DNA from: an uncultured Verrucomicrobia subdivision 3 bacterium | GTDB lineage: Bacteria; Verrucomicrobiota; Verrucomicrobiia; Limisphaerales; UBA11358 | Direction: 5' to 3' | Assembly (NCBI GenBank): GCA_903850425.1 | Contig: CAINLR010000079.1 | Coordinates: forward strand, 1-39,815 | DNA length: 39,815 nucleotides | Part shown: positions 1-39,815 of the stretch, piece by piece | Numbering within the stretch: position 1 is the stretch's first letter | Layout: each line of letters opens with the position of its first letter | Position numbers and translations under genes: made by a program | The notes under the pieces: model-generated | Seen by the model: the letters and a program-made list of their open reading frames with translations, nothing else | Databases searched by the model: none | What the model was told of the DNA's origin: nothing

Positions 1-159
1 AGGATCAGCCACCAGCACCAACTCACTCACAACTAACTCCACTATGAATACCTGATTCACTCACCCCAAAGTCTTCAACTTGACTTTACTCATAGCAGCT
101 GAGCCACCGCCGACTCGCGACGTGAACCGCGACAGCGGAACTGAAAGCGCCAACGGCGG

Positions 160-474
160 TTGGGTCAGCTACTGGGTATTGCACAGAGGACGGTGGCGGT
201 TGATTATGACCATTCCAAGGAGAGATATAGTCGCCGGAAGCTGATTCCAGTCAACCCTAAAACCTTGGGCGACCACCTTCACTTGAAGCGCATTGAGGCC
301 GACCTTTCCCAGCCGGAAGTGGCGCAAAAGACGGGGGTTTCTGTGCGAATGGTGCGGAAATGGGAATACGGTCTGGCCTGCCCCACCGAGGGGCATTGGC
401 AGGCGTTAAAGCTCATTCTGCGCTTGGGCGAGCTACCCGCCGCCCGCCGCCCGCCAATCGCCGGAGTAGCTTGA
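160..474 (+). CDS. Short XRE-family helix-turn-helix protein
   Basis: Small protein of up to 104 residues. The middle reads as a Cro/C1-type helix-turn-helix: a helix with LKRIEADLSQPEVA, a turn, then GVSVRMVRKWEYG as recognition helix, followed by a hydrophobic helix (QALKLIL). The N-terminal part is basic (SKERYSRRKLIPVNP) and the C-terminal tail is Pro/Ala-rich. The frame opens with TTG at 160 and contains no ATG; GTG at 193 is another possibility, and no spacing of a Shine-Dalgarno sequence decides between them, so the start is uncertain. It would bind DNA as a small regulator, but nothing ties it to the sugar genes: nearly 600 bp separate it from GH97. It could also be a remnant of a longer regulator. 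The fold call is fairly safe; the role is unknown. Confidence 0.6.
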   Translation: MGQLLGIAQRTVAVDYDHSKERYSRRKLIPVNPKTLGDHLHLKRIEADLSQPEVAQKTGVSVRMVRKWEYGLACPTEGHWQALKLILRLGELPAARRPPIAGVA

Positions 475-903
475 AGGTTATTACACAGCATCTCACCAAA
501 GTTTTGCCGTTTTTCGCCAAATTTTCGGCGAACTTGGCGACAGCTTACCTCTTGACAGCGCCGCGTTCGAGGTTGGCACGCAAGTTGAATAGTCGTGCGC
601 CAAGTGAGATTGTCTCCCGGGAGGGTCGTCATAATCCAGTGCATGAGTCTGGCCGTTTTGCCCTTTCGGGCCACGGGCTACCGCCACCATGTCCGCCCCC
701 TCAACCGTGTAGTGTATTGTTTCCTCGCTATGAGGTCACGAACTCAGAAACCGCGGGAAAGTGAAATGAATCTGTTTCAGAAGCGATTGGAGGGTCGTCC
801 CGAATTGGCGTCAGGGTTTGGTTCCAAATTATCCCACCCCGCACACCAGAAGTAAATCTGGACTGCACTCATACAAGCAGCAGAATTTTAATTCCACCTC
901 GGG

Positions 904-909
904 TATAAT
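904..909 (+). promoter_or_regulatory. Candidate -10 hexamer (TATAAT)
   Basis: A perfect TATAAT sits 25 nt upstream of the palindrome of the shared element and about 145 nt upstream of the chosen GH97 start. No good -35 box is seen 16-18 bp upstream. If it is used, the palindromic element would lie in the 5' leader of the mRNA. Confidence 0.25.
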
Positions 910-932
910 CATTTCTATTCCACCAAAAAATA

Positions 933-983
933 CACCCCACTTGTGGGGCTAGTCACCCGTCTTAAATGGCTGTAGCCTAATGG
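933..983 (+). promoter_or_regulatory. Shared palindromic leader element, copy 1 (before GH97)
   Basis: Begins CACCCCACTTGTGGGGCTAG; the palindrome CCCCAC-TT-GTGGGG is at 935-948. Downstream, TGGCTGTAGCCTA (967-979) is a second small inverted repeat (GGCT/AGCC). The 51-nt stretch aligns without gaps to the copy at 18757-18807. It lies 105 nt before the GH97 start at 1054 and is oriented with transcription. It could be an operator, a 5'-leader RNA element or a dispersed extragenic palindrome. Confidence 0.6.
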
Positions 984-1053
984 AAAGTTCCGGTTCAAAG
1001 TGTTTTTATTTTATACGAAACCATGCAAAATAATGTATTTCTTAGGTTTGCAA

Positions 1054-2922
1054 ATGTATAACCCTTATATTCGTCTGGGGCGATGGATTTTACCGACAGT
1101 TGGTTTGTTTTCAGGCGCGATCCTGAATCAGGTCTGCGCGGCCGAACTGACGCTCAAAAGTCCTGATGGAAAAATTGTCGTCACGATTCAGGATGGCAGC
1201 CACTTGAACTTCTCGGTGAAGTTTCGCGGCAAGCCGGTCGTTGCGCCTTCCGCCTTGGGAATCACGGTTGAAGGCCAAGATCTCGGGACGAACACGCTCT
1301 TTGCCGGCAAACCGGCCACCACCGAAATCAACGAGCAATACCGCGTGCTGGGAGTTCATAAAACCGCCATTAACCATTGTTTTTCCTCGGTGATTCCGCT
1401 GACAGGCAACGGTGGGAAAAATTCGTGGCAACTGGCCGTGCGCGTTTTTGATGATGGCGTGGCGTATCGCTATCGGGTTCCCGGCGACGGCATGCGACAT
1501 ATTGACGGCGAAAGTTCGGAATGGAATGTGCCAGTGGGTTCGATGCTTTGGTCGCAGAACGCGAACAATACTTCCTACGAATCAAAATATGAGACCGCCA
1601 TCGTCGGCCAATTGCCCAAGGACTTTAAGTTCATGGCACCGGCAACGCTCAAGTTTCCAGGCAACGCGGGTTATGGAATGATGACTGAAGCCGATCTGAT
1701 CAATTACAGCGATCTGTCGTTGCAATCGGCCGGCGCGAGCGGCATCAAAGCCTTTTTCCACAACAGCACCGGCGGCTGGATTAACTCAGGCGAAATTGTT
1801 TCGCCTTGGCGCGTCACCGTGCTGGCGGCCGATCTAAATACTTTGGTGAACAGCGATATCATCAAAAATCTTTGCCCGCCGCCCGCACCGGAACTGGCGA
1901 ATGCCTCGTGGATTCGTCCGGGTCGTTCCACTTGGGGATGGCTGAGTTGTTATTGCGCGCCGAAGTTGGACGACCAGCATTCGTGGATTGATCGGACGAA
2001 AGAGTTGGGTTACGAGTATTATCTGATTGATGATGGCTGGCGCGAGTGGAACGGCAGCGGTGACAAGGCGTGGCAGGCGCTGGCGGAAACCGTTGCCTAT
2101 GCGAAAAGCCAGAACGTGGCTGTCTGGGCCTGGGTTCACTGCAAATACGTTCACCAGCCAAAAGATCGTCTCGAATATTTCAAGCGGGCCAAGAACATCG
2201 GGCTTGTCGGATTGAAGATTGATTTCATGGAGCCCGCCAACGCGGAATGGGCCAACTGGTATGAAGACACCTTGCGGGATGCCGCCGCGCTGCAATTGAT
2301 GGTGGATTTTCACGGCGCGGTCAAGCCGACCGGTCGCGAGCGCACCTGGCCGAACGAAATGACGCGCGAAGCCATCGCGGGCCGCGAGCAGGGAAAAAGT
2401 CCCGCGTTGCATGACAACACGCTGCCGTTCGTGCGCTATGTGCAGGGCCACGCCGATTTCACGCCCACCCTGTTCATGGCCGACCGGTTGAAAGGCTCGT
2501 CCTACGCCCATGAGCTGGCGATGGCGGTCGTCTTCACTTCGCCCTACCTCTGCATGGGCGACAATCCGACCAACTATCTCAACAGCGTGGCGGTGGACGT
2601 TTTGAAAGCGCTGCCTCCAGTTTGGGATGAAACACGTGTTTTGCCCGCCAGCGAAATTGGCGAATTGTCCTTGTTCGCCCGCCGCAGCGGCGAGCAATGG
2701 TTTATCGGCGGAATCAATGACCTGACGCCGCGCCGGGAAAAAATCTCATTAAACTTTCTGGGCAAGGGTGCTTACCAACTGGTTGAGCTGGCCGATAGCC
2801 CGGACCGGAATGATGCCTTCGTGCGGACAGAACGCAAAGTGACTAGCAAAGACATGCTACACGTTCCGCTTCGCAAGGACGGTGGTTATGTCGCCTGGTT
2901 GCGCCCGCTCATATCGGAATAG
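1054..2922 (+). CDS. GH97 family glycosidase, probable alpha-galactosidase type
   Basis: Exported glycosidase of about 622 residues, the usual GH97 length. A signal peptide (n-region with Arg, hydrophobic core, VCA-AE cleavage) fits ATG 1054 best; the frame stays open to GTG 1000. An N-terminal beta-sandwich (LKSPDGK..., FDDGVAYRY) precedes the (beta/alpha)8 barrel, which starts near WGWLSCY and has YYLIDDGW and LKIDFMEP. Asp390 in KIDF matches the position of the nucleophile in retaining GH97 alpha-galactosidases. Glu435 and Glu439 in WPNEMTRE are acid/base candidates, and the inverting alpha-glucosidase (SusB) signature was not recognised. The C-terminal beta domain follows. It probably removes alpha-galactose side groups in the periplasm or outside the cell. 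First gene of the left rightward unit, 125 nt ahead of the esterase gene. Family is secure, substrate inferred. Confidence 0.88.
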   Translation: MYNPYIRLGRWILPTVGLFSGAILNQVCAAELTLKSPDGKIVVTIQDGSHLNFSVKFRGKPVVAPSALGITVEGQDLGTNTLFAGKPATTEINEQYRVLGVHKTAINHCFSSVIPLTGNGGKNSWQLAVRVFDDGVAYRYRVPGDGMRHIDGESSEWNVPVGSMLWSQNANNTSYESKYETAIVGQLPKDFKFMAPATLKFPGNAGYGMMTEADLINYSDLSLQSAGASGIKAFFHNSTGGWINSGEIVSPWRVTVLAADLNTLVNSDIIKNLCPPPAPELANASWIRPGRSTWGWLSCYCAPKLDDQHSWIDRTKELGYEYYLIDDGWREWNGSGDKAWQALAETVAYAKSQNVAVWAWVHCKYVHQPKDRLEYFKRAKNIGLVGLKIDFMEPANAEWANWYEDTLRDAAALQLMVDFHGAVKPTGRERTWPNEMTREAIAGREQGKSPALHDNTLPFVRYVQGHADFTPTLFMADRLKGSSYAHELAMAVVFTSPYLCMGDNPTNYLNSVAVDVLKALPPVWDETRVLPASEIGELSLFARRSGEQWFIGGINDLTPRREKISLNFLGKGAYQLVELADSPDRNDAFVRTERKVTSKDMLHVPLRKDGGYVAWLRPLISE

Positions 2923-3047
2923 GCGGGAGCAATAAACTTGTTACTCAATTCGATAGACAGGAATACCACGGAATCCAAAAGCCAAGCCCAGCCTGCATTG
3001 GACCCGCTTTCCAAAATGGTATTTCCCCACATGAGGTTGAGCAATCC

Positions 3048-6000
3048 ATGAGCAAGATACGACAATACTCCGGCTTCGCAATGGCGGTTTCGTTGGCCTT
3101 GATTCTCATGGCGGCGGTTGGCGCCGCCAACGGAGAATCGTTCGGAATTAAGTTTTTAGGCAACACCACCGATAGCGTCACCGGCATAGCCGGAGTGGTG
3201 CCTGTTTCCGGGTGGAACAATATCACCAATGCCAATAGTGTATTTATCGCCGGCACCATCCGTTCGAGCGATGGAGCCGTTTCGGCCACATTGAGCTTGA
3301 GCGGCAGCGGACGTGCGAATGGCTGGAATAGCGGAACTGCTGCGGACGGTGCAAATGGCTCACTTATGCGCGGCTATTGCGATGCCATGGGGACGGCGCC
3401 GGTGACTGTAACTATCAGCGGGTTGACGGGGTCTTCTTACACGATTTATTTATACACCCAAGGTGATGGTCAAAGGCCGGGCAGTGGCTCCGATTGGATT
3501 CCCAACTACACGATTAACGGCTCAACAATCTGCACCCCCACAATTGCGCCCACTTTTAAACGGTTTATCCAAAGCGGCATGATCTTGGCAAATACGAACA
3601 CCTTTCCAACCAGCCTCGCGAATGGTAACTGCATCCGTTGGAACAATGGCGTTCCCAACAATGGTGTGATCACCATCTCAGCCAACACAGACAACCGCTC
3701 CTATCGTTCGCCGTTGAATGGCATCGAACTGGTGCTGAACACCAATCCGCCACCGTCCCAAACTCGGCAGATTCGCATCGAGCCATTGGGTGACTCGATC
3801 ACCTGGGGCTATCCGACCGCAGACACCGTGGGCGGCTATCGGCTGACGCTCTATCAACTGTTGACCAATGCCAGCATTGCGATGGATTTTGTGGGAACGC
3901 AGGTGAGCAGCGCGCCGGGTCTGCTCTACCCCAATCATGAAGGTCATAGTGGCGATCGCATTGACCAGATCGATGATCCAAATTTCTTGACCTGGGTGAA
4001 CTCGGTTGCCACCCCGGACATTATACTTCTGCTGATCGGCACGAATGACCTGGGGCAGAATTACGATCCGACCAACGCCATCGTCCGGTTGGACGCCATG
4101 ATTTCGCACATCTCCACGGACCGTCCAAACGCGAAGGTGATTGTCGCCAATTTGCTGGCCCGGTCAGGATCGGCCAATAACTTGATCGACACCCTCTTCA
4201 ACCCTTTCGTTCCGGGCGTCGTGGCCAAACATCAGACCAACGGGGAACCGGTTTATTTCTGGGATTTGCATTCCCAGCTCACCGTGGCTGACACCGACGG
4301 CCTGCATCCGACTACGAATGGCTATCCCAAGATTGGCAAACAATGGTTTGATGCCATCAACGCCGTCTATGCTCCTTTCACGGGCTACAATCTGGCCTTG
4401 AACAAGACTGTGACTGCTTCGTCCGTCAACGGCAGCAACGGCGCTTCCAACAGCGTGGATGGCGATCTCTCCACTTCTTGGTCTAGCGTGGTCAGTGATC
4501 CGCAGTGGCTGGACGTGGACTTGGGTTCAATCCAAAACGTCTATCAGGTCAAATGCATCTGGACCGCCGCGTATGCGAAGAATTTTCAGGTCCAGGTTTC
4601 GACCAACAACACGACTTGGATGACTGTTTACAGCGCGACTACCGGCTCCGGCGGCACCAATACGATTACCTTTGAGCCGACCGGCGCGCGCTTCGTAAGA
4701 ATTTACGGCACGGCGCAAAGCGCGGGTTCAGGTTACGGCATTTTTGAACTACAAGCGTTCGCCGCCCCGCCGGTGAATCTCGCATTGAACAAATCCGCCG
4801 CGGCCTCCTCCACTTCAGATGCGGTCAACTTTCCGATCACCAACGCTGTGGATGGTAAGGCTGGCAGTCATTGGTCCTCCACCGCGCACGATGCGGAATG
4901 GATTACCATTGATCTCGGTTCGCCGCAACGCGTGGGCCGGGTGCGGTTGAATTGGGATGCCGCTTACGGCCAGGGCTACGACCTTCTGACTTCCACAGAC
5001 AACACCAACTGGACCCGGGTTTATAACACCAGTCAAGGCACCGGCGGCACGGACGATGTTTCGTTTGTGGCGGTCAACGCGCGCTACGTCAAAATGAATG
5101 GGTTGCAACGCGGAACCACCAATGGCTATTCGCTGAATGAATTCGCCATCTACGGCGCACTAGACGCCCCGGCGGCCAGCGTGTTCCCCCCACAGATAGC
5201 GACTACTCCGGCTTGGGTTCCGTCCTCGGTGTATCCCGGTCAGAGCGCTAGCACTACCGTGACGGTCAGTGGCACGACGCAGTTTGCGTATCAGTGGAGG
5301 GCTGGTTTTAACGGGAATTACACAAACCTGACGGATGGCGGAAATATCTCCGGTGTCACCAACGCGACCCTGACGATTTCCAGCGTGCAATCCACCAACG
5401 CGCTCAACTACGTCGTGGTGATCACCAATTCGCTGGGTTCGATCACCAGCAGCGTGGCGGCGCTGACGGTTTTGCCAACCTCGCCGGCCAACAATTTCAC
5501 CTTGAACTATGGCGGGACGCCCATTGCTCAAAGCACTGGCAAGGATTGGAACACGGCCAACAATTGGAATCCGGGCGGGTTACCAGCCTCAACTTCGGTG
5601 TATGCCTATCCCGGCAGTTCGTATGAGTTGGTGGTCAAATCGCGCCTGCGGAATCCGGCGGCCACCACCTACAATATTTTCCCCGGCGCATCATTGATCG
5701 TGGACGGCGGTGGCGTTGTAGAAAATGGCACGGTTAACAACGTGAGTGAGATTCGATTCAAGAATAATGCGGCGGCCAGCAGCCTGGCCGGCGGGTTTTA
5801 TTCCACAAACTATTTTCCCAACCTGGTGTTGAACGGCGGTCAGTTGAACATCGGCGACAATACGACGGTCGTCTTGCAAGGAAAAGTGACCGTTGCCACC
5901 AATTCTGTGATCTACAATTCAGGTGGTGGCACCAATCAGTCCTATCAGCTCGACGCCTATCTGACGGGAGGTGGCAACCTTCAGTTTTACAACTATAACG

Positions 6001-6638
6001 CAACGAACCTCGACGTCATCAACTCCGTGCTGGCCATCACCGGGACGACCAACACGTTCACTGGAATCTGGGACATCAAGATCGGCGCGCTGGTGGGCAG
6101 CGGCGTAAATTCATTGGGCACTAATACCATCACCATTGGTGCCAGCGGCATTTTGGCAACGACCTATCCCCTCAACAACACCAATGCTTCGCTGGTGCTC
6201 AACGGGCGCATATTCCTGACCCAGACCAACGCCTTCAAAAACGTGATTGTTAACGGCGCGCCGCTGGCACCGGGAACGTATTCCGCCACCACTCTCGGCG
6301 GACTTTACACGAACTTCCCCGCCACCTTCCCGGCGCTTTATGGCACCACGGCGACCAGTGCCTCGGGCGCTATCAAGGTTGGCAATGTCATCGTCCCGCC
6401 GTTGTCACCGAACATCACCAGCATTCAAGTGGGCGGCACCGGCGAACTGACCCTATCCGTCACGAATGGCACGCCGGGCGGTTCGTGGGAGTTGTTGCAA
6501 AGCACCAACGTGGCGTTGCCTTTGAACCAATGGCAGACCAACACCATCGGCACGTTCGATGGCATCGGTAACCTGTCCACGAACCTTGCCAACGCCGTCA
6601 CAAACCTCCAGAACTTTTACATCCTAAAGGTGCAGTAA
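3048..6638 (+). CDS. Secreted modular SGNH/GDSL esterase with CBM-like, Ig-like and beta-strand-repeat modules
   Basis: 1196 residues. Signal peptide about 1-29. Accessory module B about 32-230 (FGIKFLGNTTD...). SGNH hydrolase about 240-445: GDS with Ser250, GTND with Asn333, and DGLH with Asp417/His420, resembling CE3-like acetyl esterases. Two F5/8 type C (discoidin, CBM32-like) domains run about 447-571 and 572-705. An Ig-like domain lies about 715-815, and module C, a beta-strand-rich repeat region ending FYILKVQ, about 815-1196. It likely removes acetyl or other acyl groups from plant or algal polysaccharide while the discoidin domains hold the substrate. GAGG lies 11 nt before ATG 3048. 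The C-terminal module is shared with the proteins at 30119 and 33883. The ester substrate is not determinable from sequence. Confidence 0.85.
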   Translation: MSKIRQYSGFAMAVSLALILMAAVGAANGESFGIKFLGNTTDSVTGIAGVVPVSGWNNITNANSVFIAGTIRSSDGAVSATLSLSGSGRANGWNSGTAADGANGSLMRGYCDAMGTAPVTVTISGLTGSSYTIYLYTQGDGQRPGSGSDWIPNYTINGSTICTPTIAPTFKRFIQSGMILANTNTFPTSLANGNCIRWNNGVPNNGVITISANTDNRSYRSPLNGIELVLNTNPPPSQTRQIRIEPLGDSITWGYPTADTVGGYRLTLYQLLTNASIAMDFVGTQVSSAPGLLYPNHEGHSGDRIDQIDDPNFLTWVNSVATPDIILLLIGTNDLGQNYDPTNAIVRLDAMISHISTDRPNAKVIVANLLARSGSANNLIDTLFNPFVPGVVAKHQTNGEPVYFWDLHSQLTVADTDGLHPTTNGYPKIGKQWFDAINAVYAPFTGYNLALNKTVTASSVNGSNGASNSVDGDLSTSWSSVVSDPQWLDVDLGSIQNVYQVKCIWTAAYAKNFQVQVSTNNTTWMTVYSATTGSGGTNTITFEPTGARFVRIYGTAQSAGSGYGIFELQAFAAPPVNLALNKSAAASSTSDAVNFPITNAVDGKAGSHWSSTAHDAEWITIDLGSPQRVGRVRLNWDAAYGQGYDLLTSTDNTNWTRVYNTSQGTGGTDDVSFVAVNARYVKMNGLQRGTTNGYSLNEFAIYGALDAPAASVFPPQIATTPAWVPSSVYPGQSASTTVTVSGTTQFAYQWRAGFNGNYTNLTDGGNISGVTNATLTISSVQSTNALNYVVVITNSLGSITSSVAALTVLPTSPANNFTLNYGGTPIAQSTGKDWNTANNWNPGGLPASTSVYAYPGSSYELVVKSRLRNPAATTYNIFPGASLIVDGGGVVENGTVNNVSEIRFKNNAAASSLAGGFYSTNYFPNLVLNGGQLNIGDNTTVVLQGKVTVATNSVIYNSGGGTNQSYQLDAYLTGGGNLQFYNYNATNLDVINSVLAITGTTNTFTGIWDIKIGALVGSGVNSLGTNTITIGASGILATTYPLNNTNASLVLNGRIFLTQTNAFKNVIVNGAPLAPGTYSATTLGGLYTNFPATFPALYGTTATSASGAIKVGNVIVPPLSPNITSIQVGGTGELTLSVTNGTPGGSWELLQSTNVALPLNQWQTNTIGTFDGIGNLSTNLANAVTNLQNFYILKVQ
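3141..3740 (+). repeat. Coding module B, copy 1 (N-terminus of esterase)
   Basis: About 200 residues from FGIKFLGNTTD to YRSPLNGIELV. It closely matches 19714-20310 and more distantly 29524-30108. I do not recognise a named family; a beta-sandwich carbohydrate-binding fold is a guess. Confidence 0.6.
5490..6638 (+). repeat. Coding module C, copy 1 (C-terminus of esterase)
   Basis: About 380 residues opening FTLNYGGTPI and ending in the LLQSTNVALP tail. It resembles autotransporter-associated beta-strand repeats. DNA similarity to the copy at 36742-37863 continues about 12 nt past the stop codon. Confidence 0.7.
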
Positions 6639-6673
6639 AATCATTGCGATTCCATCATTACCGTAGTTGAAAT

Positions 6674-8149
6674 ATGAAACTCATGAACATTACCTTGTTG
6701 GCGGCATTCCTTTCCGTGAACGTGATCGCGGGCGGAGCCGCCGAATTTAACACCCTGCAATTGGCCGAGAATCTGAACAACACGGCCCATAAATTGGAAG
6801 CCGCGCTAGCCAAGAACCGGGATTCGCTGCCGCTATTCGATGTGGTAAAAGATTTCGGAGCGATTCGCACCGGACTTCAAATCACCACAAAGCAACTGCA
6901 GGATGCCATCGATGCCTGCGCGAAGCAGGGCTCCGGCAGAGTGTATTTCCCGCCGGGGATTTATCTGACCGGAACCCTGGCTTTGAAATCTGGAGTTCAT
7001 ATTGAACTAGCCGAAAGAGCCGAAATTTTGGGCAGCACCGATACGAAAGATTATTTGGTCATCTCCCCACAGTATAAAAACAATACGGACCGCCAGGTGA
7101 ATAAATCCCTATTCTATGCCGAAAAAGCGGATGATATTTCGCTGACCGGCAAAGGCACCATTGATTTCCAGGGCGACAGCCTCGCGTATCAGCCTTCGCA
7201 CGACAACGATCCGCTGCGGCCCTTTGGCATCCGCTTTGTCACTTGCACAAATGTTTATGTGCGCGGGCTTATGTTGATCAACTCGGCGCAATGGATGGAG
7301 CACTATCTGGACTGCGAAAACGTGATGCTTGAAGATCTCAATGTGTTCAATCACGCGCACCAAAACAATGACGGTCTTGATATTGATGGCTGCCGGAATG
7401 TCTATGTCCGCAATTGTCGCGTTGACAGTGACGATGACGGCATTTGTTTGAAAAGCAATGGACCGGGTTCCTGTGAGAACGTGTTGATCGAAAACTGCAT
7501 CGTCTCCAGCCACTGCAATGCGTTGAAACTGGGCACCGAAACCACCGGCGGATTCAAAAACATCATGTATCGGAACTGCCAGGTGGTGCCGTCCGTCACC
7601 GGCCATCATTTTATTAATGGATCGTCCACCGCCCGGACGGCAATAACGCTGATCATCACCGACGGGGGCACCATGGAAAACGTCTGGTTTGATGAGATCG
7701 AAGCCACCGACTGCATCACACCCATTTTTGTGACTTTGGGCAATCGCAGCCGCAAATACACCGCTGACGTCCCGAAACCCGGAATTGGACGGATTGAAAA
7801 CATCAAACTCTCCAACATCAAAGCCACGGGGGCCGGACCAATTTCCTCTTCCGTCACCGGCTTAGATACTTCGCACCAAATTAAGAATGTGACTCTGGAA
7901 AATATTTCCCTGACGCTGACGGCTCCCGGAAATGACAAGGACCGCCAGACCGACATGGATAAGGTTTTGAAACGAGTCAAGCCGGGCTATCCTTCTCCAG
8001 AATCTTGGGGAAACCTACCGAGCTACGGTTTCTATTTCCGGTATATTGACGGATTGCAACTGAAGAATATTGAACTGAAATCAGAAAAGAAAGATCCGCG
8101 CGATCCCATCGTTACCGCTGATTGCCTCAATGTGGTTGGACTTCAATGA
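6674..8149 (+). CDS. GH28 family polygalacturonase-like enzyme
   Basis: 491-residue exported right-handed beta-helix. Signal peptide about 1-23 (AGGAAEF). The N-terminal GH28 pattern (VKDFGA, DAIDACAKQGSGRVYFPPG) is followed by NNDGLDIDG (Asp233, Asp236), SDDDGICLKS (Asp253-255) and SHCNALKLGTE (His280, Lys285). These stand where GH28 has NTD, DD, GH and RxK; as in many bacterial members the last two motifs are not canonical. It probably cleaves alpha-galacturonosyl bonds in pectin-type polymers or oligosaccharides (exo or rhamnogalacturonan type cannot be told). It starts 35 nt after the esterase gene, so it is probably co-transcribed, and it faces the leftward operon tail to tail. It is diverged from the two leftward GH28 paralogues. 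Confidence 0.88.
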   Translation: MKLMNITLLAAFLSVNVIAGGAAEFNTLQLAENLNNTAHKLEAALAKNRDSLPLFDVVKDFGAIRTGLQITTKQLQDAIDACAKQGSGRVYFPPGIYLTGTLALKSGVHIELAERAEILGSTDTKDYLVISPQYKNNTDRQVNKSLFYAEKADDISLTGKGTIDFQGDSLAYQPSHDNDPLRPFGIRFVTCTNVYVRGLMLINSAQWMEHYLDCENVMLEDLNVFNHAHQNNDGLDIDGCRNVYVRNCRVDSDDDGICLKSNGPGSCENVLIENCIVSSHCNALKLGTETTGGFKNIMYRNCQVVPSVTGHHFINGSSTARTAITLIITDGGTMENVWFDEIEATDCITPIFVTLGNRSRKYTADVPKPGIGRIENIKLSNIKATGAGPISSSVTGLDTSHQIKNVTLENISLTLTAPGNDKDRQTDMDKVLKRVKPGYPSPESWGNLPSYGFYFRYIDGLQLKNIELKSEKKDPRDPIVTADCLNVVGLQ

Positions 8150-8195
8150 AGCCTTAACGAGTATGCAGATACATCTTTAGAATGGTCGCTGCTGA

Positions 8196-8217
8196 TTCTG
8201 CGCGAGATTACGCAGGA
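8196..8217. terminator. Hairpin between convergent genes
   Basis: TTCTGCG and CGCAGGA pair (7 bp with one G-T) around an 8-nt loop in the 70-bp gap between the GH28 and DUF1080 stop codons. The position suits a shared terminator, but there is no T-run on either strand. Confidence 0.3.
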
Positions 8218-8219
8218 GA

Positions 8220-8876
8220 TTACTTCGTTGTAATCAGGTCGTTGACCACGGGATCAACTTCAATCGTGATGTCCTTATACTCATCAAACAAACCGCCATT
8301 GTGCATTTGTAGGGCGATTGGTCCCGCCTTGCCGGCGGCGGAATCTTTGAAGGAACCTGCTTCGACAGCCTTGCTGCCAATGGGCTGCGCGACCGCCACG
8401 CGCGCGGTGCCGGTCTTTGCATCCACCAAAAGTTCGACCCGGCTCCATTCATGAAAGTTGGCCGCGTCTCTGGGAAACGGCGCGAAGCCATCGCCGCTGT
8501 TGTTATGACCTTTGCGATAATCCCAATGGCTGCCCGTGGGTAACTGAAACTGGAGGCCGGCCAGCGCGTCTGCCGGTTTCTGACCTTCCGTCGGGGCGGT
8601 GCAAAAGAAAAGCACGCCCGGCTTGTGGTCGTGTATGCCGCTCACATGGCGCACGGTGAACATCAGCCGGTAATGATCGTATTGATTGGTGGTATAAAGC
8701 ACGCCGCGACCCTTGCCCAGACTGGCGATTACGCCGTTCGTGACTTCCCATGAATTGGTTGGGATTTGAATCCAGCCATTGAGAGTTTTGCCGTCGAATA
8801 GGGATACCGGATCCGCCGCGTTCGCGGATAATACGAGCAGAATAGCCGCAGGGACAGTCGCAAATAATTTATTCAT
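8220..8876 (-). CDS. DUF1080 (3-keto-disaccharide hydrolase family) protein, triplet copy 2
   Basis: 218 residues. Signal peptide (cleavage near ANA-ADP) and one PF06439 domain with a concanavalin-like beta-sandwich: LFDGKTLNGW at the front, then VLYTTNQYDHYRL, GVLFF, and the family-typical GPIALQMHNGG near the end. Some members of this family hydrolyse 3-keto-glycosides made by sugar 3-dehydrogenases; others probably only bind glycans. Last gene of the leftward operon, 59 nt after the propeller gene. It is clearly more diverged from the other free-standing copy (11698-12435) than the neighbouring GH28 and propeller pairs are from each other. Domain identity is safe, catalytic role inferred. 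Confidence 0.85.
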   Translation of the reverse strand: MNKLFATVPAAILLVLSANAADPVSLFDGKTLNGWIQIPTNSWEVTNGVIASLGKGRGVLYTTNQYDHYRLMFTVRHVSGIHDHKPGVLFFCTAPTEGQKPADALAGLQFQLPTGSHWDYRKGHNNSGDGFAPFPRDAANFHEWSRVELLVDAKTGTARVAVAQPIGSKAVEAGSFKDSAAGKAGPIALQMHNGGLFDEYKDITIEVDPVVNDLITTK

Positions 8877-8935
8877 GGATGCTTATTCGGTTTTAAAAAT
8901 GAGCTGGTTGCTTTGCAATGACGCTGTTGGCTCGG

Positions 8936-10036
8936 TCAGTGTTCCGATTGGCCAGGGATTTCAGGAATGCCCGGATCATCCAGAATCTGCACGGCGGTGC
9001 CGTCGCCGATATGTTTCCAATCTTGCAGCACCCAGACGACTTTCTTGTCCGGCGTGACTTCAATGAGCTGAGGGCCTTGGCTGTTTTTGCCGCGTGAGGT
9101 AAAGATGGTATTGCCGTTAGCCAGCCGGGTGCAGCTTTGCGGCGCAGAAGTGAACTGGTATTCCGCCGGTAGATCCGTCAGGCAATTGAATTCCCAGACC
9201 GTTTCGCCCTTGGGATTGACTTCGCGAGTGAGCCAGTCCTTTTCGTCGGTGATCAGGGTGTTGCCGTTCTTCAACCGGAGTGCGGCCCAAGGCTGATTGA
9301 TTTTGTAGCTCCAGACTTCGTTGAAATTTTTGTCGTATTCCACGACTTTGCCCAAGGTCATGTAAGACACGAGGTAGGTTCCCTGCGCCGTGTAGCGCAC
9401 GCGCCGAAACTGCCCGTGGATACCGCTAGGGTCGGGTGGCTGCCTGAAGTCAAGGACATGATCAACTTCGACAGTTCCAGTCTTGATGTTAATGACCATT
9501 AACTTGGGGGGCAGACCATTCTCAACGAACAAGACTTTGTCCAAACCAATGGGCTGGCAGCCGTGGATTTCCGTGTGGTTGGTGCCTTTGGGAACGTTGC
9601 AATCATAACGCCAGATCACTTTCTTGTCCGGTGTGATTTCGGCGATGTAAGCCATCCGGCTGAAAAGAATGTTCCCGTTGGATAGCATCCACACATCGTC
9701 GTATTCGGGGCCGCCGCCGGTCTGATAACTCCAAATCGTTTTGCAATCCTTGACGAGAAACATTTTATTGCAGTTCTCACCGACATAGAGCATCGGGTGC
9801 TGCGCCAGACCGTTGCCGGGCAGGCCGGAACGCGTGATGCCATTCGTATATTTTTCCGAGCACACGGTTTCACTCGGGGCGAAAGCGGGCACGTTGGCAG
9901 CGGTAAAAAGCGGCAGAACGTCCATGCAGGGCGTCACCGAAGCGGTTTTAGTGGTGGGCGTGTGACAGCCAGTCAAGGTGGCGATCACGCCAATGGCCAA
10001 AACCATTGCCAAAGAGGAACGGAGTTTTATGTTCAT
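8936..10036 (-). CDS. Beta-propeller lipoprotein (PQQ-like/ASST-like repeats), triplet copy 2
   Basis: 366 residues when started at ATG 10036, which puts a lipobox (TLTGC, Cys24) after a hydrophobic segment; the frame is open further upstream but would overlap GH28. The mature protein is a blade-repeat propeller with W-x-Y and NGNTL/NGNILF motifs recurring, ending in a conserved VQILDDPGIPEIPGQ tail. It resembles conserved verrucomicrobial proteins annotated as PQQ-like beta-propellers. I cannot point to PQQ-binding or sulfotransferase residues, so no reaction is assigned. Cys residues sit in ENCNKMFLVKDC, where the paralogue has Tyr and Gly. Between GH28 (37 nt upstream) and DUF1080 (59 nt downstream), it may scaffold, bind or oxidise released sugars at the membrane; that role is inference. 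Confidence 0.75.
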   Translation of the reverse strand: MNIKLRSSLAMVLAIGVIATLTGCHTPTTKTASVTPCMDVLPLFTAANVPAFAPSETVCSEKYTNGITRSGLPGNGLAQHPMLYVGENCNKMFLVKDCKTIWSYQTGGGPEYDDVWMLSNGNILFSRMAYIAEITPDKKVIWRYDCNVPKGTNHTEIHGCQPIGLDKVLFVENGLPPKLMVINIKTGTVEVDHVLDFRQPPDPSGIHGQFRRVRYTAQGTYLVSYMTLGKVVEYDKNFNEVWSYKINQPWAALRLKNGNTLITDEKDWLTREVNPKGETVWEFNCLTDLPAEYQFTSAPQSCTRLANGNTIFTSRGKNSQGPQLIEVTPDKKVVWVLQDWKHIGDGTAVQILDDPGIPEIPGQSEH

Positions 10037-10073
10037 GCTTTTTGGAGAGTATGGATTGAATTGAAAATTTGGA

Positions 10074-11636
10074 TTATTTATCGAGCACCGGCGAATTGCG
10101 AATGACAAGACCAGAACCATTTTCAAATTTTGACGCCGCCACGCCTTCGGCGAGTTGCGCCTTGAAGTTGTCGATCTCCAGCCCGTTTACATCCACACAT
10201 TGAATCGCGGGACGGAAGTCGTCTTTCAAAAAGCTGAAGGTGATGTTCGCCAGTTCCAGATCCTTGACGTGCCGCGCGAATAATCCGTAGGCCGGCATGA
10301 GCGTGTTGCCGCTGGGTTCGGGATAACCAGTGCCGAGTTCCTTGGGCACATTGCTGGCTTGTTCCTTGGCGGCACCGCCTTTGTAGATGAGCCGAATGTT
10401 TTCCAACCGGACGCCTTCAATGGGCTGGTTGGGCAATCCCATGATTTGGATGCCGCTGATACGATCAACGCCGGTGGCAATGACGTTGGAGATCAAAATA
10501 TTTTTCATGCGGCTGACGTTATTGGTCAGGCCGGGCGAGCGGTTACGTTTGCCGGTCGTGATGTAAATGGGGTAGTTGATCACGTCCATCATCGAAATGT
10601 TATTGATGGTGATGTTTTCCAAAATGCCGCCGTCCACTTCTTCCAGCGCCAGCCCTTTGCAGGCACGGAACGTGCAGTTGGCGATGGTGCAATTGCGAAA
10701 GCCACCGCTCGACTCGGTGCCGAACTTGATGCGGCCCTGACCACCGGCTTTGGGTTTCATCGTGCCGTCGAGTAACGTGCCTTCGACAAAACCGGAGACC
10801 TGGCAGTTGACGATGGTGAGATTTTCCGTGAGGCGTGGTTCGCCGAGCGCGTAAGTGCTCTTGGGGCAAAGGCCGTCGTCGCCGGGCGAATTGATGCGGC
10901 AATTGGAAACCATCGTGTTGCGGCAGCAGTCAATGTCCATGCCGTCGCGGTTGGTGTCCATCGTGACATTGTCCACCGTCAGATTGTCGCAACCCGTCAC
11001 GAGAATGGCGAAGTGTCCGCCATGAACAATCGTCACGTCACGGATCAAAACGTTTTTGCAGAGCTTGAGTGCGATGGCTTTGTTTCCAAGGCGCACAGGC
11101 ACAAAAACATTTGTGTTAGGCCGGTCAAAATGATCGTAGCCGCACATCTTGTCGAGAATGCCAGAGTTACTCGTCAGGCCACCTCCATTGATCGTGCCAT
11201 TGCCGCTGATGAAAACATTCGTCAGATTCTCGCCCCAAATCAGGCTGTTATGAAAATAACAATGTCCGCCGTCCTGATACGCGATGCCGACAAACGGCTC
11301 GGTTTCGTCATAGGCGTTTAGGTTTTGCGGTGCGCCGAGAATGGTTGCACCCGCATCAATGAGCAGATGGATGTTGCTCTGCAAATGGATCGAGCCGCTC
11401 AAATACGTCCCCGCCGGCACGAGCACTGTGCCGCCACCAGCTTTGGCAGCGGCGTCAATCGCCAGGTCAATCGCCGGGCTGTCCAGATTCTTCCCATCGC
11501 CCACCGCGCCAAAATCGCGGACGTTGAACGAAGCTTGGGCTGGCTCCGCCTGCGCTAATAATAACGAAGATAAAAAAATACTGAAGCAACTGATTGGAAT
11601 TATCCGCCCAGCGAGAAATGCGATTACTTTTTTCAT
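10074..11636 (-). CDS. GH28 family glycosidase, triplet copy 2
   Basis: 520-residue exported beta-helix enzyme. Signal peptide about 1-30 (LLLAQAEP). FNVRDFGAVGDG opens the fold, and the active-site strands read NRDGMDIDCC (Asp231) and SPGDDGLCPKS (Asp253-254), followed by GRIKFGTESSGG in place of the usual RIK motif. It most likely acts on galacturonan or rhamnogalacturonan oligosaccharides. Most residues are identical to the enzyme at 13607-15172 by eye, including long invariant runs around the active site. It is much less like the GH28 at 6674. Fifth gene of the leftward operon. The last residues lie just before the intergenic motif that precedes both propeller genes. Confidence 0.88.
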   Translation of the reverse strand: MKKVIAFLAGRIIPISCFSIFLSSLLLAQAEPAQASFNVRDFGAVGDGKNLDSPAIDLAIDAAAKAGGGTVLVPAGTYLSGSIHLQSNIHLLIDAGATILGAPQNLNAYDETEPFVGIAYQDGGHCYFHNSLIWGENLTNVFISGNGTINGGGLTSNSGILDKMCGYDHFDRPNTNVFVPVRLGNKAIALKLCKNVLIRDVTIVHGGHFAILVTGCDNLTVDNVTMDTNRDGMDIDCCRNTMVSNCRINSPGDDGLCPKSTYALGEPRLTENLTIVNCQVSGFVEGTLLDGTMKPKAGGQGRIKFGTESSGGFRNCTIANCTFRACKGLALEEVDGGILENITINNISMMDVINYPIYITTGKRNRSPGLTNNVSRMKNILISNVIATGVDRISGIQIMGLPNQPIEGVRLENIRLIYKGGAAKEQASNVPKELGTGYPEPSGNTLMPAYGLFARHVKDLELANITFSFLKDDFRPAIQCVDVNGLEIDNFKAQLAEGVAASKFENGSGLVIRNSPVLDK

Positions 11637-11697
11637 TTGTGATTTGATGGTGGTGGTTGATCAGTGTGCCGGTTGGCCGCAGTGTTTGTGGTTCACA

Positions 11698-12435
11698 CTA
11701 TTTAACGGTAATCAACTTGTCTTCCTTCGGATTCGCTTCCACGTAGATGTCCTTGTATTCGGAAGCCCCGCCGCCGTGGCGCATCATGCCGATGGGACCG
11801 GGAATAATGCGCTGCTCAGGATCGGTTCGCTCGCTGGGTTTTGGATGCGTGTAGCGCACGATTTCAACGCCATCCACGGCGGCCCGCAGAGTGCCTTTCT
11901 CCAGGTTGCACAACATTTCCGTCGTGTGCCAATTGCCGGAATCATTGGATCCCGGTGCCAGATGTTCATGCAGCAGATCTTTGTGTTGGGGCGGATGATA
12001 ATTCCACATGCCTCCGAACGGGGGCATGAATTGAAGCCAGCCCGCATTGTCAATCTGCGGCTTCACAGAATTCGTCGGATGGTTGCCCCAGAACAAAACC
12101 CCCAAATGGTCGCCCTTCACCGGATTCATCCGAGCGGTGAAGATCAGACGGAAACTGCCATAATCTGCCTTCGTATAGGCGAGGCGTGAGGTGCCGCCCA
12201 CGCCATGCATGGCTCCGTCCACAATGGTCCACGTTGATGGGTCGGCCTCCCAACCCGCGAAAGATTTCCCGTCGAATATTTTCATACAACCCGCGTAGGC
12301 AGGGGCTTGCTGGCCAGCAGCCGCAGCCGACGCAGTCTCCGGCGCTTGCTTTTTTTCATCAGCGCCCTGCAAAAGGATTGCGCCACAGGTCAACAGAGGT
12401 AGAAGCAGAATCCTTGAAGTGATTTTAGTTTTCAT
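11698..12435 (-). CDS. DUF1080 (3-keto-disaccharide hydrolase family) protein, triplet copy 1
   Basis: 245 residues. Signal peptide, a short Ala/Gln-rich linker, then a PF06439 domain: KIFDGKSFAGW, FRLIFTARM, HLGVLFWGNHP, GPIGMMRHGG and EYKDIYVE. The linker (ASAAAAGQQAPAYAG) is absent from the other free-standing copy. It probably acts on 3-keto sugars or binds glycans outside the cytoplasm. It starts 32 nt after the propeller gene and ends 61 nt before the next GH28, completing the first triplet. The low similarity to the second DUF1080 suggests different substrates or different origins for the two. Confidence 0.85.
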   Translation of the reverse strand: MKTKITSRILLLPLLTCGAILLQGADEKKQAPETASAAAAGQQAPAYAGCMKIFDGKSFAGWEADPSTWTIVDGAMHGVGGTSRLAYTKADYGSFRLIFTARMNPVKGDHLGVLFWGNHPTNSVKPQIDNAGWLQFMPPFGGMWNYHPPQHKDLLHEHLAPGSNDSGNWHTTEMLCNLEKGTLRAAVDGVEIVRYTHPKPSERTDPEQRIIPGPIGMMRHGGGASEYKDIYVEANPKEDKLITVK

Positions 12436-12467
12436 ATTTTAGATTTCATCAACATAGGATGCCAAGT

Positions 12468-13568
12468 TCAGTGTTCCGATTGGCCGGGAATTTCCGGGAT
12501 GCCAGGATCATCCAGAATTTGCACGGCGGTGACGCCATTGATGTCCTTCCAATCTTGCAGCACCCAGACGACTTTCTTGTCCGGAGTGACTTCGATGAGC
12601 TGCGGACTTTTACCATTGCCGCGAGAGGCGAAGATGGTGTTGCCGTTGGCCAGCCGCGTGCAGGTCTGCGGCGCGTTGGCGAATTGATATTCCGGCGGCA
12701 AATCAGTTTTGCAATTGAATTCCCAGACCGTCTCACCCTGGCGATTGACTTCACGGGTGAGGTTGTCCGTTTCGTCGGTGATCAGCGTGTTGCCATTCTT
12801 CAGCCGGAGCGCGGCCCAAGGCTTGGTGCTCTTGTATCTCCAGATTTCTTTGAAATTTTTATCGTATTCCGCCACGTAGCCCAGGTTGAGAAACGCAATG
12901 AGGTAAGTTCCGTCAGCCGTAACGCGAGCGCGCCGGAACTGCGGATGAATCCCACCTGCGCCCCACGCCGGATTATAATCAAGCTGGTGATCCACTTCGA
13001 CGGCACCGGTCTTGATGTTGATGATCTTCAACTTGGGCGGCAATCCGTTTTCAACAAACATGACTTTATCCAATCCAATCGGCTGGCAGGCGTGAATCTC
13101 GGTATGATTGGTGCCTTTTGAAGCATTGGCATCGTAACGCCAGATCGTCTTTTTGTCCGGCGTGATCTCGGCAATATATTCCATGCGCGAGAAAAGAATG
13201 TTCCCGTTGGAAAGCATCCACACGTCATCGTATTCAAAACTCCGTCCGGTCTGATAGGTCCAGATGATTTTGCCCTCGTTGATGAGATACATCTTGTCGT
13301 AATTTTCACCGAAGAGCAGCATCGGATGCTGCGCCAAACCTTTGCCGGGCAGATTGGGCGGCGTGACGCCATTCGTCCAACCACCGGCGGGCGCTTCGGT
13401 TTCGCCCGGCCCCATCGCCGGCACATTCGCGGAGGTGAAGAGCGGCAGCACATCCATGCAGGGCGTCGCCGAAGTGGTTTTAGTGGTGAACGTGTGACAG
13501 CCAGTCAACATGGCGATCACGCCGATGGCTGAAACAACAGTCAGTGTAGAACGGATTTTTTTGTTCAT
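12468..13568 (-). CDS. Beta-propeller lipoprotein (PQQ-like/ASST-like repeats), triplet copy 1
   Basis: 366 residues, exactly the length of its paralogue at 8936-10036 and largely identical to it. Lipobox MLTGC with Cys24, then the CMDVLPLFTSANVP segment, GLAQHPMLLFGEN, EYDDVWMLSNGNILFSRM, the HTEIHACQPIGLDKV strand, repeated NGNTL/NGNTIF blades, and the VQILDDPGIPEIPGQ tail. It sits 38 nt after the GH28 stop, and this short gap is itself conserved in the second triplet. A membrane-tethered periplasmic or surface protein working with GH28 and DUF1080 is the natural reading. Reaction unknown. Confidence 0.75.
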   Translation of the reverse strand: MNKKIRSTLTVVSAIGVIAMLTGCHTFTTKTTSATPCMDVLPLFTSANVPAMGPGETEAPAGGWTNGVTPPNLPGKGLAQHPMLLFGENYDKMYLINEGKIIWTYQTGRSFEYDDVWMLSNGNILFSRMEYIAEITPDKKTIWRYDANASKGTNHTEIHACQPIGLDKVMFVENGLPPKLKIINIKTGAVEVDHQLDYNPAWGAGGIHPQFRRARVTADGTYLIAFLNLGYVAEYDKNFKEIWRYKSTKPWAALRLKNGNTLITDETDNLTREVNRQGETVWEFNCKTDLPPEYQFANAPQTCTRLANGNTIFASRGNGKSPQLIEVTPDKKVVWVLQDWKDINGVTAVQILDDPGIPEIPGQSEH

Positions 13569-13606
13569 GTTTTTTCGGAGCGTATGGATTGAATTGAAAA
13601 ATCTGA

Positions 13607-15172
13607 TTACCGATCCAGCACGGGTGAATTGCGAATGACGGCACCGGAAACATTTTCAAACTTTGACGCCGCCGCGCCTTCGGCCAGTTGCGCCTTGAAG
13701 TTATCAATCTCCAATCCGTTGACATCCACACATTCGATGGCGGGACGGAAATCATCTTTCAAAAAACTGAAGTTGATATTCGCCAGTTCCAAATCCTTGA
13801 CGTGCCGCGCGAACAATCCATAGGCCGGCATGATGTTGGTTTGCCGGGGTTCAGGATAACCGGCTCCGAGTTCCTTAGGAACATTGGCGGCTTGCTCCTT
13901 GGTGCCGCCGCCTTTGCAGATGAGCCGGATATTTTCGAGGCGAATCCCTTCAAGAGGTTGCTCCGGCAGCCCGGCAATCTGGATGCCGCTGATGTGATCC
14001 ACGCCGGTGGCCACGACGTCGGAGATCAAAATATTTTTCATGCGACTGACATTGGTCAGGCCGGGCGTGCGATTGCGGCTGCCGGTTGTGATGTAGATCG
14101 CGTAGGTTTCCACGTCCATGATCAAAATGTTGTTGATGGTGATGTTTTCCAAAATGCCGCCATCAACTTCTTCGAGCGCAAGACCACGACAACCGCGAAA
14201 GGTGCAGTTTGCCACGGTGCAGTTGCGAAAGCCGCCACTCGATTCGGTGCCGAACTTGATGCGGCCATTGCCGTTTTTTACCGGCTTCATGGTTCCGTCC
14301 AGCAACGTGCCCTCCTTGAAACCGGAAACCTGGCAGTTCACAATCGTTAGATTTTCCGTGATGACGGGACGACCTAGCGCATAAGTGCTCTTGGGACAAA
14401 TCCCGTCGTCCCCGGGCGAATTGACGCGGCAGTTGGAAACCATCGTGTTGCGGCAGCAATCAATGTCCATGCCGTCACGGTTCGTATCCAGCGTCACGTT
14501 ATCAATCGTCAGATTATCGCAGCCCGTGACTAGAATCGCAAAATGTCCGCCACGAACGATGGTCACATCACGGATCAAAACATTGCGGCAGAGTTTGAGC
14601 GCGATGGCCTTGTTGCCCAGGCGGACAGGTTTAAAAATATTCGTATTGGGTTGCTGCCATTGATCAGAACCAATCATACGATCCAAGACGCCATCGTTAC
14701 GTTCCAAACCGCCGCCATTGATCATGCCATTGCCCGTGATGAAAACATTGGTGAGGTTCTCGCCCCAGATGAGGCTGTTGTGAAAAAAACTGTGCCCGCC
14801 ATCCTGATAAGGATTGTTCGTCCACGGCTCGGTTTCATCATAGGCATTCAGATTCTGTGGCGCGCCGAGAATAATTGCGCCCGCATCAATGTGCAGATGG
14901 ATATTGCTCTTGAGCCGGATGGAGCCGCTTAAGTAAGTTCCCGCCGGCAGGAGCACGGTGCCGCCGCCGACCGCTACCGCCGCCTCAATGGCCTTGTTGA
15001 TCGCCGGGCTGTCCAAATTTTTCCCGTCCCCGACCGCGCCAAAATCGCGGACGTTGAAAATGTTTTTGGTGGGTGTCTCAGCAGCCTTTAGAATTCCAAC
15101 CATCGAAATCAACAAAATAATAGAACCGCCGACGGAGGCCTGGATAATACTGCGGAGCGATTGTCTTGTCAT
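13607..15172 (-). CDS. GH28 family glycosidase, triplet copy 1
   Basis: 521-residue exported beta-helix. N-terminal membrane or signal segment (IILLISMVGILKA), then FNVRDFGAVGDGKNLDSPA and NRDGMDIDCC (Asp233), SPGDDGICPKS (Asp255-256), GRIKFGTESSGG. The catalytic surroundings are identical to the enzyme at 10074-11636. Variation clusters in substrate-facing loops such as the segment after ETEP and around GVLDRMIG. Galacturonan-type hydrolysis is expected; exact linkage is open. It starts 17 nt after the GH3 stop, so it is co-transcribed with it. Confidence 0.88.
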   Translation of the reverse strand: MTRQSLRSIIQASVGGSIILLISMVGILKAAETPTKNIFNVRDFGAVGDGKNLDSPAINKAIEAAVAVGGGTVLLPAGTYLSGSIRLKSNIHLHIDAGAIILGAPQNLNAYDETEPWTNNPYQDGGHSFFHNSLIWGENLTNVFITGNGMINGGGLERNDGVLDRMIGSDQWQQPNTNIFKPVRLGNKAIALKLCRNVLIRDVTIVRGGHFAILVTGCDNLTIDNVTLDTNRDGMDIDCCRNTMVSNCRVNSPGDDGICPKSTYALGRPVITENLTIVNCQVSGFKEGTLLDGTMKPVKNGNGRIKFGTESSGGFRNCTVANCTFRGCRGLALEEVDGGILENITINNILIMDVETYAIYITTGSRNRTPGLTNVSRMKNILISDVVATGVDHISGIQIAGLPEQPLEGIRLENIRLICKGGGTKEQAANVPKELGAGYPEPRQTNIMPAYGLFARHVKDLELANINFSFLKDDFRPAIECVDVNGLEIDNFKAQLAEGAAASKFENVSGAVIRNSPVLDR

Positions 15173-15189
15173 AATCGTTTACAGGGAAA

Positions 15190-18100
15190 TTATTTTGTCG
15201 GCAGTTCGCGGATTTTCACGTTGCGATATGAAACCACACTGCCGTGTTCTTGCAATAGGATATGGCCGCCCGGCCATTCGCCGAAGTTGGGAATATCCTT
15301 GAACTTGCTGGCCGCGACGGCGGTGCGGAAGGCCGGTGAGCCGCGCTCAAATTCCACCGTCTTCACCCCATTCAACCAGAATTCCACATGCTGGCCCTGA
15401 GAGAGGATGCGGGCGTGATTCCATTCGCCTGTTGGCAGAACCACCTTGCTGGTCGGAGCGGGAATCAAATCGTAGAGCGAACCCAGCCGGCGGTCGCCAT
15501 TATGGCCCAACTTGGCGTCGGGATGATGCGCGTCATCGAGAATTTGAAATTCCATGCCGATGGCCGAGCCGCCGCCGGTTGTTTGTCCCGTCGTTTTATG
15601 AAGCGGCGGAAGATTGGGCTGCACAAAAATCTTGATGCCGCTGTTGCAACCGGTGGTCGTCTTGAAATCCGCAACGAGTTCAAAATTTGCGTAACGGTCG
15701 CGCGTGATGATGTCGCCCCCGGCCTGCGCTTCGGCATTGCCGCTGGAAACCACAGACAGCACCCCGTTTTGAATCTGCCAGCTTTTGTCCGGAAACGCGT
15801 CCGACTTGGGACTCCGCCAGCCGGTGGTGGTCTTGCCATCCCAGAGAAGTTTCCAGCCATCCGCTTGTTCCTGCGCGATCAACGTGTTGGGTGTAACTCC
15901 ATGACCAAGGATGTTGCTGAATTCCTGTTGAAGTTGTAGCGGCGCGGTCAGCCGGATGTCGCGCGAAGAAGCGCCGATTTCGACTTCGTAGTCACCGGCA
16001 TCAGCTTTCCATTGATGGCCTGCAACATCGAAGTAAGCCAAATCGCGCGGCGTGAGCTGGAGCGATACGGTTTTCGTTTCGCCGGGATTGAGCGCGACTT
16101 TGGCAAATCCTTTCAACTCGCGCACCGGGCGGTCAATTTGGGATTTGGCGGCGTGAACGTAGAGTTGCACCACTTCTTCGCCGGCACGTTTGCCGGTGTT
16201 CGTCACCTTCAGATTCGCGGTGACGGTTCCATCGTTCGACAGGCGAGAAGTTGACAGTTTTAGCTGGCTGTATTTGAAAGTCGTGTAGGACAAGCCGTAG
16301 CCAAACGGGAAGACCGGCTGGATGCCGGCTTGGTCAAAATGACGATAGCCGACGTAAATACCCTCGGCATAGTTGACCTGATTCTTCTTAACCAGATTTG
16401 GCGCATCCGGATAATCAGCGCGACTGGCGGCAAAGGTATCGGGAAGTTTGCCGGATGGATTTACTTTGCCGAACAAAATGGCCGCGATTGCACTGCCGCC
16501 TTCTTGTCCGGGAAACCATGCCTCGACCAAAGCCGGCACTTGGCCCAGCCAGTTGGTCATCGTGACGGGGGTTCCAGTGTTCAGGATGACGATGGTCTTT
16601 TTGTTGACCGCACTGACCGCCCGAATGAGGACAGCCTGGTCGTCGGGTAAATCCATCGAAGGCCGATCACTGCCTTCACCTTCCATGCGCAGCGTCGAAA
16701 CGCAGACGATGGCGACGTTAGAATCTTTCGCGGCGTCCAGCGCGTCGGCGTAAAGCGCTTTTCCGGGACGCTGCCAGTTCAATTGCGCCACGCAACCACC
16801 GCCGTCTTGAAAAAATTCCACGCGCAGATCGTAAATGTTTCCTGCTTCCAAGTCAGCCTGTCCGTGAAAGGTCCTGGCACCGCCGCGATTCCACGCATTG
16901 ATGATGGGTTTGCCATCCACAAAAACCCGGAAGCCGTCATCACCGCGGAAAGAAAAAGAATAATTTCCCGTCGCCGGTGCCAGCAGTTTGCCGCTCCAGC
17001 GGACGCTATATTTTTGGCCGGAGATTCCCGGCGCGGGCGAATTGGCGTTGAGGATGTTGATTTCATTGTCCACCCGCACCACCGCTGGTTTGCCATCCAG
17101 ATCGGGATTAGTAAAATATTCGGCTTGAAATCCATGGACGGTGGAGTCGCCGGGCGAAGTGATGATAGAACCGGTGAGCGGATCGCCATCGGTGCGCGCC
17201 GAAGCATAACGAACTGTGACGGCATTCCCTGCTTCCGCTTTGATGCCATCCAAGACTTCAACCGTCTTCAGCGGTTCAACGGCCGGACTGCCGAGCGCGT
17301 CAACTTGCAGATGCCGCGCCGGTTCGCCGATAACGGCAATGGATTTTATTTTTTGATGATCCAGCGGCAATACGTCGCCATCATTTTTCAAAAGGACAAT
17401 TCCTTCGGTCGCCGCTTTGAAGGCAAGCTGGCTGTGTTCGGAGGAATTAACCATCGCCGGATTTTGAGTCATTGGTCCGTCCAGCAAACCGACGCGAATA
17501 ACTGTCCGTAAAATACGGCGCACCGAATCATCCACGGCGACTTGAGTCACGCTGCCATCGGCGAGCGCAGCTTTGAGCTTCGCGACGCTCATGTGCTCGC
17601 CCTTGGGCATTTCCAAATCGTTTCCCGCCTGAACCACGGCGGTTTCGTGGACGCCGCCCCAGTCGGACATGACCATGCCATCGAATTGCCAATCCTGTTT
17701 CAAAGCCTTGGTTAGCAGATGTGCATTCCCGCTGGCATGTTGGCCATTGACCATGTTATAGGAACTCATCACCGACCATACTTTTCCTTCCTTCACCGCC
17801 GCCTCAAACGCGGGGAAATAAATCTCACGGAGCGCGCGTTCGCCGATGTCCTCATTCACGTTGAACCGGTCCGTTTCCTGATTGTTTGCGGCAAAATGTT
17901 TGACGCACGCCGCGACGCCTGAGCTTTGCATTCCTTGGATGTAACTCACGCCCAGCCGCGCTGCGAGGTAAGGATCTTCGGTCAGATATTCGGCATTACG
18001 TCCGCCGAGTGGATTGCGATGAATGTTCACCGCCGGTCCAAGTTCGATTTGGACGCCGGAACCTTTGTTGCGCGCTTCCTCGCCAATGGCTTGGCCAATC

Positions 18101-18498
18101 TGCCAGAGCAAATTCGTATCCCATGTCGAAGCCATCAAAACGCCGGCCGGAAAAGCGGTCGCCGGTCCGAGCGTGCTGTCCGGACCGCCGCGCACACCTT
18201 GACCGGCATCGGCCATCGCCATCGCCGGCACGCCCAAACGAGGAATCGGCTGCGTGGTGAAACCGGTGCCACCCAGCAAACCCAATTTTTCATCCTGAGT
18301 GAGCCGGTCAAATAAATCTGCCACCCGTTTTTCCAGGGGAGCTTTGGCATTCTGATACACGGCCACCGATTCTGCCGAAGTGAGCTGGGTTAACGCGGCG
18401 GTTAAGCAACCTGCCGCCAGCAAAATGGCGCTTCCCCTGATCTGATGAGGTTTGATAATCGAAACGAAACGGACGGGCTTGAGGAATATGTGGCTCAT
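15190..18498 (-). CDS. GH3 beta-glycosidase with PA14 insertion and C-terminal DUF1080 domain
   Basis: 1103 residues from ATG 18498 (the frame is open to 18579, but this start gives a proper signal peptide ending near TSAES). GH3 N-terminal barrel about 60-330 with GPAVNIHRNPLGGRN, KHFAANNQE and the nucleophile in VMSDWGG, Asp279. A PA14 domain is inserted about 454-578 (GFQAEYFTN... to LNWQRPG), then the GH3 C-terminal alpha/beta domain resumes. FPFGYGLSYT leads into the fibronectin-III-like domain, and a PF06439 DUF1080 domain ends the protein about 880-1103 (GWKLLWDGKTTTGW, GIKIFV, GMEFQILDD). It likely removes terminal beta-glucosyl or beta-xylosyl groups, possibly from modified (3-keto) sugars given the fusion. 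First gene of the leftward operon. Confidence 0.88.
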   Translation of the reverse strand: MSHIFLKPVRFVSIIKPHQIRGSAILLAAGCLTAALTQLTSAESVAVYQNAKAPLEKRVADLFDRLTQDEKLGLLGGTGFTTQPIPRLGVPAMAMADAGQGVRGGPDSTLGPATAFPAGVLMASTWDTNLLWQIGQAIGEEARNKGSGVQIELGPAVNIHRNPLGGRNAEYLTEDPYLAARLGVSYIQGMQSSGVAACVKHFAANNQETDRFNVNEDIGERALREIYFPAFEAAVKEGKVWSVMSSYNMVNGQHASGNAHLLTKALKQDWQFDGMVMSDWGGVHETAVVQAGNDLEMPKGEHMSVAKLKAALADGSVTQVAVDDSVRRILRTVIRVGLLDGPMTQNPAMVNSSEHSQLAFKAATEGIVLLKNDGDVLPLDHQKIKSIAVIGEPARHLQVDALGSPAVEPLKTVEVLDGIKAEAGNAVTVRYASARTDGDPLTGSIITSPGDSTVHGFQAEYFTNPDLDGKPAVVRVDNEINILNANSPAPGISGQKYSVRWSGKLLAPATGNYSFSFRGDDGFRVFVDGKPIINAWNRGGARTFHGQADLEAGNIYDLRVEFFQDGGGCVAQLNWQRPGKALYADALDAAKDSNVAIVCVSTLRMEGEGSDRPSMDLPDDQAVLIRAVSAVNKKTIVILNTGTPVTMTNWLGQVPALVEAWFPGQEGGSAIAAILFGKVNPSGKLPDTFAASRADYPDAPNLVKKNQVNYAEGIYVGYRHFDQAGIQPVFPFGYGLSYTTFKYSQLKLSTSRLSNDGTVTANLKVTNTGKRAGEEVVQLYVHAAKSQIDRPVRELKGFAKVALNPGETKTVSLQLTPRDLAYFDVAGHQWKADAGDYEVEIGASSRDIRLTAPLQLQQEFSNILGHGVTPNTLIAQEQADGWKLLWDGKTTTGWRSPKSDAFPDKSWQIQNGVLSVVSSGNAEAQAGGDIITRDRYANFELVADFKTTTGCNSGIKIFVQPNLPPLHKTTGQTTGGGSAIGMEFQILDDAHHPDAKLGHNGDRRLGSLYDLIPAPTSKVVLPTGEWNHARILSQGQHVEFWLNGVKTVEFERGSPAFRTAVAASKFKDIPNFGEWPGGHILLQEHGSVVSYRNVKIRELPTK

Positions 18499-18665
18499 AA
18501 AAATTGGTTTAATGCGCGATCGCGCGATTAGCGAACCGGCTAAACGCGATGTTCGCATCAATAAATTGGCGTAACCCATTCACGGGACGCCTCCAGCGTG
18601 CCGATGGTGTTCCAATGAAGGCGTTTCAAAGCATTGTTACAGAAATTCTAAAATAATTGGGACTG

Positions 18666-18716
18666 GTTGATATGCTACGGAATCATTTGGCGTTGACCAG
18701 CCCCACAAGTGGGGTG
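18666..18716 (-). promoter_or_regulatory. Shared palindromic leader element, copy 2 (before GH3)
   Basis: On the minus strand it reads CACCCCACTTGTGGGGCTGG and then TCA, matching the other copies over the first 23 positions bar one or two. The downstream half is diverged (CCGTAGCATA in place of GGCTGTAGCCTA). It lies about 200 nt upstream of the GH3 start and reads toward it. Confidence 0.55.
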
Positions 18717-18756
18717 TTTCTTCTGTTGTGGTGGAGAAAGCTGACCATTTCCAAAG

Positions 18757-18807
18757 CACCCCACTTGTGGGGCTAGGCACCGGTTCGATGTGGCTGTATC
18801 CTACAGC
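18757..18807 (+). promoter_or_regulatory. Shared palindromic leader element, copy 3 (before GH76)
   Basis: Starts CACCCCACTTGTGGGGCTAG as in copy 1, and TGGCTGTATCCTA follows at the same distance. Here the second inverted repeat is GCTGTA (18793-18798) with TACAGC (18802-18807), so pairing is kept although the bases changed. It is 112 nt from element end to the GH76 start at 18919. Confidence 0.6.
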
Positions 18808-18918
18808 AATTCCATTGACTAAAATTATTTTATTGTCGGCAACAAAAACCCATGGATGCCGGCTCGTTTGCAATCAATTCGGGGAAAAAAGCCCCGAAAA
18901 AAACCATTCGGCAAACAC

Positions 18919-21900
18919 ATGAATATTGAGATTCTGAGTCGCTTAGCAAATCCCGCGTGCTGGCTGGTTTCAGCAGCGCGGTTTTCGCTGGCCATGCTTC
19001 TGCTGGCCATGACTGCTGGGGCACAGATTGCCATTCAAGACGGCAGCCCGCTGACCATCACGCACGCGACCGGGACGGCAATAAATAAGTCGTTCACGGT
19101 CACGGCTAGGGCGAAAGTCATGGTCGTCATATTGGAAGAAAAGGGGGCCAGACTCTCCGAACCTGCCACGCTGAGTTGGAACGGCCAAATACTGAATCGA
19201 ACCGTTCAGACGGCATACAATACCGGCGTTCAGCGTAGCTTGGCCATTTATTACCTCTTCAATCCTAACACCGGCACTTCAAATATTACCGGCACCATGA
19301 CGGGAGCCGCAACTGATACTTGGTTGACCTCTTATACGCTCACGGGCGTGGATACCACCATTGCGCCCATTGCTGGCAACGTGAATACGGGAACCGACGC
19401 CACCGGAGTTTTCAGTTTAACTTTTAATTTGACCGGGGTTGCGGCTGGCGCTTGGGCCGCCGTCGCTGCTCAATACGCCAATTTTCCCGATGCTGTTACC
19501 GTGACTGGGACTGGCGGCACGGGCCCGGTGATCACTGACACTAATTATAACGCCACCGGTGTAACGGCTGGCTATGTGGCGGGCTTGAGTGCGGGTGCGG
19601 TCACGCTGACGACCACATGGGTCCGCGCCGCCGGCGGGCAAAAGGCAAATTTCGCGGCACTGGCTTTTTCCCCGACGAACGGGGTGCCTCCTCCCGCCAG
19701 CCCGGTAAAAGCGTTTGGCATTAAATTTTTAGGCAACACGACCGATGCCGTCACTGCCACGGCTGGTGCGTATCCGATCAGCGGTTGGAACAACATCGCC
19801 AATGCGACGTTTACTACGGGCACCATTTATTCCAGCGATGGCTCGGTTTCCGCCACGCTGACCCGCAGCGGGTCCGGCGCGGACAATACCTGGAGCAGTG
19901 GAATTTACCCGGACGGCGGGAACTTTTCCTTGTTGTATGGCTATCAGGATGCCGGCCAAAATACTCCCGCAACGAATGTCATCAGCGGATTGACCGGAGC
20001 CACCTATGATGTCTTTTTATATACCGGCGGGGATAATGCCCGGCCCAGTAGTGGCACCGACTATTTGCCGAATTATACCATCAACGGAACCACCTATTAC
20101 GCCGCCACCCTCGACGGTCGCAGTGCCATGTGGAAAATGGTCCAAGGCATCCCCGTCTCGCAAAACGACAACACCTATCCGACAACTTTGGTTGCAGGCC
20201 ACTATATTAAAATCAACAATGTCGTGCCAGTGGGCGGCAAAATTACTATCTCCGCCAACTCGGATAACTTGACCTATCGCTCACCGCTCAATGGTATTGA
20301 ACTCGTGTCAGTCGGGAACGTCCCGCAAGTCATGGTTCAACCGGCTCCGCACCGGCTTTACACGGGCGGCACGGCGCAGCTTCAAGTGCAAGCCGAAGGT
20401 GCCAACCCCATGGCTTATCAATGGCGCCAAAACGGGATCAATTTGAATGAAGGCGGGAGGATCGTTGGTTCAAAAACAAATAGCTTGACCATCACCAACT
20501 TGGCCGTGACGGACACCAGCGATTACGATGTGGTGATCACGAACAGTTACGGCTCGGTCACCAGTCTGGTAGCGCATTTGGATGCCGTGGTGATGACCTC
20601 GGCGGATGCCGCCTTTGAAGCCTGGGTCTCGGCCTATGTGGTCACCAACGGCTACCAGGTCTATATCGTGGATAGTTTGACGGGTCGCAATTTTGCTTTC
20701 ATGTGGCAGCAAGCTTTCATGATCTGGATGGTTGAAGACACCTACGACCGCACGCACAGCCCCGATCAAAAGCAGTTGATCAACGATTTGCTGAACACGT
20801 TTATGAAACAGAATGGCACCACATTGACGTGGGATGGGTGGGATGACGATCTGGAATGGGGAGAAATCGCCCTGATCCGCGGCTATCAAATCACCGGCAA
20901 CGTCGTGGCGCTCAACTCGGCCATATATGTCTGGGATGCGGTCAATAGCCGGGGCTTGGATGATACTTTTGGCGGCGGGATTTGGGAGAAATTGCCACCG
21001 CCAACTTCCAAGTGCGCGTTGAGCGTCCATCCGCAAATCATCGCCGGCATGTATTTGTATCAGTTAACAGGACAGAGCAAATATCTTACTACCTGCGCAG
21101 AACTTTATGCTTGGGGACGCACCAACATTTTTGTTGCCACCTCCGGACAAGTGAATGAGGGAGTTGCCTGGGCCGATACCAATCAAACCACCATGAAAGT
21201 GCTAACCTCCAATAACTCCTATAACAGCGGGTTGTATGCAAACGCGGCCTGCGCGCTCTATGAGGTCACCGGTGATACCCAATATCTGGCAGACGCCATC
21301 CTCGCGGCCAACCAGAAGGTCAATAACGAACCGATCTCGAACGAAAACCATGTGAACAATGGTTATTTTGGGGCCGAGCAACTGGTCCGGGCGGTGGTTC
21401 GCATCGCGAGCGAGGATCAAAATAAACTCTGGCCCGCCTATTGGCCTTGGTTGCAAGCCAACTGCACGGCCGCTTGGAGCAAGCGGCGCACGGACCTCAA
21501 CCTTACGCATAATGACTGGACTACCGCCACACCCAGCGGCACCAACAACGCGCAAGCGTTGGAAACCCAAGCCGCAGTCTTGGTTCAACAAATCACCCCG
21601 GCCAGCGTTCCGGGATTCGTCGCTTGCACCAACAAATTCAGCGGAACGGTCATTGGCACCAGCGGTTCTTACAACAATGGCGGCAGCACCATTGCCATGG
21701 TGTTTGATGGCAGCTTAACCACTTATTTTGATGCTCCCGTTACCAGCGGCGCCTGGGTGGGTTTGGATCTCGGAACGAACAAAATGATCGGGCAGATTAA
21801 TTACTGGCCGCGCATTGGTTGGGCCAGCCGGATGCTGGGCGGAGTTTTTCAAGGCGATAATACGGCCAACTTTTCCAATCCCGTGACCCTCTATACGATT

Positions 21901-22224
21901 TTCGTTGTTCCACCCGACAACGGCACCGTTACCGCCATACCCATCACCAACTCGACGGCTTTCCGTTATGTGCGTTATGTCGGGCCAGCCAATGGTTCTT
22001 GCAATGTGGCGGAATTGCAGTTCTTTTCCCCCAACCCGGCTCCGGCTCCCATCTTCCTCACGAACAGTTGGACCGGCAGTCAGTTGACCTTGAATTGGTC
22101 AACCGGTCGGCTCCTGGAAGCTACCAATGTTTCCGGCCCGTGGACGACCAATGCCAGCGCCACGTCACCCTTCCTGATCACACCCAATCAACCTCAAAAA
22201 TTTTATCGGGTCATTGCTCCATGA
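18919..22224 (+). CDS. Secreted multi-domain GH76 alpha-1,6-mannanase-like enzyme
   Basis: 1102 residues from ATG 18919, which places a signal peptide (LAMLLLAMTAGAQ) correctly; the frame is open from 18856. Order: accessory module A about 37-255, module B about 265-465, Ig-like domain about 467-555, GH76 (alpha/alpha)6 barrel about 561-895, discoidin-like domain about 900-1038, and a short tail with LLEATNVSGPW ending FYRVIAP. The barrel has the GH76 adjacent-Asp signature in DGWDDDLEWG (Asp642-644), YDRTHSP, FGGGIWE and SYNSGLYANAA. GH76 enzymes cut alpha-1,6-mannan; an algal or fungal mannan or a mannose-containing gum is possible. First gene of the right operon. Its accessory modules recur in the other giants of this cluster. 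Confidence 0.87.
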   Translation: MNIEILSRLANPACWLVSAARFSLAMLLLAMTAGAQIAIQDGSPLTITHATGTAINKSFTVTARAKVMVVILEEKGARLSEPATLSWNGQILNRTVQTAYNTGVQRSLAIYYLFNPNTGTSNITGTMTGAATDTWLTSYTLTGVDTTIAPIAGNVNTGTDATGVFSLTFNLTGVAAGAWAAVAAQYANFPDAVTVTGTGGTGPVITDTNYNATGVTAGYVAGLSAGAVTLTTTWVRAAGGQKANFAALAFSPTNGVPPPASPVKAFGIKFLGNTTDAVTATAGAYPISGWNNIANATFTTGTIYSSDGSVSATLTRSGSGADNTWSSGIYPDGGNFSLLYGYQDAGQNTPATNVISGLTGATYDVFLYTGGDNARPSSGTDYLPNYTINGTTYYAATLDGRSAMWKMVQGIPVSQNDNTYPTTLVAGHYIKINNVVPVGGKITISANSDNLTYRSPLNGIELVSVGNVPQVMVQPAPHRLYTGGTAQLQVQAEGANPMAYQWRQNGINLNEGGRIVGSKTNSLTITNLAVTDTSDYDVVITNSYGSVTSLVAHLDAVVMTSADAAFEAWVSAYVVTNGYQVYIVDSLTGRNFAFMWQQAFMIWMVEDTYDRTHSPDQKQLINDLLNTFMKQNGTTLTWDGWDDDLEWGEIALIRGYQITGNVVALNSAIYVWDAVNSRGLDDTFGGGIWEKLPPPTSKCALSVHPQIIAGMYLYQLTGQSKYLTTCAELYAWGRTNIFVATSGQVNEGVAWADTNQTTMKVLTSNNSYNSGLYANAACALYEVTGDTQYLADAILAANQKVNNEPISNENHVNNGYFGAEQLVRAVVRIASEDQNKLWPAYWPWLQANCTAAWSKRRTDLNLTHNDWTTATPSGTNNAQALETQAAVLVQQITPASVPGFVACTNKFSGTVIGTSGSYNNGGSTIAMVFDGSLTTYFDAPVTSGAWVGLDLGTNKMIGQINYWPRIGWASRMLGGVFQGDNTANFSNPVTLYTIFVVPPDNGTVTAIPITNSTAFRYVRYVGPANGSCNVAELQFFSPNPAPAPIFLTNSWTGSQLTLNWSTGRLLEATNVSGPWTTNASATSPFLITPNQPQKFYRVIAP
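19027..19680 (+). repeat. Coding module A, copy 1
   Basis: About 218 residues from IAIQDGSPLT to ALAFSPT directly behind the signal peptide. A 23-nt run (19192-19214) is identical to 32200-32222 in the beta-helix gene, so these two copies are recent relatives. Confidence 0.65.
19714..20310 (+). repeat. Coding module B, copy 2
   Basis: FGIKFLGNTTDA to YRSPLNGIELV. It is collinear with the N-terminal module of the esterase at 3141-3740, including conserved SGWNNI, DYLPNYTING-type and ISANSDN strands. Confidence 0.6.
21616..22034 (+). repeat. Discoidin-like coding module, copy 1 (first GH76)
   Basis: About 140 residues: GTVIGTSGSYNNGGSTI, YFDAPVTSGAWVGLDLG, YWPRIGWASRMLGGVFQGD, CNVAELQFFSPN. 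An F5/8 type C-like substrate-binding domain, distinct from the pair in the esterase. Confidence 0.65.
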
Positions 22225-22251
22225 TGAGCAAGGTTTAAGACTAATATAATA

Positions 22252-23814
22252 ATGAAAAGTCTCTCCGTCTACCTGACAGCAATAATTCTGGCTCTTGGTG
22301 GCACCGCCCAATCGGAGCTAAAAGCGGAAAATCTGATCCCCAGCACGCCCGGCAAGGCACCGGATTATTTTTGCACCTGGAACGTCCAAGGCTATGTCTT
22401 GAGCTACGCCAAAGGTAAACTTCGAAACGCGATGACGGAAAGCAATATGTTCGGCTTCGGTAAATACCAGGACTGGCTTGGCTTTTACCCCCGCATTCGG
22501 AGCGATCTTTACTTCGTCATGGATGATTCTTGGGACGTGGGTTTCACCAACTATGACTATGGTGCGGACATCTTAAACCCGGAACGGTTTCCCTCCTTTG
22601 CCACCTCTGGCACCGAGCCGGAGAAATTGAAAAAATTGAATGACGCTGTTCAGGCCAAAGGCTGGCGTGCGGTGGGAGGATGGATTTGCGCCAACAAAGC
22701 CAACGCCTATACCAACATGAACGATCAGGCGTTTTATGCCGAACGGTTGCAATGGATGAACACCGCCGGCTGGGGTTATTGGAAAATTGATTGGGGGAAA
22801 CATTCCAAAGATGCCAACTGGCGTCGCCAACTCACGGAGTGGGGACACCAATATGCGCCCAATCTGGAGGTGGAACAGGCCATGATTTGGAGTTGCGTTC
22901 CTTTTGCGGATGCGTTCCGAACCTACGACGTTGAGGTCATCACTTCCATTCCCGTGACCTTGTCCCGCGTCTGTAAGGGACTGCCGCAGATTGCGGAACC
23001 GAATGCCAAGGCCATCATCAATTGCGAGGACGAACCCGTCATCGGTGCGGCGCTGGGCTGCGCCATCGGCATCATGCGGCATTCTTACGTGGGCAACCTT
23101 CCCAACGGCCAGCAAGATGAGGCCTTTCCGCCCGTGACGCGCGACGTGAAACATTCCTTGAATGAAGTGGAACGCGGCGTGTTATGGCATCGCGTAGCCC
23201 CGCCGTTCAAGGTGGATGGCCAGGTAAACATCGACCAGGAAAAATTAACCGACACTTGGTATTTCCAAGCGCGTGAAGGTTGGGCCACCAAGGCAGGCAA
23301 ATGGTCCACCAACTCTGCGCCGGCGCGCATTACGCGGGGCGGATTGCCGCTGCCCACAGTGAAGGTTGATGCCGGTGAACCGCCCTTTGTTATTGCCTCA
23401 CATCATCCCAATAGTGCCGTCACCATTGCAACGCTGGGTCGGACAATTTGCACCAGTCCCACGGACAGAAAATATTGGACGCCGATGGCGGACATTACGC
23501 TCGACGTTGGGAAATTAACCGGCCCCATCGGGATTTTCGGCTATTACAAAACATTGACCCTGACATTTGATACACCGCTTATTGGTCGCACTATTCTGGC
23601 CCAAGATATTTTGGATACGCAGGCGAAAGATATTACCGCCCAAGTCATCATCGAGGGCAACACCCTCACCCTGCCCGGCAAGCTCATCGAACAGATCGGT
23701 CTGGAAAAAGCCACCCCCGGCGACAAGTCCGATCCTGGCTTGGTGATTTCCATCTCCGGAACTCAACCACGCGAGACAGCACCCTCTGTAAAGATCAAGG
23801 CGGAGAAGAATTAG
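22252..23814 (+). CDS. Secreted divergent clan GH-D-like (GH27/GH36-type) glycosidase
   Basis: 520 residues with a signal peptide (LTAIILALGGTAQS). I do not recognise an established family, but the core follows the clan GH-D barrel pattern. FVMDDSWDVG precedes a segment NPERFPSF and KGWRAVGGWICA (like the substrate-facing strands of GH27), then GYWKIDWGKH with Asp180 at the nucleophile position and FRTYDVEV with Asp226 at the acid/base position. A C-terminal beta-rich domain (from about 390) completes it. Likely an exo-acting alpha-galactosidase or related enzyme. Gaps of 27 and 62 nt to its neighbours place it inside the right operon. No accessory modules are attached, unlike its neighbours. 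The clan call is inference from motif order. Confidence 0.6.
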   Translation: MKSLSVYLTAIILALGGTAQSELKAENLIPSTPGKAPDYFCTWNVQGYVLSYAKGKLRNAMTESNMFGFGKYQDWLGFYPRIRSDLYFVMDDSWDVGFTNYDYGADILNPERFPSFATSGTEPEKLKKLNDAVQAKGWRAVGGWICANKANAYTNMNDQAFYAERLQWMNTAGWGYWKIDWGKHSKDANWRRQLTEWGHQYAPNLEVEQAMIWSCVPFADAFRTYDVEVITSIPVTLSRVCKGLPQIAEPNAKAIINCEDEPVIGAALGCAIGIMRHSYVGNLPNGQQDEAFPPVTRDVKHSLNEVERGVLWHRVAPPFKVDGQVNIDQEKLTDTWYFQAREGWATKAGKWSTNSAPARITRGGLPLPTVKVDAGEPPFVIASHHPNSAVTIATLGRTICTSPTDRKYWTPMADITLDVGKLTGPIGIFGYYKTLTLTFDTPLIGRTILAQDILDTQAKDITAQVIIEGNTLTLPGKLIEQIGLEKATPGDKSDPGLVISISGTQPRETAPSVKIKAEKN

Positions 23815-23876
23815 CGACGCACGGAATCAGTCATCGAAAACAATCCCGCCAAAAATTTAAAAATATTATTATCGTC

Positions 23877-25163
23877 ATGAAACATCAGACATCATCAACG
23901 CGTTTCTTGTCATTGGGCGGACTCATCGTCCAGTTGGCAATTACCAGCCGGTTGCTCTGGCCCATTCAATCCCCAGCGGCGGACAACCCAACTACTTTCC
24001 CGGCCGTCAATGATTTGCCCATTCAAACGAATATGCCCAATCCGCTCTTGACTGCGGATGGCAAAACGATCACGACGCCGGCAGAGTGGCAACAGCATCG
24101 CGTTGCGGTGAAACAGATCATTGAGCATTACGCTCTCGGCCACATGCCGCCACCGCCCGGAAATGTGAAGGGACACGAAGTGGTGTCCCGAATGCTCGCC
24201 GACGGCAAGACGTCCTATCGCCTCGTCCATCTGACGTTTGGACCAGAGGAAAAACTGAGCCTCGATATTTCCATTTTCCTGCCGGCGGAAACCAACGGCA
24301 TCAAAGCGCCGTTCCCGGTCATTGTTCAACCCTCATTCTCGGCCATTTCAGTGAATCCGCCGCTTCCACTGACGAACGCCGCGCCGGCCAAGCAATCTGC
24401 CAGCGCCAACACGCCTGAAGTGGCGGCCCGGCAATATACCCAGGCGTTGGAGCGCGGATATGCCGTCGTCACTTTCTATTATCAGGATTGTGGCAGGGAT
24501 GGCGGGGATTACCGGACGACCGGGTTCTTCCCGGCCTATCCTGACTACGATTGGGCGGATCTCGCCGTGTGGGCGTGGGGCATGTCGCGCTGCGTGGACT
24601 ATCTGGAAACGCAAAGTTTTGCGGACAAATCCAAATTCATCGCGCTCGGCCACTCACGGCTTGGCAAAGCCACGCTCGTTGCCGGCGCGTTTGATGAACG
24701 CTTCGCGTTGGTTGCGCCCGCCGGTTCCGGTTGCGCCGGCACCGGGGCGTATCGTTTCAACGGCAAAGCCCGCAACGGTCGGGAAGGCTTGAACGAAATC
24801 GTGAAAAATTTTCCGCAGTGGACTATTCCCAGTCTGGTGGAATTTTCCAACCGGGTTGAGCGACTGCCGTTCGATCAGCACTGGCTGATTGATCTGGTCG
24901 CGCCCCGTTCATTCATCGCCGCCGACGGCTTGGACGACACCGCCGCCAGCGTCAACGCGCTTGTTCAGTCGTATCTCGCCGCCAAGCCGGTGTATGCCCT
25001 GCTCGGCGTGCCGGATCATCTGGGCATCCATTTCCGTCCGGGCCGTCATACGCTCGCACCGGAGGATTGGGCCGCCATCTTGGATTTCGCAGACCAGCAG
25101 CTTCGCGGGCTGGACGTGAAAGGCCGCTTTGATCAATTACCCCCGCAAGAACTGTGGCATTGA
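23877..25163 (+). CDS. CE15 glucuronoyl esterase-like protein
   Basis: 428-residue exported alpha/beta hydrolase. Signal or membrane segment near residues 10-35 (GGLIVQLAITSRLL...SPAAD). The CE15 hallmark GHSRLGK carries the nucleophile Ser260; DLVAPRSFIAADGLDD and DHLGIHFRPGRH supply the late acidic and His elements (His385, or His381). The YYQDCGRDGG region and PEVAARQYTQALERGYAVVTFYYQD fit bacterial CE15 enzymes. CE15 cleaves ester bonds between (4-O-methyl-)glucuronic acid and lignin alcohols or other groups, so its presence with a GH115-type gene downstream points to a glucuronic-acid-bearing substrate. 62 nt after the preceding gene, 25 nt before GH27. Confidence 0.85.
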   Translation: MKHQTSSTRFLSLGGLIVQLAITSRLLWPIQSPAADNPTTFPAVNDLPIQTNMPNPLLTADGKTITTPAEWQQHRVAVKQIIEHYALGHMPPPPGNVKGHEVVSRMLADGKTSYRLVHLTFGPEEKLSLDISIFLPAETNGIKAPFPVIVQPSFSAISVNPPLPLTNAAPAKQSASANTPEVAARQYTQALERGYAVVTFYYQDCGRDGGDYRTTGFFPAYPDYDWADLAVWAWGMSRCVDYLETQSFADKSKFIALGHSRLGKATLVAGAFDERFALVAPAGSGCAGTGAYRFNGKARNGREGLNEIVKNFPQWTIPSLVEFSNRVERLPFDQHWLIDLVAPRSFIAADGLDDTAASVNALVQSYLAAKPVYALLGVPDHLGIHFRPGRHTLAPEDWAAILDFADQQLRGLDVKGRFDQLPPQELWH

Positions 25164-25188
25164 AACAATCTAGCACCACAAACTGTCT

Positions 25189-28100
25189 ATGAATCACTCG
25201 GCAAATCGCGCGCGCGGATTGAATTTAACCGCTCGCATTGGCCTAGCTTTGTTACTGGCCACGACCGTTCAGGCGCAGATTGCGATTCAGGACGGCAGTC
25301 CGCTGCCGGCCCTCGCCGGTTTAGGAAGCGGACCCACAGTAAACCAATCGTTTACGGTCACTGCAGGTGCCAGCGTTTTGGTGGTGATCGTGGAAAGCCG
25401 GCAGGCTACCACCGCCCTCGCCGAGCCCGCCACGATCACATGGAACGGCAACACTTTGGATCAGGTCACCAATTCGCAGGCTGCCACCAGCAATTATCGC
25501 AGCATGGCCATCTATCATCTCTACAATCCTCCGCCCGGCACGGGTAACGTTACTGTCACATACTCGGCTGCGGGCAACACCATCATGATTACGGCTTACA
25601 CTCTCAGCGGCGTTAATACCGTCAATCCTCCTATAATTCTGCAAGCGAACAATCCCGGCACGGCGACAACATTGTCCGGCGATGCAACTGGGGTGGCGGC
25701 GGGATCTTGGGCGGCCATAGGTTCTGTTTGGGGAAATACTACCGCGCTTACAACCGTTCCCAACGCCGTCTTGGTCCGTTCTACCAGCCTCGGTGGCTCT
25801 TCGACCATCGCCGGCTATGTGACCAACTTGAGCGCCGGCTCAGTCACCATCGGCGTTACCAACGGTGCTGCCACCAAAGGGTGTTTCGCCGCCGTGATTT
25901 ACGCGCCGGGAATTAACACCAATCCTCCAACGATCAGCGGTCAGCCCCAGAGCCAGACGATCTTTACAAACAGCAGCCCGAAAGTTTCCGTCTCCGCGAA
26001 TGGCGCGACACCGTTGAGCTACCAATGGTTTACCAATAATACCGCTTTCCCGTTGAGCAGCGGCGGCAATCTCACGGGCACGACTACCAATGTCTTGAAG
26101 ATTGCAAATGCCGCCTTGGCCAATGCCGGAAATTACTTCGTTGTCGTGACGAATCTTTTTGGCACGGCTACCAGCAGCGTGGCCACTTTGGCGTTTATCC
26201 CGCCATCGGGTGCTTATGAAAGTGCGGTCATGGCCACAGTCCCTGCGCCGTTCGCATTCTACACGTTCAGCGAGACTAGTGATCCGGGTGTTGGTGGCGT
26301 TGTGGCTCAGGATTCCGCGGGCGGTTTCAACGGCACTTACGGAGTGACCTCGCAAAACGGATTCTATGGCGTTATGGGTCCGCAAGCCACCGCCGACGGT
26401 CTGGCTGGGTTTCCAGATGGCAATACCGCGTTGGGTTTGACCGGCACGCCAAATTCAGCCGTCACTCTGCCAGCGTTTAATTTGAACAATGGCGTTGGCA
26501 CGAATGTATTAACGATCACAGCATGGATTCATCCGGATGGCGCGATGCCTAATGCCGCGGGAATCATCTTTTGTCGCGGTGGCAGCACTATATCTGGCTT
26601 GGCCTATTTGGATAATGCCACCGGCACTTTGGGTTACAATTGGAATAACGAAGCCGGTGCCTATACCTGGTCTTCTGACTTGGTGCCGCCGATCAATGTG
26701 TGGTCGCTCGTGGCCTTGGTAATCACGCCGACAAATGCGACGATCTACGTGTTCAACGCAACCAATGGAATGATGTCCTCGACACATGTTTACAATCATG
26801 TGGTTCAAAAATTCGATGCGCCAACCTTTATCGGCTATGAAAGTTTCAATGCCAGCCGCGTTTTTAATGGTTCAATTGATGAAGTGGCGCTATTTAACGC
26901 TGCCTTGACGCCGAGCCAGTTAAGTTCGTGGTTCATCACGATGCTTCCAAGGCCGATACCCGCCTTCGCTAATCCGACTTGGAACCCGGCGTTGATCTAT
27001 GTCGGCCAATCGTCCAGCATTACCGTTTCCGCCTTCGGCTCGACACCATTGGGTTACCAATGGATGGCTGGAGTGACCAACAGTGGAAATTACGTCAATC
27101 TAACGGATAGCGGGAATGTTTCTGGTGCTAACACCGCCACGTTGACCATCAACAACGCGCAATTTGCGAACGCTCTCGATTATGTGGTAGTGGTTACCAA
27201 TGTTTATGGGGCTGTTACCAGCGCCGTGCCGGCGCGCCTAACGGTGTTAGTGCCCGCGCCGGTGGCGACTTTTACCGCGAACGGTCTCGCGCTCACTCCG
27301 CCGATGGGCTGGAATGCTTGGAATTATTTTCAATTTAACATTGATGAAACCATCGTCCGCGCTATGGCCGATGCCATGGCCACGAACGGCATGAAGGCCG
27401 CCGGCTACGAATACATAAACCTGGACGATTTGTGGCAAAAAACCCGCGACACGAACGGCGTGATTGTGGTGGATCCGATCCGCTTTCCAAGTGGCACCAA
27501 GGCGCTCGCGGATTATGTCCATTCCAAAGGGCTTAAACTTGGAATCTATTCCGACCACGGTTTGCAAACCTGTCAGGATCGTCCGGGCAGCTACGGCTAC
27601 GAATACATAGACGCCAACACCTATGCGGCTTGGGGCGTGGATTACCTCAAATACGACAATTGCGCTTTGCCGCCGGGAGACAATCTCAAGAACGACTATG
27701 CCCTCATGGCTGACGCGCTCTTGAAAACCGGACGACCCATCGTTTATAGCATTTGCTCCTGGTCGTTCGTCTCCTGGCAGCCATACCTAGGCAATCTTTG
27801 GCGCACGACCGGGGACATCGGTAACACCTTTGCGAGCGTCACCGGCATCCCTAGTCGCAATAGTGCGCCAGCGTTCTTTGCCGGTCCGGGCCACTGGAAC
27901 GATCCAGACATGCTCCAAGTTGGCAATGGCAACATGACCTTCATCGAAAATCAATCGCACTTCAGCCTGTGGTGTCTTATGAGTGCGCCCTTACTTGCCG
28001 GCAATGATTTGACCACCATGTCTGCCCAGACTACCTCTATCTTAACCAATGCGGAACTAATCGCAGTGGATCAGGATTCCGCCGGGGAACAAGGCGTCCC

Positions 28101-30111
28101 GCTGCCTAACACGTCCACCAACCAAATCTGGGTTAAACCTCTGGGCACTGATTTTTCCACTAAAGCCGTGGGGCTGTTTAACACGAACAGTAGCGCGGCA
28201 ACTATGACGGTGAACTGGACTAACATCGGCCTGCGCGCGGGCAGTGCCACCGTTCGAGACTTATGGGCGGGTGCTAATCTGGGCAGCTTTAATAATAGTT
28301 TTACCACCAACGTGCCGTCGCATGGAATTGTGGTTTTGAAGGTGGTCGGCACTGCGCCGCTCGTGCCCGGATTGGGAACGAATTATTTAAGCGACCTCCA
28401 ATTCGCCTACTGTTATGTCGGCTCGGGCGTGATGACGAATAACAAGAGCATTGGCGGCAACGCAATTAAACTCAACGGAGTGACTTATGCCAAAGGTCTC
28501 GGCGTCCATGCGTTTTCAGGAGTTGAATATCGCTTGGGCGGCCTCGCCTCGCGGTTCCAATCGGACATTGGCGTAGATGACGAGGCGGTTTCTCCCGGCT
28601 CGGTGGTCTTCCATGTAATCGCGGATGGAACCGAGATTTACACCAGCGGCACCATGAATGTCGGCGCGACGCATCAAGCTATCAATCTGGATGTGACCGG
28701 CGTGAACCGGCTTACGCTAGGCGTGAGCGACGCGGACAACGGCAACAGCAACGACCACGCGGATTGGGCCGGTGCGCTGGTGGTTGTTACCAACACGTTG
28801 CCTGCGGCTCCGCCCGTGCCCGCCGGTTTGACCGCTAATCCGGGATTGCCAATCAAGTTGTCTTGGAATGTAACACCGGGTGCAGTCAGCTACAACATCA
28901 AGCGGGCATTAGTCTTGACAGGACCTTATACCAATCTAGCCAGTTCGGTGCTGCCAACTTATGCGGACAGTAATGTTATTTCTGGAACAACTTATTATTA
29001 TCAGGTGGCAGCGGTAAGTATTTACGGTGAAAGTTCTAACTCTGTTGCTGCCTCGACTTATGCCTGCACGCCGCCGACTATTCCATCAGGAGTAACAACA
29101 CTTGCCCAAAGCCAGCAAGTTATCATCAGTTGGAATCCCGTCCCCGGTGCGAGCAGTTACAGTGTGAGCCGCGCACTCCCTTCGACTCCTTTCAGCCTTA
29201 TCGCCACCGGCATAACTACGACGAATTACACCGACCGCAATGTGTTCCTCGGCACCAATTACAGCTATGTGGTCTATGCCAATAACGGTTGCTCGCAGAG
29301 CGGCCAGTCTACTTGGGCCTATGCCACGCCAGCCTTGCCGGTTGGTTACATTAGCAACCTGTCATCCTCCAGCACCAGTATGACAATGGTCTGGCCCCAG
29401 GGAACGCTCTTGCAGGCGACTAATCTAGCCGGGCCGTGGGTAGCCACCTCAGGGATTTCGTCGAACACAGCACTCATGACTAATGCCCAGATGTTTTTCC
29501 GCTTGCAGATTCAGCCCCAGCCTATTTCCATCAATTTTTCTGCGTCTGGCACGGCGATGGCCAGTTCGGAAAGCGCTGGCGTTGTGCCTGAAACAAATTG
29601 GAATAATGGGGCAGGAGCCATTCTCGTCAAGGCCATGCCGTTAAAGGATGCAACTGGAAGTCCCAGCGGAGCCACGGTGGAATGGTTGGCCAAATCAACT
29701 TCTATCAATAACAATATTTCTGACACGGCTGGCAACAAGCGGATGATGCGGACTCTGTTGGACATCAGCAACGCCAACTTCGACACCGCCACGGTCATGG
29801 TAAACGGACTACCTGCCAACCCCAACGGCTGGAATGTCTATGTCTATTTCGATGGGAGCAATGGCACGGAAACGCGCGAAGGTAGCTATGTCATCAGCGG
29901 CCCCGGCATCACTACAACCACCATTTTGGGTATTGATGCGGCCAGCACGGATTTTAGTGGCACGTTCGTCCAAGCCAACAATTCGGCGGGCAACTATGTG
30001 CTGTTCACTATTCCGAATGTGCCCGGCTTCACGGTAGATGCCACGCCCTACATTAACGGAGCCTCTACCCTGCGCGGGCCCATCAACGGCATCCAAATTA
30101 TTCCTAAATAA
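25189..30111 (+). CDS. Giant secreted GH27 alpha-galactosidase with NPCBM, LamG, Ig and Fn3 modules
   Basis: 1640 residues. Signal peptide about 1-29, module A about 31-245, Ig-like about 247-340, LamG-like about 345-585, Ig-like about 590-690, GH27 barrel about 700-1060, NPCBM about 1067-1203, two Fn3 domains about 1205-1380, an LLQATNLAGPW segment near 1407, and a diverged module B about 1446-1640. The catalytic part is textbook GH27: TPPMGWNAWN, LDDLWQ, nucleophile Asp823 in YLKYDNC, acid/base Asp876 in RTTGDIG, and GHWNDPDMLQVGN. It removes terminal alpha-galactose. GH27 enzymes are usually 400-700 residues; the length here comes from accessory domains. Start at ATG 25189 is clear. The stop is 7 nt before the next start. 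Confidence 0.9.
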   Translation: MNHSANRARGLNLTARIGLALLLATTVQAQIAIQDGSPLPALAGLGSGPTVNQSFTVTAGASVLVVIVESRQATTALAEPATITWNGNTLDQVTNSQAATSNYRSMAIYHLYNPPPGTGNVTVTYSAAGNTIMITAYTLSGVNTVNPPIILQANNPGTATTLSGDATGVAAGSWAAIGSVWGNTTALTTVPNAVLVRSTSLGGSSTIAGYVTNLSAGSVTIGVTNGAATKGCFAAVIYAPGINTNPPTISGQPQSQTIFTNSSPKVSVSANGATPLSYQWFTNNTAFPLSSGGNLTGTTTNVLKIANAALANAGNYFVVVTNLFGTATSSVATLAFIPPSGAYESAVMATVPAPFAFYTFSETSDPGVGGVVAQDSAGGFNGTYGVTSQNGFYGVMGPQATADGLAGFPDGNTALGLTGTPNSAVTLPAFNLNNGVGTNVLTITAWIHPDGAMPNAAGIIFCRGGSTISGLAYLDNATGTLGYNWNNEAGAYTWSSDLVPPINVWSLVALVITPTNATIYVFNATNGMMSSTHVYNHVVQKFDAPTFIGYESFNASRVFNGSIDEVALFNAALTPSQLSSWFITMLPRPIPAFANPTWNPALIYVGQSSSITVSAFGSTPLGYQWMAGVTNSGNYVNLTDSGNVSGANTATLTINNAQFANALDYVVVVTNVYGAVTSAVPARLTVLVPAPVATFTANGLALTPPMGWNAWNYFQFNIDETIVRAMADAMATNGMKAAGYEYINLDDLWQKTRDTNGVIVVDPIRFPSGTKALADYVHSKGLKLGIYSDHGLQTCQDRPGSYGYEYIDANTYAAWGVDYLKYDNCALPPGDNLKNDYALMADALLKTGRPIVYSICSWSFVSWQPYLGNLWRTTGDIGNTFASVTGIPSRNSAPAFFAGPGHWNDPDMLQVGNGNMTFIENQSHFSLWCLMSAPLLAGNDLTTMSAQTTSILTNAELIAVDQDSAGEQGVPLPNTSTNQIWVKPLGTDFSTKAVGLFNTNSSAATMTVNWTNIGLRAGSATVRDLWAGANLGSFNNSFTTNVPSHGIVVLKVVGTAPLVPGLGTNYLSDLQFAYCYVGSGVMTNNKSIGGNAIKLNGVTYAKGLGVHAFSGVEYRLGGLASRFQSDIGVDDEAVSPGSVVFHVIADGTEIYTSGTMNVGATHQAINLDVTGVNRLTLGVSDADNGNSNDHADWAGALVVVTNTLPAAPPVPAGLTANPGLPIKLSWNVTPGAVSYNIKRALVLTGPYTNLASSVLPTYADSNVISGTTYYYQVAAVSIYGESSNSVAASTYACTPPTIPSGVTTLAQSQQVIISWNPVPGASSYSVSRALPSTPFSLIATGITTTNYTDRNVFLGTNYSYVVYANNGCSQSGQSTWAYATPALPVGYISNLSSSSTSMTMVWPQGTLLQATNLAGPWVATSGISSNTALMTNAQMFFRLQIQPQPISINFSASGTAMASSESAGVVPETNWNNGAGAILVKAMPLKDATGSPSGATVEWLAKSTSINNNISDTAGNKRMMRTLLDISNANFDTATVMVNGLPANPNGWNVYVYFDGSNGTETREGSYVISGPGITTTTILGIDAASTDFSGTFVQANNSAGNYVLFTIPNVPGFTVDATPYINGASTLRGPINGIQIIPK
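25279..25911 (+). repeat. Coding module A, copy 2
   Basis: IAIQDGSPLPAL to AVIYAPG, directly behind the signal peptide. More diverged than copies 1 and 3, and shorter between strands, but with the same EPATITWNGN and AIYHLYNPPPGT landmarks. Confidence 0.6.
29524..30108 (+). repeat. Coding module B-like region, copy 3 (C-terminus of GH27)
   Basis: Shares the opening (ISINFSASG..., a GVVPETNWNN strand) and the ending (...GPINGIQIIPK) with module B, but the middle is diverged. A distant relative rather than a recent copy. Confidence 0.45.
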
Positions 30112-30118
30112 CTTTTAT

Positions 30119-33100
30119 ATGACACCCAAAAAACTAAAGAGTTTCGGGTTAGCTTTGATAGTTGTAATAGCGAGTGCTATCGGTGTCGCCACCGCCCACG
30201 CGGCGGCTTCCTACTTGCTCGCTTATCCCAAGGCCGGCTACGAGACTTCCAGCAGCGTCTTTACGCTGAAGGCCGACACTACTTCGGTGGATGTAGTTCG
30301 CTACTACAGCAAGTTTAGTTACGCTCATCTGGCCTATCAAGGCACGACGACCTTTACTGTATCACTCATTTCCGGCGCGACCATCACATCGTTTGATATC
30401 AGCCCGCATAGCTATGGTCTCAACGTCACGGCCACCAAGAGTGGAGCTAATCTGACCTTCAGTGTGCCGCAGGTTAATTCCCGTTATCTGCTTGTCAGGA
30501 TCAGCACGAGTTCCGGGGCGCTGGAAAATTTGTTCATCGCGGCGGATCCACAAGAAACAAACGTGCCTACCATCGGCGGCAATGTCATTGCCATTACCAA
30601 CTCGCCTTACTTTGCGGATAATACCGGATCGAACCTGTTGACCAGCACAATCCAGACGGCCATCAATGACCGGAGTTCCGCCGGCGGCGGCACGGTTTAC
30701 TTTCCGCCGGGCGTCTATAAAATTAGTCACAATATCGCGTTGAAGAGTAACGTCACTCTCTACATGGCTGCCGGTGCCGTGCTCAGGGGTTCCAGCAATT
30801 CCAATGATTACACTTGGAGCAGCTCGGGCTCGCAACAAGGCGCCTGCAACTTCGTGATTAATGGCAACGTCTCGAATGTGGCCTTAAAAGGTCGCGGCAT
30901 GATTGACGCCAATTCTACGGTGTTAGAAGTTAGCGGAGACAGCGGCCCGCATCGTAAGGGGATCATCAGCAGTTCACAGTCGGGTTCGTCCCGGCCTAAC
31001 GGCATTGTGATCCAAGACATCACCCTCAAGGACGCGACCACCTGGACCCTTAACATCAACGACGCCCGGAATGTCACAGTTCGGAATGTTAAGATGTTTA
31101 ATGACTACGACGTGATTCACAACGACGGCTATGACATCTGCGCCACCGATACCGCCACGGTGGACAACTGTCTGGCCGTGACAGGTGATGACTGCTTCTG
31201 CGCCAAGGCCACTTCGAGCAATCCGCTCATCAACGTTACTTACATGAATGATGTCTCGTATGCTCTTCACGGTGCTGGCACCAAAGTTGGCGACCAGGCC
31301 AGTGGCACGACCAGCAGCATCACGTTCTCAAACATCGATGTCATTTCAGGTTATCGCGGCATGAGCATTTCGCATGATCAAGGGACCGCTAGCTATAGCA
31401 ATATTAACTTCAACAATGTGCGCACCGAGACTATTCACAACATTGGCACGAGTGGAGAATTCCGAACAGCTCCTTTTGTCTTCTGGACCATCAGCGGTGG
31501 CGATGGCTTGGTTAACGGCGTATCAGTCATCAATTGTTACATCGAGAACACCGCTGGCATCAATGGCCTCATCCAAGGCGATAGTGCGGCTGGTCTCGTT
31601 TCCAACATTGCGTTTCAGGGTCTGCAAATAGATGGCGTGGCAATCACCAGCGCCAACTACGCGACGAAGGTCACCATCGGTGCAAACACAACGAATATCA
31701 CTTTCGCTCCAGCCGTTATTAATAGCGGGCCGCCACAGATTGCGGCTGCGCCGATCTGGGTGCCGTCTCCAGCGTATGCGGGACAAACTGCCATCGCAAC
31801 CGTGTCTGTCAATGGTGCTGCGCCGTTCGCTTACCAGTGGCAAGCGGGTTTGAATGGAAATTATACCAACCTGACGGACGGTGGAATTATTTCCGGTTCC
31901 ACCAATGCAACCTTGACGATCACCGGCGTGCAATCCACCAATGCGCTTAACTATGTTGTAGTAATTACTAACTCACTTGGCTCGATCACGAGCAGCGTGG
32001 CTCCGCTGGTGATTTTGCCGTCACTGCCAGCGCAGGTTGTCGTTCAGGACGGCAGCCCACTCACTATCACCCATGCGACCAACACGGCCATCAGCCAGTC
32101 GTTTGCCGTCACTGCCGGGGCGAACGTCATAGTTGTCACCTTGGCTGAAAGAGGGGCGCGACTCTCCGAGCCCGCCACGCTGACTTGGAATGGTCAAACG
32201 CTGAATCGAACCGTTCAGACGGCTTATAACAATGGCAATCAGCGCAGCCTAGCCATCTATTATCTTTTCAATCCCAATCCAGGCACGGCGAACATCACCG
32301 GCACCATGACGGGGGCGACTTCGGACATCTGGTTGACGGCTTATACGCTCACTGGCGTAAACACCACCGTTGCGCCCATGGCGGGCGATGTGAATACAGG
32401 AACCGATGGCACCGGAGTTTATAGTCTAACCATGAACCTAACTGGAATTACTAGTGGCTCATGGGCGGCGGTGGCGGCTCTATACGCCAATTTTCCTGAT
32501 GCAGTTACCGTGACGGGAACGGGCAGCACGGGCACGGTGATCACTGACACCAATTACAACGTCACCGGCGTAACGGCGGGCTATGTGGCGGGTTTAAGCC
32601 CTGGTGCAATTTCGCTGACGACCACATGGGTTCGCCCCGCCGGCGCGCAAAAGGCAAATTTCGGCGCGCTGGTTTTTACACCCACGCTGACCACGAGTTT
32701 CACCTTGAATTATGGCGGAACGCCCATCCAAGAAGGTGTTGGCTCGGATTGGAACAATGCTAACGTTTGGAATCCGGGCGGGTTGCCGGCTTCTGCCAGC
32801 CCCGGCAGCTCGTATGAATTGGTGGTCGGCTCACGGCTGCGGAACCCGGCGGCGTCAACCTACAATGCTTTCCCCGGCGCGACCCTGACCGTGGACGGTT
32901 ATGGCGTTTTTGAAAATGCCACCGTCAACAACGTGGGCGAAATTCGCTTCAAGAATAGCGCTGCGGGCAGTTCGCTTGCCGGTGGGTTCTATACCACCAA
33001 CTATTTTCCGAACCTGGTGCTGAACGGCGGGCAGCTCAACATCGGCGACAACACGTCGGTTGTTATCCAAGGGCAGGTGACGGCTGCGACCAATTCGATA

Positions 33101-33835
33101 CTATATGCGGGTGGCGCTGGCAGCACCAATCAGACCTTTCAGATTGACGCCTATCTGACCGGCAGTGGCAGAATCCAGTTTTACAATTTTAATGGCACGA
33201 ACTGGGACAAGGTTAATTCGGTGCTGGCCATCACGGGCAACGCCAACACCTTCACGGGCACATGGGACATCGAGGTAGGGCAGCTAGTGGGCAGTGGCGT
33301 AAATTCATTGGGCACGAATACCATCACTATCAACACAAACGGTGTGCTGGAAACCAGCTATCCGATCAACAACACTAACTCATCCCTTATTTTGAATGGG
33401 AAAATGTTTCTGACCCAAACTGATGCGTTCAACAGCGTGATTATTAATGGCACGCCGCTGGCGGCGGGCACTTACACGGTGGCGCAACTTAATTCAATCA
33501 ATCCAACCGCCTTTCCGTTGACCTTCACGGCGCTTTCCGGCACGACGGCGACCAGTGGCTCGGGAGCCATCAAGGTTGGCAATGTCGTTGTTCCGCCGTC
33601 AACCCCGCACATCACCAGCATTCAGTTCGGCGGCGCTGGAGGACTGACTATATCCGCCACGAATGGCACGCCAGGTGGTTCTTGGGCGCTGTTGCAAAGC
33701 ACCAACGTGGCACTGCCATTCAACCAATGGCAGACTAATGCCACCGGCACGTTCGATGCCAGCGGCAATCTGTCCTCGAATATTCTTGATGCCGTCACCA
33801 ACACGCAAAGTTTTTACGTCCTGAAGGTGCAGTAA
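30119..33835 (+). CDS. Secreted right-handed beta-helix glycosidase (GH28/GH49 type) with Ig, module A and module C
   Basis: 1239 residues from ATG 30119 (7 nt after the GH27 stop; the frame opens at 30038 but overlaps that gene). Signal peptide ends near AHAAA. A beta-sandwich about 30-170 (AYPKAGYETSSSVFTLK...) precedes the beta-helix about 170-530. Catalytic candidates are HNDGYD (Asp336), TGDDCFCAK (Asp357-358) and HGAGTK (His384, Lys389). Then come an Ig-like domain about 537-638, module A about 640-857, and module C about 861-1238 ending FYVLKVQ. The sandwich-plus-helix layout recalls GH49 and GH28-related enzymes; polygalacturonan or another polymer could be the target. The beta-helix hydrolase call is good, the exact family unsure. 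Confidence 0.75.
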   Translation: MTPKKLKSFGLALIVVIASAIGVATAHAAASYLLAYPKAGYETSSSVFTLKADTTSVDVVRYYSKFSYAHLAYQGTTTFTVSLISGATITSFDISPHSYGLNVTATKSGANLTFSVPQVNSRYLLVRISTSSGALENLFIAADPQETNVPTIGGNVIAITNSPYFADNTGSNLLTSTIQTAINDRSSAGGGTVYFPPGVYKISHNIALKSNVTLYMAAGAVLRGSSNSNDYTWSSSGSQQGACNFVINGNVSNVALKGRGMIDANSTVLEVSGDSGPHRKGIISSSQSGSSRPNGIVIQDITLKDATTWTLNINDARNVTVRNVKMFNDYDVIHNDGYDICATDTATVDNCLAVTGDDCFCAKATSSNPLINVTYMNDVSYALHGAGTKVGDQASGTTSSITFSNIDVISGYRGMSISHDQGTASYSNINFNNVRTETIHNIGTSGEFRTAPFVFWTISGGDGLVNGVSVINCYIENTAGINGLIQGDSAAGLVSNIAFQGLQIDGVAITSANYATKVTIGANTTNITFAPAVINSGPPQIAAAPIWVPSPAYAGQTAIATVSVNGAAPFAYQWQAGLNGNYTNLTDGGIISGSTNATLTITGVQSTNALNYVVVITNSLGSITSSVAPLVILPSLPAQVVVQDGSPLTITHATNTAISQSFAVTAGANVIVVTLAERGARLSEPATLTWNGQTLNRTVQTAYNNGNQRSLAIYYLFNPNPGTANITGTMTGATSDIWLTAYTLTGVNTTVAPMAGDVNTGTDGTGVYSLTMNLTGITSGSWAAVAALYANFPDAVTVTGTGSTGTVITDTNYNVTGVTAGYVAGLSPGAISLTTTWVRPAGAQKANFGALVFTPTLTTSFTLNYGGTPIQEGVGSDWNNANVWNPGGLPASASPGSSYELVVGSRLRNPAASTYNAFPGATLTVDGYGVFENATVNNVGEIRFKNSAAGSSLAGGFYTTNYFPNLVLNGGQLNIGDNTSVVIQGQVTAATNSILYAGGAGSTNQTFQIDAYLTGSGRIQFYNFNGTNWDKVNSVLAITGNANTFTGTWDIEVGQLVGSGVNSLGTNTITINTNGVLETSYPINNTNSSLILNGKMFLTQTDAFNSVIINGTPLAAGTYTVAQLNSINPTAFPLTFTALSGTTATSGSGAIKVGNVVVPPSTPHITSIQFGGAGGLTISATNGTPGGSWALLQSTNVALPFNQWQTNATGTFDASGNLSSNILDAVTNTQSFYVLKVQ
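32036..32690 (+). repeat. Coding module A, copy 3
   Basis: VVVQDGSPLT to ALVFTPT. Unlike the other copies it is internal, placed between an Ig-like domain and module C. Closest to copy 1. Confidence 0.65.
32699..33835 (+). repeat. Coding module C, copy 2
   Basis: FTLNYGGTPIQ to the stop. GTAAATTCATTGGGCAC occurs identically in all three module C copies, showing recent common origin at DNA level. Confidence 0.7.
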
Positions 33836-33882
33836 GTCGTTTTGGAGAATAATTATGGATATTGGTCCAGCCGACGAGAACG

Positions 33883-36800
33883 ATGAAAAACACTGAATAC
33901 CCTACCATGATCAAAATGCATTTTGCTGCAAGCCAGTGGCGAAATGGCTGGCATTGTATGTCAGCGGCACTCCTGCTCGCGGTTTTAGCCGCCTCAAACC
34001 GGCAAGCCAGGGCCGATATTGCCTTGGTGGATACGGCGGCGGAAGCCGGACTGTCCATGAGCATCGCCGAGAGCGGCCAGAATTCGGTTGCCATCACCAA
34101 CTTTACAGTCAGTCCCATGGCCAATGTGTTGGTGGTGCTGGTGGAAGACAAGGGGGCATCGGCGGTCAACAGCGAACCGGCCACTTTGACTTGGGGTTCG
34201 CAAACGATTCTCAAAGCCGTGGCGCAGGACAATCCGAATACAAACCTGCGCGGCGAATCCATCTACTATCTGTTCAATCCCACACCCGGAACGAATACTA
34301 TTGCCGCCACGGTAGCCAATAATCCGCTTAATGTTGAGATCACAGCTTACACCCTCAGCGGCGTTGACACCACCATGTCGCCCAAGGTTGGAAGCGGCGG
34401 CAGCATTGGCGCCAACGTCACATTTACGGTGTCGGGGGTGGTGGCTGGCTCCTGGGCCGCCGCGAATACCACTTGGTCTTCCCAAACCCCCGTTCCAACC
34501 ATCACCGGCACGGGCGGGTCGAATTTTATGACGTCTTTTCTCATGGTGGATAACCAGTCCACCATTTTGACGGCTGGCTATATCGCGGGATTGAGCGGAG
34601 GCACCGATACCTTCGCGGCGGCATGGGCGACAGGCACCCAAAAAAATAATTTTGCCGTGGCCGTCTTCACACCACTGGCCACGGCGATCAACATCACAGC
34701 GGCATCCGCCACACCGAATCCGGTGCCGGTGGGAACGCCAGTGTTGTTGAGCGTCACGGCAACGTCAACCGGCGGCTCCATCACAAATGTGGTGGTGAAT
34801 GCGAGCGCCGTCGGCGGGCCGTCAGTTTTGCCGCTGAATTTGGCTGGCGGGCATGTTTATACCAACTCGGTGACGGCGGCCATACCCACCCTCGGTGCGG
34901 TTCTGCCGGTCACCCTCCGGGACAACGTAGGCAATACTCTTGCGGGCAGCGTGCGGGTGGTAGTGCAAACGCTCGCCGACATGCAATTTGACGCTTACAA
35001 CAATGCTTATTTGATTCAAACTCAAAGCAATCTCGGCCTGGTTTATTATGCAAGGAGTTTGACCAACCGGTCCACTGATGGCGGGTGGACCCTAGCTATT
35101 GACATTGAGGGGGCGGAAGATGCCTATGAGCGCACTCATAGCCCGGTGCATCAGCAACTGGTGAACAGCCTCTGCACCCATTTTTTGCTGCAAAGCCCCA
35201 TGCCATGGTCCGGGGATTACTGGAACGACGACATCGGGTGGTTCTCGCTGGTATTGGTCCGCGGTTACCAGATGACGGGCAATACCAACTATCTTAATGC
35301 TGCCGAGTATGGCTTTAACATGGCCTTTGCCCGCGGTTGGGATACCAATTACAATAACGGAGGCATTTGGGAGCGGCAGCCCTCGGATATGCCAACTAAT
35401 GACATCCCGGCAAAGAATCCACTTGCCTGCGACAGCCTGCTGCAAACCGTGTGTATGATTTATCAAAGCACCGGGGATACGAATTATCTGAATCGAGCGC
35501 TGCAAATATATGGCTGGGTGCGGACCAACATATTCAACCCGGCCACAGGTCATGTTTACGGACAGGTTGATACCAACGGGGTCGTCGATACCAGCTCCAT
35601 GCTGTATAATCAAGGCACCTTCGTGGAATGCGCCAATCTGCTGCATAACATCACCGGCCAGCAAATGTATTATGATGACGCGCTCAAGGCGGTGGAATAC
35701 ACGCGAAACAATATCACCGTCAATGGCATCTTCAGCAAGAGCGCAACTTATCTCTACACTTGGGCTGCCGAATATGCGCGCGGCATGGGACATTTTGTCA
35801 AGGATAATAACCTGTGGAGCACTTATTATCCTTGGATGTTTGCCAATGCCACGACCGCGTGGAACTGCCGCCGACCCGATTACAATGTTTCGTGGAACGT
35901 ATGGACCGCACCAACGCCAACCACCAACGATCTAAGCATCGGTTGGGCGGTCAACGCAGTGGCCATGACACAGTTCACTCCTGAAACACAACCGGGATTA
36001 GTCAATTGCACCAACCAGTTGCATGGAACCGTCATTGGCACCAGCGGCTCCTGGAACAACAGCGGCAACACCATCACCAAAGTGTTTGATGGCAACTTGA
36101 ACACCTATTTTGACGCCCCTGACAACAGTGGCGACTGGGTGGGACTGGATTTTGGAGTCGGGGTGAGCAACGTGATCGGCCAAATTAGCTATTGGCCGCG
36201 CATCGGTTGGTCGGGACGTATGCTTGGCGGGGTGTTTCAGGGAGACAACAGCACGAACTTTCCGAATCCTGTGACGTTGTTCAACATCGCCACGGCGCCG
36301 CCGGAGAATAATGTGGTCACGCCGCAAACAATCACCAACACCAACGCCTTCCGTTGCGTGCGTTACGTCGGACCAAGCAATGGCTCCTGCAATGTGGCGG
36401 AACTGCAATTTTTCGCCCCCAATCCTGCGGTGAACTCGCTTTCAATCGTAAGCGGGCCGACCTGGTCTCCGGCCTCGGTCTATGTGGGACAAACGGCTAG
36501 TGCGACCGTATCGGCCAGCGGCACGGGAACGCTGGCTTACCAGTGGAAGGCGGGTATGAACGGCAATTATACTAACCTGACGGATGGTGGGAACCTATCC
36601 GGCTCAACCAATGCTACCCTGCTCATCACAAGCGCGCAGCTCACCAATGCCCTCAGCTACATCGTGGTGATTACCAACGCTTCCGTCTCGGTCACCAGCA
36701 CCCCCGCGATCCTGACCGTTTTGTCAACCGGGCCGGCCACGAATTTCACATTGAACTATGGCGCAGCGCCCATTTCGCAAGGTGTCGGCAAGGATTGGAA

Positions 36801-37863
36801 CACGGTAAACCAATGGAACCCATCCGGCTTGTCGGCAGCCAATGCCGTTGCGGCCTATCCGGGCAGTTCGTTCGAGGTGGTAGTGGGCGCACTGCTGCGA
36901 AATCCCGCCGGTTCAGTCAATAATGTTTTCCCAGGCGATACGCTGCAACTGGATGGCGATGGCAATACGGACTTCAACGCGAACCCGATTGGCGTCGGCG
37001 AAATTCGCTTCAAGAACAGCACGCCCGGCATTCCCAGCACCAATTATTTCAAAAATTTGGTGTTGAACGGCGGCGAACTCAACATCGGCGACAGCACGGA
37101 TTTGATTCTGCAAGGCAAGATTACGGTGCAGACCAATTCTGTGTTTGGAACGCAGGGAGGCAGCGGCACCAATCAGACCTACCGGGTGGACTCCTATTTG
37201 ACCGGAAGCGGCACGATCGTGTTTTTTTTGTCGAACAGCACCCCCTCCGCCGCGCTGAACATCACCGGCACCACCAACACGTTCACCGGCCAGTGGAATG
37301 TTCTGCAAGGACCGCTGTTGGGCAGCGGTGTAAATTCATTGGGCACCAATTCGATCACCATTGGTGCTAGTGGCGTGCTGGAAACTGCGTATCCCATCAA
37401 CAACACCAATTCATCCCTCATTCTGAACGGGCGAATGTTCCTGACCCAGACCGACACGTTCAACAACGTGGTTATTAACGGCACGACACTTGCACCTGGA
37501 ACTTATAGCGCCGCCACACTCAGCGGGCTCTACACGAACTTTCCGGCCACCTTCGCTGCGCTGTATGGCACCACGGCAACCAGCGCCTCGGGAGCCATCA
37601 ATATCGGCAATATTGTCGTCCCGCCGTCATCTCCGCACATAACCAGCATCCAGGTGAGCGGCACCGGCGGACTGAATTTATCCGCCACGAATGGCACACC
37701 GGGCGGTTCCTGGGTGTTGTTGCAAAGCACCAACGTGGCACTGCCTTTGAACCAATGGCAGACGAACACCACGGGCACATTCGATGGCAGCGGAAATCTA
37801 TCCACGAACATTTTTGATGCCGCCACCAACATGCAAAGTTTTTACGTCCTAAAGGTGCAATAA
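33883..37863 (+). CDS. Second secreted multi-domain GH76 alpha-1,6-mannanase-like enzyme
   Basis: 1326 residues from ATG 33883; ATG 33907 is equally possible and the frame opens at TTG 33862. Signal peptide near SAALLLAVLAAS...ARA. Module A (most diverged copy) about 46-266, a beta-sandwich linker domain about 270-363, GH76 barrel about 365-705 with the Asp pair in DYWNDDIGWF (Asp449-450), YERTHSP, GGIWERQP and MLYNQGTFVECA, discoidin-like domain about 705-848, Ig-like domain about 855-950, and module C about 954-1326 ending FYVLKVQ. Catalytic surroundings differ from the first GH76 (SMLYNQGTF against SYNSGLYAN), suggesting endo/exo or linkage division of labour. The C-terminal half is related to the beta-helix gene just upstream. 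Confidence 0.87.
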   Translation: MKNTEYPTMIKMHFAASQWRNGWHCMSAALLLAVLAASNRQARADIALVDTAAEAGLSMSIAESGQNSVAITNFTVSPMANVLVVLVEDKGASAVNSEPATLTWGSQTILKAVAQDNPNTNLRGESIYYLFNPTPGTNTIAATVANNPLNVEITAYTLSGVDTTMSPKVGSGGSIGANVTFTVSGVVAGSWAAANTTWSSQTPVPTITGTGGSNFMTSFLMVDNQSTILTAGYIAGLSGGTDTFAAAWATGTQKNNFAVAVFTPLATAINITAASATPNPVPVGTPVLLSVTATSTGGSITNVVVNASAVGGPSVLPLNLAGGHVYTNSVTAAIPTLGAVLPVTLRDNVGNTLAGSVRVVVQTLADMQFDAYNNAYLIQTQSNLGLVYYARSLTNRSTDGGWTLAIDIEGAEDAYERTHSPVHQQLVNSLCTHFLLQSPMPWSGDYWNDDIGWFSLVLVRGYQMTGNTNYLNAAEYGFNMAFARGWDTNYNNGGIWERQPSDMPTNDIPAKNPLACDSLLQTVCMIYQSTGDTNYLNRALQIYGWVRTNIFNPATGHVYGQVDTNGVVDTSSMLYNQGTFVECANLLHNITGQQMYYDDALKAVEYTRNNITVNGIFSKSATYLYTWAAEYARGMGHFVKDNNLWSTYYPWMFANATTAWNCRRPDYNVSWNVWTAPTPTTNDLSIGWAVNAVAMTQFTPETQPGLVNCTNQLHGTVIGTSGSWNNSGNTITKVFDGNLNTYFDAPDNSGDWVGLDFGVGVSNVIGQISYWPRIGWSGRMLGGVFQGDNSTNFPNPVTLFNIATAPPENNVVTPQTITNTNAFRCVRYVGPSNGSCNVAELQFFAPNPAVNSLSIVSGPTWSPASVYVGQTASATVSASGTGTLAYQWKAGMNGNYTNLTDGGNLSGSTNATLLITSAQLTNALSYIVVITNASVSVTSTPAILTVLSTGPATNFTLNYGAAPISQGVGKDWNTVNQWNPSGLSAANAVAAYPGSSFEVVVGALLRNPAGSVNNVFPGDTLQLDGDGNTDFNANPIGVGEIRFKNSTPGIPSTNYFKNLVLNGGELNIGDSTDLILQGKITVQTNSVFGTQGGSGTNQTYRVDSYLTGSGTIVFFLSNSTPSAALNITGTTNTFTGQWNVLQGPLLGSGVNSLGTNSITIGASGVLETAYPINNTNSSLILNGRMFLTQTDTFNNVVINGTTLAPGTYSAATLSGLYTNFPATFAALYGTTATSASGAINIGNIVVPPSSPHITSIQVSGTGGLNLSATNGTPGGSWVLLQSTNVALPLNQWQTNTTGTFDGSGNLSTNIFDAATNMQSFYVLKVQ
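34018..34680 (+). repeat. Coding module A, copy 4
   Basis: IALVDTAAEAG to AVAVFTPLA. Most diverged copy; it lacks the QDGSP opening but keeps NSEPATLTWG, IYYLFNPTPGT and ITAYTLSGVDTT. Confidence 0.55.
35995..36423 (+). repeat. Discoidin-like coding module, copy 2 (second GH76)
   Basis: Collinear with 21616-22034 and most residues identical (YWPRIGW, RMLGGVFQGDN, VRYVGPSNGSCNVAELQFF). It follows the GH76 barrel here too, so barrel and binding domain were inherited together. Confidence 0.65.
36742..37863 (+). repeat. Coding module C, copy 3
   Basis: FTLNYGAAPISQ to the stop; slightly shortened in the middle. Similarity to copy 1 runs past the stop (GATTATTGCGAT here, AATCATTGCGAT there). Confidence 0.7.
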
Positions 37864-37880
37864 GATTATTGCGATGAGTT

Positions 37881-37904
37881 GAGCCTCAGAAAACGGGCTT
37901 TTAT
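37881..37904 (+). terminator. Weak hairpin with T-run after the second GH76
   Basis: AGCC (37882-37885) can pair with GGCT (37896-37899), extended by a G-T pair, followed by TTTTA. The stem is short, and the next gene starts 54 nt downstream, so at most this is partial attenuation. Confidence 0.2.
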
Positions 37905-37917
37905 CTATGTTGAAGCA

Positions 37918-39815
37918 ATGAAACGCGGAAAATCAAATACTTGCAGACGAAAACCCGACGTTATGAGAGTCTTTGTTACTGCTACGGCCAGTCTCATGCT
38001 CATTGCCTGCGTTGGCGGCGCAGGGACTGCTTTCTCCCAAACAAACCAAGCCACACCGCCCGTTTCGGAGTCTCCGGCGGTCTGGAGCAAACCAGATGAA
38101 ACCCCAAATGACTCGCTTGTTTCGCCCGAAGTATCTCCTGATGGCCGCGTTACTTTTCGCCTATACGCGCCTGAAGCAAAGAATGTGACGGTCCGGGTGA
38201 ACAGCGACTTCTTTAGGGGACCGCTGTCGTTTGTAAAAGATAAGCGGGGCGTGTGGTCTGCCACCGCGGAGCCAGTTTCTTCTGGTGCCTATCGCTACAA
38301 CTTCATGGCAGATGGGGCAATCGTTCTCGATAGCCGCATCTCAACTGCCAATCTCATGCCATCTACCTTTATGAAAATTATCCGCTTTCACCCTGACCTT
38401 TCGCAACAACGGACATTGCTTGGCATGAGCGTGCTCGTCGGCTTTTTTGCGCTCGTCAATCTAAGCCCAGCAGCAATTGCCGCGCACCTGACACCCGGTG
38501 TGCCGGTGGTGGTTCTGCCTGGAACACCTTCGTCGGTGAAAATGGCGGTGGCAGATTTGCAGCGCGACTTGGAAAAGGTTCTCGGCCAGCCTTCGCCCAT
38601 CGTGGAGGACGCCAAGGAATTGCACGGTCGTCCAGCCATCGTCATTCTTGTTGACGGCTCGACAAAACCCGAATGGCATGAGGCGGCGGTCGCCGGTCGC
38701 GAAGCTCACGGGATTCATGTGCGCGGAATTGACGGCCAAAGTTGCGTCGTGCTTGAGGGAACGGATCCGCGTGGCGCGATTTACGCCATCTATTCGTTTT
38801 CAGACGAGTTTCTCGGCGTGCCGCCGCTTTGGTATTGGGCGGACTGGGTGCCGACGCGGCGCGCGACGATTGATATTCCGACGGACACGAATCGAGTATT
38901 CCCGCCCGCCTATGTGCGCTGGCGGGCGTGGCTCAATAATGACTCTGACTTTCTTGATCCTTGGCAAAAGCGCTCACCGGAAAATGATCACGCGATGCTC
39001 GAAACCGTGCTCCGGTTGAAATACAACGCGTTCGAGTTGGGCGGCGTCGCCGACCTGCGGCCAGACGCCCCACCGTATGCGGTGCAATCGGGAGCCGCCA
39101 AAGCAAACGCGCGGGGCTTGGTCATCACGCATCACCACACGTCGCCGCTTGGCTCGAACTTGTCAGGCTGGGACGCATTCTGGAAGCATGAGGGCAAGCC
39201 GGTTCCGCCACTCTCCGTCACCAATATTGAGAACCTGAAAACGTTCTGGCGTTATCATGTCGAAACGGCCCAGCGGGCCGGTTTCGAGACAGTGTGGACG
39301 CTGGTGTTCCGGGGTTCCCGCGATATTCCATTTTGGGAAACTTTCAAAGACGCCCCGACCAATGCCGCCGATCGCGCGCGGGTGATAAACCAGATGTTGC
39401 AGGCGGAAGCCGATGTTGTGAAGGAAGTCACCGGCAATTCCGCACCCAACATGCGGACGACATTTTACAATGAAAGCACGACGTTCCTCGGTGCCGGCCT
39501 GCTGCATCCGCCGTCCGAGCCGACGCTCATCTGGAATTTTGTCGCCGCGCGCCGCGACCATTTTCCGACGGAAGACCTCCGCAATCTCAAGTCGCCGCCC
39601 GATCGCCTGATCGGCTACTATCTCAATTTTCAATTTACCTCCACCGGTTCGCATCTTGCCCCGGCGGAAGGTCCTTGGAAAATGGCCGCCAATTACCGAA
39701 TCGTTGATGGCACTAGTGCCCAACCGCTCGCGTTCACGGTGGTGAACGCCGGCAACAACCGCGAGCATCTCACCGAACTCTCCGCCAATGCCGAGATGAT
39801 GTGGCGGTTCAAGGA
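37918..39815 (+). CDS. Partial GH115-type alpha-glucuronidase gene fused in frame to an upstream E-set esterase domain
   Basis: The frame is open from ATG 37918 to the window edge (632 codons, no stop). Residues 16-40 form a first signal peptide with a lipobox-like LIAC, so ATG 37963 may be the true start. Residues about 60-143 read as the E-set domain that precedes CE1-type esterases (VSPDGRVTFRLYAPEAKNV, GAYRYNFMADG). At codon 152 (ATG 38371) a second complete signal peptide begins (MKIIRF...LSPAAIAAH), followed by GH115 features: ADLQRDLEKVLGQ, VLEGTDPRGAIYAIYSFSDEFLGV, LWYWADWVPTRR, and FPPAYVRWRAWLNND at the barrel entry. GH115 enzymes release (4-O-methyl-)glucuronic acid from xylan or related polymers. 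The catalytic barrel is cut by the edge. Family moderately secure; whether one fusion protein or two translation products is open. Confidence 0.7.
   Translation, partial: MKRGKSNTCRRKPDVMRVFVTATASLMLIACVGGAGTAFSQTNQATPPVSESPAVWSKPDETPNDSLVSPEVSPDGRVTFRLYAPEAKNVTVRVNSDFFRGPLSFVKDKRGVWSATAEPVSSGAYRYNFMADGAIVLDSRISTANLMPSTFMKIIRFHPDLSQQRTLLGMSVLVGFFALVNLSPAAIAAHLTPGVPVVVLPGTPSSVKMAVADLQRDLEKVLGQPSPIVEDAKELHGRPAIVILVDGSTKPEWHEAAVAGREAHGIHVRGIDGQSCVVLEGTDPRGAIYAIYSFSDEFLGVPPLWYWADWVPTRRATIDIPTDTNRVFPPAYVRWRAWLNNDSDFLDPWQKRSPENDHAMLETVLRLKYNAFELGGVADLRPDAPPYAVQSGAAKANARGLVITHHHTSPLGSNLSGWDAFWKHEGKPVPPLSVTNIENLKTFWRYHVETAQRAGFETVWTLVFRGSRDIPFWETFKDAPTNAADRARVINQMLQAEADVVKEVTGNSAPNMRTTFYNESTTFLGAGLLHPPSEPTLIWNFVAARRDHFPTEDLRNLKSPPDRLIGYYLNFQFTSTGSHLAPAEGPWKMAANYRIVDGTSAQPLAFTVVNAGNNREHLTELSANAEMMWRFK
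37963..38346 (+). pseudogene. Truncated esterase remnant: signal peptide plus E-set domain only
   Basis: The segment encodes a signal peptide, a Pro/Ser linker and a CE1-associated E-set domain, then stops resembling the family at SRISTAN, just where a CE1 alpha/beta-hydrolase domain should follow. No esterase catalytic domain is present; a GH115 signal peptide starts about 24 nt later in the same frame. This looks like a deletion junction between two former neighbours. The E-set identification is from strand pattern and confidence is moderate. Confidence 0.5.

Follow-up and report, generated by a model that had tools for sequence, protein, structure and literature searches.

Pectin breakdown is best worked out in gut Bacteroides. 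In the rhamnogalacturonan-I (RG-I) locus of Bacteroides thetaiotaomicron, the GH28 enzyme BT4146 is an RG-I rhamnogalacturonidase, and the GH28s of that pathway cooperate with a GH106 rhamnosidase, according to a review (PMC8002723). The GH145/PL42 enzymes BT3686 and FoRham1 are seven-bladed propellers that act on Rha-α-1,4-GlcA, FoRham1 using His85 and Arg166, as described in PMC8377490 and PMC10951650. The 3-keto-disaccharide hydrolases include BT2157 and, by proposal, the Caulobacter DUF1080 protein CCNA_01705 as a 3′-ketolactose hydrolase (PMC9007349). A further Bacteroides propeller, BACCAC_01654 of Bacteroides caccae, has a solved structure (PDB 3NO2) but an unexplained function.

The window, the whole 39,815-nt stretch of DNA analysed here, contains a single leftward run of seven genes on the minus strand, separated by gaps of 17–61 nt. 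The first gene of the run (15190..18579) encodes, by Pfam, a GH3 protein with PA14, Fn3-like and C-terminal DUF1080 (PF06439) domains, the last of which groups with ordinary DUF1080s in our tree. It is followed after 17 nt by GH28 A (13607..15172), propeller A (12468..13568), DUF1080 A (11698..12435), GH28 B (10074..11636), propeller B (8936..10036) and DUF1080 B (8220..8876). The coordinates, strand and twofold order of GH28, propeller and DUF1080 agree with the sequence-only reading, as do the lengths of 521 and 520 residues for the GH28s and of 366 residues for both propellers, the start of propeller B being taken as the ATG at 10036, with an alternative upstream TTG start at 10126. Elsewhere in the window, Pfam identifies genes for GH97, GDSL, two GH76, glucuronyl esterase, melibiase and further GH28 proteins.

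GH28 A and GH28 B exceed the 500-bit cut-off of the curated NCBI model NF049898 (585 and 577 bits, respectively), with nearly the whole model covered, and are thus BT4146-type rhamnogalacturonidases by family model, pointing to RG-I (pectin) oligosaccharides as their probable substrate. Eight of ten further GH28s tested against NF049898 also pass, seven of which lie at propeller loci (L039, L041, L044, L115, L120, L129 and L144), while the eighth is an own-genome copy on contig C17 (L109), away from any propeller. The GH28 of L057 (273 bits) and the window GH28 at 6674–8149 (223 bits) fall below the cut-off, and in the window genome as a whole, 23 match rows mark GH28-like places, three of them over the cut-off. 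The sequence-only reading had matched the run to no described pathway; this gap is partly filled, because the BT4146-type GH28s place the run in the known frame of RG-I breakdown. Whereas the Bacteroides GH28s work with a GH106 rhamnosidase, the gene next to each GH28 here encodes a propeller, and the Pfam scan of 18 window ORFs brought up no rhamnosidase.

The run had been described as a duplicated triplet, but what is repeated is two genes, the GH28 and the propeller, together with the spacer between them. The GH28s are 80.0% identical between the copies and the propellers 74.8%, while DUF1080 A and B (245 and 218 residues) are 38% identical. At the DNA level, identity between copies A and B is 62–88% per 100-column block from inside the GH28 to the propeller stop codon, where it collapses to 36–57%. 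The conservation claimed for the sequence between GH28 and propeller holds, the spacers of 38 nt (13569..13606) and 37 nt (10037..10073), both on the minus strand, being clearly homologous. The protein identities, the DNA identity profile and the DUF1080 tree together rule out a duplicated triplet, and the best explanation is that the two DUF1080 genes came to adjoin the GH28–propeller pair separately. Purifying selection is apparent in both pairs (dN/dS 0.14 and 0.17, with dS near 1).

A recent tandem duplication of the propeller is also ruled out, as A and B each fall together with a different relative in G019, a genome of the same genus. Among propeller groups that were named after the first tree had been seen, direct sisterhood of A and B is rejected (p-AU 1e-41), while grouping both copies with their orthologues in one clade survives the test (p-AU 0.066), so that an older duplication may have occurred. 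Propeller B has relatives in G048 and G019 that are 91% and 86% identical to it, respectively. In the GH28 tree, a single clade unites A, B and the G019 copy, with A nearer to G019 (supports 91/96 and 84/87). Across the GH28 3′ end, the spacer and the propeller leader, A and B share 82–88% of bases, compared with 63–79% for B and G019, a possible sign that the two copies have exchanged sequence locally in this region. The propeller patterns had no match in viral_contigs, giving no sign of a viral origin.

Both propellers match the Mala_s_1-like family PF22701 (A, 36.0 bits; B, 36.4 bits; cut-off 27.5), as do all 30 propellers of our alignment at E ≤ 1. The alignment, comprising copy A and 29 others that are 35–82% identical to it, contains 46 invariant columns, including E112, D115, E157, H159, Q162, H208, R212, R215, W251, Q301, R305, Q350 and H366. 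Specifically, H159, H208, R212, R215, R305, E112, D115 and E157 are positioned in or just before inner strands, as read from the sequence together with the strand list of the fold model of copy A (mean pLDDT 84.6). These enzyme-like polar residues suggest that the propeller probably has an enzymatic activity yet to be characterised. The nearest solved structure is 3NO2 (profile match E 9e-24; Z 28.1, rmsd 2.6 over 262 residues), which keeps E157 and the H208-x-QFR motif but is 24% identical and has Gln in place of H159. BACCAC_01654 and the term 'Mala s 1-like' go unmentioned among the literature matches listed for '3no2'. Structures of PL22, PL24/25 and lactonases are likewise not among the matches listed for the propeller, which excludes nothing.

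DUF1080 A and B, each with a signal-peptide-like N-terminus, pass the Pfam gathering score of 26.8 with 65.1 and 68.8 bits, respectively, and the top three solved matches of the DUF1080 model are the DUF1080-type structures 4jqt, 3hbk and 4hxc. In the tree, the two proteins occupy separate branches of one rare, divergent DUF1080 clade with a stem of 1.94 changes per column. For DUF1080 A, three genomes of another family carry genes of 73–80% identity; the matches of DUF1080 B are a different set, and relatives of DUF1080 B come straight after the propeller in G048 and at locus L060. The proteins have PF06439 in common with the 3-keto-disaccharide hydrolases, but the clade is separate from these, and the segment after its E-x-Q column is shorter than in ordinary members. 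Because the Glu of that column is present in none of nine divergent-clade members compared with 10 of 11 ordinary members aligned, we file DUF1080 A and B by sequence as a divergent clade of PF06439 and not as 3-keto-sugar hydrolases. Our literature search found no paper that treats DUF1080 together with rhamnogalacturonan. Work from 2024 on a 3-keto glycan pathway reportedly exists.

The linkage of the three genes, described as fixed in the sequence-only reading, is not, as propeller, GH28 and DUF1080 often occur apart. A BT4146-type GH28 lies within 6 kb of the propeller at eight of 43 close propeller loci, in Verrucomicrobiota and Bacteroidota, and is absent within this distance from the other 35, among which L057 has other GH28s. 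About 0.1 such loci would be expected by chance, an estimate that uses the GH28 density of the window's family only, though cases also fall in Bacteroidota. Conversely, in the 49 genomes of the window's family, which hold 35 BT4146-type GH28 matches (about 0.7 per genome), four of the 35 have a propeller (E ≤ 1e-60) on their own contig, which for one of the four means remote propellers alone, and the other 31, the C17 copy included, have none. The finding that propeller and DUF1080 homologues occur mostly without a GH28 neighbour had been named in advance as the sign of an accidental linkage; taken literally, this is what is seen, but the co-location is hardly accidental, because it recurs in two phyla, far above the density of BT4146-type GH28s.

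At four of the 43 loci, a divergent DUF1080 is the next gene after the propeller. Other arrangements include a pair–pair array apparently without DUF1080 in G019, and a GH3–propeller–DUF1080 series without GH28 in G048. Both genes are rare: the propeller was found in six of 384 genomes at E ≤ 1e-150, own genome counted, and the divergent DUF1080 in four of 387, all already genomes of query rows, so that the DUF1080 searches, which re-found only query-row or search-centre genomes, speak to rarity and add no new cases. Three divergent DUF1080s, in G430, G540 and G595, are the only ones to have turned up in a search that made no use of the propeller. The 16.5–16.8-kb stretches read around them contain no close propeller, which weakens the idea that this DUF1080 type and the propeller are constant partners; in G540, a remote propeller (115 bits) lies about 3 kb away on the other strand. 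The three-component functional unit that had been proposed is therefore plausible as an optional module, since the GH28 co-location recurs and a divergent DUF1080 follows the propeller at those four loci, but not as a unit of fixed linkage.

On balance, we lean with moderate confidence towards reading the run as an exported oligosaccharide-breakdown operon for pectic chains of the RG-I type, with the propeller as an enzyme and the DUF1080 protein as an optional helper. The GH28 would remove galacturonate from the chain, the membrane-anchored propeller, in the periplasm or on the outside of the cell, would process that oligosaccharide or the product made from it, and the DUF1080 protein may assist by binding or by a further cut. 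The two pairs may have been kept through differences in substrate detail.

The best-surviving alternative, though somewhat unlikely, is that the propeller is a surface lipoprotein that captures sugars or other substrates for many systems without catalysis, a general job that would account for its varied neighbours. The membrane tether proposed earlier agrees with the LTGC lipobox seen in the window copies and in several other Verrucomicrobiota rows of the alignment. Bacteroidota and Acidobacteriota rows with the N-terminus shown, several rows being incomplete, have no lipobox, which argues against a general surface binder. The ligand-binding propeller lipoprotein BtuG2 (8bai) is among the Foldseek rows, and the neighbours do vary widely. 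Many of the scanned neighbours are carbohydrate enzymes (GH97, GH92 (also fused), GH9, GH43, GH78, GH2, GH115, GH29 and glucuronyl esterase), which favours the pectic-enzyme reading, while clearly unrelated proteins (aconitase, UvrD helicase, ABC/MFS transporters, a TPP enzyme, a protein kinase and a methyltransferase) also occur and speak against it. The context records speak against it as well: of 44, in which only families annotated in this analysis carry labels, 22 have no labelled neighbour, one of these being itself a GH92 fusion. Against a mere binder, the invariant residues in or just before the inner strands, among them the eight named above, seem more than a general binding role requires.

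It is unlikely that a carbohydrate-enzyme island accounts for the whole arrangement, its genes being neighbours only because such islands are dense. The abundance of glycoside hydrolases in the window, the loose linkage and the three DUF1080 stretches with no close propeller are consistent with this explanation, but the link concerns one GH28 subfamily although the genome holds many other GH28-like places, and the two rare genes, propeller and divergent DUF1080, are also adjacent in G619, a genome of another family.

Quite unlikely, too, is an oxidative route, in which the propeller would act, perhaps as a lactonase, on what a PQQ-type pyranose dehydrogenase produces, and the DUF1080s would take keto-sugars, as in the Caulobacter proposal. 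Genes with a GSDH (glucose/sorbosone dehydrogenase) domain lie within 4 kb of the propeller at four Bacteroidota loci (L041, L042, L047 and L116), three of the four with a cytochrome c domain, which would fit an oxidative role and counts against the favoured pectic reading; a PF10282 lactonase directly precedes the propeller in L035, and an aldose epimerase and a GH92 precede the third own-genome propeller copy. Against this, no dehydrogenase is found among the 18 Pfam-scanned window ORFs, and DUF1080 A and B have no Glu at the E-x-Q column of the ordinary family.

We regard with considerable doubt the more specific proposal that the propeller founds a new carbohydrate-active enzyme family cutting RG-I rhamnose in partnership with the GH28. 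Here, the propeller would cut Rha-α-1,4-GalA, by hydrolysis or lyase chemistry, in alternation with the galacturonate-removing GH28, so that the backbone is unzipped from its end, and the divergent DUF1080 clade would add another enzyme, so far unrecognised, to this route. The propeller family has invariant His and Arg in sequence; the PL42/GH145 enzymes are not among the Pfam and PDB matches listed for the propeller. Finally, it is highly improbable that the propeller works like an arylsulfate sulfotransferase, transferring or stripping off a charged group on plant phenolics or sugars. In the structure list, the ASST-type Cpz4 (9kf6, Z 21.8) comes second and ASST (4p04, Z 21.5) third, and 12 of 30 propellers match Arylsulfotran_2, but the sequence match is weak (best E 0.006) and many unrelated propellers reach Z 18–21.

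Returning to the favoured reading, in which the propeller acts as an enzyme on pectic oligosaccharides, the propeller may carry out a step of pectin breakdown that has yet to be described. Its family combines enzyme-like conservation with proximity, in two phyla, to a single defined kind of pectin hydrolase, which makes it a concrete target, and naming its activity could suggest a function for 3NO2-like proteins.

The six genes at 8220–15172 lie on the minus strand in the order that the sequence-only reading had claimed, as a check of the ORF coordinates confirms, and comprise two copies (A, 11698–15172; B, 8220–11636) of a GH28 gene, a lipoprotein β-propeller gene and a DUF1080 gene. They are preceded by a GH3 gene with a C-terminal DUF1080 domain by Pfam (15190–18579, minus), and the gaps in this seven-gene run, from the GH3 gene onward, are 17, 38, 32, 61, 37 and 59 nt, so all seven can form one transcript. 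The sequences of the run contain signal-like N-termini or a lipobox, and dN/dS is low. The window is the entire contig C79 of a 6.9-Mb parent assembly of 197 contigs, and a carbohydrate-enzyme island fills the rest of it (1000–8149 and 18856–37863 (+)), including GH97, GDSL with F5/8, GH28, two GH76, glucuronyl esterase, melibiase, and GH28 with Ig domains. A 520-aa protein encoded at 22252–23814 (+) has no Pfam or PDB match and is a candidate new family; its relatives lie near propellers in four loci (L038, L039, L044 and L049), and it or a relative also lies near a glucuronyl-esterase gene in the window, L039 and L044.

The repeated unit is the GH28–propeller pair. GH28 A and B are 80.0% identical in protein and 81.6% in DNA, the propellers 74.8% and 78.3%, and the DUF1080 proteins 38.3%. 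The A–B DNA similarity begins within GH28, the first blocks of which (signal peptide included) are at 51–59%, stays at 62–88% per block across the spacer and up to the propeller end, in agreement with the conserved intergenic sequence noted earlier, and falls to 36–57% per block beyond it. A tree of 20 DUF1080 domains places A and B on separate branches inside a nine-row divergent clade (support 100/100, stem 1.94), with 11 ordinary domains outside; members of this clade have no Glu in the E-x-Q column. DUF1080 A is 73–80% identical to genes of G430, G540 and G595, genomes of another family. DUF1080 B shares 85% identity with a gene of the same-genus genome G048, 69% with one at locus L060, and 58% with one in G070, which carries an Acidobacteriota locus. 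The low DUF1080 identity, the separate branches, and the end of DNA similarity with the propeller contradict a duplicated triplet.

Propeller contexts comprise 29 named loci, found with exact peptide patterns of one protein, which makes the set lean to close relatives, plus loci from genome searches. Among 63 records, 44 have a close propeller (≥500 bits, or a cut-off fragment) and 19 a remote one; the 44 represent 43 loci, the two contigs of the same-genus genome G019 being counted as one. GH28 A and B both exceed the cut-off of the BT4146 rhamnogalacturonidase family model, and a GH28 of this type lies within 6 kb in at least 8 of the 43 close loci (window, G019, L039, L041, L044, L060, L115, L120), and in at least five it directly neighbours the propeller (window, G019, L044, L115, L120; divergently oriented in L120), these counts being lower bounds because many contexts end at contig ends. 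L057 also has GH28s, and the single one tested scores under the cut-off. One of the 19 remote loci (L129) has a BT4146-type GH28 next door. In the window's family, the model is matched (E≤1e-120) in 32 of 49 genomes, 31 over the cut-off; of 35 matches in total, four have a propeller on the same contig: both window copies, the one on G019:C41, and the one on G003:C135, where the propellers are remote. The fixed linkage that had been supposed is thus not borne out.

Genomes of the same genus show other combinations. In G019, an exact 127-base end common to two contigs suggests an array of propeller A, GH28 B, propeller B and GH2, without DUF1080. In G048, propeller B and DUF1080 B come immediately after the GH3 gene, and both GH28 and the A unit are absent; module members have therefore been combined and lost separately. 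A 6488-base contig of JAMFSJ01 (L034, L036), titled Methylacidimicrobium fagopyrum, resembles one of G019, and the title looks wrong.

Of the 43 close loci, 5 carry a DUF1080 of some type no more than 6 kb from the propeller (window, L044, L060, L092, L120; own profile, E≤1e-3). In four of these the gene immediately after the propeller belongs to the divergent clade (window twice, L060, L092, L120). A search with DUF1080 B recovered it in 3 of 26 propeller-bearing genomes. Five of nine known clade members directly follow a propeller, all five being the window's own or located via the propeller. A propeller-blind DUF1080 search turned up members in 4 of the 286 genomes covered in the class, the window's own genome among them; the three new ones (G430, G540, G595) have no close propeller alongside, and G595 has a propeller elsewhere. 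Later searches, which scored the best candidates per genome and may miss members, gave 4/387, 1/247 and 1/295 genomes, all prior query rows or search centres. The divergent clade is rare. The propeller-blind finds do not back DUF1080 as the third member of the proposed three-component unit, which slightly weakens the favoured reading. One contig binned as Bacteroidota (L060/L144) reads propeller, B-type DUF1080 (in-frame stop), GH97, GH3 and BT4146-type GH28; its DUF1080 and GH28 group with Verrucomicrobiota genes and its propeller with Bacteroidota ones, reflecting either inter-phylum transfer or a binning error.

The propeller fold model (mean pLDDT 84.6) most closely resembles the uncharacterised structure 3NO2, followed by arylsulfotransferase-like propellers at a level barely above many unrelated ones. 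An alignment of 30 members has 46 invariant columns, and the model's strand list places invariant residues, including E112, D115, E157, H159, H208, R212, R215, Q301 and R305, in or just before inner blade strands. For the DUF1080 model, the closest structural matches are DUF1080 structures, followed by lectins. Propellers are rare: at E≤1e-110 they occur in 5 of the 251 genomes covered in one Bacteroidota family, and at E≤1e-150 in 6 of the 384 covered in the class, seed genomes counted in both; at a laxer E≤1e-60 they occur in 19 of 49 of the window's family. A third close propeller of the window's genome (L095, G000:C1:122217–123314; 70% identity to A) is preceded by GH92 and aldose 1-epimerase, with neither GH28 nor DUF1080 found within 6 kb. 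A Bacteroidota MAG has GH92 and propeller fused in a single 1068-aa open frame (L046, 3895–7098). Three remote propellers are fused to an extended N-terminal region that matches DUF362 weakly (L110, 4912–7644; L129, 9605–12313; L133, 4653–7346); a relative of this region is a separate gene immediately before the propeller in L049 (3958–5781).

According to PMC8002723, BT4146 is one of three GH28 rhamnogalacturonidases that finish rhamnogalacturonan-I (RG-I) with a GH106 rhamnosidase. We lean towards pectic RG-I oligosaccharide breakdown, in which GH28 would remove galacturonate and the propeller would then act on the same chain. A binding role for the propeller is rather unlikely. It is improbable that the co-location reflects the mere density of the carbohydrate-enzyme island. 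At ~0.7 BT4146-type GH28 per ~4-Mb genome, a 13-kb stretch would hold one in ~0.2% of cases, or 0.1 expected in 43, an estimate built on the window's family that ignores carbohydrate-gene clustering and any higher Bacteroidota density. An oxidative route is doubtful, although four Bacteroidota propellers (L041, L042, L047, L116) each have a glucose/sorbosone dehydrogenase-type gene no more than 4 kb away, and three of these genes include a cytochrome c domain. Within the RG-I reading, there is a slim chance that the propeller cleaves the rhamnose–uronate bond, proposed because GH145/PL42 propellers do so according to PMC8377490 and PMC10951650 and because a Pfam scan of 18 window ORFs detected no rhamnosidase. 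The GH28–propeller association is real and recurrent but optional, and it places a conserved, uncharacterised propeller within the known frame of pectin breakdown.
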